Shown: piece after piece, positions 1 through 43,702 of the stretch
Layout: every line of letters starts with the position of its first letter
How positions within the stretch are numbered: position 1 is the stretch's first letter
IMG/VR virus record: IMGVR_UViG_3300033182_000812
Coordinates: 1 to 43,702 of that record
Reading direction: 5' to 3' (one strand)
DNA length: 43,702 nucleotides
From: a virus
The notes under the pieces: generated by a model
What the model saw: the letters and a program-made list of their open reading frames with translations, nothing else
What the model was told of the DNA's origin: nothing
Database searches by the model: none
Translations under genes and position numbers: made by a program

Positions 1-138
1 GTGTGGACTTGGGAAGAAACTCCCGAGACTGTTGAAGCACTCAAACAACTCCACAACACTGTAGTGAACAACCGAGTCAATCGTCCTCACGATTATCAAG
101 GACCACTGTATGCTCCCCATCCTGATATTAAAAAATGA
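1..138 (+). CDS. Hypothetical protein, 5' end outside the window
   Basis: The frame is open from base 1 and ends at TGA 136-138, giving 45 codons of a protein whose start lies upstream. The visible part has a Trp/Glu-rich stretch and a PLYAPHPDIKK tail. It overlaps the next start by ATGA, which is typical of translationally coupled phage genes. The function is not recognised. Confidence 0.55.
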   Translation: MWTWEETPETVEALKQLHNTVVNNRVNRPHDYQGPLYAPHPDIKK

Positions 139-350
139 AACTACTGACACTTGAAGACTATCAAAAGGCGGGTGAGACATTCTGGCCTAAGTATTGGTAC
201 ATTGCTAAAGAACTGGGTGAAAATGCTAAACCAGAAGATATCCTAAAGGTTATGGAAGCAGTTGGTGGTGTCGCACTGAAAATAGCATTGGAAGAAAAAG
301 AAGGACCTTTTGGATTCAACAAACATAATGACGGACAAGAAACTGATTGA
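135..350 (+). CDS. Conserved small hypothetical phage protein, 71 aa
   Basis: The ATG at 135 overlaps the previous stop (ATGA), and the gene runs to TGA 348-350. The protein is acidic and soluble, with no membrane segment or obvious motif; a Gly-Gly pair (VGGVALKIA) sits near its middle. It overlaps the start of the next gene by 23 bases. The function is unknown. The coding assignment rests on tight packing, strand and composition like the neighbours. Confidence 0.6.
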   Translation: MKLLTLEDYQKAGETFWPKYWYIAKELGENAKPEDILKVMEAVGGVALKIALEEKEGPFGFNKHNDGQETD

Positions 351-537
351 CGATGCTTTTTACATTGAAAAAAAGTACTATGGACTCTGGGACTCAACCG
401 ATCTTGAAGGCAGGGGACTGGTCACGGCTCTCACTGAAGACGCATGTGTCAAAGCAACCCGTTTTTATCTTAAAGGACGGCAGGAAGGTTGGCCTGAGAC
501 CAAAACGTATGAGGGTGAAGTAGGAGGAAAGTTATAA
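328..537 (+). CDS. Small hypothetical phage protein, 69 aa
   Basis: An upstream TTG at 310 is in frame, but ATG 328 (MTDKKLIDDAF) is the better start. The protein is charged and soluble, rich in Tyr/Asp/Glu, with no recognisable motif. Its TAA stop (535-537) lies inside a TATAAATA late-promoter box that serves the next gene, a compaction seen repeatedly here. The function is unknown. Confidence 0.6.
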   Translation: MTDKKLIDDAFYIEKKYYGLWDSTDLEGRGLVTALTEDACVKATRFYLKGRQEGWPETKTYEGEVGGKL

Positions 538-540
538 ATA
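533..540 (+). promoter_or_regulatory. T4-type late promoter TATAAATA
   Basis: The octamer TATAAATA matches the late promoter recognised by the gp55/gp33 late sigma system of T4-like phages. It overlaps the stop codon of the preceding gene and lies 24 bases before the start at 565. Confidence 0.6.
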
Positions 541-564
541 AATATAAAGTCAAATTTAGTGACA

Positions 565-1596
565 ATGAACCTCCAAGAAATCGCCCTTGCATATCAGTCA
601 ATTTATTTGACTGAAGAAACTAACGAAGAAGTAAATATTGAAGACCTTTCTCAGGAAGAACTGGATCTCGTTGCTGAAGAAGCAATTGAATCCCTTCTTG
701 AGGAAGGTTTTACTATTGAAGAAATTGAAGAAGCATTTGAAGAAGATATTGAAGATGACTTTTTCGTTGAAGCACGTATGACTGATAAGCAGAAAGAAAT
801 GCGTGCTCAATTTAAAGCAAAGCAAGCAGCACAAACTGCACAGACGACTAAAGAGACTGAGGCAAGAAAGTCTGCTGCAGCAAGAAAGGAGAGAGTTGAG
901 AAAGTAAAGGCATCTGTTAAGTCTGGTATTTCTAAGGTAAAGGAAAAGGCTGCGGAAGCAGGAGAGTCTGCTAAGAGAAAGACTAACCAAGCAAAGGGTG
1001 CAGTTGCAAAGGCAGCACTCAAGGCAACTGGTACGGAACTTAAGGGCAAGAAGGGTCAAACCCTCAGCAGTTCACAGATTCATACTCAGCATAAGTCTGT
1101 AAGAGATAAGGCAAAGGCAGCAATTGTAGCAAACGTCAAAGATAAGGTAAAGCAAAAAGTAAGAGACGTTGTTGATCCTCAGGTTGGTAAGTATGCTGCT
1201 AAGAGAGGACTTGGTGGTCCTGGTGCTGGATTAAAACTGAGATCTAAGGATCCAGAAAAGAGAAGAGCAGTAAGAGGTGAAGTTGCAGCAGATATCAAAC
1301 AAAGAGTTGCTTCTAAACCAGGAAGAGTTGTAAAAGCAGCAGGTGAAAAGGCAAAAGAAGTGAAGAAAGGTTTAAAGAGAAGTGCAAGAGGTGCTCTTCT
1401 GAATCTGGCGAGAAGACTCAAGGAAGAAGGTGGAGAACTTGATACCTTTGATCTGGTTGCAGCATATATGATTGATGAAGGATTTGCTTCCGACTTTGAT
1501 GGTGCAACCGCACTGATGACAAAACTGTCTTCTGAACTTGTTGAGAGCATTTGTCAATCCCAGATGGATTTGATTTCTGAGGAAATTCAAAAATGA
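565..1596 (+). CDS. Late Lys/Ala-rich basic protein, probable virion or internal head protein
   Basis: ATG 565 is preferred over GTG 559. The 343-aa protein starts MNLQEIALAYQSIYLTE, which resembles the leader of other cyanophage late proteins and contains an L-T-E site of the L/I-x-E type cut by the T4 gp21 protease. An acidic Glu-rich stretch (about 20-70) is followed by a long Lys/Ala/Arg-rich, probably helical, histone-H1-like central region (75-285). A C-terminal module (about 300-335, AAYMIDEGFASDFDGA) recurs in other genes of the window. A late promoter precedes it, and it overlaps the next gene by ATGA. A virion role is inference; DNA binding inside the head is possible. Confidence 0.6.
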   Translation: MNLQEIALAYQSIYLTEETNEEVNIEDLSQEELDLVAEEAIESLLEEGFTIEEIEEAFEEDIEDDFFVEARMTDKQKEMRAQFKAKQAAQTAQTTKETEARKSAAARKERVEKVKASVKSGISKVKEKAAEAGESAKRKTNQAKGAVAKAALKATGTELKGKKGQTLSSSQIHTQHKSVRDKAKAAIVANVKDKVKQKVRDVVDPQVGKYAAKRGLGGPGAGLKLRSKDPEKRRAVRGEVAADIKQRVASKPGRVVKAAGEKAKEVKKGLKRSARGALLNLARRLKEEGGELDTFDLVAAYMIDEGFASDFDGATALMTKLSSELVESICQSQMDLISEEIQK

Positions 1597-3980
1597 TTAA
1601 TGAGGAAAAGAAGGGCGGTGCTAAAGACGCTTGCTACCATAAGGTGAAGTCTCGTTATGATGTGTGGCCTTCTGCCTATGCTTCTGGAGCATTAGTAAAG
1701 TGTCGTAAAGTTGGAGCAAAAAACTGGGGGAGCAAAAAAGAGGACATGGACTTCTACAATTCTGTTTGTAACTATCTTATTGAAGAAGGATTTGCCGCCG
1801 ATGTTGAGGGGGCGAATTCTGTAATTCTTAAACTCAATGATGACATTCTGAATGACATCTACGAGAGAAAGATGACCAAGGGTGAGAGAACTAAAGAAAC
1901 CAAACTGAAGGGTAAGTATGATGACTCGGGAATGAAGGCATCAATGATTCAACAGTATGGTCCAGTAAAAGGTCCTCAAGTTTACTTTGCCACTATTCGC
2001 AAGCAAGCGATGGAAGAGGTTGAGGTTGAAGAAGGTTTTAAATCTATTGATAAAGATAAAGAAAACAGAATGTATCGTCGTGCTGGTAACTTAGCACGTC
2101 AATCTCTGGCATCTAAGGGTAAGAAAAAGTATGAAGCAGCGAAGAAGTCTGCGAATATTGTAAGTGCAATTACTCGTCAAAAAGAGAATGAGAGATTTGC
2201 CAAGATGGCAGATGAGAAGGCACGAGATAATTATGGTGAGTCTTTTGATCATCCAATAAATCCGCAGAAGCATAAGGCAGCACAAAAAGATAAAAAGATT
2301 AGGAATATGACTCAATCTCCTAATGAGAATGAGGCGGCAGTTGCCAAGAAAAAAGCAAAAGGTCCTAAACTTTTTGGTGAAGCAAAAAAAGGAATGTCCA
2401 AAGATGAAATGTCTTCAGTATTGAAAGGACATAAGTACTCTAAGAAACAACTTCTTGATATGAGTAAGAAGTCTACTAAAGAGGGTAGACATGGTGAGGC
2501 TTCTGCATTTTATGCTGAGTTTGAAAAGGAAGAATTTGATATTAATCCAGCAGTAGACTATTTCTTCTCTGAGGGTATCAACGAAGATGGTCTTGAGATG
2601 ATCATCCAAGAAGTTGGTCTTGAAAAGTTTGTTGAGTTTGTTGAGCACTTCTCTGATCAGCAGATTCTGACTGAAGCAAGAGCAGCGAAGAAAGCAAGAA
2701 AAGGTGCTAAGTCTTACGCTGAAGTAAAGGCAGAGATTGATGCCAAAGAAAAAGCAAAGAGAGCAAAGAGAGAAATCTCTGTAGATAAAGGAACCAAAGC
2801 AGTTGAAACTGCTAAGGCGAAGCAACCCGAAAAGAAACCAGTTAGAGATGCCATCGCTAGAGGTGTCTTCCGTGCTGTTGACGCATACAAAAAAGGCATG
2901 GAACGTCATAATGCTGCTATGGCAACCGCCAAGAAAGCAGGTAAGGTTGTAGGTGCAATCGCTAAAGAAATTCCATCAGGAGTCAAGACTGCTGGGAAGG
3001 CAGTTCAGTTTGCACACGCAGTTGCAACTAGAAAAGAAGAAGTTGAAATTGCTGAAGGTGACAAGTATGATGATGTAGGAAAGCAAGCAGCAAGAATGAG
3101 TCTGCTGAACAATCCAGGTCCTCGTTCTACTCCAGAACAGACTGCTGAAAAGAAATCACGCCTTGAGAAAAAGCGTGGCATGAAACTTGACGATCATCCT
3201 CAGTTTAAGAAAGAGGAAGTTGACAAGAGACGAGCACCAAAAGAATTACTTGATAGATTAAATTCTAGAATGCCAGGATGGTTCGCAGATGATGGTCCTA
3301 ACAAACCAGCATATGATGCCAAACAAAGACTGCTTAAAAAGGCATATGAAAAAAGGAAAAGAAAAGGACTGGAAGAGGAGATCGTAAGATCAATCCTGGA
3401 TGAAGCAGGTCGTCGTGCTGGTGAATCTAAAGTTGGTCAAGCAATTAAGAAGGCAGGGTCTGCTGCAATTAAAGCAGGTGTTGAAAAGGCAAAGAAGGAC
3501 ATTCAATCCTTAAAGAAGGAAGAAGTTGAACTTTCTGAAGCACCTTTCCAAGTTTATGATATGAAAGATAAAGTGAATGTTGGAAAGGAAATGAAGAATA
3601 AAAAAAGAGCAAGAACCAAGGCAGACAAATTGGATCAGGAGTATGGTGCTTATAGGTATAAGGTAATTCCTACTGGTGATGATAGACCAGAAGTAAAGTA
3701 TGGCACCAAAAAGGAAGAGGTTGAGTTTGTTTCCGAAAAGGATGAAAAGGTAGAAGCAAAGTACAAAGGAGCAAAGACTCCATACTTACTTTCTAAGTTC
3801 CGTAAGGAGCATCCTGGTTCTCGTCAAGAGAAGAAAGTTCCTGGTGCAAAGGAAACCGAAGGTGAAGCAGCAGCACGCCGTAGAGGTGCTCAAGCAGAAC
3901 GTGCTGCAAAGCATGGACTGACTTCTAAGGAAAAGAAGGAAACTCAAGCAAGAGAAAAGTATTACTCTGCAAGAGATTGA
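1593..3980 (+). CDS. Large late repeat-containing structural-type protein, 795 aa
   Basis: It is coupled to the previous gene by ATGA. Residues about 8-48 carry the phage motif DACYHKVKSRYDVWPSAYAS ... CRKVGAKNW, a small domain widespread in large phages. The module YLIEEGFAADVEGANSVI follows at about 60-80, and a diverged copy near 325-350 (VDYFFSEGINEDG). The remainder is Lys/Glu/Ala-rich low complexity with many K-E-E-V-E patches, in the style of proteins processed during head maturation. No enzyme motif is visible. The promoter for the tRNA-Ser overlaps its stop codon. A structural or packaged protein is inferred from composition and company. Confidence 0.6.
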   Translation: MINEEKKGGAKDACYHKVKSRYDVWPSAYASGALVKCRKVGAKNWGSKKEDMDFYNSVCNYLIEEGFAADVEGANSVILKLNDDILNDIYERKMTKGERTKETKLKGKYDDSGMKASMIQQYGPVKGPQVYFATIRKQAMEEVEVEEGFKSIDKDKENRMYRRAGNLARQSLASKGKKKYEAAKKSANIVSAITRQKENERFAKMADEKARDNYGESFDHPINPQKHKAAQKDKKIRNMTQSPNENEAAVAKKKAKGPKLFGEAKKGMSKDEMSSVLKGHKYSKKQLLDMSKKSTKEGRHGEASAFYAEFEKEEFDINPAVDYFFSEGINEDGLEMIIQEVGLEKFVEFVEHFSDQQILTEARAAKKARKGAKSYAEVKAEIDAKEKAKRAKREISVDKGTKAVETAKAKQPEKKPVRDAIARGVFRAVDAYKKGMERHNAAMATAKKAGKVVGAIAKEIPSGVKTAGKAVQFAHAVATRKEEVEIAEGDKYDDVGKQAARMSLLNNPGPRSTPEQTAEKKSRLEKKRGMKLDDHPQFKKEEVDKRRAPKELLDRLNSRMPGWFADDGPNKPAYDAKQRLLKKAYEKRKRKGLEEEIVRSILDEAGRRAGESKVGQAIKKAGSAAIKAGVEKAKKDIQSLKKEEVELSEAPFQVYDMKDKVNVGKEMKNKKRARTKADKLDQEYGAYRYKVIPTGDDRPEVKYGTKKEEVEFVSEKDEKVEAKYKGAKTPYLLSKFRKEHPGSRQEKKVPGAKETEGEAAARRRGAQAERAAKHGLTSKEKKETQAREKYYSARD

Positions 3981-4005
3981 CAAAATAAAATTTATCATGT
4001 ATAAT
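3977..4005 (+). promoter_or_regulatory. Early sigma70-type promoter for the tRNA-Ser region
   Basis: TTGACA (3977-3982), a 17-base spacer and TATAAT (4000-4005). The -35 box overlaps the TGA of the preceding gene and the tRNA begins 10 bases after the -10 box. Confidence 0.75.
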
Positions 4006-4014
4006 GTGAAGCAT

Positions 4015-4099
4015 GGAAAGGTGGTCGAGTGGTTGATGGCTCTGGTCTTGAAAACCAGCGAGGGTAACACCTCCGTGGGTTCGAATCCCACCCTTTCCG
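4015..4099 (+). tRNA. tRNA-Ser (anticodon TGA)
   Basis: An 85-nt type II tRNA. The acceptor GGAAAGG pairs with CCTTTCC (4092-4098), with discriminator G. The anticodon stem-loop is CTGGT-CTTGAAA-ACCAG, anticodon TGA. A long variable arm follows, then the T arm GTGGG-TTCGAAT-CCCAC. No CCA is encoded. It reads UCA/UCG serine codons and is the first gene behind a strong early promoter. Confidence 0.9.
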
Positions 4100-4103
4100 C
4101 TCT

Positions 4104-4137
4104 GGGGAATTATCTCAGTTGGTAGAGCGCCTGCTTT
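4104..4137 (+). pseudogene. 5' half of a split tRNA-Ala(TGC)
   Basis: These bases are nucleotides 1-34 of a tRNA: acceptor GGGGAAT, a D arm with TTGGTAGAG, anticodon stem CCTGC and loop bases TTT. The molecule breaks off after position 34. Joining it to 4670-4708 gives a perfect 73-nt tRNA-Ala with loop TTTGCAA, a GCAGG stem and the G3:U70 alanine identity pair. Position 10 is T instead of the usual G, which spoils the 10-25 pair and fits decay. Confidence 0.8.
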
Positions 4138-4153
4138 TAGAGTTAGTCCAATG

Positions 4154-4161
4154 TATAAATA
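4154..4161 (+). promoter_or_regulatory. Late promoter TATAAATA of HNH cassette 1
   Basis: TATAAATA lies 24 bases before the HNH start. It is followed by GGTCTAAC (4169-4176), the same leader octamer found ahead of the second HNH gene (23605-23612). This suggests the promoter belongs to the mobile cassette. Confidence 0.55.
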
Positions 4162-4185
4162 ATACAGAGGTCTAACATTACGATT

Positions 4186-4602
4186 ATGGCAATCGCAACT
4201 TGTAAGAGATGCTCGCAAGAGTTTTCTTATCGCCCATCACAAAAGAATGGTATTTATTGCACAAATAAGTGCCAGATGAAACATCAACAAAAGATGTATG
4301 TTGATGGTTGGTTGCGAGGTGAAAATAGTGGAGGGAATGGTTTCCAACTATCTCGACACATTCGCCATTATCTGATAGAATCCTCAGATAATAAATGCTC
4401 TCAATGTGGTTGGAGTCAAACAAATCCTCATACAGGAAATGTGCCACTTCAAATAGACCACATTGATGGCGACCCCCATAATCACGCTGTCAATAACTTA
4501 CGAGTCCTATGTCCTAACTGCCATTCTTTGACTTCTACTTATGGGATTCACGGTAAGGGTAGGAAAGGAAGAAGAGCACTCCTAATGTCAACGGGGAATT
4601 AG
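4186..4602 (+). CDS. HNH homing endonuclease, tRNA-associated (copy 1)
   Basis: A 138-aa protein. An N-terminal zinc-finger-like part (C7-C10, then GIYCTNKC near 24-31) precedes an HNH nuclease core: CSQCGW, the catalytic region QIDHIDGD, N-N-L, and CPNCHSL. It is paralogous to the gene at 23617. The last three sense codons and the stop are the first ten bases of the following tRNA-Ala: TAG 4600-4602 is tRNA position 8-10. The cassette lies inside a split tRNA-Ala. It probably cuts cognate tRNA genes lacking the insert, as free-standing homing nucleases do; the target is inferred. Confidence 0.88.
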   Translation: MAIATCKRCSQEFSYRPSQKNGIYCTNKCQMKHQQKMYVDGWLRGENSGGNGFQLSRHIRHYLIESSDNKCSQCGWSQTNPHTGNVPLQIDHIDGDPHNHAVNNLRVLCPNCHSLTSTYGIHGKGRKGRRALLMSTGN

Positions 4603-4663
4603 TTTAGTGGTAAAACGGGTGCTTTGCAAGCATCAGTCACCAGTTCGACTCTGGTATTCTCCA
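4593..4663 (+). tRNA. tRNA-Ala (anticodon TGC), intact copy within the insertion
   Basis: A 71-nt tRNA. The acceptor GGGGAAT pairs with ATTCTCC (4656-4662), including G3:U70, the alanine identity pair. The D stem is GTTT/AAAC. The anticodon arm is GGTGC-TTTGCAA-GCATC, anticodon TGC. The T arm is ACCAG-TTCGACT-CTGGT, with discriminator A. Its first ten bases also encode the C-terminal end and stop of the HNH gene. It probably replaces the function of the split tRNA-Ala. Confidence 0.88.
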
Positions 4664-4714
4664 TAGACAGCAAGCAGGATGTCAGCGGTTCAAGTCCGCT
4701 ATTCTCCATAGACA
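4655..4714 (+). repeat. 15-bp direct repeat flanking the 3' tRNA-Ala half
   Basis: TATTCTCCATAGACA occurs at 4655-4669 (3' end of the intact tRNA-Ala plus trailer) and again at 4700-4714 (3' end of the split tRNA-Ala plus trailer). The repeats could record the recombination that placed the replacement tRNA inside the old one. Confidence 0.8.
4670..4708 (+). pseudogene. 3' half of the split tRNA-Ala(TGC)
   Basis: Nucleotides 35-73 of a tRNA: GCAA of the anticodon loop, stem GCAGG, variable loop, T arm AGCGG-TTCAAGT-CCGCT, and acceptor ATTCTCC plus A. It is complementary in every stem to 4104-4137, from which it is separated by 532 bases. Without splicing it cannot give a functional tRNA. Confidence 0.82.
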
Positions 4715-4736
4715 ATTTTGAAACTGTCCATCAGGA

Positions 4737-4765
4737 TTGGCAGTGAACTCTCCTGATGCTATAAT
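4737..4765 (+). promoter_or_regulatory. Early sigma70-type promoter
   Basis: TTGGCA (4737-4742), a 17-base spacer and TATAAT (4760-4765), ending six bases before the start codon at 4772. The mRNA would therefore be leaderless or nearly so, unless a farther promoter is used. Confidence 0.6.
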
Positions 4766-4771
4766 GACATC

Positions 4772-5677
4772 ATGAAAAACACACACCTCTCTCATCCAGA
4801 AGACATCATCCTTGAGCAAGGTATGGATGGTGTCCGTCAGATCGTCAAGTTTTTTCGTGAGAGAAACGGTAGTCTCTCTGTGAAATGGGACGGAGCACCA
4901 GCAATTGTTTGGGGTCTTCATCCTGAGAATGGTAAGTTCTTTGTTGGTACTAAGAGTGTCTTCAATAAAGTCAAGGTGAAGGTCAACTATACTCATCATG
5001 ACATTGAAGTCAATCACGGTAACAAACCAAGAGTTGCTGCGATCTTGCACCTGTGTCTAGATAATCTTCCTAAACTTCATGGTGTTTATCAGGGAGACTT
5101 TATCGGTTTCGGTGGAACAGATACCTATACACCAAATACTATTACCTACAAGTTTCCAAGTAAGACCTATAAATCTATTGTGTTTGCGGCACATACTTCT
5201 TATACTGGCGATTCACTTAAGGAGATGTCTGCTCATTTTGATCAACCCTTTTGCATTAGCGAGAATCCATTCCGTGTTAAGTTTCTAAAGAAAGATGCAA
5301 CCTTTACCTCCCGTCGTAGTCGGATTGATTACCTTCTTGATATTGCAGATCTGGCTTGCAATTTTGTTAGATTTCCTGAAGGAAAAGAAGCAGAACAACT
5401 CAAAGTAAAGATCAATAAGTGCATCCGTGAGCAACGTGATATCTCTGAGGCAGGTATGGGTAAGCGACTTACCTATCTTTACAAACTGATCATGTATATT
5501 AAGGAATGCATCATGGAAGGCATTTCATCTGTAGAAGAAGTAGAATGTTTTATCGGAGATTCTCCGACTTCTCATGAGGGTTACGTTATGTCCAATCAGT
5601 TTGGTACGTACAAACTTGTGAATCGCCGTCAGTTTTCTTATGCCAATTTCACTGTACAAAAGCAGTGGGATAAATAG
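4772..5677 (+). CDS. Ligase-like covalent nucleotidyltransferase, putative
   Basis: A 301-aa protein containing what look like the nucleotidyltransferase motifs of the RNA/DNA ligase and capping-enzyme fold. Motif I is KWDG (about residues 39-42, Lys as nucleotide acceptor), motif III-like YQGDFIGF is near 108-115, motif IV-like HEGYVM is near 268-273, and motif V-like KLVNRRQF follows. No separate DNA-binding domain is visible and the length is close to small RNA ligases. It directly follows the tRNA-Ala/HNH locus and precedes an adenylyltransferase gene, so a role in RNA repair is possible. Motif spacing is read by eye; the true substrate is unknown. Confidence 0.6.
   Translation: MKNTHLSHPEDIILEQGMDGVRQIVKFFRERNGSLSVKWDGAPAIVWGLHPENGKFFVGTKSVFNKVKVKVNYTHHDIEVNHGNKPRVAAILHLCLDNLPKLHGVYQGDFIGFGGTDTYTPNTITYKFPSKTYKSIVFAAHTSYTGDSLKEMSAHFDQPFCISENPFRVKFLKKDATFTSRRSRIDYLLDIADLACNFVRFPEGKEAEQLKVKINKCIREQRDISEAGMGKRLTYLYKLIMYIKECIMEGISSVEEVECFIGDSPTSHEGYVMSNQFGTYKLVNRRQFSYANFTVQKQWDK
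5669..5676 (+). promoter_or_regulatory. Late promoter-like GATAAATA overlapping a stop codon
   Basis: GATAAATA overlaps the last sense codons and the TAG stop of the ligase-like gene. It lies 37 bases before the start at 5714, placing the downstream gene under late control. Confidence 0.45.
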
Positions 5678-5713
5678 TGTATATTGGTGTAACTAATTAC
5701 CACAATAAAAATT

Positions 5714-6907
5714 ATGAAGAATTTCAAGCAGTTTGTTACGGAAGCTGTAGAAACTTCTGCTTCAATGCAGGCGAAGAACATGGGTCTCACTGGAGACGGT
5801 CATGGTGACTGGTATGATGCTCAGGGTAAACTTGTAGCAAAAACTGTAAGTGGTAAGTTGCATGTCTTTAGTGGTAGTCAAGCACCTAAAGCAACTGAGA
5901 CTCAGCAGACTCAGAAGAAAGTTCAGTCACAACCAAAGCAAACTGCAAAGAAACCAGAGCAAGAAACAGTAAAGTCTGAAGGTCTTGTGGTTGTCTTTGG
6001 TCGTTTCAATCCCCCAACTGTGGGTCATGAGAAACTCCTAAACGCTGCTGCAAGGGAAGCAAAGAGAACTAACTTTGAACTGAAAGTCTATCCAAGTAGA
6101 ACTCAGGACAAGAAAAAGAATCCACTGGATCCTAAGACTAAGATCAATTTCATGAAGCAAATGTTCCCAGATTATGAGGAACAGATTCAGGATGATGCTG
6201 GTTCTAAAACCATCTTTGATGTTTTGACCAGTGCATATAATGCTGGTTATAAGAATGTGAGCATCATGGTGGGACAGGATCGTCTTGCTGAATTCCAAGG
6301 TCTTGCTCAGAAATACAATGGTTCTGAGATGTATAACTTTGAGAATATCATTGTTCTCTCTGGTGGTACTCGTGACCCTGATGCAGATGATGTCTCTGGA
6401 ATGTCTGCATCAAAACTGAGGTCTTATGCTGCAAGTGGTGACTACAGTGCATTTGCTCGTGGTGTTCCTAACACTCTGAAGATGATGCAAAAGCGTGAAC
6501 TGTTCAATACGGTTCGCAAGGCAATGAACATTAAAGAGGAATCAGAACTGTGGCAGATTGCTCCAAAGTTTGATCCAGAAGCATTGCGTGAGTCTTATGT
6601 TAATGGAGAAATTTTCAACATCGGTGATATCGTTGAAAACCTCAACACTGGACTTGTCGGCAAGGTTACTCGTAGAGGAACAAACTATATTATTTGTGTG
6701 ACTGAGAATGGTATTATGTTTAAGTCTTGGTTGAGAGATCTTAAGGAATACACTGAAGTCAAGATGGATAAACTGATGCGTGACAAAACCCATCCAAACA
6801 CTCTTGTTGGCACAAAAGGATTCTTCAACTACGTTGCTAAGATGACTCCTAGTGCATTAAAAGTCAATAAGAGATATATTGTCAAAGGTGGGAAAGCGTA
6901 TAAATAA
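5714..6907 (+). CDS. NMN adenylyltransferase-like nucleotidyltransferase with capsid-targeting-type leader
   Basis: A 397-aa protein. Residues 1-13 (MKNFKQFVTEAVE) resemble the T4 internal-protein leader; V-T-E could be a protease site. A Gln/Lys-rich linker (55-88) leads to a cytidylyltransferase-like domain with GRFNPPTVGH (96-105, the HxGH-type nucleotide-binding motif) and SGMSASKLR (about 228-236, equivalent to the ISSTxxR motif). A basic C-terminal domain of about 130 aa follows. By family, it would adenylylate a nicotinamide mononucleotide-like substrate, as in NAD salvage. The leader suggests it could be packaged. Late promoters lie before it and at its stop. Confidence 0.72.
   Translation: MKNFKQFVTEAVETSASMQAKNMGLTGDGHGDWYDAQGKLVAKTVSGKLHVFSGSQAPKATETQQTQKKVQSQPKQTAKKPEQETVKSEGLVVVFGRFNPPTVGHEKLLNAAAREAKRTNFELKVYPSRTQDKKKNPLDPKTKINFMKQMFPDYEEQIQDDAGSKTIFDVLTSAYNAGYKNVSIMVGQDRLAEFQGLAQKYNGSEMYNFENIIVLSGGTRDPDADDVSGMSASKLRSYAASGDYSAFARGVPNTLKMMQKRELFNTVRKAMNIKEESELWQIAPKFDPEALRESYVNGEIFNIGDIVENLNTGLVGKVTRRGTNYIICVTENGIMFKSWLRDLKEYTEVKMDKLMRDKTHPNTLVGTKGFFNYVAKMTPSALKVNKRYIVKGGKAYK
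6899..6906 (+). promoter_or_regulatory. Late promoter TATAAATA
   Basis: TATAAATA overlaps the final Tyr-Lys codons and the TAA of the preceding gene, 28 bases before the start at 6935. Confidence 0.6.
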
Positions 6908-6934
6908 AGCATAAGAAGAAATTTTTTGGCGATA

Positions 6935-7108
6935 ATGAAGACCTGGAGAGAGTTTAATCAGAATCTGGTTGAGAAGAAATCATCCAAGAAGGGTGATGGT
7001 AACCTTGCTAATAACTATCCACCTTATGATAAGGTAACTCGTGGAGATGTTATCGCTGGTGCTCTCGGTAAGGATGAAATGGGCGGCAAAGCTAAAAAAA
7101 AAAGCTGA
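6935..7108 (+). CDS. N-terminal frame of a frameshifted late protein (capsid-targeting-type leader)
   Basis: An in-frame TTG at 6926 exists, but ATG 6935 gives MKTWREFNQNLVEKK, the same leader type as several other genes, with an L-V-E site. The 57-aa product ends just after an A10 run (7094-7103). It contains PPYDKVTRGDVIAGALGKDE, a motif that in cyanophage proteins normally continues into a long Lys-rich region. That continuation is present here, but in the -1 frame (see 7094-7103 and the next CDS). It is probably one gene read through by slippage, or split by an indel. Confidence 0.65.
   Translation: MKTWREFNQNLVEKKSSKKGDGNLANNYPPYDKVTRGDVIAGALGKDEMGGKAKKKS
7094..7103 (+). other. A10 homopolymer, candidate -1 frameshift or transcriptional slippage site
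   Basis: Ten consecutive A bases encode Lys codons at the end of the 6935 frame. A -1 shift here joins that frame to the frame open from 7096 to 8604, which has no convincing start of its own. No strong downstream stimulatory structure was found by eye. Confidence 0.55.
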
Positions 7109-7245
7109 GTGAAGAGATTTCTGAGAAAGAAGCACTTCAGGGAATCATTGATGATCCCGATGGAGACCCTCAAAAGAAATCAGATGCTAGAAAGCAATTA
7201 AAAAAAATAAAGGATGCGGAGAAGAAGGAACAAGATAGACAAAGA

Positions 7246-8604
7246 GTGCTTGATCAAAGAGACCAAGCACAGAAAACTAGAGATGCAACTCTACAACTTC
7301 AGAGAGATAAAGAATTAAGAAGAAGGCAAGAAGCAAAGGCGGAAATAGAATCAAGAAAAAGAAAAAGAGTTCTACAAACTGCTGCAGATAAAAAAGCATC
7401 AATCAAAAGAAGCATTGATAAAGCCAAAGGATCTTTACCTACTGATATTGAGACTGTTAGTAATGAAATGGGAACTGGTTCTGCATTGGCAGCATTTGGT
7501 TCTAATATTGGAAAGCAAGGAGTTGGAACTGCAAAACTTGCTACCAACTTAGCAAAGGCAGGTGTAAAAACTGTTGCTGCACTTCCATCGTTGGCAAAAG
7601 CAGCAAAGGTACAAAGAAAGCAAGATGTAGAATCGGGTGAGAAGAGAAAACTTGGTTCTAGATTAGGATTAAGAAGAAATGATGAATATAGTAGGCAGAA
7701 AAAACTAGAAAAATCAAGAGATAAAGTACAAAAAGAATTTGATAGTAAAGTAAGATCAAGAGCAAAAAATCAGAAAGCAATAAGAGATGCTAAGAAAAAA
7801 TCCATTCTTTCGAGAGCAAAATCTATTGCTGATTCTAGAAGAAATAGAGAATCTGCTGAAAGGAATACGGCAATTAAGAGAGGTATAAGAACCGCAGCAG
7901 TCTTGGGTGCAAGAGCAATTGGACCTTCATCAGTTTCTAGAACCGATCAAATGGTCTCTGGTGCAAAGAGAGGAATTCGTGCTGCTGCACTGAGAGGTGC
8001 GAGACGTATTGGATATCAGTCTGAAGAATTTATCTACGAGGTAGAAGACATGAAAAAGGATAAACTTGATAGAGTTATAGATATCATGCGTGGAAAAAAT
8101 AAAATTGAAGTGATGCCAAAGGAATCTAATGTTAGAGAATCAGTAAAGATTGAAGATGCAAACGGCAATCATTATGCAGAGTTTATTGATATTATTAAAC
8201 CAGAACCATTAAAAGCATCAAAGGGAATTGGAAGTGAAATTCTAGATGAAAAATGTTGGGTCGGTTATAAGCAAAAGGGTATGAAGAAAAAAGGTGATAG
8301 AATGGTTCCCAATTGTGTTAAAGAAGGACACTCAAACTGGAGACAAGAACTTGGAGAATCATCAGCCTGGACAAGAAAAGAAGGAAAAGCAAAATCTGGA
8401 GGACTCAACGAAAAAGGACGAAGGTCTTATGAAAAGGAGAATCCAGGATCAGACCTTAAAGCACCGAGCAAGAAGGTTGGAAATCCCAGGAGGGCATCCT
8501 TCTGCGCTAGAATGAAAGGAATGAAAAAGAAACTCACTTCCAAAAAGACTGCTAATGATCCCAATAGCAGAATCAATAAGTCCCTTAGAGCCTGGAATTG
8601 CTAA
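7246..8604 (+). CDS. C-terminal frame of a frameshifted Lys/Arg-rich late protein
   Basis: Counted from GTG 7246 the product is 452 aa, but the frame is open from 7096 and no ribosome-binding site supports 7246. It is probably the downstream part of the gene starting at 6935. Residues 1-290 are Arg/Lys/Ala-rich and helical. Then come a Cys/Trp segment (EKCWVGYKQKGMKKKG, VPNC) and a C-terminal domain with AWTRKEGKAKSGGLNEKGR and FCARMKGMKKKL...NSRINKSLRAWNC, a small phage domain seen in many large phages. It is late-expressed by position; a virion or packaged role is inferred. Confidence 0.6.
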   Translation: MLDQRDQAQKTRDATLQLQRDKELRRRQEAKAEIESRKRKRVLQTAADKKASIKRSIDKAKGSLPTDIETVSNEMGTGSALAAFGSNIGKQGVGTAKLATNLAKAGVKTVAALPSLAKAAKVQRKQDVESGEKRKLGSRLGLRRNDEYSRQKKLEKSRDKVQKEFDSKVRSRAKNQKAIRDAKKKSILSRAKSIADSRRNRESAERNTAIKRGIRTAAVLGARAIGPSSVSRTDQMVSGAKRGIRAAALRGARRIGYQSEEFIYEVEDMKKDKLDRVIDIMRGKNKIEVMPKESNVRESVKIEDANGNHYAEFIDIIKPEPLKASKGIGSEILDEKCWVGYKQKGMKKKGDRMVPNCVKEGHSNWRQELGESSAWTRKEGKAKSGGLNEKGRRSYEKENPGSDLKAPSKKVGNPRRASFCARMKGMKKKLTSKKTANDPNSRINKSLRAWNC

Positions 8605-8645
8605 TCATGAAATCATTCAAAGTTTGATTTATTGATTGTAGATAA

Positions 8646-8652
8646 CTAAATA
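8646..8652 (+). promoter_or_regulatory. Late promoter-like CTAAATA
   Basis: CTAAATA, the variant late box of marine T4-like phages, lies 26 bases ahead of the start at 8679. Confidence 0.5.
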
Positions 8653-8678
8653 AAGTTGCTTACTTTGAGGCTCATACA

Positions 8679-8882
8679 ATGCTTGCCTTTTTACTACCAC
8701 TTGCATCTAAGGTAATTTCCGATGCCGTCGCCAAGATTCCAGAAAACGAAGAACTCGGTGAGAAACTTATTGAGATCTGTCTTGTTATTCTTTCTAAAGC
8801 GGTTAAGTTAACCAAGACCGATATGGATGATCAACTTCTGGAAGTTGTAACCAAAGCAATTAAGACTAGAGAAGAAGGTTGA
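8679..8882 (+). CDS. Small late protein with hydrophobic N-terminus, 67 aa
   Basis: It starts MLAFLLPLASKVISDAVAKI, followed by a second hydrophobic helix (LIEICLVILSKAVKL) and an acidic/basic tail. A small membrane-active or structural protein is possible, since the two helices recall small holin-type proteins, but no specific family is recognised. A strong terminator follows at once. Confidence 0.6.
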   Translation: MLAFLLPLASKVISDAVAKIPENEELGEKLIEICLVILSKAVKLTKTDMDDQLLEVVTKAIKTREEG

Positions 8883-8887
8883 ATGGT

Positions 8888-8920
8888 AAAGGAGATCACA
8901 AAGTAAGGTCTCCTTTTTTT
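8888..8920 (+). terminator. Rho-independent terminator
   Basis: The stem AAAGGAGA (8888-8895) pairs with TCTCCTTT (8909-8916), followed by a run of T to 8920. A late promoter begins at the last T. Confidence 0.8.
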
Positions 8921-8927
8921 ATAAATA
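8920..8927 (+). promoter_or_regulatory. Late promoter TATAAATA, abutting a terminator
   Basis: TATAAATA uses the last T of the terminator tract. It serves the structural gene at 8964, which also has a good AGGAG ribosome-binding site. Confidence 0.7.
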
Positions 8928-8963
8928 TCAATATATAACAGGATTTTTAGAAGGAGAGTTAAC

Positions 8964-9503
8964 ATGTCTCTTTGGGGCAATACAGACTTAGTAACTAGCA
9001 CAGGAACTATTGCAATTGATTTTGCTAGCAAGACTGTAACTGGTTCTGGAACTACATTCACTGACCATGGAGTTTCTCAAGGGGACGTGATCAATGTTGG
9101 TGCTGGAGCAACTTACGGTTTCGCTGTAGTCAATGCAGTTGCAAGTAATGGTTCACTGACAATTTACAACACTGATTATTTCGTTTCGGGAATCACAACT
9201 GTTCCTGCAGGAACTACTTTTGCGATTTCGCAGGAACCACTCTATGCGATGGCAGATACTGCTTATGCGGCACCTGAAGTTCAAACTGGACTTTCAACCA
9301 ACCCTGTAACTCGTGTAATCTATGGTGTTGATCACCTGGAAGTTGGAGTTGCAGCAACTACCGCATACGCAGTTGGTCACTCTGGTTGGGTTGGCATTAC
9401 TTCATATGTTGATCAGCATGGAAACCTGAGAGTCAAGCATGAAGTATTAGTTGCTGGTGGAATTAGCACAACTGCTGATAACACTGCTGAAGGATTAATT
9501 TGA
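8964..9503 (+). CDS. Probable virion structural protein, 179 aa
   Basis: AAGGAGAG just upstream supports ATG 8964. The protein is rich in Gly/Thr/Ala/Val/Ser with few charges, typical of beta-rich phage surface or tail proteins. It contains short repeated patterns such as TGSGTTFTDHG and the tail VLVAGGISTTADNTA. No enzyme motif or signal peptide is visible. It has its own late promoter directly behind a terminator, which fits strong late expression. The structural role comes from composition and control, not from a recognised family. Confidence 0.65.
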   Translation: MSLWGNTDLVTSTGTIAIDFASKTVTGSGTTFTDHGVSQGDVINVGAGATYGFAVVNAVASNGSLTIYNTDYFVSGITTVPAGTTFAISQEPLYAMADTAYAAPEVQTGLSTNPVTRVIYGVDHLEVGVAATTAYAVGHSGWVGITSYVDQHGNLRVKHEVLVAGGISTTADNTAEGLI

Positions 9504-9521
9504 TAATTGTTTTAATATGAT

Positions 9522-9893
9522 ATGAGATTTGATGAATTAAACGAATCTAATTATATAATGTTTGCTATTAAACATTATGAAAATCCTCAAGCGGTAACGC
9601 AAGAGGATTTTTATGATGACATGAAAAGATTCAAGTGGATTAAAAGACTTCTGAATAAGTACAAAAATACAGGTGAACTTAATGTTCACCTTTTATTAAA
9701 TCATTTTATAATTTTATACAATGTATTTGGGGAAGCAACAACTCCTCTTTTATTTTATAAAATTGATAGAGAACTCTGGAGTATTTTAAAAACTTTTATT
9801 GTATATCTTGAGAGACTTCCAGAGTATCCTGTTTCTAAATTGCATGATATTTCTGTTGATGAAAAGTGTTTAGGTATACTTAACGACTTATGA
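9522..9893 (+). CDS. Conserved hypothetical phage protein, 123 aa
   Basis: A soluble, Leu/Phe/Tyr-rich helical protein beginning MRFDELNESNYIMFAIKHY. The central LLNHFIILYNVFGEATTPLLFYKI and the spacing of aromatic residues match a small conserved protein common in T4-like marine phages. Its function is not known to me. It overlaps the next gene by ATGA (9890-9893). Confidence 0.65.
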   Translation: MRFDELNESNYIMFAIKHYENPQAVTQEDFYDDMKRFKWIKRLLNKYKNTGELNVHLLLNHFIILYNVFGEATTPLLFYKIDRELWSILKTFIVYLERLPEYPVSKLHDISVDEKCLGILNDL

Positions 9894-10102
9894 CTGATCC
9901 CAGACTTCAAAAAGTTATTGATCTCATTCATAATTTGAATGAAGAAATGGTTGCTAATGCTCCTGGTGCTAGTGGGGGTTTTAGTCAAAGTTCTCCTGCA
10001 GCAGGCCCAACTGCTGGTCTGGATCATGTCATGGGTAAGATAAGAAGAAGAAAAAAGATAATCGGATTGGGAAAAGGATCTAGAAAGCGTTGGACTAAGT
10101 AA
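9890..10102 (+). CDS. Small hypothetical phage protein with basic tail, 70 aa
   Basis: It starts in the ATGA overlap. An acidic helix (1-24) is followed by a Gly/Ser/Pro/Ala linker and a strongly basic C-terminus (KIRRRKKIIGLGKGSRKRW), a layout suggesting nucleic-acid or head interaction. The function is unknown. Confidence 0.6.
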   Translation: MTDPRLQKVIDLIHNLNEEMVANAPGASGGFSQSSPAAGPTAGLDHVMGKIRRRKKIIGLGKGSRKRWTK

Positions 10103-10103
10103 A

Positions 10104-10520
10104 ATGTTTAACCAGGGTTCAAAGGTGGCGGTTCTTGAATCTAAACTGGATATCTACGAAGATCTCTCACGAGAAATGCTTACCAAACTGGAAGCAGCAG
10201 TAGAAAAAATATCAGAAGGTAACAACCGCATTGCACAAATTCTCACTAAGCACGATGAGAGAATTGAGCAAAGCATGAAGACCGATGCTCTCATCATCAA
10301 AATGATTGATGAACTCAAAGCAGAGAGTGAAAAGGACCATAAGATTATTCATGATAGAATTGATAGAATACAAGTAGAGATAAAAGCATTCTCAAAGTTT
10401 CGTTGGCAAGTCGGTGGAGTGCTAGTTGTGGCAGCACTCATCATTGGTGCAGGTAGCAGATTGGCACCATTGTTCTTGACACCCACCCCTCAGCAGGTTA
10501 TAATAGAAAGAGACAAGTAG
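10104..10520 (+). CDS. Coiled-coil protein with C-terminal membrane segment, 138 aa
   Basis: Residues 5-100 form heptad-rich coiled coil (LESKLDIYEDLSREML, MIDELKAESEKDHKIIHDRI). One transmembrane helix follows at about 106-120 (VGGVLVVAALIIGAG), then a short Pro-rich tail. It is probably a tail-anchored membrane protein with the coiled coil on one face. Phage proteins of this plan occur next to lysis or replication genes; here primase follows eight bases later. The function is not assigned. Confidence 0.65.
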   Translation: MFNQGSKVAVLESKLDIYEDLSREMLTKLEAAVEKISEGNNRIAQILTKHDERIEQSMKTDALIIKMIDELKAESEKDHKIIHDRIDRIQVEIKAFSKFRWQVGGVLVVAALIIGAGSRLAPLFLTPTPQQVIIERDK

Positions 10521-10528
10521 TCCTTGGA

Positions 10529-11518
10529 ATGAGTTTCGTTGATTCAAAGTATATCGGACTGATCTCAGTTCGGTTGCAGAAGTTTAGTAAGAAAAAAGAA
10601 GGACTCTATACGTTCAGGTGTCCTTATTGTGGCGACTCGGAAAGGAACAAGAATAAGACTAGAGGATACATCTACAAGTATAAGAACGATCACAACTTCA
10701 AGTGTCATAACTGTGGTGTGTCTAGGAGTTTTACCAACTTCTTAAAGGACCAGGATTCTCTTCTCCATGATCAGTATGTAATGGAGAGATACAAATCTGG
10801 ATTGACTGGACTGAGTACTAATACACCAAACCCATCATTTCCATCAAGTAAACCAGTATTTGCTAAAAAAGACTTTGATCTCCCAAGAATCACAGAACTA
10901 AATAATTCGCACCCAGCGAAAGTTTATCTAAAAAATAGACAGATTCCAGAAAAACGCTTGCGGGAATTTTATTTCTGCGAAGAGTTTAAAAAATGGACCA
11001 ATCAACAAAAGCATACATTTGATAATACAGATAACGATGAACCCAGGATTATCATTCCACTGAAAGATAAGAATGGGATATTTGGTTTCCAGGGAAGAAC
11101 CTTAAACCCAAAGTCCAAACTGAGATACATAACTGTTATGTTGGATGATGACAAACCAAAAATCTATGGCTTAGATAAAATTGATGACAATGAAACAATC
11201 TACGTCACAGAAGGACCATTTGACTCCACCTTCATTAGGAACTCTATTGCTATGTGTGGTAGCGATGTTAACCTCAGCAGTGACAATCATCGCTATGTAT
11301 TCGTCTTTGACAATGAACCAAGAAACAAACAAATCGTTGATAGAATTGAAAAGACAATACAAAAGGGACATCAAGTAGTCATATGGAAAAACGATATCCT
11401 AGAGAAAGATCTCAATGATATGGTTCTTGCTGGACTAGACGTACAAGATGTGGTAGAATGCAATACCTACCATGGATTAGAAGCAAAAGTAAAATTTATC
11501 GGATGGAAAAGAGTATGA
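10529..11518 (+). CDS. 61: DNA primase, T4 gp61 type
   Basis: A 329-aa protein, close in length to T4 gp61. An N-terminal zinc-binding domain has C31-P-Y-C34 and C59-H-N-C62. A Toprim-like catalytic part has VTEGPFDSTF (about 225-234) and VFVFDNEPRNK, whose acidic residues coordinate metal. By family it makes RNA primers at the fork together with the gp41 helicase. It overlaps nrdA by ATGA (11515-11518), linking DNA replication and precursor supply in one transcript. Confidence 0.9.
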   Translation: MSFVDSKYIGLISVRLQKFSKKKEGLYTFRCPYCGDSERNKNKTRGYIYKYKNDHNFKCHNCGVSRSFTNFLKDQDSLLHDQYVMERYKSGLTGLSTNTPNPSFPSSKPVFAKKDFDLPRITELNNSHPAKVYLKNRQIPEKRLREFYFCEEFKKWTNQQKHTFDNTDNDEPRIIIPLKDKNGIFGFQGRTLNPKSKLRYITVMLDDDKPKIYGLDKIDDNETIYVTEGPFDSTFIRNSIAMCGSDVNLSSDNHRYVFVFDNEPRNKQIVDRIEKTIQKGHQVVIWKNDILEKDLNDMVLAGLDVQDVVECNTYHGLEAKVKFIGWKRV

Positions 11519-13818
11519 CCAACGGGACTAAAGTTCTAAAACGAAGTGGCAATACAGAGGTGTTGGATCTGGATAAGATCCATAAAATGGTAGAAAGTGC
11601 ATGTGAGAATCTTGCAGGTGTGTCTGCATCGCAAGTTGAGATGCAGTCGGGTATTCAATTTTATAATGGTATTACTACCCAAGAAATCCAAGAGATTCTT
11701 GTAAGATCTGCTTCTGATCTAATTAATCTTGAGTCTCCAAACTATCAGTATGTTGCTGCACGACTTCTGTTGTTTGGTCTCTACAAGCAAGTCTTTGGTC
11801 CTTCCTGGAACCAAGGATTTCCAAATATTTTAGCCCACCTTATTGGGGGCGCAAATAAAAACATTTATGATAAATCACTCTCATTTAAATACTCTACAGA
11901 AGAGTGGAACAAAATTGATAGTTGGATTGATCATGATCGTGACATGCTGTTCACTTATGCGGGTCTACGTCAAGTCGTTGATAAGTACCTCGTGCAAGAT
12001 AGAAGCAGTGGTGAACTCTATGAAACTCCACAGTATATGTACATGTTAATCTCTGCAACGATGTTTGCGGAGTATCCAAAAGAGACTAGACTGGACTACG
12101 TTCGTAGGTACTACAATGCAATCTCAAAGCACAAAATCAACATTCCCACACCTATCATGGCGGGAGTGCGAACTCCACTTAGACAATTCGCTAGCTGTGT
12201 TCTTGTTGATGTTGATGACACCCTCGATAGTATCTTTAGTAGCGATATGGCTATTGGCAGATACGTTGCACAAAGGGCGGGCATCGGTATCAACGCAGGT
12301 CGCATCCGTGGCATCAACAGTAGGATCAGAGGTGGAGAAGTTCAGCACACGGGTGTTGTACCGTTCCTCAAAAAGTTTGAGTCAACTGTCCGATGCTGTA
12401 CACAGAATGGCATCCGAGGTGGATCAGCGACAGTACACTTCCCAATCTGGCACCAAGAGATAGAAGATATTATCGTTCTGAAGAATAACAAAGGAACTGA
12501 GGATAACCGTGTCCGTAAACTTGATTACTCAATTCAAATCTCCAAACTTTTCTACGAGAGATTCATCACCAATGGGACCATTAGTCTCTTTAGTCCTCAC
12601 GATGTTCCTGGGCTTTATGACGCTTTCGGTACTCCTGAGTTTGATGAGTTATATGGAAAGTACGAAGCAGACACGTCGGTCCCTAGAAAAACCATTGGTG
12701 CTCAAGAACTGATTCTTGATCTCCTTAAGGAACGTGCTGAGACTGGTCGTGTTTATCTGATGAACATTGACCACTGCAACTCTCATTCTTCATTCAAGGA
12801 TAAGGTTGAGATGAGTAACCTGTGTCAGGAAATTACTCTGCCAACCACCCCACTTCAGCACATTGATGATCCCAATGGTGAGATTGCACTTTGCATTCTG
12901 AGTGCTATCAATATCGGTAAGATTCGTGATGCTGATGACCTGGAAGAACTCTGTGATCTGTCCGTTCGTGCGCTTGACGAATTGATTGATTACCAGGACT
13001 ATCCTATCATTGCTGCTGAAGTTGGGACCAAGAATCGTCGTTCCCTTGGAATCGGTTATATTGGTCTTGCACACTACCTTGCCAAACTTGGGTTCAAGTA
13101 TGACTCCCAAGAGGCGTGGGACGCCGTTCACAAACTCTCTGAGGCGTTCCAGTACTACCTTCTGAAGTCCTCTAACAAACTTGCAGAAGAGAAGGGTGCA
13201 TGTGGGTATTTTGATCGTACCAAATATTCCTCAGGTATTCTTCCTATTGACACCTATAAGTCTGATGTAGACGAAATCTCTAATCCAGGATACCACTATG
13301 ACTGGGAAGCACTACGCCGAGATATTATGGACAAGGGTTTACGGCACTCCACCTTGTCTGCTCAGATGCCATCAGAGAGCAGTTCCGTTGTGTCAAATGC
13401 CACAAACGGAATTGAGCCGCCTAGAGGGTATCTGTCCATTAAAAAATCTAAAAAAGGACCACTCACGCAAATCGTTCCAGGGTATCAATATCTCAAGAAC
13501 AACTATACGCTTCTGTGGGATATGCGTGATAACACTGGTTATATTAATATTGTTGCTGTGATGCAGAAGTTCTTTGACCAAGCAATCAGCGGTAACTGGT
13601 CTTATAACCCAACGAATTACCCTGATAATGAAGTCCCAACCTCTGTCATGGCACAAGACTTCTTAAAGACTTACAAGTACGGTTGGAAGACCTCTTACTA
13701 TCAGAATACATATGATATCAAGTCTGACGAAAATCTAGAAGAATCAAATTCAATAGATAATCTTGTAAGCGACCTTCTTCAAGCGGAAGAAGAAGACTGT
13801 GAAAGTTGCAAAATTTAA
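11515..13818 (+). CDS. nrdA: Ribonucleoside-diphosphate reductase, large subunit (class Ia)
   Basis: The in-frame start at 11458 lies inside the primase gene; ATG 11515 in the ATGA overlap gives 767 aa, near the usual length. An N-terminal ATP-cone-like region (KVLKRSGNTEVLDLDKI) is followed by the catalytic barrel with SNLCQEITLP (the N-x-C-x-E active-site motif). The C-terminal CESCKI supplies the redox Cys pair that regenerates the active site. It reduces ribonucleoside diphosphates to deoxy forms and works with NrdB, the next gene. Confidence 0.95.
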   Translation: MTNGTKVLKRSGNTEVLDLDKIHKMVESACENLAGVSASQVEMQSGIQFYNGITTQEIQEILVRSASDLINLESPNYQYVAARLLLFGLYKQVFGPSWNQGFPNILAHLIGGANKNIYDKSLSFKYSTEEWNKIDSWIDHDRDMLFTYAGLRQVVDKYLVQDRSSGELYETPQYMYMLISATMFAEYPKETRLDYVRRYYNAISKHKINIPTPIMAGVRTPLRQFASCVLVDVDDTLDSIFSSDMAIGRYVAQRAGIGINAGRIRGINSRIRGGEVQHTGVVPFLKKFESTVRCCTQNGIRGGSATVHFPIWHQEIEDIIVLKNNKGTEDNRVRKLDYSIQISKLFYERFITNGTISLFSPHDVPGLYDAFGTPEFDELYGKYEADTSVPRKTIGAQELILDLLKERAETGRVYLMNIDHCNSHSSFKDKVEMSNLCQEITLPTTPLQHIDDPNGEIALCILSAINIGKIRDADDLEELCDLSVRALDELIDYQDYPIIAAEVGTKNRRSLGIGYIGLAHYLAKLGFKYDSQEAWDAVHKLSEAFQYYLLKSSNKLAEEKGACGYFDRTKYSSGILPIDTYKSDVDEISNPGYHYDWEALRRDIMDKGLRHSTLSAQMPSESSSVVSNATNGIEPPRGYLSIKKSKKGPLTQIVPGYQYLKNNYTLLWDMRDNTGYINIVAVMQKFFDQAISGNWSYNPTNYPDNEVPTSVMAQDFLKTYKYGWKTSYYQNTYDIKSDENLEESNSIDNLVSDLLQAEEEDCESCKI

Positions 13819-13856
13819 TTATGAAAGAGTACGATTTTAAAACTAAGGAGAAGCAC

Positions 13857-14996
13857 ATGAAGGGGATGACTGTCTTTAATGCTGATAAGGTGAACACCAA
13901 AAAGCAACCAATGTTCTTCGGTAAACCTCTAGGCATTCAGAGATATGATTTCTACAAGTATCCTATTTTTGATAGACTGACTCAACAACAACTTGGATAT
14001 TTCTGGAGACCTGAGGAGGTCTCCCTCCAAAAGGATCGTTCGGATTACGCACACCTCCGCCCCGAGCAGAAGCACATCTTTACCAGCAATCTGAAGTATC
14101 AGATTTTGCTGGATTCTGTTCAGGGTCGTGGTCCTGGTATGGCATTCATTCCATACTGCTCACTTCCTGAACTGGAAGCGTGCATGGAGGTCTGGGGGTT
14201 CATGGAGATGATCCATAGTCGCTCCTATACCTACATCATCAAGAACGTCTATCCAGACGCCTCTGAGGTCTTTGATACTATCTTGGACAACCAGAAGATT
14301 ATTGACAGAGCCAAGAGCGTCACAGAGGCATATGATGAATTCATCAATGCCGCCCAGCAATGGAGTTCTGGTAACCAGTGGGAGCATGTGCTTGAGCAAG
14401 TCCCCGCCGCTAAGGAAGAGCGTATTGAACTGAAGCGTAAACTCTATCGTGCAATCATGAACGTGAATATCCTTGAGGGTATTCGTTTCTATGTTTCATT
14501 CGCCTGCTCGTTTGCATTTGGTGAACTGAAACTGATGGAAGGATCTGCAAAGATCATTTCGTTGATTGCTCGTGATGAGAACCAGCACCTTGTCCTGACT
14601 CAGAACATTATCAACAAGTGGAGAGAGGGTGATGATCCAGAGATGCTGGAGATCATCAAGGAAGAGGAAGAGAATGTATATGAGATGTTTAGGAATACTG
14701 TAGACCAAGAGAAGGATTGGGCAGAGTATCTGTTCAAAGACGGATCTATGATTGGTCTGAATGATAAATTACTGCACCAGTACGTTGAGTGGATTGCCAA
14801 TAGACGTATGAAGTCTATTGGCATGAAACCAATGTATGACATTGCAGCAAAGAATAATCCTCTGCCATGGACTGAACACTGGATCTCCTCTAAGGGTCTT
14901 CAGGTTGCTCCTCAAGAGACAGAGGTTGAGTCCTACATTGTCGGGGGTATTAAGCAAGATGTCACAAAAGACACATTCTCAGGATTCCAACTGTAA
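13857..14996 (+). CDS. nrdB: Ribonucleoside-diphosphate reductase, small subunit (class Ia)
   Basis: AAGGAG at 13845-13850 favours ATG 13857 (380 aa); the frame is open farther up and ATG 13821 is possible. Di-iron ligand motifs are LPELEACMEVWGFMEMIH and RDENQH. The radical tyrosine lies in HSRSYTYI, as in other class Ia enzymes. It generates the tyrosyl radical used by NrdA. Genes for primase, NrdA and NrdB are consecutive. The C-terminal tail (KDTFSGFQL) is the usual interaction end for the large subunit. Confidence 0.95.
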   Translation: MKGMTVFNADKVNTKKQPMFFGKPLGIQRYDFYKYPIFDRLTQQQLGYFWRPEEVSLQKDRSDYAHLRPEQKHIFTSNLKYQILLDSVQGRGPGMAFIPYCSLPELEACMEVWGFMEMIHSRSYTYIIKNVYPDASEVFDTILDNQKIIDRAKSVTEAYDEFINAAQQWSSGNQWEHVLEQVPAAKEERIELKRKLYRAIMNVNILEGIRFYVSFACSFAFGELKLMEGSAKIISLIARDENQHLVLTQNIINKWREGDDPEMLEIIKEEEENVYEMFRNTVDQEKDWAEYLFKDGSMIGLNDKLLHQYVEWIANRRMKSIGMKPMYDIAAKNNPLPWTEHWISSKGLQVAPQETEVESYIVGGIKQDVTKDTFSGFQL

Positions 14997-15144
14997 GGGT
15001 AATTGTAAATGCAATTGCATTACAGTTGAAGAGTCATTGCAGATGTACAGAGATGCTGCAGAAGCAGACGACTATTTCTTCGGGGACTATAATTACTCTG
15101 AAGAGTGGTTAAACAATATTAAAGAAGATTCTGAAGGGGAGTAA
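14959..15144 (+). CDS. Cys-rich microprotein overlapping the nrdB end, 61 aa
   Basis: The frame is open farther upstream, but ATG 14959 (MSQKTHSQDSNCKGNCKCNC) lies inside the 3' end of nrdB and fits coupled translation. Four Cys in C-x3-C-x-C-x-C spacing near residues 12-20 could bind a metal or act in redox. The rest is acidic and Tyr-rich. A glutaredoxin would be expected beside class Ia reductase, but this lacks a CPYC-type motif. The function is unknown. Confidence 0.55.
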   Translation: MSQKTHSQDSNCKGNCKCNCITVEESLQMYRDAAEADDYFFGDYNYSEEWLNNIKEDSEGE

Positions 15145-15160
15145 TATCCCCTTCTTTTTT
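15133..15160 (+). terminator. Rho-independent terminator after nrdB region
   Basis: The stem GAAGGGGA/TCCCCTTC (15133-15140 with 15147-15154) has a 6-base loop and a T6 tract. It ends the primase-nrdA-nrdB transcript. Confidence 0.8.
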
Positions 15161-15167
15161 ATAAATA
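15160..15167 (+). promoter_or_regulatory. Late promoter TATAAATA, abutting a terminator
   Basis: TATAAATA begins at the last T of the terminator tract, 18 bases before the start at 15186. Confidence 0.65.
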
Positions 15168-15185
15168 ACTAAAAATCCATTCAAA

Positions 15186-15365
15186 ATGGCATATCATATC
15201 TCAAAAGAACAAAACGTCTTAGGCACCACCCGTACCATTTACTTTAAGGGTGACAACTCCTGGACTACAGAGTATGCTGACAGAAAAAGATACACCAATA
15301 AGACCACTGCCAATGGGGATGTCTATTCCTTTGGTGGCAGTGCTGGTACTGTTGTAACTGAATAA
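15186..15365 (+). CDS. Small late hypothetical protein, 59 aa
   Basis: ATG 15186 to TAA 15363-15365. The protein begins MAYHISKEQNVLGTTRTIYF and is rich in Thr/Gly/Tyr/Asn, probably beta-structured, with no Cys. It sits alone between a late promoter and a terminator, so it is a monocistronic late unit, perhaps a minor virion component. The family is not recognised. Confidence 0.6.
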   Translation: MAYHISKEQNVLGTTRTIYFKGDNSWTTEYADRKRYTNKTTANGDVYSFGGSAGTVVTE

Positions 15366-15390
15366 TCTATCTTACAATCTATCAATTTAT

Positions 15391-15418
15391 GAAGGGGCTT
15401 GACACCCCTTCTTTTTTT
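15391..15418 (+). terminator. Terminator hairpin containing a -35 box
   Basis: The stem GAAGGGG/CCCCTTC has loop CTTGACA and then T7. TTGACA in the loop is the -35 element of a promoter whose -10 box follows the T tract. Confidence 0.85.
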
Positions 15419-15427
15419 GTGTAGAAT
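15399..15427 (+). promoter_or_regulatory. Early promoter nested in a terminator
   Basis: TTGACA (15399-15404), 17 bases, TAGAAT (15422-15427). It points into the 3' end of the oppositely oriented GIY-YIG gene, so its transcript is antisense to that gene unless it reaches the + strand genes beyond 16.2 kb. Confidence 0.7.
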
Positions 15428-15458
15428 AACTCTGTCAGGGTTCATTGGAATGTCTTAG

Positions 15459-16202
15459 CTAACTTAATATATTACCAATACATTTTCCATAATCATGTCC
15501 ATGTCTTATGATATTACTTTTAGACATTACTTTCCCACAGTATTTGCATGTTTCTTCTGAGTGTTTTTTACCAAACATTGGGTTGTTTTTACCTGAGTAC
15601 TTTTTAGAAAGTTCTAGTCTTTTTTCTTGTGAGTAGGATTGAACTCCAAATTTAGGATCATTCTCCCACATTTTCTTTAATCTTATTGACCTTGCTTGTA
15701 TTTCCTTTTCAGTTAGTTTGTCTTTTGTTCTGATTGGTGGGGGATTTATTTTACCTTCTTTGTATAATTCCTTTTTAGATTTGGACATTTTCAATTTGGT
15801 TTCTATACTATGACAAGGTTTTGGTATAAATTTAATAGCAGCAATGGTAGCATTGTACCAAATCCTTTCTCCAAATTCATTTCTTTCTGTTAATACATTA
15901 TTCTTATGTTGTAGATTTGATTCTGCATAAGTCAAATCACCTCTGGTTTCGCATTCAAATATAATTTCAAAATAAAAATTATCAATCCCGTATTCTTTAA
16001 TATCCTCATTTAAGTATTTTGATGATGATGTATATGATTTCCAGTTTGATTCTTTATGTTTCTTATTTGACTTGTAAGTGAAGTATTGCTTTTTGCCAAT
16101 GTATTTTTTTCCAGAAATTTTATTTTCAATATAATAAATAAATCCAAACTTGTTAGTGGGATCTAAAGTGAATGTATGATTCCAATGTCCAGTTTTATTC
16201 AT
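15459..16202 (-). CDS. GIY-YIG homing endonuclease
   Basis: A 247-aa protein. The GIY-YIG domain is FIYYIENKISGKKYIGKKQY (about 20-40), followed by YGIDNFYFEII. NUMOD-type DNA-binding repeats follow in the C-terminal half (KLKMSKSKKELY; YSGKNNPMFGKKHSEET), then a zinc-finger-like end (CKYCGKVMSKSNIIRHGHDYGKC). It is the only convincing minus-strand gene. Its AT-richness and orientation mark it as a mobile insertion between an early promoter and a late gene block. It has a late box (16228-16234) on its own strand. Confidence 0.9.
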   Translation of the reverse strand: MNKTGHWNHTFTLDPTNKFGFIYYIENKISGKKYIGKKQYFTYKSNKKHKESNWKSYTSSSKYLNEDIKEYGIDNFYFEIIFECETRGDLTYAESNLQHKNNVLTERNEFGERIWYNATIAAIKFIPKPCHSIETKLKMSKSKKELYKEGKINPPPIRTKDKLTEKEIQARSIRLKKMWENDPKFGVQSYSQEKRLELSKKYSGKNNPMFGKKHSEETCKYCGKVMSKSNIIRHGHDYGKCIGNILS

Positions 16203-16227
16203 ATTGAATGTAAAAATCTAGATATTT

Positions 16228-16234
16228 TATTTAG
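16228..16234 (-). promoter_or_regulatory. Late promoter-like CTAAATA for the GIY-YIG gene
   Basis: On the minus strand the bases read CTAAATA, 26 bases before the start of the GIY-YIG gene. It is divergent from the + strand box at 16249. Confidence 0.5.
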
Positions 16235-16248
16235 TGATAATTATCAAT

Positions 16249-16255
16249 CTAAATA
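16249..16255 (+). promoter_or_regulatory. Late promoter-like CTAAATA
   Basis: CTAAATA followed by an AAAGAAAAGAAG leader, 20 bases ahead of ATG 16275. The same arrangement recurs ahead of the next two genes. Confidence 0.55.
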
Positions 16256-16274
16256 AAGAAAAGAAGAAAGGGAA

Positions 16275-16700
16275 ATGAAATCTTATAAGGAATTTATTTC
16301 TGAAGCACTTAAACGGACTGGTAAGAAAATAGAATTTGTAAGACTTCATCACGGCACTTCACCAGAATCTGCTGATAAGATTAAGAAGAGTGGATTCACT
16401 GGTGGTGAACATGGAGAAGTCCACACTTCAACTAATCCAAAAACTGCAAGGGGATTTGGTGCAAGATACTCTGACAAACCAACAAATATAACTATGCTGG
16501 TTCCCAAAAAATCAATCAAGAAGGAACCAGAAAGGGGTGCAAAGGCAGTGAAAACACAGGGTCAAAGACATACTGATGACTTTGGGAGGAGACATTACTC
16601 TGTTGCTATGGATCCTGAGTATGCTTCAAGTAAAATTGTAAACCAGGATGGCAGAATACAGAAACCACAAATTGCTAAAAGGTATAGGGACTCTAAATAA
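16275..16700 (+). CDS. Predicted ADP-ribosyltransferase-like protein with capsid-targeting-type leader
   Basis: A 141-aa protein. Residues 1-13 (MKSYKEFISEALK) closely resemble the leader of T4 Alt and internal proteins, with an I-S-E site. The body has RLHHGTSPESADKIKKSGF (23-41), then VHTSTNPKTARGFGARY (49-65): the H-G-T-S ... G ... S/T-x-S/T ... A layout of the ADP-ribosyltransferase fold. A C-terminal acidic catalytic residue is not obvious. T4 Alt is an injected ADP-ribosyltransferase with the same leader, so a packaged effector is a reasonable inference. The stop overlaps the next late box. Confidence 0.55.
   Translation: MKSYKEFISEALKRTGKKIEFVRLHHGTSPESADKIKKSGFTGGEHGEVHTSTNPKTARGFGARYSDKPTNITMLVPKKSIKKEPERGAKAVKTQGQRHTDDFGRRHYSVAMDPEYASSKIVNQDGRIQKPQIAKRYRDSK
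16693..16699 (+). promoter_or_regulatory. Late promoter-like CTAAATA inside the stop codon context
   Basis: The final codons Ser-Lys-stop of the preceding gene (TCTAAATAA) contain CTAAATA, 19 bases before ATG 16719. Confidence 0.5.
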
Positions 16701-16718
16701 AGAAAAAAAGAAATAAGA

Positions 16719-17276
16719 ATGAAAACCTTTAAGGAATTCATAGAAGAATCTACTAGAAAAAAAGGAGACAAGTACGATTCTCGTAATAACTTTGATGCAG
16801 ATTCAAAGCATGATGATGTGAAAGTCAAAAAGCATGATGACTTTGAAACACATATTCATCATAAAAAATCTGGTATCACTTATAAAGTAATTCACCTTGA
16901 TGGAACGCACGGTGATAAACCAGATTCTAAGATGCACGATAAAAAACCACATCACTATGTAAGTTGGGATCATAGTCATGGCAAAAATATTGATAGTAAA
17001 AAGAAAAGACAAATTGCAAAGGACGCACTTCATGTGTTTAGGAAGCATGTTCAACACAGAGTTCCTTCAGGGCATGTAGTTTCAAATAATCCTCAAAAAA
17101 ATTATAGAGTTCAAGGTGGAGAGGTAAAGGAGACCAATACTAGGGCAAAACTATATCAAAGAATGGGAGGAGGTAAAGTTGGTGAAGGGAGAAGTACTCA
17201 ATACTCTGTTAAGATAGGAAATAAAATGCATCCAGTTCATAATACTGGAAAAAGGAAAAGCGAAGATTCTAAATAA
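16719..17276 (+). CDS. His/Lys-rich late protein with capsid-targeting-type leader, 185 aa
   Basis: It starts MKTFKEFIEESTRKK, a leader of the same type with an I-E-E site. The body is unusually rich in His, Lys and Asp (DADSKHDDVKVKKHDDFETH). The end has TRAKLYQRMGGGKVGEGRST and a final DSK shared with the previous gene. I recognise no catalytic family. The metal-binding potential of the His clusters and the leader suggest a packaged protein. Late boxes lie at both ends. Confidence 0.6.
   Translation: MKTFKEFIEESTRKKGDKYDSRNNFDADSKHDDVKVKKHDDFETHIHHKKSGITYKVIHLDGTHGDKPDSKMHDKKPHHYVSWDHSHGKNIDSKKKRQIAKDALHVFRKHVQHRVPSGHVVSNNPQKNYRVQGGEVKETNTRAKLYQRMGGGKVGEGRSTQYSVKIGNKMHPVHNTGKRKSEDSK
17269..17275 (+). 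promoter_or_regulatory. Late promoter-like CTAAATA inside the stop codon context
   Basis: Again embedded in Ser-Lys-stop of the preceding gene, 19 bases before ATG 17295. Confidence 0.5.
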
Positions 17277-17294
17277 AGAAAAGAAAGCAAGAAA

Positions 17295-17453
17295 ATGAAA
17301 CCAACACCCAGAGAGATTAAAGAAGCAAAAGAGTATTATGAGAAGGTAGTTGAACACCTGATCTCAGAGGGTTATACAAAGGACAGAGAGGGTGCTGAGA
17401 ACATTATTAGTGGGATGAGTGAGGAATGGTACAGTTTGATTATTCAAGGGTGA
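17295..17453 (+). CDS. Small late protein made of one EGF/Y module, 52 aa
   Basis: MKPTPREIKEAKEYYEKVVEHLISEGYTKD... The whole protein is a single copy of the helical module (xxYLIxEGFAxDxxGA...SxEWxxxI) found also near 1450-1590, 1745-1860 and 26290-26400. It ends at TGA 17451-17453. The module's function is unknown; recurrence in late genes suggests an assembly or targeting role. Confidence 0.6.
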   Translation: MKPTPREIKEAKEYYEKVVEHLISEGYTKDREGAENIISGMSEEWYSLIIQG

Positions 17454-17643
17454 TTGTAGGGGCATTTGGGACCTACTTGACACCTGTCAAAAATGCGGTT
17501 ATAATAGACACGTTGAAATCGCTCACATAAGGGGCATTTCAACTTTTGAAGGAGACACTTTAATAAGTGTTATAAATTCAAAAGAAAACCTAATGGCGTT
17601 ATGTCCTAATTGCCATTGGGAATTTGATAACTTGGGCAAGTAG
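17440..17643 (+). pseudogene. Truncated HNH endonuclease ending at tRNA-Arg position 10
   Basis: A 67-codon open frame with no start codon encodes the C-terminal half of an HNH nuclease: CQKCGYNRHVEIAHI, then LMALCPNCHWEFDNLGK. Both Cys pairs and the H-I of the HNH core are present, but the N-terminal half is lost. Its TAG stop (17641-17643) is exactly nucleotides 8-10 of the tRNA-Arg, as in the two intact HNH genes. A promoter for the tRNA lies inside it. It is probably a decayed cassette. Confidence 0.7.
17477..17505 (+). promoter_or_regulatory. Early promoter inside the HNH remnant
   Basis: TTGACA (17477-17482), 17 bases, TATAAT (17500-17505). It would transcribe the remaining HNH codons and then tRNA-Arg. 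Confidence 0.75.
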
Positions 17644-17707
17644 TTCAGCGGATCAGAATAGCGCACTTCTAATGCGTAGGTCGGGGGTTCGAATCCCTCC
17701 TTGCCTG
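17634..17707 (+). tRNA. tRNA-Arg (anticodon TCT)
   Basis: A 74-nt tRNA. The acceptor GGGCAAG pairs with CTTGCCT (one G:U), discriminator G. The anticodon arm is GCGCA-CTTCTAA-TGCGT, anticodon TCT. The T arm is GGGGG-TTCGAAT-CCCTC. It decodes AGA/AGG, codons frequent in the Lys/Arg-rich late genes here. Positions 8-10 (TAG) serve as stop of the HNH remnant. Confidence 0.9.
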
Positions 17708-17736
17708 TTGACAATTTTATTATCTTGTGATAAGAT
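17708..17736 (+). promoter_or_regulatory. Early promoter between tRNA-Arg and tRNA-Gly
   Basis: TTGACA (17708-17713), 17 bases, TAAGAT (17731-17736). The -35 box starts at the base after the tRNA-Arg discriminator and the tRNA-Gly begins 10 bases after the -10 box. Confidence 0.65.
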
Positions 17737-17745
17737 TGTCGTAAT

Positions 17746-17816
17746 GCGAATGTGGTGTAGCGGTAACATCCCATCCTTCCAAGTTGGTGTCACGGGTTCA
17801 ATCCCCGTCATTCGCT
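17746..17816 (+). tRNA. tRNA-Gly (anticodon TCC)
   Basis: A 71-nt tRNA. The acceptor GCGAATG pairs with CATTCGC, discriminator T. The anticodon arm is CCATC-CTTCCAA-GTTGG (one mismatch), anticodon TCC. The T arm is ACGGG-TTCAATC-CCCGT. Confidence 0.88.
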
Positions 17817-17839
17817 TCCCCATCATTTGGGTTTTTATT

Positions 17840-18052
17840 ATGATTACGGAGTTCGGTACAGATTGGAGACTTTCTACAATGAAAATTCAATTGTGGTATT
17901 GTTCTCATATGAAAAAGTGGAGGTGGACTTTGACTGATGATCGTCGTCCTATGTGTAGACAGGAATCAGGACAACAACCATTTCTTCGTGATGCAATGAA
18001 TGATGTGGCGAATACGGTGGAGTATATGCTAAATATTTCTCCACCCGAATAA
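17840..18052 (+). CDS. Small hypothetical protein, 70 aa
   Basis: The frame is open back through the tRNAs, but ATG 17840 is the first start after tRNA-Gly. The protein is Trp/Met-rich at the N-terminus (MITEFGTDWRLSTMKIQLWY), with two Cys, then an acidic/polar end (NDVANTVEYMLNI). No family is recognised. It is followed two bases later by another small gene. Confidence 0.55.
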   Translation: MITEFGTDWRLSTMKIQLWYCSHMKKWRWTLTDDRRPMCRQESGQQPFLRDAMNDVANTVEYMLNISPPE

Positions 18053-18054
18053 CA

Positions 18055-18252
18055 ATGAGACCATCAAGTGAATTTAAACACAAAGGTCTTCCAGTTAAGT
18101 CAGTAAATATTCTGAGACTAATCTCCGAGTTAGAAGGATCTTATCAATTACTTCATTACATGGGTTTTGATGATGATCGTGACTTAGTGAATGAATTGAA
18201 GCAGAAGTATTATAAACTCTACTTCAAGTTGAACAAAGAAGAAAAACAATAA
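18055..18252 (+). CDS. Small hypothetical protein, 65 aa
   Basis: MRPSSEFKHKGLPVKSVNIL... then a helical acidic/basic C-terminal half (DDDRDLVNELKQKYYKLYFK). No motif, signal or membrane segment is visible. It ends 13 bases before tRNA-Asn. Coding is supported by packing and strand only. Confidence 0.55.
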   Translation: MRPSSEFKHKGLPVKSVNILRLISELEGSYQLLHYMGFDDDRDLVNELKQKYYKLYFKLNKEEKQ

Positions 18253-18265
18253 TCTTCTTTAATAA

Positions 18266-18337
18266 TGCCCTGTAGCACAACGGCAGTGCAGGGAGCTGTT
18301 AACTCCAAGGTTACTGGTTCGAATCCAGTCGGGGCAG
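18266..18337 (+). tRNA. tRNA-Asn (anticodon GTT)
   Basis: A 72-nt tRNA. The acceptor TGCCCTG pairs with CGGGGCA, discriminator G. The loop CTGTTAA gives anticodon GTT. The T arm is ACTGG-TTCGAAT-CCAGT. The first pair is U-A, unusual but seen in asparagine tRNAs. Confidence 0.88.
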
Positions 18338-18360
18338 TTGGCAGGCAATGTCTGTCATAC

Positions 18361-18385
18361 GAGTCGGGATCATCATATCCGACTC
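18361..18385 (+). other. Hairpin between tRNA-Asn and tRNA-Val
   Basis: GAGTCGG (18361-18367) pairs with CCGACTC (18379-18385) around an 11-base loop, with no T tract. It may be a processing or stability element of the tRNA precursor. Confidence 0.45.
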
Positions 18386-18390
18386 ACCAC

Positions 18391-18462
18391 GGGTGAATAG
18401 CTCAGCGGTAGAGCATCTCCTTTACACGGAGGCGGCCGGGGGTTCGATCCCCTCTTCACCCA
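18391..18462 (+). tRNA. tRNA-Val (anticodon TAC)
   Basis: A 72-nt tRNA. The acceptor GGGTGAA pairs with TTCACCC, discriminator A. The D arm is GCTC/GAGC. The anticodon arm is TCTCC-TTTACAC-GGAGG, anticodon TAC. The T arm is GGGGG-TTCGATC-CCCTC. Confidence 0.9.
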
Positions 18463-18482
18463 TACAGTTACAATTAAATACC

Positions 18483-18728
18483 ATGGTTACTGTAAGATGC
18501 AAACAATGCAATAGAGAACTCACAAGTTCAAATAAATTTCAAACATGTGGATGTCCCAACATGTTAACTCTGAGTGGGGATAATATTACTGCGGTTGATC
18601 TTAGTAAGGTTGTCTTGACTAACTCAGATAACTCTAAAAGTAACAAAGCACTTTCCAATCAGGACATGCAATTCCAAGAGGAAAGACGTAAGCGTAAGGT
18701 GCGTAGACTGGATTTTGAGGTCAGATAA
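18483..18728 (+). CDS. Small zinc-ribbon-like protein, 81 aa
   Basis: The start is ATG 18483, since earlier in-frame codons lie in tRNA-Val. C-x2-C ([11 protein letters not shown]) and CGCPN give four Cys in zinc-ribbon spacing, followed by [20 protein letters not shown] and a basic Arg/Lys tail (RRKRKVRRL). The N-terminal pattern is common to a small conserved family in T4-like marine phages. A nucleic-acid or protein-binding role is likely but unproven. Confidence 0.65.
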
Positions 18729-18777
18729 AGAATTAATTTAATAATTTTTTAATCATTTTGTTCATTCCAACACATAG

Positions 18778-18805
18778 TTGACATTTTGAAACTACTCGCT
18801 AGAAT
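18778..18805 (+). promoter_or_regulatory. Early promoter
   Basis: TTGACA (18778-18783), 16 bases, TAGAAT (18800-18805). It would drive the chain of overlapping small genes leading into ptoX, gnd and zwf. Confidence 0.65.
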
Positions 18806-18833
18806 AACTAGTAGTATCAAACGAAAAAGACCT

Positions 18834-18983
18834 ATGGATCAGAACACCTATGATAACTGGGTGAAGATCAAGGAGACTTTTGAACAGTCTGGCAATACAG
18901 ACAATATCTTTTACAAAAGAGCTTGTGTAATCGTAAAGACCAGAAGAGACCCTCTAGCAAAATTTCTTGGCGATGAAAAGTGA
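18834..18983 (+). CDS. Small hypothetical protein, 49 aa
   Basis: An in-frame TTG at 18786 lies inside the promoter, so ATG 18834 (MDQNTYDNWVKIKETFEQSG) is taken. It is a short charged protein with no motif. Its end overlaps the next start. It is the first gene of the ptoX-gnd-zwf transcript. Confidence 0.5.
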   Translation: MDQNTYDNWVKIKETFEQSGNTDNIFYKRACVIVKTRRDPLAKFLGDEK

Positions 18984-19170
18984 TGAACTGATAACTCGTG
19001 AAGAATGTCAGGAGATGATTGATGCAGCAATACGACGACACAACCGTAATGCTTCTATCATTAGTATGTGCGTTGGTTGGGTGGTTCTTGCTTTATTTGC
19101 TGAGGGACTACTAAGACTTGTCGGAGTCATACCACCTGTGCTACCATGGATAGACATTACCCTGAAATAA
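18973..19170 (+). CDS. Small membrane protein, 65 aa
   Basis: ATG 18973 overlaps the previous gene. A charged N-terminal half (SDELITREECQEMIDAAIRR) precedes one hydrophobic segment (about 31-55, ISMCVGWVVLALFAEGLLRL). It is probably a single-pass inner or thylakoid membrane protein. The function is unknown. Confidence 0.55.
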   Translation: MKSDELITREECQEMIDAAIRRHNRNASIISMCVGWVVLALFAEGLLRLVGVIPPVLPWIDITLK

Positions 19171-19325
19171 TTGGTATTGTTCTCTTGCTTATCTTTGCTG
19201 CTACGATGTTCTATCAAGGCACAATGATAGTGAGGGGTAAGAGTGGATACATACACATGGACCACGAAAAACAAAAGATGTCTGACATGCGAAAGCGTGT
19301 TGAAGAAATGATGAAAGAAAAATGA
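19146..19325 (+). CDS. Small membrane protein, 59 aa
   Basis: It overlaps both neighbours (start inside the previous gene, ATGA with the next). One transmembrane segment lies near residues 7-25 (EIIGIVLLLIFAATMFYQG), followed by a charged, Met-rich cytoplasmic tail. No family is recognised. Confidence 0.55.
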   Translation: MDRHYPEIIGIVLLLIFAATMFYQGTMIVRGKSGYIHMDHEKQKMSDMRKRVEEMMKEK

Positions 19326-19546
19326 CAGTACCATTCTTTGTTGAAGAACCAATTACTTGGAAAAAGATAGAGGTTCCACCAGACATTATTCAATATTGCG
19401 ACATGACTACATTGAACGCAGACCGTGAAGACCTTCGTTATATTGACTGTGTGTGGATGCATATGGGATATTATGGTGTTCCTAAGCACGTTATGAAAGC
19501 AGTCAGAGAAGAATTCAACCCACCAGTACAACCTATCTTCGAATAA
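19322..19546 (+). CDS. Small hypothetical protein, 74 aa
   Basis: It starts in an ATGA overlap. A soluble Pro/Trp/Tyr-containing protein (VPFFVEEPITWKKIEVPPDI; CVWMHMGYYGVPKHVMK). No known motif was recognised. It is part of the tightly coupled small-gene chain before ptoX. Confidence 0.55.
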   Translation: MTVPFFVEEPITWKKIEVPPDIIQYCDMTTLNADREDLRYIDCVWMHMGYYGVPKHVMKAVREEFNPPVQPIFE

Positions 19547-19708
19547 ATGAATCTTACCAACGAACAGACCGAACTTCTTATTGACGCTATCTGGAAGCGT
19601 CAGCATCATTTCATTGCTGGGGACAGAAGGTATCGTGAGTATGGAGAACTTCTGAAAACTTTGGAAGCATATCTACCTTATAAGTACACACGGGACGAAT
19701 TCAGATGA
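19547..19708 (+). CDS. Small hypothetical protein, 53 aa
   Basis: The start ATG directly follows the previous TAA and the stop overlaps the ptoX start (ATGA). MNLTNEQTELLIDAIWKRQH... is a helical, charged protein with Tyr/Arg-rich pairs (RRYREYGELLKTLEAYLPY). The function is unknown. Confidence 0.55.
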   Translation: MNLTNEQTELLIDAIWKRQHHFIAGDRRYREYGELLKTLEAYLPYKYTRDEFR

Positions 19709-20208
19709 AAGAGTTTAACAGTTTAGTTTTAAATCTTACTGTTAGTATTCTAGACTTCCTCTATAGGGGGAAACATATCCAACGTTTTTGGGTGCTTGAG
19801 ACTATTGCTCGGGCACCCTATTTTGCGTTTTTAAGTGTATTGCACTTCAAAGAGTCTCTGGGTTTAAGAACAGAGTCTCACTTTTATTTGATGAAAGAGC
19901 ACTTTGCACAGACAGTCAATGAAACAGAACACCTCACCGAAATGGAGTTACGTGGCGGAGCAGATCGCTGGATTGATCGCTTTCTCGCTTATCATCTGGT
20001 TCTCATCTATTATTGGATTATGGTGGTTTATTATTTTGTTGCTCCTGTGTCTGCTTATCACTTGAATGAGGAGGTGGAATGGCACGCAATGGAAACGTAT
20101 GGAAAGTATCTTCTTGATAACCCAGATGATGATATCATTGCCCAGATAATGCTAGATGAAATAAACCATGCCTTGGAACTACATAAAGCAATGGAGTTAA
20201 TTAAATGA
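19705..20208 (+). CDS. ptoX: Plastoquinol terminal oxidase (alternative oxidase family)
   Basis: A 167-aa protein matching the core of plastid terminal oxidase. Di-iron ligands are seen at RFWVLETIARAPYFAF (E32), NETEHLTEME (E73 and H76 region) and LDEINHALELH (E152, H155). Membrane-inserting helices include LAYHLVLIYYWIMVVYYFVAPV. It transfers electrons from plastoquinol to oxygen, acting as a safety valve on the photosynthetic chain during infection. It is shorter than plastid homologues, as in other cyanophages. It overlaps gnd by ATGA, linking electron disposal with the pentose phosphate genes. Confidence 0.9.
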   Translation: MKEFNSLVLNLTVSILDFLYRGKHIQRFWVLETIARAPYFAFLSVLHFKESLGLRTESHFYLMKEHFAQTVNETEHLTEMELRGGADRWIDRFLAYHLVLIYYWIMVVYYFVAPVSAYHLNEEVEWHAMETYGKYLLDNPDDDIIAQIMLDEINHALELHKAMELIK

Positions 20209-21242
20209 AAGTAGGACTGATTGGACTTGGACGGATGGGCGAGGGTATGTCCCGCCGTATGAAACAAAGAGGAGGTATTGAGGTTTGGGGTTACAGGAGG
20301 AACTATGAAAAGGCACAAGAGGCATACGAAAACGGATATGTGGACGGTGTTACAACTACTATCCAAGGCCTTGTTCAAGTAGTAAAGTCAAAGAAGAATG
20401 GTGGCACTGCTCCTGGTATCTTCATGATGGTTGTACCAGCAGAAACAGTAGAGGAGACGATCAATGAGTTACTACGATATTGTAGTGAAGGCGATATTAT
20501 TATTGATCATGGCAATAGCAATTTTAAAGACAGTCGGAAAAGAGCAGAACGCCTTGCAAAACTGGGCATCCAATATCTTGATTGTGGCACTAGCGGTGGT
20601 GTTTATGGTCTGGACCGTGGATACTGTCTTATGGTTGGTGGCGGAAATACTGCGGTCGCCGCTTGTCAAAGCATTTTTGATGCCCTCTCCCCAGGAATTG
20701 ATGCTGCCCCCAGGACTGAACCTAACTCATGGGTAACACAGGCAGAGAAGGGTTGGTTGCATTGTGGAGGTCCAGGCGCAGGACACTTTGTAAAGATGGT
20801 CCACAACGGCATTGAGTACGGCATCATGCAGGCATACGCCGAAGGTTTTAACATTCTTCACGAAGCAAATGCAGGATCCAAATATGTCAAGGAAGGGGAT
20901 GCTGAAGTCGCTCCAATGGACTGCCCTCAAGATTATATGTATGATATTAATGTTGCTGAGGTGGCTGAGTTGTGGCGTCGTGGTTCTGTGGTTGGGTCTT
21001 GGTTACTTGATCTTACCGCTGATGTTCTACGGAGCGATAGAGAACTTAGCAAGTTCGGTGGGGGAGTTAGCGATAGTGGTGAGGGTCGTTGGACTGTTCA
21101 CGCTGCTGTGGATCTTGGTGTACCCGCACCTGTTATATCTACTGCCCTCTTTGAACGATTCAACTCCAGAAGACTAGGTGAATTTGCTAATAAAGTTCTA
21201 AATGGAATGAGGTTTATGTTTGGTGGTCATCATGTTAGGTAA
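20205..21242 (+). CDS. gnd: 6-phosphogluconate dehydrogenase, decarboxylating
   Basis: A 345-aa short-form (GntZ-like) enzyme. The NADP-binding GLIGLGRMGEGMSRRM is at residues 4-19. The substrate motif TSGGVYGLDRGYCLMVGG lies near 138-155, and the catalytic GGPGAGHFVKMVHNGIEYG near 188-206 (catalytic Lys and Asn). It converts 6-phosphogluconate to ribulose 5-phosphate with NADPH, supplying pentose and reductant for NrdAB. The ATGA overlap with ptoX and the close link to zwf make a compact oxidative pentose phosphate operon. Confidence 0.93.
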   Translation: MKVGLIGLGRMGEGMSRRMKQRGGIEVWGYRRNYEKAQEAYENGYVDGVTTTIQGLVQVVKSKKNGGTAPGIFMMVVPAETVEETINELLRYCSEGDIIIDHGNSNFKDSRKRAERLAKLGIQYLDCGTSGGVYGLDRGYCLMVGGGNTAVAACQSIFDALSPGIDAAPRTEPNSWVTQAEKGWLHCGGPGAGHFVKMVHNGIEYGIMQAYAEGFNILHEANAGSKYVKEGDAEVAPMDCPQDYMYDINVAEVAELWRRGSVVGSWLLDLTADVLRSDRELSKFGGGVSDSGEGRWTVHAAVDLGVPAPVISTALFERFNSRRLGEFANKVLNGMRFMFGGHHVR

Positions 21243-21360
21243 TGTCTTACTTTGGACAGCAATACCCTTTTTATGTGCCACCTTGTTCTTTGGAGCATAT
21301 AAGGGTGAAACTCAATACTACGACTCAGACGACTACGATGGAAATGGAACCGCTCACTAA
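21232..21360 (+). CDS. Tiny single-pass membrane protein between gnd and zwf, 42 aa
   Basis: ATG 21232 lies in the gnd end and TAA 21358-21360 in the zwf start. A hydrophobic helix (LLWTAIPFLCATLFFGAY) is followed by an acidic tail with repeated Asp/Tyr (YYDSDDYDGNGTAH). Overlap on both sides fits translational coupling. The frame contrasts with the zwf upstream extension that occupies the same bases, and this frame looks more protein-like. The function is unknown; a thylakoid location is possible. Confidence 0.5.
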   Translation: MLGNVLLWTAIPFLCATLFFGAYKGETQYYDSDDYDGNGTAH

Positions 21361-22678
21361 AGGAATTGTAATCTTCGGTGCTACTGGAGATTTATGTAAG
21401 AGGAAACTTATTCCAGCATTACATCAACTTTGGTTGAAGGATCTTCTTCCAAATAACTTTTTGATTACTGGTTGTGCCAGAAGAGCACCAACTGCATCAC
21501 AATGGAAAGAATCTCTTGGAGAATATCCAGAAGAGTTTCTTCATCACTTGGATTATGTTTCTGCTGATTTAGATAATGTGGAAAGTTTAAAGAACCTTCC
21601 AGATTATCTTGACGATATGACTTACTTTCTTTCTGTTCCACCAGAAAGGTATGCTAATGCAATCACCAATCTTAAAGAGGCAGGTAAGTTAGATGACCCA
21701 GAAAAAACCAGGGTGGTTATCGAAAAACCCTTTGGATACGATTATAAATCTGCTGATTCTCTACAATCTGTGGTTTCTAGACATTTACGCGAGAAACAAG
21801 TCTATCGCATTGACCATTATCTTGGTAAAGATACTGTTAATAACATACTTGCTACTCGCTTCAGTAATATTCTTCTGGAACCACTTTGGAATCGCCAGTA
21901 CATAGAAGAGGTACAGATCTTTGCGACCGAAACTATTGGTTGCGAGGGTCGTTCACAGTATTATGATACTGCTGGTGCGGTTCGTGATATGCTTCAAAAT
22001 CACATTTTACAGGTGCTTGCTCTCGTAGCAATGGAAGCACCTTGCCGTATGGACGCTAGGGAGGTTCGCCGTGAAAAAACAAAAGTCCTTGCCGCCACAA
22101 GGATGGGACAAGACGCCATCTTCGGTCAGTACATTGGTTATCGTGATGAGGACGGTGTTGATCCTCAGTCTAATACTCCTACCTTCGTCGCTGGTTCTTT
22201 ATATGTCGATAACTGGCGTTGGGAGGGAGTTCCTTTTCGCGTATTAACTGGTAAGTGTATGCCTTATCAGTGTGTGGAAGTTGTTATCAAATTCAAAGCA
22301 CCTCCACAACAATTGTTTGAGGGTGAGGTGAATGATCGTATTGTAATGAGACTTCAACCACATGCACACCTTGACATCATGATGGATATTAAAACTCCTG
22401 GTATGGGGGAAGGAGTAGAACCAGCAACACTCACTCACAGATATCCTGATTGGTTGGGTGTTGACGGATATGAGAAACTTCTTTATGATGCGATTGAAGG
22501 AGACCAGTCTCACTTTGTTCATGCCGATGAAGTTATGGAGTCTTGGAGAATCGTAGATGACCTTTTATGCACTGGTGACAAGTGTCCGATTAGAACGGTT
22601 CCTTTCATCTATCATAAAGGTCTTTGGGGACCACAGCACAAGACAGACCAAATTACTAAGTGGGATTATCCAGCATGA
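21338..22678 (+). CDS. zwf: Glucose-6-phosphate 1-dehydrogenase
   Basis: The frame is open from 21242, but conserved sequence begins near ATG 21338 (MEMEPLTKGIVIFGATGDL), giving 446 aa. The nucleotide-binding GATGDLCKRKLIPAL is at 13-27. EKPFGYD and RIDHYLGKDTV (catalytic His region) mark the substrate site. It produces 6-phosphogluconolactone and NADPH, the step before Gnd. The host OpcA cofactor is not encoded here. The stop overlaps the next tiny gene by ATGA. Confidence 0.92.
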   Translation: MEMEPLTKGIVIFGATGDLCKRKLIPALHQLWLKDLLPNNFLITGCARRAPTASQWKESLGEYPEEFLHHLDYVSADLDNVESLKNLPDYLDDMTYFLSVPPERYANAITNLKEAGKLDDPEKTRVVIEKPFGYDYKSADSLQSVVSRHLREKQVYRIDHYLGKDTVNNILATRFSNILLEPLWNRQYIEEVQIFATETIGCEGRSQYYDTAGAVRDMLQNHILQVLALVAMEAPCRMDAREVRREKTKVLAATRMGQDAIFGQYIGYRDEDGVDPQSNTPTFVAGSLYVDNWRWEGVPFRVLTGKCMPYQCVEVVIKFKAPPQQLFEGEVNDRIVMRLQPHAHLDIMMDIKTPGMGEGVEPATLTHRYPDWLGVDGYEKLLYDAIEGDQSHFVHADEVMESWRIVDDLLCTGDKCPIRTVPFIYHKGLWGPQHKTDQITKWDYPA

Positions 22679-22758
22679 GTACTTTATTTGTATTTCTTTT
22701 TATCAGTTTACTTGTTGCGGGAATGCAACTCACCTGGCCAGGTAGGTACAGAGGATGA
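22675..22758 (+). CDS. Tiny membrane peptide, 27 aa
   Basis: ATGA overlap with zwf; stop TGA 22756-22758 overlaps the next ATG. MSTLFVFLFISLLVAGMQLT then WPGRYRG forms one hydrophobic helix and a short basic tail. Its size is like small photosystem or NDH subunits, but no family can be named. Confidence 0.4.
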   Translation: MSTLFVFLFISLLVAGMQLTWPGRYRG

Positions 22759-22916
22759 TGCAAGAACTAGGTCATATTGCTAGAATGGTGATGGAGACTC
22801 CATGGTGCTTAGGTGTCATGGGGTTCTCTTTGGTTTTTGTACCTATCCTTGGGATGTGGGCAGTTCACAAATATCACTGGGAACACTGGGCACCATTTGA
22901 CAAATTGCATAAGTAG
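22755..22916 (+). CDS. Small membrane protein, 53 aa
   Basis: It starts at ATG 22755 (or 22758). One hydrophobic segment (CLGVMGFSLVFVPILGMWAV, about 18-37) is flanked by an amphipathic helix and a His/Trp-rich tail (HKYHWEHWAPFD). It is the last gene of the ptoX-gnd-zwf chain; the promoter of the next gene overlaps its end. The function is unknown. Confidence 0.5.
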   Translation: MMQELGHIARMVMETPWCLGVMGFSLVFVPILGMWAVHKYHWEHWAPFDKLHK

Positions 22917-22925
22917 TAGTATAAT
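22897..22925 (+). promoter_or_regulatory. Early promoter
   Basis: TTGACA (22897-22902), 17 bases, TATAAT (22920-22925), overlapping the end of the preceding small gene, 22 bases before ATG 22947. Confidence 0.8.
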
Positions 22926-22946
22926 TCATCAGTTCAAACATTTACG

Positions 22947-23129
22947 ATGAACGAGAAACAACAGAAGCGCAGAGATGCAGTCAATCTCTTTATTGAAAGC
23001 GTTTACAAACCTGATTCTGAACTCAGGCAGTGTGCTCATGAGCAGAAGTGTTACCATGAACTCATGGAGTGGCGAGACGAGGTTCTTCAATACTTGTATG
23101 TACGAAGAAGCGAAGAATTTAACGTTTGA
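22947..23129 (+). CDS. Small early hypothetical protein, 60 aa
   Basis: MNEKQQKRRDAVNLFIESVY... is a helical, charged protein with two Cys (RQCAHEQKCYHELMEWRDEV). It has its own strong early promoter and is followed at once by another, so it is a single-gene early unit, perhaps a host take-over protein. The family is not recognised. Confidence 0.6.
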   Translation: MNEKQQKRRDAVNLFIESVYKPDSELRQCAHEQKCYHELMEWRDEVLQYLYVRRSEEFNV

Positions 23130-23135
23130 CTCCTC

Positions 23136-23164
23136 TTGACTTAAACACTCAAATGACCTATAAT
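23136..23164 (+). promoter_or_regulatory. Early promoter for tRNA-Pro
   Basis: TTGACT (23136-23141), 17 bases, TATAAT (23159-23164), 17 bases before the tRNA. Confidence 0.75.
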
Positions 23165-23181
23165 ACTTAGGTCAATCCATC

Positions 23182-23255
23182 CGAGGAGTAGCTCAGTTTG
23201 GTAGAGTTCCCGTTTTGGGTGCGGGTTGTCGCAGGTTCGAATCCTGTCTCCTCGA
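23182..23255 (+). tRNA. tRNA-Pro (anticodon TGG)
   Basis: A 74-nt tRNA. The acceptor CGAGGAG pairs with CTCCTCG, discriminator A. The anticodon arm is CCCGT-TTTGGGT-GCGGG, anticodon TGG. The T arm is GCAGG-TTCGAAT-CCTGT. Confidence 0.9.
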
Positions 23256-23258
23256 CTT

Positions 23259-23266
23259 TATAAATA
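23259..23266 (+). promoter_or_regulatory. Late promoter-like TATAAATA
   Basis: TATAAATA three bases after tRNA-Pro and nine bases before ATG 23275. It could add late expression of the Phd-like gene. Confidence 0.4.
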
Positions 23267-23274
23267 TCACAACT

Positions 23275-23448
23275 ATGGAAATCTTTACATTGGAAGAATG
23301 GGAAGAAAACTTTGATGCTCTCCTGGAACGTGTAGAAAACGGAGAACATCTTGGAATCATAAACGAGAATGGAAACGCAGCAGTAATAATTCCCGCAGAT
23401 GATGAACTGTACCGAATATATACGGAAACAAATAACGAAGCACAGTAA
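23275..23448 (+). CDS. Phd/YefM antitoxin-like small protein, 57 aa
   Basis: The frame extends into tRNA-Pro, but ATG 23275 is the start. MEIFTLEEWEENFDALLERV ... NGNAAVIIPADDEL has the N-terminal fold pattern of Phd/YefM antitoxins (start of strand, helix, then AAVIIP strand and D/E). The C-terminal toxin-binding tail is short and no toxin gene is adjacent. It may be an orphan antitoxin that counters host toxins, or a DNA-binding regulator. The family call is by pattern only. Confidence 0.55.
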   Translation: MEIFTLEEWEENFDALLERVENGEHLGIINENGNAAVIIPADDELYRIYTETNNEAQ

Positions 23449-23474
23449 GTTCATCTGCGGGAATGTCGCCTAAC

Positions 23475-23562
23475 GCGAGTGAGACTTGGTAGTCAGAGAG
23501 GTTTTATAAACCTTTTCCGCCAGATTAGCGGCTTTGAGGTGGTTCAAATCCACCCACTCGTA
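23475..23562 (+). tRNA. Aberrant type II tRNA (anticodon unclear)
   Basis: 88 nt. The acceptor GCGAGTG pairs with CACTCGT (G:U end pair), discriminator A. The T arm GGTGG-TTCAAAT-CCACC is perfect. The long variable arm CCGC-CAGATTA-GCGG indicates Leu, Ser or Tyr class. The D arm is very short (GACT-TGGT-AGTC) and T8 is missing. The standard anticodon fold GAGGT-TTTATAA-ACCTT reads TAT, which does not fit a type II tRNA. It may be a diverged leucine tRNA or a decayed one. Confidence 0.55.
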
Positions 23563-23584
23563 TTACTCTAAACTACACTTAGAG

Positions 23585-23592
23585 TATAAATA
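23585..23592 (+). promoter_or_regulatory. Late promoter TATAAATA of HNH cassette 2
   Basis: TATAAATA lies in the loop between CTACACTT and AAGTGTAG, an inverted repeat. GGTCTAAC follows at 23605-23612, the octamer shared with cassette 1. Confidence 0.55.
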
Positions 23593-23616
23593 AAAGTGTA
23601 GAGTGGTCTAACTATT

Positions 23617-24036
23617 ATGCAAAGGCAATGTAAAAACTGCAATAAAACTTTTAACTTTTTTCCTTCTCAGGGAAAAGGAATTTATTGTTCAAACAAGTGT
23701 CAGCAAGAAGACTACTATAAACAAAACATAACCGATTGGTTATCTAAAAAAATAACAGGAAAACAAAAAGATGGAAGACCAAGTGATTTTGTAAGAAAGT
23801 ATCTTCTTGAGGAAACAGGACATAAATGTTCTGAGTGTGGTTGGGGAGAACCAAATCCAGTTAATGGAATTGTTTACTTGGAAATAGATCATATTGATGG
23901 TTCCAGAGAAAATGGATATAGAGAAAATTTAAGAGTTCTCTGTCCAAACTGTCATACTTTAACTGATACTTATAAGACTTTAAATAAAAAAGTGGGGTAT
24001 CATAAACAAAGAAGGCAACTAAACGAGCAGGTTTAG
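23617..24036 (+). CDS. HNH homing endonuclease, tRNA-associated (copy 2)
   Basis: A 139-aa paralogue of the gene at 4186. The N-terminal zinc-finger-like part has CKNCNKTFNFFPSQGKGIYC and SNKC. The HNH core is CSECGW, LEIDHIDGS, ENLRVLCPNCHTL. The C-terminus is basic. Stop TAG 24034-24036 is exactly tRNA nucleotides 8-10 of the following tRNA. The leader octamer and late box match copy 1. The upstream neighbour is a complete though odd tRNA, so no split tRNA is seen at this locus. Confidence 0.88.
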   Translation: MQRQCKNCNKTFNFFPSQGKGIYCSNKCQQEDYYKQNITDWLSKKITGKQKDGRPSDFVRKYLLEETGHKCSECGWGEPNPVNGIVYLEIDHIDGSRENGYRENLRVLCPNCHTLTDTYKTLNKKVGYHKQRRQLNEQV

Positions 24037-24100
24037 CAATCTGGTTGAATGCTCCGTTCTCATAAAGCGGCTAAGAAGGGTTCAATTCCCTTAACCTGCA
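24027..24100 (+). tRNA. tRNA with anticodon CAT (Met or lysidine-type Ile)
   Basis: A 74-nt tRNA. The acceptor GCAGGTT pairs with AACCTGC, discriminator A. The anticodon arm is CCGTT-CTCATAA-AGCGG, anticodon CAT. The T arm is AAGGG-TTCAATT-CCCTT. Initiator features are absent, since the acceptor end is fully paired. Elongator Met and Ile(AUA, after lysidine modification) cannot be separated by eye. Its first ten bases overlap the HNH coding end. Confidence 0.85.
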
Positions 24101-24126
24101 TAGGATAGAATATCATCTATCCCCCA

Positions 24127-24156
24127 TTGACAGATTACCTGTCAAACCCTTATAAT
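24127..24156 (+). promoter_or_regulatory. Early promoter
   Basis: TTGACA (24127-24132), 18 bases, TATAAT (24151-24156), 23 bases before ATG 24180. A small inverted repeat GGATAGA/TCTATCC (about 24103-24122) precedes it. Confidence 0.75.
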
Positions 24157-24179
24157 ACTAAGGTCAAACAAACAAAACA

Positions 24180-24395
24180 ATGTCACTTACCGAAAAATTC
24201 AAAAAAGACATTCACTCTCTTCGTTCTGCTGCCAATGGTGATATCTATCTTGATGTAAAGAATCCGAAACTTTACAAAAAGGTTCGCCGTTTTTATGAAA
24301 ACAATGGAGTAATCTTTTCGGGAGATCCCCTCGATGATTATGAAATGTTAATGGATTACATTGCTCAGGATCTGGAAACTGTGGAGGTTGCATGA
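24180..24395 (+). CDS. Small early hypothetical protein, 71 aa
   Basis: MSLTEKFKKDIHSLRSAANG ... VRRFYENNGVIFSGDPLDDY is a soluble, charged protein; no motif is recognised. It has its own early promoter and overlaps the next gene by ATGA (24392-24395). Confidence 0.6.
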   Translation: MSLTEKFKKDIHSLRSAANGDIYLDVKNPKLYKKVRRFYENNGVIFSGDPLDDYEMLMDYIAQDLETVEVA

Positions 24396-24676
24396 ACGAT
24401 TTAGATCCTAAGTCTGTTGCTTCAACCAAGACTATTATTATTCATGAACGATTCCCTTATCGGTTCGTTCAGAGAGGTCATATTCAATTGAACGGAAAAC
24501 CCGATTTCCGTATGCAAAAGGCAAATGAGTATACTAAAAAATACTCCGATGTCTATTTGTTTGACAATGGAGATCAAATGCTCCTTGCCATTGAAGACCA
24601 CGAATATGCTAAATGGTTAGATCCAGAAGGTGTTCCTTGTTATGTTCGTGATGATGAAGACATGGAGAGTCTTTAA
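24392..24676 (+). CDS. Small early hypothetical protein, 94 aa
   Basis: It is coupled to the previous gene by ATGA. An acidic, aromatic-rich protein (IIIHERFPYRFVQRGHIQLN; KYSDVYLFDNGDQMLLAIED). No motif, signal or membrane helix is visible. It is the last gene before the 325-base gene-free stretch. Confidence 0.6.
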   Translation: MNDLDPKSVASTKTIIIHERFPYRFVQRGHIQLNGKPDFRMQKANEYTKKYSDVYLFDNGDQMLLAIEDHEYAKWLDPEGVPCYVRDDEDMESL

Positions 24677-24900
24677 AAACCCTGGTGGAGTCATCCCTAA
24701 TAAATGCCCGTCACGGATGGACGAAAACAGCACTGGTCGGTGAAGGATCCCCTTCAATCCCGAGTCTTGGAATGACTTAAATCTTACCCTGGTGTGGATG
24801 GGGAAACCCCGCCCAGTTTCTTGCTTCTGGTTAAAGAGCAAGTGGCGAGCACTGGAGAGCGCAACTCCCACCCCTTGACCTAGGGGGATTTATATGTTAC
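24677..24900 (+). ncRNA. Gene-free, hairpin-rich stretch: candidate structured RNA
   Basis: No convincing reading frame lies on the + strand; a minus-strand frame here lacks any support. The stretch is less AT-rich than its surroundings and has several local stems: GAAGG-ATCC-CCTTC, GGGG-AAA-CCCC and TTGCT...AGCAA. GTCATCC near the start can pair either with GGATGGAC about 25 bases on or with GGAATGACTT about 75 bases on, so two alternative folds are possible. I do not recognise a known RNA family. It could be a phage non-coding RNA or the leader of the downstream gene. Confidence 0.35.
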
Positions 24901-24908
24901 CCTGGATT

Positions 24909-24956
24909 GGGGGTCAAGTATGTCGGTCTGTGGTTATTCAGACATACTTGATCCCC
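24909..24956 (+). terminator. Long hairpin containing a -35 box, likely terminator
   Basis: A 16-bp stem: GGGGGTCAAGTATGTC (24909-24924) pairs with GACATACTTGATCCCC (24941-24956) with a single G:U. A T-rich but interrupted tract follows. TTGATC of the next promoter lies in the descending arm. Confidence 0.65.
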
Positions 24957-24977
24957 TCTTTATTTCTGTGGTATAAT
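24948..24977 (+). promoter_or_regulatory. Early promoter nested in a hairpin
   Basis: TTGATC (24948-24953), 18 bases, TATAAT (24972-24977), 24 bases before ATG 25002. Confidence 0.7.
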
Positions 24978-25001
24978 ATATACATTAACCACAGACCTAT
25001 T

Positions 25002-25373
25002 ATGAATAAAGACCTGCTATTGCCTGGCGAAGAAGCAAAAGAGTTTCGTCCAGGATATTTTATTACAAACAAAGGACGCTGCTACAACGCGAAGAAAAAA
25101 AAGTTTATGGTATTCAGACTGGATACCAAACGCGGATGGGGAAATGATAACTACTATTATAGAAACTGGCTAGGATACGCTCACACTCTTGTTGGGCGAA
25201 ACTTTTTGGAAGAATATACTCCTGGTATGTTTATTTTACATAAGGATGAAACACTACCCTATCCAGAGATAAACTATGTTGAAAATCTATGGGTTGGAAA
25301 TAATAGCGACAATATGAAAGATATGTGGGACAAACGCAGAAGAGAGAGTAACTTTGGAGCAAGAAGAGTTTGA
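25002..25373 (+). CDS. HNH_3/NUMOD-type endonuclease-like protein, 123 aa
   Basis: The frame runs back through the promoter, so ATG 25002 is the start. KEFRPGYFITNKGRCYNAKKKKFMV resembles the NUMOD-type opening of homing nucleases. LVGRNFLEEYTPGMFILHKDE ... YVENLWVGNNSDNMKDMWDK follows the HNH_3 layout (L-V-x-x-x-F, H-K-D, V-E-N-L, S-D-N-x-x-D-M). The usual H-x-D-G-x-x-x-N is altered to H-K-D-E, so activity is uncertain. It has its own early promoter and terminator: an isolated mobile-type gene. Confidence 0.6.
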   Translation: MNKDLLLPGEEAKEFRPGYFITNKGRCYNAKKKKFMVFRLDTKRGWGNDNYYYRNWLGYAHTLVGRNFLEEYTPGMFILHKDETLPYPEINYVENLWVGNNSDNMKDMWDKRRRESNFGARRV

Positions 25374-25380
25374 CCTAATG

Positions 25381-25404
25381 GGGAGGTTCGCACCTCCCTT
25401 TTTT
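25381..25404 (+). terminator. Rho-independent terminator
   Basis: The perfect stem GGGAGGT/ACCTCCC has loop TCGC and a T6 tract, right after the HNH_3-like gene. Confidence 0.88.
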
Positions 25405-25412
25405 CATAAATA
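25405..25412 (+). promoter_or_regulatory. Late promoter CATAAATA, abutting a terminator
   Basis: CATAAATA follows the terminator T tract directly, 10 bases before ATG 25423. Confidence 0.55.
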
Positions 25413-25422
25413 AAAATAAAAA

Positions 25423-25899
25423 ATGAAAACCTTTTCTCAGTTTGTTGGTCTATTGCAGGAAAAAGAAATTGCCTGGAATAGTGGCAAGTTGAGCGGCAGT
25501 GGGAAAAGTCCTTCAGATACAGCAAAGACAAAAATTGCACAACTATCTAGAGAAAGAGATCCACAAAAGATAGTTGCAGCGGCACAGAGAATCAAGAGAA
25601 TGAGAGGTATTGTTGCTGGAGCAGATGAAGTTGCAAAGGCAAAGGATCCTAAAACTTCTAGAACTTCTGGAATGCAAACCAGAGCAAACACAGGAAGAGC
25701 ATCAAAACCAGCAGACACCAGAGGAAGATCTGGTAGTCTTCCTAACATTGCTTCTCCTGCAGGTGAGGGAAGTGGAAGCAGAGTTGCTGGTAAATATGGT
25801 GACCTGAGAAAAGGATCTTCAAATAATATTGGATCAACTCAGATCAATACTGGCAGAGGATATACTGGAAAGAAATTCGGAAAGGGCGGTAATAGATAG
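25423..25899 (+). CDS. Gly/Ser/Arg-rich late protein with capsid-targeting-type leader, 158 aa
   Basis: It starts MKTFSQFVGLLQEKE, the same leader type with an L-Q-E site. The body is basic and low in hydrophobics: RQ/RK helices up to about 65, then a Ser/Gly/Arg/Thr-rich, probably disordered tail (NTGRASKPADTRGRSGS; GYTGKKFGKGGNR). The composition is like small packaged basic proteins of T4 heads. No enzyme motif is visible. It is bounded by late boxes on both sides. Confidence 0.62.
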   Translation: MKTFSQFVGLLQEKEIAWNSGKLSGSGKSPSDTAKTKIAQLSRERDPQKIVAAAQRIKRMRGIVAGADEVAKAKDPKTSRTSGMQTRANTGRASKPADTRGRSGSLPNIASPAGEGSGSRVAGKYGDLRKGSSNNIGSTQINTGRGYTGKKFGKGGNR

Positions 25900-25922
25900 C
25901 ATTTGTAAATATTTTTTTTTTT

Positions 25923-25930
25923 TATAAATA
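25923..25930 (+). promoter_or_regulatory. Late promoter TATAAATA
   Basis: TATAAATA is preceded by a long T tract, 20 bases before ATG 25951. Confidence 0.65.
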
Positions 25931-25950
25931 ACTAAAAAGTATTAGTAAAA

Positions 25951-26427
25951 ATGGACGCACAAGAACTTCGCAATCTTCAAGAAGCATATAATCAGGTTCA
26001 TCAAGTTGATGAAGCAAAAATAGATGCAGGATTGACTGATTCTCAAAAGAAGAAGACAAGACTGGATCGTAGAACTGATGTTAATCCACGTTTGAGTGAT
26101 GCTGAAAAAGAAGAGAGAAGACAATGGGCGCACAAATTTGAAAAAGGAAGGAAAAAACCAACACCACAATCTGATAGAGGAATTCTTCCTGGTAAATATG
26201 GTGCGATGCAAAGACGAGGAATGAGTTTAAGTGATAAGTTTAGAAAAGAAGTATTAAAAAGAAAATTCAATAAAGAAGAAGTAGACCTCTACGACATAAT
26301 CCTCTCACATTTACTTGATGAAGGATATGCTGAAACACTGGAAGCAGCAGAAGCCATCATGGTGAATATGAGTGAAGAGTGGAGGGGGGAAATTATTGAT
26401 GAAGAAGTTCTTGGTGCAAGAAAATGA
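25951..26427 (+). CDS. Late structural-type protein with leaky-looking UGA stop, 158 aa
   Basis: MDAQELRNLQEAYNQVHQVDE resembles the leader of the 565 protein, with an L-Q-E site. A Lys/Arg-rich middle is followed by the recurrent module (VDLYDIILSHLLDEGYAETLEAAEAI...SEEW, about 110-148). The stop is TGA followed by A, and the same frame stays open for 44 further codons (26428-26559) that read like real protein. It may be extended by readthrough, or the downstream piece may be a separate broken gene. Confidence 0.65.
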   Translation: MDAQELRNLQEAYNQVHQVDEAKIDAGLTDSQKKKTRLDRRTDVNPRLSDAEKEERRQWAHKFEKGRKKPTPQSDRGILPGKYGAMQRRGMSLSDKFRKEVLKRKFNKEEVDLYDIILSHLLDEGYAETLEAAEAIMVNMSEEWRGEIIDEEVLGARK

Positions 26428-26562
26428 ACAATTCGTGCTGTAATTGAGAAAGGTGGTAAAAGTATTAAGTATGTTCCATCTGGTGGACCATCTGGAGATA
26501 GTCATTATAAATTGACGCATAGTAACCGTGCTGCCCGCAAGCGTAGAGAAAGTGGTAAATAA
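26428..26562 (+). pseudogene. In-frame extension after UGA: readthrough domain or start-less small gene
   Basis: Forty-four codons in the same frame as the preceding gene read TIRAVIEKGGKSIKYVPSGG, PSGDSHYKLTHSN and a basic RAARKRRESGK end, with TAA at 26560-26562. No start codon is present in frame. ATGA at 26424-26427 is one base out of phase, so a single inserted A could have broken a coupled gene MTIRAV... It could instead be a true C-terminal readthrough domain. Confidence 0.5.
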
Positions 26563-26584
26563 GATTATCCTTCAAATCGTTCGG

Positions 26585-26611
26585 GGGGGTTGCATAAACC
26601 CCTCTTTTTTT
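26585..26611 (+). terminator. Terminator hairpin containing a -35 box
   Basis: The stem GGGGGTT/AACCCCT has loop GCATA, followed by C and a T7 tract. TTGCAT of the following promoter covers the stem-loop junction. Confidence 0.8.
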
Positions 26612-26618
26612 GTATAAT
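26590..26618 (+). promoter_or_regulatory. Early promoter of the glycan operon
   Basis: TTGCAT (26590-26595), 17 bases, TATAAT (26613-26618), 26 bases before the first glycan gene. No other clear promoter was seen until 39.3 kb, so it may drive the whole cluster. Confidence 0.75.
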
Positions 26619-26643
26619 ACATACTATAGAGTTTTTATTTTTG

Positions 26644-27693
26644 ATGGGTCAGTATGTTAAGAAGGCACTCGTTCTGGGTGCTGGTGGTTTCATTGGAAGT
26701 CATATGGTTAAACGTCTTCGTTCAGAAGGCTACTGGGTGCGTGGTGTAGATCTTAAGCGTCCAGAGTATTCTCCCACTGAAGCAAACGAATTCGTTCGGG
26801 GAGATCTTCGTGATGAAGATTTCGTTCGTCGTGTTCTTGAATACAAGGGAGACCGAGGCAACTTCTATAATTCAGTTCCTTATCGCTATATCCAACCTTT
26901 TGATGAGATCTATCAGTTCGCTGCTGATATGGGTGGTGCAGGTTTCGTTTTCACTGGAGAGAACGATGCAGACATCATGCACAACTCTGTTACCATTAAT
27001 TTGAACGTTCTTGAAATGCAACGTCAGATGAATGAAAGAGTTGGTAAGAATGTAACTAAGATTTTCTATTCTGGATCTGCTTGCATGTATCCAGAGCACA
27101 ATCAACTGGATCCTGATAACCCTGACTGCCGTGAAGAATCCGCATACCCCGCTAACCCCGATTCTGAATATGGATGGGAAAAACTATTCTCTGAGCGCCT
27201 TTATTTTGCATACCATCGCAATTATGGTATTCCTGTTCGTGTTACCAGGTATCATAATATTTTTGGTCCAGAAGGAACCTGGGACGGTGGAAGAGAGAAG
27301 GCACCAGCTGCAATCTGCCGTAAAGTCGCTCTCCTCCCAGAGGACGGTGGATCCATTGAGGTGTGGGGAGACGGCCTACAAACTCGTTCCTTCCTGTACA
27401 TTGACGAATGCATTGAAGCGTCTAGACGATTGATGGACTCTAACTTCATTGGACCTGTGAATATTGGTTCTGAGGAGATGGTCACTATCAACCAACTGGT
27501 AGACACTGCTGCTCGTGTTGCAGGTAAGAACGTAGAGAAGAATCATATTGATGGTCCTCTGGGTGTTCGTGGACGTAACTCCAACAATGATGTAGTTCGT
27601 AGGGAACTCGGATGGGATTATTCCCAGACTCTTGAGGAAGGTATTCGTAAAACTTACACTTGGATTCAAGAACAAATTCGTAAGAGTGCTTGA
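26644..27693 (+). CDS. GDP-mannose 3,5-epimerase-like sugar epimerase
   Basis: The frame extends upstream into the promoter; ATG 26644 gives 349 aa. The Rossmann motif GAGGFIGSHMVKRLR is at about 11-25. The catalytic SGSACMYPE ... YGWEKLFSE supplies the S and Y-x-x-x-K triad, and RYHNIFGPEGTWDGGREKAP is characteristic of GDP-mannose 3,5-epimerase. By family it forms GDP-L-galactose from GDP-mannose; a related 4,6-modifying activity cannot be excluded. It is the first gene of the glycan operon, making the activated sugar for the downstream transferases. Confidence 0.8.
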   Translation: MGQYVKKALVLGAGGFIGSHMVKRLRSEGYWVRGVDLKRPEYSPTEANEFVRGDLRDEDFVRRVLEYKGDRGNFYNSVPYRYIQPFDEIYQFAADMGGAGFVFTGENDADIMHNSVTINLNVLEMQRQMNERVGKNVTKIFYSGSACMYPEHNQLDPDNPDCREESAYPANPDSEYGWEKLFSERLYFAYHRNYGIPVRVTRYHNIFGPEGTWDGGREKAPAAICRKVALLPEDGGSIEVWGDGLQTRSFLYIDECIEASRRLMDSNFIGPVNIGSEEMVTINQLVDTAARVAGKNVEKNHIDGPLGVRGRNSNNDVVRRELGWDYSQTLEEGIRKTYTWIQEQIRKSA

Positions 27694-27698
27694 TTAGT

Positions 27699-28529
27699 AT
27701 GCGGAAAAAAATCAATCTAGTTGACAGTACCTTCAGTCATTTGACTGGAGGTCTTCTTCCTGAACCGAATAAAGGGTATTCTGTTCACGCCAAAGTATCA
27801 AATTATATTGAGTGGGTTACTGATGGTAGTGGGGAAGGTATCTTCTATACCGATGCCAGAATTCCAGAAGCATTTGGTGATAACTCAGATCAACCAAAGT
27901 ATGCATGGATTCTTGAGTCCGAATCAATTAACCCTGCCCTTGCACAATGGTTTGAGAATAATCTTGACAAGTGTCTAGAGAAGTTTGATATGATTTTTAC
28001 ATATCAAACCAAGTATCAGAACATCAGTCCCAAGATTAAATGGTGTGCTGCTCAGGGTTACTGGATTAAAGATCCTAGGGTTTGTGATAAAACCAAGATG
28101 ATCTCCATGATTGCAAGTAATAAAAACTTCTGCAAAGGACATGCAGACAGACTCAAGTGGGTGGAGCGACTAAAGGATCAAGTTGATTTTTATGGTGCTG
28201 GAACCAAGTGGATTGATTACAAAGAAGAAGGCCTTTGTGATTATATGTTCTCCATTGCAATTGAGAACGGACAGGTTGGTGGATACTTCACTGAGAAACT
28301 CCTAGATTGCTTTGCTACTGGCACAATTCCAGTCTATATGGGTGCTCCAGACGTTGGAGACTTCTTTAATAAGGATGGAATTATTGATTTGACCGAAGAG
28401 TTTTATATTTCTGATGAACTCTACTACAGTAAGATGGATGCAATCCTAGAGAATTTAGAAAAGACAAAACAGTTTGATGTTCTTGAAGACTTTATCTATT
28501 TGAATTATTTGAAAGATATCTATGAGTAA
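27699..28529 (+). CDS. GT10-type (alpha-1,3-fucosyltransferase-like) glycosyltransferase
   Basis: ATG 27699 gives 276 aa. The C-terminal half has FSIAIENGQVGGYFTEKLLD followed by CFATGTIPVYMGAP (about 187-220), the GT10 donor-site motif (E-N ... Y-x-T-E-K-L ... G-x-x-P-x-Y-x-G-A-P). No membrane anchor is present, so it is a soluble cytoplasmic enzyme. It probably transfers fucose or a similar 6-deoxyhexose from its GDP form, consistent with the GDP-sugar epimerase upstream. It overlaps the next gene by eight bases. Confidence 0.78.
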   Translation: MRKKINLVDSTFSHLTGGLLPEPNKGYSVHAKVSNYIEWVTDGSGEGIFYTDARIPEAFGDNSDQPKYAWILESESINPALAQWFENNLDKCLEKFDMIFTYQTKYQNISPKIKWCAAQGYWIKDPRVCDKTKMISMIASNKNFCKGHADRLKWVERLKDQVDFYGAGTKWIDYKEEGLCDYMFSIAIENGQVGGYFTEKLLDCFATGTIPVYMGAPDVGDFFNKDGIIDLTEEFYISDELYYSKMDAILENLEKTKQFDVLEDFIYLNYLKDIYE

Positions 28530-28860
28530 GAAGTATATTTTTGATCTAGATCATACTCTCTGCGATACTAAGAAGGGGGAGGATGGTAAATGGGATTACT
28601 ATAATGCAGTCCCATTTTATGATAGAATAGAAGTTGTTAACTCACTGTGGGAAAGTGGAAACACTATAGTCATAGAAACTGCAAGAGGTTGTGGATCTAA
28701 AATCAATCATTATGTTGAGACTTTTGATCAACTTCGCTCCTGGGGACTTAAGTTTCATACACTTAGAACTGGTGTAAAATTTTCTGCTGATTATTATATT
28801 GACGATAAAGCGATAAACTCTGAGGATTTCTTCAATGGCAAGTCTACAATCTCTGATTAA
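28522..28860 (+). CDS. HAD-family phosphatase, capsule-biosynthesis type
   Basis: A 112-aa short HAD protein. FDLDHTLCDT (7-16) is the nucleophile motif I. IVIETARGCGSK holds the motif II Thr region. YYIDDKAINSEDF near the end is motif IV. It has no cap domain, like small HAD enzymes found in polysaccharide clusters that remove phosphate from sugar or alcohol phosphates. Substrate unknown. It overlaps the next gene by 26 bases. Confidence 0.72.
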   Translation: MSKKYIFDLDHTLCDTKKGEDGKWDYYNAVPFYDRIEVVNSLWESGNTIVIETARGCGSKINHYVETFDQLRSWGLKFHTLRTGVKFSADYYIDDKAINSEDFFNGKSTISD

Positions 28861-31324
28861 AAAGTCTCCTTCTTTTGTTCAAAAGGTCTACTACGATCTG
28901 GTTCCATTCTCTAAGAGGTATGGAAAAGTTTTCAATGAGACCTATGACTTTCTTCTTGAGAGTGAAAAGTGGAGTAGAGAGAAACTAGAAGAGTATCAAC
29001 TTCAGGAGTTTAAGAAGTTGATACAGCACTGCTATGAGAATGTACCTTATTATACTCGGGTCTTTAATGATAGGGGATTGACTCCTGATGATTTTCAATC
29101 CTTGTCTGACGTTACTAAACTTCCTTTTCTTACCAAAGACATCATCAGAGAGAATCTCAATGATTTGATTGCCACAAACATGAGAGATCAAAAGTCCTAT
29201 GAGTTTAGGACTAGTGGGTCTACTGGTAAGAAGTTGGTCTTTTATGGCACTGATGAGGCATATAAAAAAGAAGCAGCATTTGTCCTTAGGGCATATGAAA
29301 AGCACGGAGCAAAACTCTATGACGAACCAAGTGTTTGGTTGCGTAGATATGTGCCTGTAGATAGAGATTCTGACCTTTGGTATTATGACTATGAGTTGAA
29401 GCGACTTTATATGTCTGCTTATCACTTAAATGATAATACTATTCAGGAGTATGTTGATACAATCAATAAGAAGAAGTATCATACTCTTGTTGCTTATCCT
29501 TCTAGCATCTATGTTCTTGCTTGTCTGTGTGAAGAGCATGGTTTGAAACTCAAGCACATTAAAAAGATTCATGTGTCTTCTGAGATGATGCTGCCTGAGT
29601 GGAAGCGAAAGGTTGAAGAAGTATTTGGTATTGTCCCAGTTGCACACTATGGTGCGATTGAAAAGGTCTGCTTCATGAATCAACTTGAAGATAGTGACAA
29701 GTATTATGAGAATCTCCAGTATGGTGTCACTGAATATCTTGACGATGGAAATGGTAATCACACAATCGTTGCCACTGGATTCTTAAACTACTACATGCCC
29801 TTTCTCAGATACAAGACTGAGGATAGTGTTGTGCTGAATCCTGATGTTGGTGACTTTGATAAGGTATTGTCTATCAATGGAAGGACCAGTGATATTCTGA
29901 TTTCAGAAGATGGGTCTAGACTCCCTGGTGTTAACTTCTATAGTTGGATTGATAAAAGAGTTCCTGGAGTTTCAATGTTCCAGATTGTCCAGAAGAACAG
30001 AAAGGACATCGTTTTTAGTTTTGTTGGAAGTCAAAGGTATAGTGAAGAGACTATTCATCAGATTCGTGAAGGCTTGACCTCTAGACTTGGCAATCTTAAT
30101 TTTACTATTAATAAGGTAAGGGAGATTAAGAGAAACGAATCTACAGGAAAGATTAGGTGCATTGTCAATGACATTTTGAAGAAGACTTCTAGTAAGGAAT
30201 TATACAATCAGTTGTATGACCTGAAGAAACAGAATGGTACTCACTCACCAAGCATCAATACAATTATTGAAAACATTCCTGAGATTCAGTGTAATATTGA
30301 TGCCTGCTTCTTGAGTAATCCTTATGCCACAGACTTATTCCTCAAGAAATTCAATGAGGATTTGATTGTTCCCAATAACATTAGAAACTATCTGGAGTTG
30401 TATCCTCAACAAAACAAATTTGTTTCTAAGAAGATCTCTGATTATATTGGTGTTCCTTCTGAGAATATCTTGGTTGGTAATGGTGCCATTGAGATTATTG
30501 AGAAAGTCATGAATAATATGACTGGCAAGATGTTGTTGGGTCTTCCCACATTCTCCTCTTACTATGAATTCAATAAGGAATGTGAAATTATTCAGAGTGA
30601 AAAGCAACTTCTTACTTCCGATGATGTAATCTCTGAAATCAATCGGACACAATCAAATAATCTTCTTCTAGTTAATCCTAACAATCCTACAGGACATTAC
30701 ATTCCAAAGGATCAACTTAGAGTGATTCTTGAAAATCTAAAGCATCTTGACACGATCATTGTTGATGAAAGTTTCATTCACTTCTCAACAAAAGAAAATC
30801 CAAACTCAACATCCGTTGGTGATTTGGCTACTACTTATCCTAACCTTGTAGTTATTAAGAGTATGTCAAAGGATTTTGGTATTGCTGGAATCCGATGTGG
30901 ATATGCTATAATGTCTAAGGATAAAGTTGCGTATTCTATTGATAAAGGATTCCTTTGGAATTCTAATGGTATCTCCGAATACTTCTTCAGTCTCCTCTCT
31001 GACAAGCAGTTCATTGAAGAATATGAGAAAACTCGCATTCAGTTCTTGAATGAGTTTGATGAATTCTATGAGCAACTAAAGACCATCAATGCTATTGAAG
31101 TCTATCCTTCTAAAACTAATTTCTTCCTCATTGACCTTAAGACTAAGAAGTCATTTGACTTTGTGTGTTGGATGTTGATTGAAAAGGGAATCTATGTTAG
31201 GAGTATGGACGACAAGATTGGAATGGGAATTGACACTGATACGTTTGTCAGAATTGCTGGAAAGACCCAAGAGGAAAACAACTACATAGTAAAGTCTATT
31301 AAAGAATTTGTTGGTGACTCTTAA
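28835..31324 (+). CDS. Fusion of PaaK/CapK-like adenylate-forming enzyme and HisC-like aminotransferase
   Basis: An 829-aa protein. Residues 1-440 match phenylacetate-CoA ligase/CapK proteins: phosphate-binding RTSGSTGKKLVFYG (about 125-138), HYGAIEKVC, GRTSDILI. Residues about 490-829 form a class I/II PLP aminotransferase like histidinol-phosphate aminotransferase: NPNNPTGHY, DESFIHF, and SMSKDFGIAGIRCGYA with the PLP lysine at about 679. The linker (445-485) is polar. CapK-type proteins are usual in glycan clusters; fusion to an aminotransferase suggests activation or attachment of an amino acid or amino-sugar decoration. The coupled chemistry is inference. Confidence 0.78.
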   Translation: MASLQSLIKKSPSFVQKVYYDLVPFSKRYGKVFNETYDFLLESEKWSREKLEEYQLQEFKKLIQHCYENVPYYTRVFNDRGLTPDDFQSLSDVTKLPFLTKDIIRENLNDLIATNMRDQKSYEFRTSGSTGKKLVFYGTDEAYKKEAAFVLRAYEKHGAKLYDEPSVWLRRYVPVDRDSDLWYYDYELKRLYMSAYHLNDNTIQEYVDTINKKKYHTLVAYPSSIYVLACLCEEHGLKLKHIKKIHVSSEMMLPEWKRKVEEVFGIVPVAHYGAIEKVCFMNQLEDSDKYYENLQYGVTEYLDDGNGNHTIVATGFLNYYMPFLRYKTEDSVVLNPDVGDFDKVLSINGRTSDILISEDGSRLPGVNFYSWIDKRVPGVSMFQIVQKNRKDIVFSFVGSQRYSEETIHQIREGLTSRLGNLNFTINKVREIKRNESTGKIRCIVNDILKKTSSKELYNQLYDLKKQNGTHSPSINTIIENIPEIQCNIDACFLSNPYATDLFLKKFNEDLIVPNNIRNYLELYPQQNKFVSKKISDYIGVPSENILVGNGAIEIIEKVMNNMTGKMLLGLPTFSSYYEFNKECEIIQSEKQLLTSDDVISEINRTQSNNLLLVNPNNPTGHYIPKDQLRVILENLKHLDTIIVDESFIHFSTKENPNSTSVGDLATTYPNLVVIKSMSKDFGIAGIRCGYAIMSKDKVAYSIDKGFLWNSNGISEYFFSLLSDKQFIEEYEKTRIQFLNEFDEFYEQLKTINAIEVYPSKTNFFLIDLKTKKSFDFVCWMLIEKGIYVRSMDDKIGMGIDTDTFVRIAGKTQEENNYIVKSIKEFVGDS

Positions 31325-31327
31325 GTT

Positions 31328-32551
31328 ATGAATATTAGTTTTATTGGATTGGGAAAACTTGGATTACCTCTTGCATGTTGCTTAGCAGAATCAGGTAATA
31401 AAGTTCTTGGTATTGATAAGAATCAATACTTCATTAATAAACTGAATAACAAAGAACTTCCATTCTTTGAACCAGGGCTTGATGAGATTTTTCCTAGTCC
31501 AAATCTAATTGGATTTACTGATTCATACGAAAGTATTTTTTCAGATACTGACGCCACCATTATCTTGGTAAACACCCAAGATCAAAATGGTGGATATTCT
31601 TCTTTAATTGTAGAGAAAGTATTAGAAGAGTTCTCTCAGTATCTTAAGGAATCGGATAAAGATTATCACCTTGTAGTTCTTTCCTCTACTGTTCTTCCTG
31701 GGACTATCAATAAACTTATTAGTTTGATTGAGGAGATCTCTGGTAGAAAGTATGGTGAGGGGTTTGGATTCTCATACGTTCCTGACTTTGTTAAGTTGGG
31801 TAATGTGATTCAGGATTTCAAAAACCCTGAGTTCTTTATGATCGGATCTAATAATGAAAGAGATTTTTCTCTGACTAAATCCATTTGGCATACTTTCCAT
31901 GCTAACAATCCACCAGAAAGAAGTCTGACTCTTGAGGAGTCCGAGGTTGCTAAGGTGGCACTGAATGGTTATCTTGTCCATAAGATTACCTATGCAAACT
32001 TCTTAGGTGAACTTTGCAACGGAATGGAAAATGTTGATGTTCACAATATCACAAAGACCATTGGACTTGACAAACGAATCTCTCCATATTTCTTTGGGTA
32101 TGGTACTCCATACGGTGGAACTTGTTTTCCTAGGGACACGACAGCATTCATTAAGTTCTCAGAAGACAGAGGAAAGACCGCCAAGCATCTGCTGTTTGCT
32201 GAAGAAGTAAACGAGATGGTCTATGATAGTATTGTTGAAAACTTGCAACAATACAATAAGATTTCTATTCTTGGTATTTCATTTAAACCAAACTCTCCAG
32301 TTACTGTTGGATCTCCATCAGTTAGACTTCTGAGTATGCTAGAAGGAAAAGAAATTTTATGTCATGATTACATTGACGAGACATTTGAGAACTTACAGAT
32401 ATTTCAAAACCTAACTGTCAATAAGTATGATGATGTCCAGAAATGTCTTGATGATTCTGAAGTTGCAGTGATAATGCATCCAGATAAAAGATATGCTGAG
32501 TATGATTATTCAAATGTTAATGTAGTTGATTACTGGGGAGTTATAAAATGA
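31328..32551 (+). CDS. Nucleotide-sugar 6-dehydrogenase (UDP-glucose/GDP-mannose dehydrogenase family)
   Basis: A 407-aa protein. NAD-binding GLGKLGLPLACCLAESG is at 7-23. The central ESEVAKVALNGYLVHKITYAN helix bears the conserved Lys and Asn. The active-site Cys lies in YGGTCFPRDT (about C266), and the C-terminal domain carries GISFKPNSPV. It oxidises an NDP-hexose to the uronate. Whether it uses UDP- or GDP-sugars cannot be read. It overlaps the FkbM gene by ATGA. Confidence 0.88.
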   Translation: MNISFIGLGKLGLPLACCLAESGNKVLGIDKNQYFINKLNNKELPFFEPGLDEIFPSPNLIGFTDSYESIFSDTDATIILVNTQDQNGGYSSLIVEKVLEEFSQYLKESDKDYHLVVLSSTVLPGTINKLISLIEEISGRKYGEGFGFSYVPDFVKLGNVIQDFKNPEFFMIGSNNERDFSLTKSIWHTFHANNPPERSLTLEESEVAKVALNGYLVHKITYANFLGELCNGMENVDVHNITKTIGLDKRISPYFFGYGTPYGGTCFPRDTTAFIKFSEDRGKTAKHLLFAEEVNEMVYDSIVENLQQYNKISILGISFKPNSPVTVGSPSVRLLSMLEGKEILCHDYIDETFENLQIFQNLTVNKYDDVQKCLDDSEVAVIMHPDKRYAEYDYSNVNVVDYWGVIK

Positions 32552-33291
32552 ACAGAACTGTAAGAAAGGTACTGAAGAATTTTCTTGATGAGAATGACAA
32601 GATTAAAGTACCAGAGAAACTTGACCGAGTGCTACTTGATATCGGCACTTCATACAATGCACCACACTCTCATGTGTGGACTAAAGAGACTGAAGATGTA
32701 TGTGTCTTTGCATTTGAACCAAACCCATTCAATCTTGAATGTGTAAAGTCTGGTAGGTGGTTAAATTCTTCCTGGCAGAATCCAATTCAACTAAATCCTG
32801 GTGTTCTTGGCAAAAAGGTTTTTCTTGTTGAATGTGCTCTGTCTGATGGAGACCCAAGATCCCTTGACTTCTATTGTGCTAAAGAAGATCCAGGAACTTC
32901 AAGCCTCTACAAACCAACCTATCTTGACGTTGACGAGAAAGTTCAGGTTCCAGTAATTTCACTGAAGTATTTCTTTGATCTGTTTCCTTGGGAGACCATT
33001 CCTTTCATTGAGCATGTGAAGATTGATGCACAGTCTTCTGATTTCAATATTGTAAAAGGTATGGGAGACTATATTAACAAGGTATTGTATCTTACTGTTG
33101 AATGCAATACTATTGATGATAACAATGTTCAGCAGTATGAAAATCCAGATGAAGATCCTGCCATGATGAAAGAGTACATTGAATCCTTTGGATTTGAATG
33201 TAAGAGATGGGGAAACAATGGAGTTTTCTATAACACAAACATGAAAGATTTGTGGGACGAGTTTGAATATTACTTCCTTGAAAGAGACTGA
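32548..33291 (+). CDS. FkbM-type methyltransferase
   Basis: A 247-aa protein. LLDIGTSYN (SAM-binding motif I) is followed by FAFEPNPFNL (motif II, acidic end), then VPVISLKYFFD and IEHVKIDAQSSDFNIVKGMG, the ordered motifs of the FkbM family, which O-methylates sugars. It fits methylation of a sugar in the phage-specified glycan. It is coupled by ATGA to the dehydrogenase and lies two bases from the next gene. Confidence 0.78.
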   Translation: MNRTVRKVLKNFLDENDKIKVPEKLDRVLLDIGTSYNAPHSHVWTKETEDVCVFAFEPNPFNLECVKSGRWLNSSWQNPIQLNPGVLGKKVFLVECALSDGDPRSLDFYCAKEDPGTSSLYKPTYLDVDEKVQVPVISLKYFFDLFPWETIPFIEHVKIDAQSSDFNIVKGMGDYINKVLYLTVECNTIDDNNVQQYENPDEDPAMMKEYIESFGFECKRWGNNGVFYNTNMKDLWDEFEYYFLERD

Positions 33292-33293
33292 TC

Positions 33294-34154
33294 ATGTCTG
33301 TTTACTTGACTACAAATACGGATGGATGGGACACTGAAGGTATTGGGTGTATATGTCAGTGGAACCTTTTATTGTTTTGTATCTCTAAAGATCTAGGAGT
33401 TAATCTTTCCATCCCTCCATACAAAAACATTGCACACTATAATTACACTTCATACTCTTCCGAGGAATGGAGTGGATCTTTTACTAAGTTCTTTAATTTT
33501 CCATATGAAACGAACTTTGACATTGAGTATGAGTTCAATGGTTCTTATGAAGATTTAAAAGTATTTGTTGAGGATAATAAAAACAAAGAAGAGAAGATTT
33601 TAGTCAATGTCCCTAAGATGTTCATTGTTGATCATGGGCAAAGTAATATCAATCGTTTCTTTGAGAAGCAGTATTTGAAAGAAATCAGAGATGGCCTTCA
33701 AGTTGATGGTACTTATTTTGAAGATGGTGTAGTGAATATATCTCTTCATATACGATCTAATAATGCAAATGATACAGACTTCTCAAACTTTAGAGAAGCA
33801 TTCGGAAGACATATTGATTCAACTAAATTCAAAACTTTGATTGGTGAATTGATTGGAAAGCATAAAGATGAACAAGTTCATTTGCATATCCACTCACAGG
33901 GGCAGATTGAGAACTTTTATGATATAATGGAACTATCTACAGAAAGTTTCAACATCACTTGTCATTTGAATGATCATCCAACAAAAGACATATACCATAT
34001 GTCTCATGCAGATTATTTGATTATGGCAAACAGTTCTTATAGTTGGATCTGTCACTTACTGAGTGGTAATCCAACTTATGTTAGGGATAACTTCTGGCAT
34101 TCTGTATATCCAAATGCTGTGTTCTTAGACTCAAATTATCAAATAAAATTATGA
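33294..34154 (+). CDS. Probable glycosyltransferase (fucosyltransferase-like fold), 286 aa
   Basis: NISLHIRSNNANDTDFSNF (about 148-166) resembles the H-x-R motif of GT11/GT23-type fucosyltransferases, though the usual R-R-G-D is degenerate (I-R-S-N). MSHADYLIMANSSYSWICHL (about 238-257) matches the C-terminal donor-site motif of GT11 proteins. No membrane segment is present. The overlap with a true GT11 gene downstream (ATGA) suggests ancient duplication. It may be an active transferase with altered specificity. Confidence 0.6.
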   Translation: MSVYLTTNTDGWDTEGIGCICQWNLLLFCISKDLGVNLSIPPYKNIAHYNYTSYSSEEWSGSFTKFFNFPYETNFDIEYEFNGSYEDLKVFVEDNKNKEEKILVNVPKMFIVDHGQSNINRFFEKQYLKEIRDGLQVDGTYFEDGVVNISLHIRSNNANDTDFSNFREAFGRHIDSTKFKTLIGELIGKHKDEQVHLHIHSQGQIENFYDIMELSTESFNITCHLNDHPTKDIYHMSHADYLIMANSSYSWICHLLSGNPTYVRDNFWHSVYPNAVFLDSNYQIKL

Positions 34155-35062
34155 TTTGTTACGATAGACTTGGTAGTAACGGAAGACTCGGCAATCAGAT
34201 GTTTCAGTATGCAGCACTTCGTGGTATTGCTGCTAACCGAAACTTTGATTGGTGCATTCCTCCAGAAGGATTTCCTTCACTAACAAACTATGGATTGTAT
34301 GATGCATTCAAACTGAAGAATCTTACTGAGAAAAATGTAGGAGTACTGAATCCTATTATCTCTAAGCAAGAGCAATTCAGTTTTTATAATCTTGCAAGTG
34401 CAAATAGAAATGTAAGGAATCGTATTGAGAGGTCTTATGAATTTGATGAAGATCTTTTCAATAATGTAGAGGATAATACAAACATTGATGGATTCTTTCA
34501 GTCAGAAAAATACTTCAAACATATTGAATCTGAGATTCGTGAAGACTTTGAGTTTGTGGATGGGATTCTAGAACCATGTAAAGAGTTCATGAAGCAGTTC
34601 TCTGAAGTTGTCTTTCTTCATGTCAGACGTGGTGATAATGTTGGTAGAGAAGATCTCTGTAGGATTCCTAAACTTGAAGGTTACTATGCTGATGCTCTGA
34701 CTCGTTTCAGTGATACTGCTGCGGTGTTGGTTTGCAGTGATGATATTGAGTGGTGCAAGGAACAATCCTTCTTCAATGATGAACGGTTCTTCCTTTCGGA
34801 AAACAATGAGAGATATAACTTCAAGTGTCTTGATGGTGATAATGTTCTTCGTAACTCTACCATCCCTTATGTTGATCTCTGCTTGATGAGTCTTTGTAAT
34901 GGCGGAATCATTCCAACCAGCACCTTGAGTTGGTGGGGTGCCTATTTGCAAAAAGATAGAACCAATCCCATAATTGTTCAAGACCCCTGGTTCGGTCCCA
35001 CTCTTGCATATAACAACACTAAGGATCTTATTCCTAGTGATTGGATTAAACTTTCCTGGTAA
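34151..35062 (+). CDS. GT11 alpha-1,2-fucosyltransferase-like (copy 1)
   Basis: A 303-aa protein. RLGSNGRLGNQMFQYAALRG (N-terminal motif of GT11), VFLHVRRGD (about 156-164, the H-x-R-R-G-D donor-binding motif), and PYVDLCLMSLCNGGIIPTST with LSWWGAYL near the C-terminus. It transfers L-fucose in alpha-1,2 linkage to galactose, as in H-antigen synthesis, by family. A second copy lies at 37631. The sugar donor could come from host GDP-fucose or the epimerases here. Confidence 0.88.
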   Translation: MICYDRLGSNGRLGNQMFQYAALRGIAANRNFDWCIPPEGFPSLTNYGLYDAFKLKNLTEKNVGVLNPIISKQEQFSFYNLASANRNVRNRIERSYEFDEDLFNNVEDNTNIDGFFQSEKYFKHIESEIREDFEFVDGILEPCKEFMKQFSEVVFLHVRRGDNVGREDLCRIPKLEGYYADALTRFSDTAAVLVCSDDIEWCKEQSFFNDERFFLSENNERYNFKCLDGDNVLRNSTIPYVDLCLMSLCNGGIIPTSTLSWWGAYLQKDRTNPIIVQDPWFGPTLAYNNTKDLIPSDWIKLSW

Positions 35063-35079
35063 ATTAATTTAGGTTTCTT

Positions 35080-35811
35080 ATGAAAATTTGTGTAATTACA
35101 ATTGCAACTGGAAGGTATATCCAGTTCGTAGAAAAACTTCTTGAGTCTATTGAGAACAACTTTTTAGTCGGTCATGATATCAGTTGCCTTCTGTTCACTG
35201 ATAATGATTTGGAAGAGGCATCAGATAACATTAAAGTCAGTAAGATTGAGCATAAGACTTGGCCCGAACCAGCACTGAAAAAGTATAATTACATTTACTC
35301 TGAGCGAGAGTATCTCAAGCAGTTTGACTATACTTATTTGTTTGATGCTGATGTCTACTTTGTGGACAAGGTTGCAGATGAGGTTCTTGGAGATCTGGTT
35401 GGTGTAATCCATCCATATAAGGTGCTTGAGGATAAGTCTGTATATCCTTATGAAGCAAGGAAAGAGTCTACTGCTTATGTTCCTGATGCTGACAGAAGTA
35501 AGTACTATGCCGCAGCATTTGCTGGTGGTAAGTCTGAGAAGTTCTTGGAGATGGCAAAGACTATTTCTGAACGAGTATCTGAAGATGAGAAGAATGGTAT
35601 CGTTGCAGTATGGCATGATGAAAGTCATCTGAACAAATACTTCAATGAGAATCCTCCGAAGGATCTTTCTCCAAGTTATATGTTCCCTGAGGAACTGGTA
35701 AATCATCCAAACTATCCTTGGAAACCCAAACTGATTGCTGTCAACAAGGATGCTTTTGATACTTCATTCAATCAAGAGAAGCGGGAACTGAATCAATACG
35801 GCAATATTTGA
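35080..35811 (+). CDS. GT6 glycosyltransferase, histo-blood-group ABO type
   Basis: A 243-aa protein. WPEPALKKYNYI, YLFDADVYFVD (D-x-D-type site, about 86-96), PYEARKESTAYVP, YYAAAFAGG and VWHDESHLNKYF (about 176-187) reproduce in order the signature segments of the ABO/alpha-1,3-galactosyltransferase family. It transfers Gal or GalNAc in alpha-1,3 linkage with retention, usually onto a fucosylated galactose. It lacks a membrane anchor. Two GT11 genes in the same operon could make the acceptor. Confidence 0.88.
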   Translation: MKICVITIATGRYIQFVEKLLESIENNFLVGHDISCLLFTDNDLEEASDNIKVSKIEHKTWPEPALKKYNYIYSEREYLKQFDYTYLFDADVYFVDKVADEVLGDLVGVIHPYKVLEDKSVYPYEARKESTAYVPDADRSKYYAAAFAGGKSEKFLEMAKTISERVSEDEKNGIVAVWHDESHLNKYFNENPPKDLSPSYMFPEELVNHPNYPWKPKLIAVNKDAFDTSFNQEKRELNQYGNI

Positions 35812-35812
35812 T

Positions 35813-36529
35813 ATGAAAATCAACCTGAGAAATTTAAATACTTACTACATCAATCTTGATGAGAAGGAAGAAAGGAGAAGGTCTGTTGAGTATACTCTGA
35901 ATAGACTCAACTTCTCTTCTGTTACCAGAATCTCTGGTGTTAAGTGTGATGATGGTAAAGTCGGATGTGCTAGATCTCAGCATAAAGTATTATCTGATAC
36001 CTCAATTCAAACTCCATTCTTGTTAATGGAAGATGATTGTTTGTTCACTGGTAACTCTGACTTTGAAATTGAAGTTCCTGATGATGCTGACGCTCTGTTC
36101 ATTGGAGTGTCACAGTGGGCAAGGTATTTGAATTTCTCTGGTCCATTTTTGCATTATAGGAAAGTTGATGATAAAATAGTCCAGGTATACAATATGTTAT
36201 CTGGACATGCTGTAATTTATTTGACTGAAGAGTATAGACAAGTTTGTTCTCGCATTTCAAAGTACTGTGGTTATCAACTTATGGACCACATGGATAATGG
36301 ATATGCAGAGATTCAAAAATACTATAATGTGTACTCTTTAGACATGCCAATCTTCAAACAGAATGGACATAATGGTGGAGTAACATCAACTAGAATTACA
36401 GAAATGGGAATGGATATTTCTCAAGCAGACAAGTTTTTTGATAATGTTAAATACAATTTAGGTAGTCTTCAGGGAGTTCCTGATCTGAACAACTGCCTGA
36501 GTACTTATTATCCATCCAAGATTGTTTAG
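35813..36529 (+). CDS. GT25-like glycosyltransferase
   Basis: A 238-aa protein. YYINLDEKEERRRSVEYTL (about 11-29) and KVGCARSQHKVL (about 50-61) are the first two motifs of LPS/GT25 galactosyltransferases. FLLMEDDCLF (about 69-78) provides the E-D-D donor/metal site. Family members add galactose or glucose to LPS or glycans. It lies one base after GT6. Confidence 0.72.
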   Translation: MKINLRNLNTYYINLDEKEERRRSVEYTLNRLNFSSVTRISGVKCDDGKVGCARSQHKVLSDTSIQTPFLLMEDDCLFTGNSDFEIEVPDDADALFIGVSQWARYLNFSGPFLHYRKVDDKIVQVYNMLSGHAVIYLTEEYRQVCSRISKYCGYQLMDHMDNGYAEIQKYYNVYSLDMPIFKQNGHNGGVTSTRITEMGMDISQADKFFDNVKYNLGSLQGVPDLNNCLSTYYPSKIV

Positions 36530-36531
36530 TT

Positions 36532-36783
36532 ATGATTAGAAGATTGAGAATAGCACTTTGGCATGTTGTTGCAGAGTTGGAGTACATTCTCTATCCATGG
36601 AAAGATGGAGACCGTCCATCTGCAGAAACGATATCTAGGTATAATCTTCCAGAAGAAAGTTATGATGATCGTCTTTACTATTATGATTGGATAAAAAGTC
36701 AAGATCAAAAAATACAAAAGATAGAAGAAGACATTATCTTTTTAATTGATAAGATTAATCAAATTGAGGAAATTCAAAAATGA
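36532..36783 (+). CDS. Small hypothetical protein in the glycan operon, 83 aa
   Basis: A short hydrophobic amphipathic start (RRLRIALWHVVAELEYILYP) is followed by a Tyr/Asp-rich middle and a C-terminal coiled-coil-like helix (KIQKIEEDIIFLIDKINQ). It may be a membrane-associating helper of the transferases. It overlaps the next gene by ATGA. No family is recognised. Confidence 0.55.
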   Translation: MIRRLRIALWHVVAELEYILYPWKDGDRPSAETISRYNLPEESYDDRLYYYDWIKSQDQKIQKIEEDIIFLIDKINQIEEIQK

Positions 36784-37634
36784 AAATTGCAGTATTAGGT
36801 TCTGGTGGCCAGATCGGTGCCTATCTAACAGAGTATCTACGTGAAAAAGGTCACAAGGTTCATGAGTTTGATGTTGTCAATGGTGAGCATCAAGACCTGA
36901 CTACAATCCCCAATCCAGAACTCCATCGTGTCATTATGGATTCTGATTTTGTATTCTTCCTCGCATTTGATGTGGGTGGTTCTAGGTATCTGAAGAAGTA
37001 TCAGCATACTTTTGACTTTATTAATAACAATACTCGCATTATTGCAAACGTATTTGGTCTTCTTGAGAAGTACAATAAAAGATTTGTCTTCGCATCATCT
37101 CAGATGAGTAACATGTCTTATTCTCCTTATGGTGTGATGAAGCGTGTTGGTGAACTTTATACCACTGCACTGAAAGGACTGACTGTTAAGTTCTGGAATG
37201 TCTATGGTATTGAGAAGGACCATGAGAAGGCCCACGTCATTACAGACTTTATCCGTAAAGGATTTGAAGAGGGTGAGTTTGAGATGATGACTGATGGTAC
37301 AGAAGAACGTCAGTTCCTGTATGCAGAAGATTGCTGTGAAGCACTTGAGACCATCATGGAGAACTATACGGACTTCAAACCAGAAGATCCTCTTCACATT
37401 ACATCATTCCGTTCCACATCCATTAAAGATGTTGCTGGGATTATTCAGGGTCAATTCAATTTGATCGGTAGGCATGATGTTAAGATTAAACCTGGTCTTG
37501 CAAAGGACAGTGTTCAACTTGATAAGAGAAACGAAGCAGATAATTATATCGTTAATTGGTGGATGCCAAAAACTACCATTGATGCTGGTATTGCAAAAGT
37601 GTTTAATGAAATGAAAAAGGAGTATGAAGAATGA
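36780..37634 (+). CDS. NAD-dependent sugar epimerase/dehydratase (extended SDR)
   Basis: A 284-aa protein. The Rossmann motif GSGGQIGAYLTEYL is at 7-20. The catalytic Ser region FASSQMSN and the SPYGVMKRVGE Y-x-x-x-K pair (about 119-125) are present, with FWNVYGIEK next. The C-terminal substrate-binding part has ERQFLYAEDCCEAL. It is shorter than typical 4,6-dehydratases. It probably acts on a nucleotide-activated sugar used by the operon. It overlaps the second GT11 by ATGA. Confidence 0.8.
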   Translation: MKIAVLGSGGQIGAYLTEYLREKGHKVHEFDVVNGEHQDLTTIPNPELHRVIMDSDFVFFLAFDVGGSRYLKKYQHTFDFINNNTRIIANVFGLLEKYNKRFVFASSQMSNMSYSPYGVMKRVGELYTTALKGLTVKFWNVYGIEKDHEKAHVITDFIRKGFEEGEFEMMTDGTEERQFLYAEDCCEALETIMENYTDFKPEDPLHITSFRSTSIKDVAGIIQGQFNLIGRHDVKIKPGLAKDSVQLDKRNEADNYIVNWWMPKTTIDAGIAKVFNEMKKEYEE

Positions 37635-38479
37635 TCGGTTTTAATCATCTTGGCAATCTTGGTAGACTCGGCAATCAAATGTTTGAGTTTGCTGCTCTTC
37701 GTGGTATTGCAGAGAAGCATGGATATGATGTTTGTATTCCTCCCAAAGAACATCAGGGAATTGAAAACTATAGTTTGCACAAGTGCTTCTATTTGGATCA
37801 CATTCCAACTGGATTCGTAGAAGCGGAAGCATATATTCAGGAAGAATATTTTCACTTTAATGAAAAGATTTTTGAACAGTGTCCTGACAACATAAGTCTT
37901 TATGGATTCTTTCAGTCTGAGAAATACTTTGCTCATGCTGCAGATACTATCAGGAAGGACTTTACTTTCCATGATGATATTGTCGCACCCTGCCATGAGT
38001 TTATGAAGGGTTTTGTGAATGAAGAACCTATCATGCTTCATGTTCGTCGTGGGGATCCTAACCTGACTGATCCTCGTGGATTCAAATGGTCTTATACCCA
38101 GTGCAGTGATCAGCACCCCGTACAACCGCTTGCATACTACGATGAGGCACTTTCGCACTTTGATGACGAGCAACCCGTAATCGTCTTCTCAGACTCTCCT
38201 GAGTGGGTTAAGGAGCAAGAGTTCTTTGCTGATGATAGGTTCATGATCTCGGAACCACAAGAGAAGTATAAGGATGGTTCATATACTCCTTACACTGATT
38301 TGTGCTTGATGTCTATGTGTTCTCATGCTATAATTGCGAATAGTTCTATGAGTTGGTGGGGTGCTTGGTTGCAGTCCAATCCAAACAAAAAGGTGATTGC
38401 ACCTAAGATGTGGTTTGGACCTGCCTACGCTGACAAAGACACTAAAGATTTGTACTGTAAAGACTGGATTGTTGTTTGA
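37631..38479 (+). CDS. GT11 alpha-1,2-fucosyltransferase-like (copy 2)
   Basis: A 282-aa paralogue of the gene at 34151. NLGRLGNQMFEFAALRG, LYGFFQSEKYFAH, IMLHVRRGD (donor motif) and IIANSSMSWWGAWL are all in place. Divergence between copies is substantial, so they may use different acceptors. The codon use of the middle (38040-38200) is richer in C/G than the 27-36 kb genes, perhaps a different history. Confidence 0.88.
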   Translation: MIGFNHLGNLGRLGNQMFEFAALRGIAEKHGYDVCIPPKEHQGIENYSLHKCFYLDHIPTGFVEAEAYIQEEYFHFNEKIFEQCPDNISLYGFFQSEKYFAHAADTIRKDFTFHDDIVAPCHEFMKGFVNEEPIMLHVRRGDPNLTDPRGFKWSYTQCSDQHPVQPLAYYDEALSHFDDEQPVIVFSDSPEWVKEQEFFADDRFMISEPQEKYKDGSYTPYTDLCLMSMCSHAIIANSSMSWWGAWLQSNPNKKVIAPKMWFGPAYADKDTKDLYCKDWIVV

Positions 38480-39261
38480 TGGACAAGAATAAATCTGCTT
38501 ATAAACTCAAAGGTATTCCACCCATCTACTACCTCAATCTAGATGGTCAAGAAGATCGTAAGATCTACATGGAATCTCAAATGAAATATTGGGAGATTGA
38601 AAATTACGAACGTATCTCGGCATATGATGGACGTAATGATGATCTGAGCGATATTATCAAGGGTAAGTATCCAGATAATATGACTTCTGGTGAGATTGGT
38701 TGTACCACTTCTCACTTGAAGGCCATCAAACATTGGATGGAAACATCGGATTCTCCATGTGCAATCTTCATGGAAGATGATGTTGATCTCCAGATAGTTA
38801 AGAATTGGGATTTTACCTGGAGAGATTTCTATGGTCTGGTTCCCTATGACTATGATGTAATCCAACTAGCAATCATTTGTACTGGACCTCTTCACGTGTC
38901 CTTGCATAAGAGGTTTGTGAATGACTTCTCTACTGCAGCATACATGATTACTCGTCATCATGCAGAAAAACTACTGAAGTATCATGTTCGTGGTGACAAG
39001 TATAAATTGGATAATGGAGTGAAACCCAGAGCAGTGGCAGATGATCTTATCTATAACTCTGGTAATACATTCTCCATTCCCCTGTTCCTCTACAGAATTG
39101 CTTTGGGATCATCAATTCACCCAGAGCATGTAGATGTGTTTCATCGTAGTAGTCATGATGGTCTCTTGGAGTTCTGGCAGCAGAATGGACCTAACCTTAA
39201 GATCAATGAATTGATGGAATATAATCCATATTTGGGAAGAATTACAGAAAACAATGAGTAA
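38479..39261 (+). CDS. GT25-like glycosyltransferase, second type
   Basis: ATG 38479 overlaps the previous stop by one base (260 aa). IYYLNLDGQEDRKIYMESQM, GEIGCTTSHLKAIKHWM and CAIFMEDDVDL give the three ordered GT25 motifs including the E-D-D site. VNDFSTAAYMITRHHAEKLL follows the family plan. It is closer to classical LPS galactosyltransferases than the 35813 gene. It is the last gene of the glycan operon, 30 bases before the terminator. Confidence 0.75.
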   Translation: MDKNKSAYKLKGIPPIYYLNLDGQEDRKIYMESQMKYWEIENYERISAYDGRNDDLSDIIKGKYPDNMTSGEIGCTTSHLKAIKHWMETSDSPCAIFMEDDVDLQIVKNWDFTWRDFYGLVPYDYDVIQLAIICTGPLHVSLHKRFVNDFSTAAYMITRHHAEKLLKYHVRGDKYKLDNGVKPRAVADDLIYNSGNTFSIPLFLYRIALGSSIHPEHVDVFHRSSHDGLLEFWQQNGPNLKINELMEYNPYLGRITENNE

Positions 39262-39290
39262 TTATACTTATTATGTTATGATATCCGAAC

Positions 39291-39319
39291 AAAGAGGTGC
39301 TTGACACCTCTTTCTTTTT
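39291..39319 (+). terminator. Terminator of the glycan operon, containing a -35 box
   Basis: The stem AAAGAGGTG/CACCTCTTT (9 bp) has loop CTTGA, followed by C and T5. TTGACA of the following promoter lies across the loop and descending arm. Confidence 0.88.
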
Positions 39320-39329
39320 GCTATATAAT
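39301..39329 (+). promoter_or_regulatory. Early promoter of the hli-petF-hli operon
   Basis: Consensus TTGACA (39301-39306), 17 bases, TATAAT (39324-39329), 27 bases before the hli start. Confidence 0.88.
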
Positions 39330-39356
39330 TCTGTAACAGTTCTTCACAAAACTACA

Positions 39357-39560
39357 ATGACTGTAACAACTAATGAGTACGGGCAAATGAATATGTTTGC
39401 CAAAGAACCTCAAATGGTAATTGAGGACTATCACAGCAAGGGTCTGTTGACTCCTATGGAGGGAATTGAGCGTTACAATGGTCGCTGGGCAATGATGGGA
39501 ATGGTCTCGGGCTTGCTTTCTTACGCGATTACTGGTAAACTGTTCTTTGGTATTTTCTAA
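39357..39560 (+). CDS. hli: High-light-inducible protein
   Basis: ATG 39357 is the first start after the promoter (67 aa). The C-terminal half carries the chlorophyll-binding helix motif ERYNGRWAMMGMVSGLLSYA of the light-harvesting-like superfamily. The N-terminal extension (NEYGQMNMFAKEPQM) is typical of longer phage Hli proteins. It protects photosystems and supports PSII repair under high light in infected cells. It heads an operon with ferredoxin and a second Hli. Confidence 0.9.
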   Translation: MTVTTNEYGQMNMFAKEPQMVIEDYHSKGLLTPMEGIERYNGRWAMMGMVSGLLSYAITGKLFFGIF

Positions 39561-39572
39561 GTATTTCTACTT

Positions 39573-39863
39573 ATGGCATACAATGTTACTCTCCGCTCTC
39601 CCGACGGCACCGAGAGTGTCGTTCAGTGTGAAGAAGATCAGTACATTCTTGAAGCAGCAGAAGAGGAAGGTGTTGACCTTCCTTCGTCTTGTAAAGCAGG
39701 TGCTTGCTCCGCCTGTGCTGGTAAACTGATCTCAGGCGAAGTTGATAATGAAGAACAGTCATTCCTTGATGATGAGCAAATGGAAGAAGGTTTTGTGCTG
39801 ACCTGTGTCGCATATCCTAAGTCCGATTGCGTCATCCTTACCGAACAAGAAGAAAATCTGTAA
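39573..39863 (+). CDS. petF: Plant-type [2Fe-2S] ferredoxin
   Basis: A 96-aa protein. Cluster ligands are C40, C45, C48 ([14 protein letters not shown]) and C78 (VLTCVA), with the expected spacing. It is acidic, as photosynthetic ferredoxins are. It carries electrons from photosystem I, possibly to bilin reductases or host FNR. It lies between two hli genes, 12 bases after the first and 12 before the second, with a good AAAGGAG site between. Confidence 0.95.
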
Positions 39864-39875
39864 AGGAGAAAAACA

Positions 39876-39995
39876 ATGAAATTTGGATTTACCCCTGAGG
39901 CCGAGATCCTCAATGCCCGTGCTGCAATGATCGGTTTTGTTGCTGCCGTCGGTTCCTATCTCACCACTGGACAGATCATTCCTGGTGTACTCTGA
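39876..39995 (+). CDS. hli: Short high-light-inducible protein, 39 aa
   Basis: AAAGGAG ahead of ATG 39876 supports the start. KFGFTPEAEILNARAAMIGF and the following hydrophobic VAAVGSYLTTGQIIPGV match the one-helix Hli core (E-x-x-N-x-R-x-A-M-x-G/GF). It is almost only the chlorophyll-binding helix. The stop overlaps the next start. Confidence 0.88.
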   Translation: MKFGFTPEAEILNARAAMIGFVAAVGSYLTTGQIIPGVL

Positions 39996-40117
39996 TGATA
40001 CTCCTAGCAAGTATGATGCTAGGGATGTGGATATTCATCAGTGCTCTTGGTGATGGTGCAGACGACGATGATGACTATGGTGGCGGTATGATGATACCCG
40101 CATATAACTCAGTATAA
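39995..40117 (+). CDS. Tiny membrane protein with Asp-rich segment, 40 aa
   Basis: ATG 39995 uses the last base of the hli stop. A Met/Leu-rich hydrophobic helix (MILLASMMLGMWIFISALG) is followed by DGADDDDDYGGGMMIPAYNS. The Asp tract followed by Gly-Gly-Gly could bind metal or interact with a membrane partner. It is co-transcribed with hli and petF. The function is unknown. Confidence 0.6.
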   Translation: MILLASMMLGMWIFISALGDGADDDDDYGGGMMIPAYNSV

Positions 40118-40123
40118 AACAAG

Positions 40124-40157
40124 AGAACTCTCTACATAAGATAGAGGGTTCTTTTTT
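40124..40157 (+). terminator. Rho-independent terminator
   Basis: The 11-bp stem AGAACTCTCTA/TAGAGGGTTCT (one G:U), 7-base loop and T6. The next ATG starts at the base after the T tract. Confidence 0.88.
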
Positions 40158-40313
40158 ATGCCTAGAAACCAGATAACAAAAGATGAACTCAGAGTACATA
40201 TCCTTAAGTTAAAGTCTCAGGTTGATTCTGATGAGGGATATCCTGGAGAGAAAGCAATCGCACAGAAATATCTGAACAGAGTTTTAGATAAAATTGACGA
40301 GTACAGGTATTGA
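40158..40313 (+). CDS. Small hypothetical protein, 51 aa
   Basis: ATG 40158 directly follows the terminator T tract, so it is translated only from read-through transcripts unless another signal exists. MPRNQITKDELRVHILKLKS ... YPGEKAIAQKYLNRVLDKID is a charged helical protein. No family is recognised. The -35 box of the next promoter overlaps its stop. Confidence 0.5.
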   Translation: MPRNQITKDELRVHILKLKSQVDSDEGYPGEKAIAQKYLNRVLDKIDEYRY

Positions 40314-40338
40314 CAGGTTCGGTTCTTTGTACTATAAT
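40310..40338 (+). promoter_or_regulatory. Early promoter
   Basis: Consensus TTGACA (40310-40315), 17 bases, TATAAT (40333-40338). The next gene starts 178 bases on, so the transcript has a long leader or carries a small RNA. Confidence 0.8.
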
Positions 40339-40345
40339 GTAGTTT

Positions 40346-40384
40346 CTGAGTTGCATAAATACTCAGACGTAACTCATTGTTACG
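40346..40384 (+). other. Tandem hairpins just after the promoter, one loop holding CATAAATA
   Basis: CTGAGT/ACTCAG (40346-40351 with 40361-40366) encloses a late-promoter-like CATAAATA (40354-40361). CGTAAC/GTTACG (40368-40373 with 40379-40384) follows two bases later. Both stems are perfect. Confidence 0.5.
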
Positions 40385-40427
40385 AATTATGACAGTCTTG
40401 ATGCCTCAACTACTCGCTGAAAGATTG

Positions 40428-40436
40428 TGCTATAAT
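40428..40436 (+). promoter_or_regulatory. Extended -10 promoter for the porin-like gene
   Basis: TGCTATAAT (TGN plus TATAAT, 40431-40436) without a clear -35 box. It would give an approximately 75-base leader for the gene at 40516. Confidence 0.5.
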
Positions 40437-40444
40437 AGACAAGC

Positions 40445-40491
40445 GACAGGATAGTCGGTCCTGTCCAACATCTGCGGGTAACCATTCCGCA
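40445..40491 (+). other. Two hairpins in the leader of the porin-like gene
   Basis: GACAGGA/TCCTGTC (40445-40451 with 40459-40465) and TGCGG/CCGCA (40473-40477 with 40487-40491). They may stabilise the mRNA or regulate translation. Confidence 0.4.
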
Positions 40492-40515
40492 AGTAAATTT
40501 AACGAGGTATCTAAA

Positions 40516-40887
40516 ATGATCAAATCCGCATTCGCAGCACTCGCCGCTGCTCCCCTTTTCGCTGGTGCTGCAATGGCAGGACCCTACGTTAACGTTGAAG
40601 CCAACTCTGGTTTCACTGGTTCGGACTACACTGGTACGACCACCGATCTTCATCTGGGTTATGAGGGTCCTATCGGTGAATCCTCTTCCTACTATGTTCA
40701 GGCAGGAGCTTCTGTCGTCTCCCCTGACGGTGGCGAGGTTGACACCGTTCCTTCGGGCAAGGCAGGTCTGGGCGTTGCTCTGACCGATAGGGTTGGTGCA
40801 TACGGCGAAGTTTCGTTCGTTGGTTCTGGCGTTGCTGGTGTTGACCGTTCCTACGGCACCAAAGCAGGCGTTAAGTGGACCTTCTGA
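40516..40887 (+). CDS. Exported small porin-like/outer-membrane beta protein (copy 1)
   Basis: A 123-aa protein. A signal peptide at 1-21 (IKSAFAALAAAPLFAGAAMA) ends A-M-A before GPYVNVE. The mature part has alternating polar/apolar strands, DLHLGYEGPI, SSYYVQAGASVVSPDGGE, GLGVALTDRVGAYGEV, and ends in aromatic Phe (VKWTF), the outer-membrane barrel signature. It is paralogous to the gene at 41102 (same SPDGG/TPDGG and TD motifs). It is probably inserted in the host envelope; the function is unknown. Confidence 0.68.
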   Translation: MIKSAFAALAAAPLFAGAAMAGPYVNVEANSGFTGSDYTGTTTDLHLGYEGPIGESSSYYVQAGASVVSPDGGEVDTVPSGKAGLGVALTDRVGAYGEVSFVGSGVAGVDRSYGTKAGVKWTF

Positions 40888-40913
40888 TCTTCTAATCAGA
40901 TAAACTAAAAATC

Positions 40914-40941
40914 AGGATCCCCTAACAGGGATCCTTTTTTT
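40914..40941 (+). terminator. Rho-independent terminator
   Basis: The perfect 8-bp stem AGGATCCC/GGGATCCT has loop TAACAG-like bases (CTAACA region) and a T7 tract. Confidence 0.9.
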
Positions 40942-40955
40942 GTGCCTGGATGTAC

Positions 40956-41025
40956 GTTAAAATCAAGTTAAGTTGCTCTATATACCAAGGTTTGTCTTTT
41001 TTCTAAGTTAACCAACCCTTAACTA
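40956..41025 (+). promoter_or_regulatory. Pho-box-like direct repeats upstream of the porin-like/pstS operon
   Basis: Two pairs of TTAA-centred octamers have the 11-base period of PhoB sites (8 bases plus 3-base gap): GTTAAAAT/GTTAAGTT at 40956 and 40967, and GTTAACCA/CTTAACTA at 41007 and 41018. A third unit of each set is not clear. A possible -10 (TAAAAT, near 41045) follows the second pair. Cyanophage pstS is known to be under host PhoB control. Confidence 0.6.
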
Positions 41026-41101
41026 CAAAATCTGAAGACCATGTTAAAATTAACAGGTCTTTCACGGACAAACCCGAAAACACTAGAAAAGGAAATTACT
41101 C

Positions 41102-41458
41102 ATGAAAGCAATCGCTCTTGCCGCCCTGGCAATTCCTATGGTGACGGCACCTGCCCTTGCTGGCCCCTACGTCTCCACCAAGTCCGAGTTTAAGTTCTCT
41201 GATGCCAACTACAAAGAGGCAGTAAATCAGGCACGTCTAGGATACGACTGGAAAGTTGGTGCTCTGAAACCCTATGTTGAACTGGGCGGTGGTGCCAAGA
41301 CCCCTGACGGTGGTGATTCTAAAGGTTTTACTGCTGCTGAAATTGGTACTGGCATCAAACTGACCGACGAACTCTCTGCCAAACTGAAGGCGGAAGCAAC
41401 TCAAACTTCTGGTAAGACCAGTTGGAAAGCAGAACTCAGCACCAAGTATCGTTTCTGA
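41102..41458 (+). CDS. Exported small porin-like/outer-membrane beta protein (copy 2)
   Basis: A 118-aa protein. The signal peptide KAIALAALAIPMVTAPALA (1-20) is cleaved before GPYVSTK. Beta-type repeats follow: ARLGYDWKVGALKPYVELGG, KTPDGGDSKGFTAAEIGTGI, KLTDELSAKLKAEATQTS, WKAELSTKYRF with terminal Phe. AAAGGAAA precedes the ATG. It is paralogous to 40516. It lies 21 bases before pstS and behind the Pho-box-like repeats, so it probably serves phosphate acquisition in the host outer membrane. Confidence 0.7.
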   Translation: MKAIALAALAIPMVTAPALAGPYVSTKSEFKFSDANYKEAVNQARLGYDWKVGALKPYVELGGGAKTPDGGDSKGFTAAEIGTGIKLTDELSAKLKAEATQTSGKTSWKAELSTKYRF

Positions 41459-41479
41459 TATAAAAAAAGGTAGAGATAA

Positions 41480-42463
41480 ATGAAAAAAATTCTCGCTGCT
41501 GTTGGTGTCGTCGCTCTAGGTGGCACCCTTGTTGCTTGCGGATCTGCTCCTAACGATACCGCAAAAGCACCCTTCACTTTGAATGGTGCAGGGGCTACGT
41601 TCCCTGCCATGTTGTACCAGAACTGGTTTCAGTCCTTTGCTAAGGACACTGGTAACCAAGTGAACTACCAGGCAGTTGGTAGTGGTGCTGGTGTTCGCCA
41701 GTTCACTGCCAAGACTGTTGACTTCGGTGCCTCTGATGGTGCCGTCAAGGACAGTAAGCAACCTGCTGGAGGTATGGTTCACATCCCCATGACTGGTGGT
41801 GCAATTGTCCCTGCCTACAATCTGCCTGGTTGTGATGTCAAGATGACTCAGACTCAACTTGCAGATGTCTTCCTTGGCAAAATCACTAACTGGTCTACTT
41901 TCGGTTGTGCTGATAAGCAAATTGCTACCGTCCATCGCTCTGATGGAAGTGGCACTACCAAAGGTTTCACCAATTCTCTGTCTGCATTCTCTCCTGAATG
42001 GAAAGAGAAAGTTGGAACTGGTAAAGCAGTGAAATGGCCCGTTGGTATTGGTGCAAAAGGTAACTCTGGTGTTGCCGCACAAATCAAAAACACCCCTGGT
42101 TCTATTGGTTATGTGAACTATGGATATGTAAAGCAGGGTCTACAACAAGTTGCTATTCAAAACAAGGCTGGTAACTATGTAAAAGCATCCGCTGAAACTG
42201 CTTCTGCAGGACTTGGTGAAATTGTTCTTGACGATCAGTTGCGTGGTGCTGATGCTAACCCCGCAGGTGAAAATGCTTATCCTATCGTCTCCCTGACTTG
42301 GATTCTTGCATACCCTGAGTATGAAAAGAATGGTGATGTGAAGGAGGTACTGCGTTACGCATTGACTCCTACTCAACAGGCAAAGGCAGACTCTCTTGGA
42401 TATGTACCTCTTCCAGAGGATCTACGTCAGAAAGCACTTGCTGCTGTTGACACTCTAAAATAA
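41480..42463 (+). CDS. pstS: Phosphate ABC transporter substrate-binding protein
   Basis: A 327-aa protein. The lipoprotein signal has lipobox LVAC (C20). NGAGATFPAMLYQNWFQSF (34-52), YQAVGSGAGVRQF and VHRSDGSGTTKGFTNSLS are the ordered phosphate-ligand segments of PstS. It binds periplasmic phosphate and feeds the host PstCAB transporter, which matters for DNA-rich phage progeny. It is behind the porin-like gene and Pho-box-like repeats; a terminator follows. Confidence 0.95.
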   Translation: MKKILAAVGVVALGGTLVACGSAPNDTAKAPFTLNGAGATFPAMLYQNWFQSFAKDTGNQVNYQAVGSGAGVRQFTAKTVDFGASDGAVKDSKQPAGGMVHIPMTGGAIVPAYNLPGCDVKMTQTQLADVFLGKITNWSTFGCADKQIATVHRSDGSGTTKGFTNSLSAFSPEWKEKVGTGKAVKWPVGIGAKGNSGVAAQIKNTPGSIGYVNYGYVKQGLQQVAIQNKAGNYVKASAETASAGLGEIVLDDQLRGADANPAGENAYPIVSLTWILAYPEYEKNGDVKEVLRYALTPTQQAKADSLGYVPLPEDLRQKALAAVDTLK

Positions 42464-42475
42464 ATTTGGTATACT

Positions 42476-42502
42476 GGGGAAGGTTTAGTTCTTCCCCTTT
42501 TT
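42476..42502 (+). terminator. Rho-independent terminator after pstS
   Basis: The stem GGGGAAG/CTTCCCC has an 8-base loop and T5. A late box follows one base later. Confidence 0.88.
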
Positions 42503-42503
42503 G

Positions 42504-42510
42504 CTAAATA
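42504..42510 (+). promoter_or_regulatory. Late promoter-like CTAAATA
   Basis: CTAAATA follows the pstS terminator directly, 54 bases before the lysozyme-like gene. Confidence 0.5.
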
Positions 42511-42564
42511 CCCCGTGCCGAGAGAAGTGCGATTTCATTTCGGATGCTGAATTCTGTTAATTAA

Positions 42565-43170
42565 ATGCTCAAACGACTATCCATTCTATCTTTTCTTGCA
42601 ATTCCGATCGCTGCTTGTGCATATCCTGCAATCAACGAAATTAAAAATCCACCTCCAGTGGATGTTTCGGTGAACAAAGAAAATGCAATTGAATTAGAAG
42701 TAGTAGAGAAAAAATGGACTTGTCCTGGTTGCAACAAGAATGAACAATACGTTCTTGAACAACTTCAAGAAAGAACAAAGATTTATGATCGTAATGCTCT
42801 TGCAACCATCATGGGAAACATTAAAGCAGAATCTGGTTTCCGTCCTAATGTCTGTGAAGGTGGTGCAATTGTTCCTTATGAAAAGTGTCACCGTGGTGGT
42901 TATGGTTTAATTCAATGGACTTCTATTGGACGATATAGAGGACTTGGCAACTTCGCCAAACGTTATGGTTGTAATCCAAGTGCTCTTGATTGTCAAACTC
43001 GTTATATGATTAACGAACCTCAGTTCCAAAAAGTTCTACCTGAATTTGAAGGTGGTGGCCAACCAGTTCATCAATATATGGTTGGTGCATACTACTGGTT
43101 GGGATGGGGAATCAAAGGTCACAGGGAACACTATTCTTACAATTACACTAAAAAATTAGTTTTGACATGA
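42565..43170 (+). CDS. Phage lysozyme-like lipoprotein
   Basis: A 201-aa protein. The signal sequence has a lipobox-like PIAAC (C18), then a short Pro-rich linker and CPGC. NIKAESGFRPN (Glu near 89, likely catalytic) and GGYGLIQWTSIGRYRGLGNF match the tail-lysozyme/Lysozyme_like family seen in phage endolysins. It probably cleaves peptidoglycan; secretion with a lipid anchor suggests timing by signal-anchor release or periplasmic action. It overlaps the next gene by ATGA. Confidence 0.75.
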   Translation: MLKRLSILSFLAIPIAACAYPAINEIKNPPPVDVSVNKENAIELEVVEKKWTCPGCNKNEQYVLEQLQERTKIYDRNALATIMGNIKAESGFRPNVCEGGAIVPYEKCHRGGYGLIQWTSIGRYRGLGNFAKRYGCNPSALDCQTRYMINEPQFQKVLPEFEGGGQPVHQYMVGAYYWLGWGIKGHREHYSYNYTKKLVLT

Positions 43171-43391
43171 CTTCATTAGATTGGAGATATGATGACGGAA
43201 AGATGAAACTCCGTCAGCAAGCACTGAATGTTTTGATGGCCAGATTCGGATCTAGTGAATATACTAATCCAGACGGATCATCAAAATATTCTCTCAAGAC
43301 CATTTACGAATGTGCCCATGATTGGGTTTCTCAGGGAAATGTGTCTATCAGTGGAATAGTTAAATACTATCAGGCGTATTATTCACCATGA
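43167..43391 (+). CDS. Small hypothetical protein, 74 aa
   Basis: It starts in an ATGA overlap with the lysozyme gene and ends in another with the next gene. MTSLDWRYDDGKMKLRQQAL ... YECAHDWVSQGNVSISGIVK is a soluble helical protein with one Cys. The coupling suggests a lysis-linked role, but no family is recognised. Confidence 0.58.
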   Translation: MTSLDWRYDDGKMKLRQQALNVLMARFGSSEYTNPDGSSKYSLKTIYECAHDWVSQGNVSISGIVKYYQAYYSP

Positions 43392-43702
43392 AAAAACTAT
43401 TGCTTGGATTGATTGGATCTACTTTGCTTGCTGCTCCAGCACTAGCAAGTGAATCCAAAATCAAAAAAGGATTTTATACGATGGATTCTATGGGTTGCAT
43501 GTTAGTCCGAGAATGCACCGAAGATGTCCGACGAGTCAGATCCATATCAGATATTCAGCGTAATTATCCTGATTCTGATTACAGTAGTGTCGCTGCAGAG
43601 TTTGATGCGATGCTTCTATCCCTTGATAAGATCGGAGTTATGGTTTTTCTAGGGCATGAAAAGTATTTCCCTGTAGGGCACCGTGGTGTTTATCACACTG
43701 TA
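43388..43702 (+). CDS. Exported hypothetical protein, 3' end outside the window
   Basis: 105 codons are visible without a stop. The signal peptide is KKLLLGLIGSTLLAAPALA, cut before SESKIKK. The mature part has two Cys (GCMLVREC) and aromatic/acidic patches. It is coupled to the previous gene by ATGA, so it belongs to the same late unit as the lysozyme-like gene. The function is unknown. Confidence 0.6.
   Translation, partial: MKKLLLGLIGSTLLAAPALASESKIKKGFYTMDSMGCMLVRECTEDVRRVRSISDIQRNYPDSDYSSVAAEFDAMLLSLDKIGVMVFLGHEKYFPVGHRGVYHTV

What the first reader, a model, noticed from the sequence alone, without database searches (positions are those of the whole stretch)
4104..4714. tRNA-Ala split exactly between anticodon bases 34 and 35, with an HNH gene and a replacement tRNA-Ala inside the gap
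4104-4137 and 4670-4708 join to a perfect 73-nt tRNA-Ala(UGC), including the G3:U70 identity pair. The 532-base insert holds a late promoter, an HNH gene and a second intact tRNA-Ala with the same anticodon. The element therefore breaks the resident tRNA yet supplies a working copy: a self-complementing homing cassette. A 15-bp repeat (4655-4669, 4700-4714) may record the event. The position 34/35 is the site of the cyanobacterial tRNA-Leu group I intron, but no intron is visible here.
Basis: partly seen in the sequence, partly recalled or inferred. Interest (0 to 1): 0.88.

Follow-up and report, generated by a model that had tools for sequence, protein, structure and literature searches.

The report
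Phage HNH cassette replacing broken tRNA
A small mobile DNA cassette in a cyanobacterial virus has inserted itself exactly into the anticodon of a tRNA-alanine gene, breaking it, while carrying both a DNA-cutting enzyme gene and an intact, different-looking tRNA-alanine that can take over the lost function; relatives show the same cassette in other viruses and similar cassettes at other tRNAs.

Summary
Window 4104-4137 and 4670-4708 join to a complete tRNA-Ala(UGC). The intact gene survives in two contigs whose next gene encodes an identical protein (L055, L056). Their flanks align to the window up to exactly 4137 and from exactly 4670, so 4138-4669 (532 bp) is a clean insertion between T34 and G35, with no target duplication and no loss. 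Close relatives of the cassette (late-promoter hairpin, HNH gene, divergent tRNA-Ala 'tRNA2', 6-nt tail) sit at the same T34|G35 position in two other tRNA-Ala genes with different sequence and different flanks (L008; L009/L010). Decay stages exist: 5' half only (L011), 3' half only (L021, L023-L025), solo tRNA2 (L029 and others). No intron is present.
HNH relatives usually lie directly upstream of a tRNA (51 of 80 phage loci; 54 of 239 other ORFs). Their stop codon often lies inside the tRNA, and tRNA isotype follows the HNH tree (16 changes; 32 expected by shuffling). Other cassettes show matching broken tRNAs (Thr in phage DSL-LC03, Asp, Val).
Best reading: a homing cassette that breaks a tRNA gene and brings its own replacement. 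DNA cleavage by the HNH protein and tRNA2 function are inferred. I found no description of it. The 15-bp repeat is not an insertion footprint.

The parts
4104..4137 (+). 5' half (positions 1-34) of the resident tRNA-Ala(UGC); carries a G10 to T change against the empty site
   Evidence: intact in L055-L060
4138..4669 (+). 532-bp inserted cassette, clean insertion between T34 and G35
   Evidence: blastn of L055/L056 against the window breaks exactly at 4137 and 4670; close relatives of the cassette in L008, L009/L010, L011
4142..4176 (+). leader inverted repeat around the promoter; forms a hairpin only in read-through RNA
   Evidence: RNA fold -15.2 kcal/mol, z -3.6, for 4138-4200; the hairpin is absent from a transcript starting near 4167
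4154..4161 (+). T4-type late promoter TATAAATA
   Evidence: sequence; the motif recurs in many relatives' leaders
4186..4602 (+). HNH endonuclease gene, 138 aa; TAG stop codon is tRNA2 positions 8-10
   Evidence: PHROG HNH families down to E 1.1e-20; AlphaFold2 pLDDT 88; conserved CxxC pairs and DHID..N..LCPNCH motif
4593..4663 (+). tRNA2: intact, divergent tRNA-Ala(UGC) carried by the cassette (proposed rescue tRNA)
   Evidence: ARAGORN, Rfam 66.8 bits; same tRNA at 37 IMG/VR places
4664..4669 (+). cassette tail TAGACA (TATACA in L008, TAAAAA in L009)
4670..4708 (+). 3' half (positions 35-73) of the resident tRNA-Ala
4015..4100 (+). tRNA-Ser(UGA), left flank shared with the empty site
4772..5677 (+). 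right-flank gene (PHROG 455), protein 100% identical in the empty-site contigs
23617..24036 (+). second HNH gene of the same family; stop codon is tRNA-Met positions 8-10
24027..24100 (+). tRNA-Met(CAU) of the second cassette
17440..17643 (+). start-less remnant of a third HNH gene whose stop is positions 8-10 of tRNA-Arg(UCU)
   Evidence: PHROG HNH E 1.6e-4; 63% identity over 49 aa to Erwinia phage Ep030

Best explanation
4138-4669 is a mobile homing cassette of a T4-like cyanophage. Proposed mechanism: late in infection the HNH protein is made from the TATAAATA promoter, while read-through transcripts are kept silent by the leader hairpin. The protein cuts an uninterrupted tRNA-Ala gene in a co-infecting phage at its anticodon arm (CCTGCTTT^GCAAGCAGG). 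The break is repaired from the cassette-bearing copy through the flanking tRNA halves, so the whole cassette is copied between T34 and G35. This destroys both the recognition site and the resident tRNA. Because there is no intron or intein to splice out, the cassette carries a complete, sequence-divergent tRNA-Ala (tRNA2) that restores tRNA-Ala and is not itself cut. Shown by sequence: exact insertion, recurrence of closely related cassettes in three independent targets, the empty site, decay stages, no uncut target left in the window. Inferred: cleavage, repair-driven copying, use of tRNA2, timing.
For: Empty site with breakpoints exactly at 4137/4670. Same T34|G35 junctions with different target tRNA sequences and flanks in L008 and L009/L010, from other samples. 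Each pair of halves joins to a full tRNA-Ala, and L009's acceptor stem matches only its own partner. Decay stages: L011 (no 3' half) beside near-identical contigs with solo tRNA2 (L029, L038, L040, L130); L021, L023-L025 (tRNA2 + TAAAAA + 3' half, no HNH). No copy of the 17-bp target within 3 mismatches in the window; tRNA2 differs from it at 4 positions. HNH family next to tRNAs: 51/80 phage loci against 54/239 other ORFs. Isotype follows HNH phylogeny: 16 changes against a shuffled mean of 32.4, 0 of 2000 as low; after thinning 16 against 24.3, 0 of 2000. Isotype-matched broken tRNA beside the cassette: Thr in DSL-LC03 (5' half 94% identical to tRNA-Thr of S-SZBM1; intact tRNA-Thr at the syntenic place in S-SSM5); Asp in L200 and L214 with complementary acceptor ends. 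Leader hairpin with late promoter, the arrangement reported for I-TevI, SegB and Aeh1 MobE (PMC2988022).
Against: No cleavage, transfer or tRNA expression data. Exact-pattern scans found no empty site for the L008 and L009 insertions. tRNA2 is common without the HNH (about 33 of 37 places), so it may be an ordinary phage tRNA that the HNH gene happened to join. In the Val and Asp relatives the broken-tRNA boundaries are not cleanly at 34|35. L158 and L159 have a split tRNA around an HNH gene with no recognised rescue tRNA.
Confidence: 0.75

Rival explanations
1. The HNH gene and tRNA2 are an ordinary free-standing endonuclease-tRNA pair. They landed inside the tRNA-Ala by rare illegitimate recombination or as passengers of tRNA-tRNA recombination; the HNH protein does not cut there and tRNA2 was not selected as a rescue.
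For: tRNA2 is widespread without HNH. In the 98-99% identical phages RN05-S and RB11-B/S-B05 the HNH simply abuts an identical tRNA-Val without a broken copy.
Against: Three independent insertions at the same base of different tRNA-Ala genes, the one with a known empty site showing no deletion or duplication, and isotype-matched broken tRNAs at Thr and Asp cassettes.
Confidence: 0.15
2. The insert is a degraded group I intron that kept its HNH gene, lost its ribozyme and later captured a tRNA.
For: T34|G35 is a known group I intron site in tRNA-Leu(UAA) (own knowledge). HNH relatives in L225, L229 and L231 lie in or near tRNA-Thr genes that ARAGORN reads as intron-bearing at position 37.
Against: No intron model matches the insert. 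Only 48 nt before and 6 nt after the coding/tRNA part remain, and related cassettes are equally short in all Ala loci.
Confidence: 0.05
3. The halves form a functional split or trans-spliced tRNA.
For: Both halves are present and pair perfectly when joined.
Against: The window's 5' half carries a G10 to T change, L011 has lost the 3' half and L021/L023-L025 the 5' half, and an intact tRNA-Ala lies inside.
Confidence: 0.02
4. Assembly artefact or two unrelated tRNA fragments.
For: The window is a single metagenomic contig.
Against: Same junctions in contigs of other samples, and an intact empty site at the same locus.
Confidence: 0.01

Closest known systems
WHO elements at yeast FBA1 (Coughlan et al. 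2020, PMC7282813)
   Same: Unorthodox homing without intron or intein: the endonuclease element lands in a gene and keeps the gene's function by bringing its own version of the broken part.
   Different: WHO elements replace only the 3' end of FBA1 and use an intein-derived (HO-like) endonuclease. Here a complete second tRNA gene is carried, both halves of the old gene remain, and the nuclease is HNH.
Phage T4/T6 SegB (Brok-Volchanskaya 2008; PMC13096335; PMC2988022)
   Same: Phage homing endonuclease encoded among tRNA genes, cuts in tRNA-containing DNA, moves tRNA genes with it; hairpin-plus-late-promoter control.
   Different: GIY-YIG, intergenic, not isotype-specific in the published survey, and not known to interrupt a tRNA gene or carry a rescue tRNA.
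I-TevI/I-TevIII and other intron-borne HNH or GIY-YIG homing genes
   Same: Inserted inside the target gene so that the insertion destroys the cut site; late promoter in a leader hairpin.
   Different: No ribozyme here; function is kept by a second gene copy, not by splicing.
Synthetic cleave-and-rescue / home-and-rescue drives (PMC7951863, PMC7968924)
   Same: Nuclease against a functional gene plus a resistant replacement copy in one cassette.
   Different: Those are engineered Cas9 systems; this is a natural phage cassette aimed at a tRNA gene.
Integrase-type islands in tRNA genes
   Same: Insertion in a tRNA gene with the tRNA function kept.
   Different: No integrase, no att repeat, and the full tRNA is replaced instead of its 3' end.

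Membership tests
Phage free-standing homing endonuclease gene (HNH type) | HNH nuclease fold and motif | tested here: met
   PHROG HNH families to 1.1e-20; AlphaFold2 pLDDT 88, nearest folds ScoMcrA, EcoKMcrA and PacI HNH domains, weak E 5e-3 to 3e-2
Phage free-standing homing endonuclease gene (HNH type) | Present/absent at the same site in near-identical genomes | tested here: met
   window against L055/L056
Phage free-standing homing endonuclease gene (HNH type) | Carrier genome lacks an intact target site | tested here: met
   no CCTGCTTTGCAAGCAGG within 3 mismatches in the 43.7-kb window; the rest of the genome is not held
Phage free-standing homing endonuclease gene (HNH type) | Cuts the empty allele and is over-inherited in co-infection | not testable with these tools
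   needs the bench
Intron-encoded homing endonuclease | Self-splicing intron around the ORF | tested here: not met
   Rfam on 4050-4780 finds no intron family; only 54 nt outside ORF and tRNA
WHO-type home-and-replace element | Carries replacement sequence for the broken gene | tested here: met
   complete tRNA-Ala at 4593-4663
WHO-type home-and-replace element | HO/intein-derived endonuclease replacing part of the host gene | tested here: not met
   HNH protein; a whole extra gene is carried
SegB | GIY-YIG catalytic domain | tested here: not met
   HNH families, no GIY-YIG match
Integrase-type tRNA island | Integrase gene and direct att repeats | tested here: not met
   HNH is the only gene besides tRNA2; no repeat at the insertion ends; the 15-bp repeat is not conserved in relatives
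Split/trans-spliced tRNA | Both halves intact and conserved | tested here: not met
   G10 to T in the window, one half lost in L011 and in L021/L023-L025

The most novel reading that the evidence does not exclude
A whole class of natural 'home-and-rescue' elements exists in phages. Branches of one HNH family are each specialised for a tRNA isotype (Ala, Thr, Val, Met, Asp, Lys and others). Each breaks rival tRNA genes in the anticodon arm and carries a recoded, uncuttable tRNA of the same isotype fused to its 3' end, often using the tRNA's own U8-A9-G10 as stop codon. They continually rewrite phage tRNA genes and may also cut host tRNA genes.
Probability: 0.5. Interest if true: 0.87.

Novelty: new variant of a known kind. 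Interest (0 to 1): 0.74.

Why it matters
Homing genes normally survive in a functional gene by hiding in an intron or intein, or sit harmlessly beside it. Here a third solution appears in phages: break the gene and bring a replacement. It is a natural counterpart of engineered cleave-and-rescue drives. It also offers an explanation for why phage tRNA genes turn over so fast and differ so much between close relatives, since cutting by such elements would select for altered anticodon arms. It is directly testable with one small protein and one 73-bp target.

Tried and rejected
Brute-force joining of leader and downstream ends over 63 loci gave mostly chimeras that reuse intact neighbouring tRNAs; halves were therefore judged by hand against masked tRNAs. 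Group I intron: no Rfam match in the window insert or in L158/L159/L179/L231. 15-bp repeat as target duplication: rejected. Two scans for empty sites of the L008 and L009 insertions found none. RN05-S was first thought to show a seamless HNH+tRNA-Val swap relative to the window; its near-identical relatives carry the same tRNA-Val without HNH, so it shows only HNH presence/absence. Anticodon-nuclease toxin reading (HNH cutting the RNA at 34/35): not excluded, but a clean DNA insertion at that place needs DNA cutting, so it was not favoured.

Full report
WHAT IS THERE. The window comes from a T4-like cyanophage (nearest records are Kyanoviridae). At 4104-4137 lies the first 34 nt of a tRNA-Ala(UGC) and at 4670-4708 the remaining 39 nt; joined, ARAGORN reads a 73-nt tRNA-Ala(TGC). 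A test of every 532-bp deletion in the window (42,702) yields a new tRNA across the junction, without reusing an intact tRNA gene, only around 4134-4150. The gap holds a 48-nt leader with TATAAATA, an HNH gene (4186-4602) and an intact tRNA-Ala(UGC), tRNA2 (4593-4663), followed by six bases TAGACA.

EMPTY SITE. Contigs L055 and L056, whose next gene encodes a protein 100% identical to the window's, have tRNA-Ser followed by an uninterrupted tRNA-Ala and no HNH. blastn against the window stops at 4137 and resumes at 4670 without a gap or overlap. So 4138-4669 is a clean insertion between T34 and G35. L057-L060 also have an intact tRNA-Ala there. The window's 5' half has G10 changed to T, as expected for a dead copy.

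SAME CASSETTE ELSEWHERE. Four more IMG/VR loci carry this HNH (88-96% identity). L008 and L009/L010 have the same left junction (CCTGCTTT|TAGAGTTAG) and the same right junction (TANANA|GCAAGCAGG), but their tRNA-Ala halves differ in sequence and lie in other genomic surroundings. Acceptor pairing is complete within each locus and drops to 4 of 7 when L009 halves are mixed with the others. The samples differ, so assembly error is excluded. L011 keeps the 5' half, HNH and tRNA2 but has lost the 3' half; its close relatives (94-95% in the flank) L029, L038, L040 and L130 have solo tRNA2. L021, L023, L024 and L025 have tRNA2, TAAAAA and a 3' half, without HNH and 5' half. tRNA2 occurs at 37 IMG/VR places, mostly alone. 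The order of gain and loss is not proven, but the states fit invasion followed by collapse, ending with tRNA2 in place of the old tRNA. Direct repeats (GGGGRATTAG, TATTCTCCA) between the halves and tRNA2 would allow the collapse (inference).

NOT AN INTRON. Rfam finds nothing in the insert but tRNA2, and only 54 nt lie outside ORF and tRNA.

THE HNH FAMILY IS BOUND TO tRNAs. A profile search gave 80 phage loci. A same-strand tRNA starts within -45..+30 of the HNH stop in 51 of 80, against 54 of 239 other ORFs in the same DNA. In many, the stop codon lies inside the tRNA, most often U8-A9-G10 (window cassettes 1 and 2, RN05-S, PEi26, L143, L146, L164, L167, L193, L200, L211), otherwise the D-loop UAG or the anticodon-loop UAA. 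The tRNA isotype follows the HNH tree: 16 changes against 32.4 by shuffling, and 16 against 24.3 after thinning close relatives, 0 of 2000 shuffles as low in both. Cellular relatives, mostly in candidate phyla radiation bacteria, are also tRNA-adjacent (33 of 79 directly upstream, chiefly Leu and Thr).

OTHER BROKEN tRNAs. In the isolate DSL-LC03 the sequence before the HNH is a tRNA 5' half (to G35, or T34 plus a cassette G). Its best matches are the tRNA-Thr genes of S-SZBM1 (94%) and S-RIM8 (92%), the cassette carries tRNA-Thr(UGU), and S-SSM5 has intact tRNA-Leu and tRNA-Thr at that place. L191 (Thr), L200 and L214 (Asp; G73 on both target and rescue) have both fragments with complementary acceptor ends. 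L143, L145 and L150 (Val) and L174 (Lys) have 5' fragments. Break positions are exact only for Ala; Thr is compatible with 34|35; the others are unresolved. L158 and L159 are split without a recognised rescue tRNA.

CONTROL. The leader folds into a hairpin (-15.2 kcal/mol, z -3.6) that a late transcript starting near 4167 cannot form. The T4 review describes this arrangement for I-TevI, SegB and Aeh1 MobE (PMC2988022). The ribosome-binding site here is not obvious (AGAGG is 15 nt from the ATG), so translational control is only likely by analogy.

MECHANISM. The simplest account is homing by double-strand-break repair into the anticodon arm, with rescue by tRNA2. The 17-bp target arm is absent from the window within 3 mismatches; tRNA2 differs from it at 4 positions, which would explain immunity. 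Of two cyanobacterial genomes tested, one has the exact target, in its tRNA-Ala, so host tRNA genes could be cut too; this is speculative.

NOVELTY. Searches of the open-access library found SegB and other homing genes near tRNAs, but no tRNA-interrupting homing gene with a replacement tRNA. The nearest logic is the yeast WHO element and synthetic home-and-rescue drives. Subscription papers were not searchable. I rate it a new variant of homing elements, with the isotype-matched family as the larger, partly tested claim.

Noticed in passing
window 23617-24100: Second HNH gene of the same family (48% identical over the matched part) overlapping tRNA-Met(CAU) by the same stop-codon rule, with a TATAAATA leader.
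   Followed up: partly
window 17440-17643: Start-less HNH remnant whose stop codon is positions 8-10 of tRNA-Arg(UCU): apparently a third, decayed HNH-tRNA unit.
   Followed up: partly
window 23475-23562: tRNA called Ile(UAU) by ARAGORN but with a long class-II-like variable arm; below the Rfam gathering score. Similar genes precede HNH-tRNA-Met units in L162 and L164.
   Followed up: no
window 24760-24856: wcaG RNA (RF01761), 72.8 bits.
   Followed up: no
L231, L179 (also L225, L229): HNH relatives at tRNA-Thr genes; ARAGORN reads L225, L229 and L231 as intron-bearing at position 37, and L179/L231 have intron-like 3' sequence; no Rfam intron match. Possibly the intron-borne counterpart of the same lineage.
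   Followed up: partly
L158, L159: HNH genes between two complementary tRNA fragments with no recognised replacement tRNA.
   Followed up: partly
L022 around 5898-6016: Intact ordinary tRNA-Ala followed by the cassette tail TAAAAA and the 3' half of a second tRNA-Ala: the tail signature without tRNA2 or HNH.
   Followed up: no
L002 1372-1964 against L304 364-599: RN05-S and RB11-B/S-B05 (98-99% identical flanks) differ before an identical tRNA-Val: one has HNH, the other tRNA-Tyr.
   Followed up: yes
L005 1353-1480: Edwardsiella phage PEi26: after the HNH-tRNA-Met unit follow further tRNA 3'-half-like pieces.
   Followed up: no
L215-L294: HNH relatives in candidate phyla radiation and Clostridia genomes are also tRNA-adjacent, mostly tRNA-Leu and tRNA-Thr.
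   Followed up: partly

Follow-up and report, generated by a model that had tools for sequence, protein, structure and literature searches.

A T4-like cyanophage glycan cluster combines GT11 and ABO-type GT6 genes with a predicted GDP-mannose 3,5-epimerase

Gene content of the cluster

The stretch of DNA analysed here (the window) is a 43.7-kb genome fragment that carries a T4-like cyanophage glycan cluster at positions 26590–39261. The cluster genes are uninterrupted open reading frames forming a mostly overlapping array on one strand (+, as for all features described below). Upstream of the array lies a wcaG cis-regulatory RNA (RF01761; 24760–24856), which scored 72.8 bits in cmscan against a gathering threshold of 42. 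RNAs of this class are linked with exopolysaccharide genes; in the related loci L010, L012, L112 and L023, they were found immediately 5′ of a GDP-mannose 3,5-epimerase (GME) or a GMD gene, and L025 has one upstream of GMD. Contig L012 contains near-identical copies (98–99% for GT6 and both GT11 genes), and the presence of such copies in other contigs indicates that these are real genes rather than chance reading frames.

Two GT11 genes, GT11a (34151–35062, 303 amino acids) and GT11b (37631–38479, 282 amino acids), flank a complete GT6 gene (35080–35811, 243 amino acids), and a GT10 α1,3/4-fucosyltransferase-like gene (27690–28529) is located upstream; all gave profile matches well above the cut-offs. 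The first-pass annotation had described two GT11 genes around an ABO-type GT6 with all signature segments, as well as a GT10 gene, and the coordinates, profiles and motifs agree with this description. GT10 was assigned by PF00852 (2.7e-10; 40.6 bits, cut-off 23.9) and matched a Helicobacter α1,3-fucosyltransferase in the PDB (5e-9).

The genes following GT10 encode a small HAD-like phosphatase/kinase-type protein (28522–28860; PHROG 1238, 7e-20; PHROG 415, 7e-9), an 829-residue fusion (28835–31324) with a C-terminal class I/II aminotransferase (PF00155, 9e-32, residues 524–822) and an N-terminal part that looks, by eye only, like a PaaK/CapK-like ligase, a member of the UDP-glucose/GDP-mannose dehydrogenase family (31328–32551; PF03721/PF00984/PF03720; PHROG 9148, 2e-66) and an FkbM-type methyltransferase (32548–33291; PF05050, 1e-6). 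Next comes a possible third, divergent fucosyltransferase-like protein (33294–34154), whose resemblance to GT11 is confined to the C-terminus (44 columns aligned by hhalign at 71%, E 3.6e-5; PF01531 E 0.05) and whose structure model was poor (pLDDT 53). GT6 is followed, in both window-type and P-SSM2-type phages, by a GT25-like gene (35813–36529); its product matches PHROG 24091, of unknown function (1e-85), and aligns over its N-terminal 93 columns with the cluster's GT25 (hhalign 97%). An 83-residue protein with no family match (36532–36783) is kept in L010, L012 and L018. It precedes an NAD-dependent nucleotide-sugar epimerase/dehydratase (36780–37634; PF01370, 7e-25), for which PDB matches were weak only. 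The last gene of the cluster, with a TTG start, encodes a GT25 glycosyltransferase (38476–39261; PF01755, 1.7e-13; PHROG 2835, 2e-124). Profile searches of the cluster genes scanned did not recognise any that encodes a flippase, a polymerase or a lipid carrier.

GT6 and GT11 proteins

The GT6 protein is a member of the ABO-type fold family (PF03414, 4e-41; 141 bits, cut-off 25), and its best PDB matches are the human ABO transferases (2e-36). All signature segments are there, namely DAD, H111-P, GG and WHDESHLN, the last containing the catalytic Glu; by its DAD and WHDESHLN motifs, the protein is predicted to be of the metal-dependent type. A DXD motif was present in 56 of 56 dereplicated phage GT6 sequences. 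The donor pocket of the window GT6 reads A-A-A. As A266/A268 lack the glycine that is thought necessary for GalNAc, the donor is predicted to be Gal, the B-type sugar, more likely than GalNAc, and the earlier proposal of an "A or B" product is not supported.

Both GT11 proteins contain HVRRGD, conforming to the HxRRxD motif of the family, and matched PF01531 with 65 and 82 bits against a cut-off of 23.9 (GT11a, 8e-18; GT11b, 6e-23) as well as PHROG 2644 (3e-92 and 1e-106, respectively). Because sequence searches of the PDB with GT11 returned zero matches, the fold was predicted instead. The GT11b model (pLDDT 92) matched NodZ (Z 14.3), FUT8 (13.8), POFUT1 (13.8) and AtFUT1 (13.3), which points to a GDP-fucose-type GT-B fold. 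The GT11 family also includes an α1,3 enzyme, HhFT2. GT11a lies directly upstream of GT6. GT11b was considered as half of a GT6 pair and rejected, as many clusters lacking GT6 also have a GT11 immediately ahead of GT25; it belongs to the 3′ epimerase–GT11–GT25 end and not specifically to a pair with GT6.

The nucleotide-sugar donor gene

The open reading frame at 26590–27693 (start codon uncertain), which overlaps the start of GT10, was overlooked in the first reading. Its best PDB match is plant GME (E 1.5e-83, as against 5e-19 for GDP-fucose synthetase). It has the residues by which GME is diagnosed (PMC8787198), comprising the catalytic Cys and Lys, the Cys-acidifying Arg and the SDR Ser-Tyr-Lys; in the FCLs of phages, His and Lys stand in place of the Cys, Lys and Arg of GME. 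By these residues, we identify it as a GME, with GDP-L-galactose as its predicted product, and not as a GDP-fucose enzyme. Neither GMD nor FCL was found in the 43.7-kb window or in the loci of its close relatives (L010–L013), which have GME instead. The assumption of a fucose donor in the first-pass annotation is thus not supported for the cluster as it stands in the window, although the window is a fragment and GMD and FCL could therefore lie elsewhere in the genome. The host may itself make GDP-fucose. Fucosyltransferases, including the α1,2 enzyme AtFUT1, accept GDP-L-galactose (PMC8787198). The overlap or adjacency of GME and GT10 is also seen in S-T4, S-SM2 and Sf-CH5/8, and GME may serve GT10 alone.

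Distribution of donor genes, GT11 and GT6 in related phages

As a neutral sample, we used 87 dereplicated clusters anchored on GT25. GME was present in 20 and GMD in 13 of the 87, and none had both (p=0.034). Among 40 whole records, 18 had GME, 16 had GMD and 2 had both; the p value of 0.001 for this set is biased, since its loci were drawn from different anchors. Strict exclusivity was rejected, as S-SCSM1 has both routes and L315 has fragments of both. GME and GMD plus FCL are thus mostly alternatives in related phages. GT11 was present in each of the 34 clusters that had a donor gene (p=0.011). GT11 came directly after FCL in 22 of 44 cases, and GT11 or GT10 directly after GME in 19 of 73. 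We also considered GT11 subfamilies specialised by donor. Five to seven donor changes were counted on GT11 trees; at matched loci, the GT11 tree had 5 changes and that of the neutral GT25 had 9, while shuffles gave about 24. The sorting of GT11 by donor mostly reflects cluster linkage, and the idea of specialised subfamilies was abandoned.

GT11 was found in 78 of the 87 neutrally sampled clusters: 31 of 38 with GT6 and 47 of 49 without it. The co-occurrence of GT6 and GT11, near universal at GT6 loci but equal without GT6 on the GT25 anchor, was consequently discarded as evidence for an ABH module, and GT11 belongs to the general make-up of glycan clusters in cyanophages rather than to GT6 in particular. 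What remains is a bias in order. GT11 preceded GT6 in 47 of 58 GT6 clusters (29.7 by shuffled order, p=0.0005) and lay directly upstream of it in 13 (6.7 expected by shuffling, p=0.014).

Comparison with known systems

The clusters of the Prochlorococcus phages P-SSM2 and P-SSM5 (PSSM2_257–271) resemble that of the window in having GT11 upstream of a DXD-type GT6, then the GT25-like gene, the epimerase and GT25, followed by hli and ferredoxin genes. Their GT6 is 52% identical to that of the window and has an A-G-G pocket, compatible with GalNAc, in contrast to A-A-A, and they carry GMD and FCL (GDP-fucose) where the window has GME. The Synechococcus phages S-CAM9, S-8S55 and S-PRM1, like the window, have GME, GT11, GT6 and GT25 in one cluster, with GME, GT11 and GT6 head to tail; their GT6 is about 34% identical to the window's, with a Q-G-C pocket, and, unlike in the window, no GT10 was found at these loci. 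In Synechococcus phage S-SCSM1, GMD, FCL, GME and an α1,2-fucosyltransferase were noted by its authors (PMC9602691); it differs from the window in having both donor routes and no GT6, and shares the wcaG RNA, which is annotated in its record.

Among bacteria, Escherichia coli O86 uses the same two families, GT11 making H and the GT6 WbnI making B (PMC4202792). These are biochemically proven, bacterial O-antigen genes; the phage cluster differs in its GME and in having no recognisable genes for unit export or polymerisation. Bacteroides ovatus BoGT6a, a small soluble catalytic domain, acts on 2′-fucosyl-lactose (PMC3961637); it is an NXN-type, metal-independent and GalNAc-specific enzyme, whereas the phage GT6 has DXD.

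What the cluster may build

The first-pass annotation interpreted GT11 and GT6 as an ABH blood-group-like module. The families and their presence in one operon-like array stand, and the GT11-before-GT6 bias suits a possible sequential action of the two enzymes; GT6-specific GT11 and a fucose supply in the cluster are not supported. Starting from the families, active-site motifs, gene order, diagnostic GME residues and the near-exclusive alternation of GME with GMD plus FCL, we tentatively favour a glycan-remodelling cluster that would make an ABH-B-shaped cap, with L-galactose possibly replacing L-fucose. The cluster would be expressed in infection and attach or modify short oligosaccharides, to a conjectural benefit. 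Their most probable site is a host surface glycan (LPS or exopolysaccharide), the virion being less likely. GT10, and probably the GT11 proteins, would transfer an L-hexose to β-Gal/GlcNAc-type acceptors; the hexose would be L-galactose, or L-fucose if GDP-fucose comes from the host. GT6 would then add α1,3-Gal, giving the branched cap.

A true ABH-B module, in which GT11 transfers L-fucose and GT6 adds Gal to give Gal-α1,3-(Fuc-α1,2)-Gal, would depend on GDP-fucose that the host, or phage genes beyond the ends of the fragment, supplied, and would leave GME to GT10 or another step. The precedent of E. coli O86, the tendency of GT6 to come after GT11, and the adjacency of GMD and FCL to GT11 and GT6 in most GT6 cyanophages speak for it; we nevertheless consider it unlikely: in the window and the L010–L013 loci, GME takes the place of GMD and FCL. 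We are equally doubtful that GT11 and GT6 work on different acceptors or steps of a generic glycan cluster without any ABH-like structure, co-occurring only because both families are common in cyanophages. The indifference of GT11 to GT6 status would be expected in that case, as would the several genes that separate the two in many clusters and the 9 of 67 GT6 clusters in which GT11 was not detected in the stretch examined, but the order bias and the recurrence of overlapping GT11–GT6 pairs in divergent phages would not. GT6 and GT11 are also neighbours in Moorena, the only photosynthetic cyanobacterium among the named bacterial matches, which again argues against mere co-occurrence.

That the sugars go onto the phage's own virion proteins, or its DNA, instead of the host surface seems improbable. 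The lack of a recognised flippase, polymerase or lipid-carrier gene would suit a cytoplasmic target; however, cytoplasmic glycosyltransferases can also use host lipid-linked intermediates, and it is exopolysaccharide genes to which wcaG RNAs are linked.

The L-galactose cap that we favour would, if real, mean that an ABH-like glycan is diversified in phages by means of a GME of the plant type. It would also mean that many cyanophage genes annotated as "UDP-glucose 4-epimerase" or "fucosyltransferase" are misnamed. A bolder and rather doubtful extension is that cyanophages make two ABH-shaped caps by donor exchange, an L-fucose form with GMD and FCL and a natural L-galactose form with GME, the latter (window included) being Gal-α1,3-(L-Gal-α1,2)-Gal or a comparable product of GT10. 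Such an exchange would amount to a donor-switch system varying surface glycans in a virus. What the "LPS genes" of cyanophages build, a long-standing question, is now directly testable in cultured isolates, S-PRM1 and P-SSM2 representing the two donor routes.

Occurrence of phage GT6

An animal origin of the phage GT6 was considered and set aside, as the tree offers no evidence for it: the viral GT6 sequences group together, and the branch of human GTB is very long and falls close to bacterial sequences, without support. Cyanophage GT6 was already known (P-SSM2), and cyanophage GDP-fucose, GME and fucosyltransferase genes are likewise in the literature and annotations; the gene set of the window is known and widespread in cyanophages. 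We found GT6 in hundreds of viral contigs and in 71 records of phages, and, on an ordinary reading, genes of this ABO family are cargo that cyanophages carry routinely and are common in the sequence data of marine viruses.

The glycan gene array of the window

The window, a 43.7-kb IMG/VR viral record with the gene content of a cyanomyovirus, contains a glycan gene array spanning 26590-39261, in which all genes lie on one strand and most of them overlap. The positions given in the first-pass annotation to the two alpha-1,2-fucosyltransferase-like genes, GT11a (34151-35062) and GT11b (37631-38479), to the ABO-type GT6 gene between them (35080-35811) and to GT10 (27690-28529) proved to be correct. 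The array further includes genes for a nucleotide-sugar dehydrogenase, an FkbM methyltransferase, an epimerase and GT25, the glycosyltransferase at the 3′ end of the cluster. An independent contig, L012, has near-identical copies of GT6, GT11a and GT11b.

Other genes of the window were recorded alongside these. Within the glycan cluster, 28835-31324 encodes an 829-aa fusion, apparently of a PaaK/CapK-like ligase and a class I/II aminotransferase. The phage also encodes a glucose-6-phosphate dehydrogenase (zwf, 21242-22678), and two small related ORFs (40516-40887 and 41102-41458), outer-membrane-protein-like and with starts resembling signal peptides, are directly followed by a pstS-like gene (41480-42463).

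GT11 is a general component of the clusters

The combination of GT11 and GT6 had been taken as an ABH blood-group-like glycan module. At GT6 loci of viral contigs and phage genomes, the recurring gene order is donor genes, GT11, GT6, epimerase and GT25. Using GT25 as an anchor for neutral sampling, we obtained 87 dereplicated clusters, 38 with GT6 and 49 without it. With presence and absence called from 10-kb flanks and tblastn thresholds, GT11 was found in 31 of the 38 clusters with GT6 and in 47 of the 49 without it. Because GT11 is no rarer where GT6 is missing, it is a general cluster component and not one specific to GT6; GT11b is part of a common 3′ ending, GT11-GT25. The association that remains is a bias in order: GT11 precedes GT6 in 47 of 58 clusters, where shuffled orders would give 29.7 (p = 0.0005), and stands immediately before it in 13, where they would give 6.7 (p = 0.014). 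The GT11 plus GT6 chemistry is known in E. coli O86.

Both GT11a and GT11b contain HVRRGD, and a structure model of GT11b (pLDDT 92) matches NodZ, FUT8, POFUT1 and Arabidopsis FUT1. From these features, the two proteins are predicted to be GDP-sugar transferases of the fucosyltransferase superfamily. GT11 enzymes are not invariably alpha1,2-specific, as HhFT2 shows.

A GDP-mannose 3,5-epimerase gene and the sugar donor

The first-pass annotation overlooked an ORF (26590-27693) directly upstream of GT10. It matches plant GDP-mannose 3,5-epimerase (GME), which produces GDP-L-galactose, at 1.5e-83, as compared with 5e-19 for GDP-fucose synthetase (FCL). The two families are distinguished by the residue sets Cys, Lys and Arg in GME and Cys, His and Lys in FCL (PMC8787198). 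The ORF has the GME set, whereas the FCL proteins of P-SSM2, which carries a true GMD and FCL, and of DSL-LC02, ACG-2014f and S-SCSM1 have the other. The GME gene of the window overlaps GT10, and the same pairing is found in S-T4, S-SM2 and Sf-CH5/8; a gapless GME-GT11-GT6 order is found in S-CAM9, S-8S55 and S-PRM1. GME is present in 37 phage records, where it is mostly labelled UDP-glucose 4-epimerase or nucleotide-sugar epimerase, and correction of these annotations is warranted.

Among the 87 neutrally sampled clusters, 20 had GME, 13 had GMD and none had both (p = 0.034). In whole records, GME and GMD plus FCL occurred together in 2 of 40, one of them S-SCSM1. GME and the GMD-FCL route of GDP-fucose synthesis are therefore mostly alternatives. 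A viral record, L315 (G018), has a partial GME beside a GMD match in two pieces (110920-113706), possibly a donor pathway in decay or exchange.

The identity of GME, its place next to GT10 here and next to GT11 in other phages, and the ability of fucosyltransferases, including AtFUT1, to transfer L-galactose (PMC8787198) suggest that the natural donor in the window cluster may be GDP-L-galactose. GDP-fucose could instead come from the host or from GMD and FCL encoded elsewhere in the genome; the record is a genome fragment, so these genes may sit outside it. GT11 trees sort by donor, and the neutral GT25 tree does so nearly as well.

A wcaG cis-regulatory RNA (24760-24856, 72.8 bits) lies upstream of the glycan cluster, with three small ORFs, none of them matching Pfam, between it and GME; in three relatives (L010, L112 and L023) the wcaG RNA is immediately 5′ of the donor gene. 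When wcaG RNAs were reported from cyanophages, a role in regulating exopolysaccharide or high-light genes was considered probable (PMC2864571).

Two cyanophage GT6 had been noted by 2014 (PMC3961637), GT6 is already annotated in the P-SSM2 record, and GMD, FCL, GME and FucT genes have been reported in phage (PMC9602691). Judged against the papers searched, the new elements are the breadth of occurrence, the control by which GT11 proved to be unspecific to GT6, the alternation of donor genes together with the GME-GT11-GT6 arrays, and the L-galactose hypothesis that follows.

Donor pocket and relatives of GT6

The best PDB matches of the window GT6 are the human ABO enzymes (about 1e-36), and the protein carries DAD and WHDESHLN. 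Every one of the 56 viral GT6 left after dereplication belongs to the DXD type, and NXN is found in 45 of 80 bacterial matches. In a quick tree, viral GT6 clustered separately from most bacterial GT6, and human GTB was not near them.

An alignment with human GTB places the donor pocket at residues 266-268, which read A-A-A in the window GT6, A-G-G in that of P-SSM2 and Q-G-C in that of S-CAM9. It has been hypothesized that Gly at 266 or 268 is required for GalNAc transfer (PMC4692239); the window GT6, having Gly at neither position, is accordingly predicted to be Gal-type.

Eight viral loci (L115, L120, L123, L126, L143, L155, L157 and L175) have two GT6 genes each; at L115 and L155, where both sequences were compared, the paired pockets differ, being A-G-G and Q-G-C. 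In Moorena bouillonii (L347/L418), a filamentous cyanobacterium, a GT6 of the DXD type with an A-G-A pocket adjoins GT11 in the same direction.
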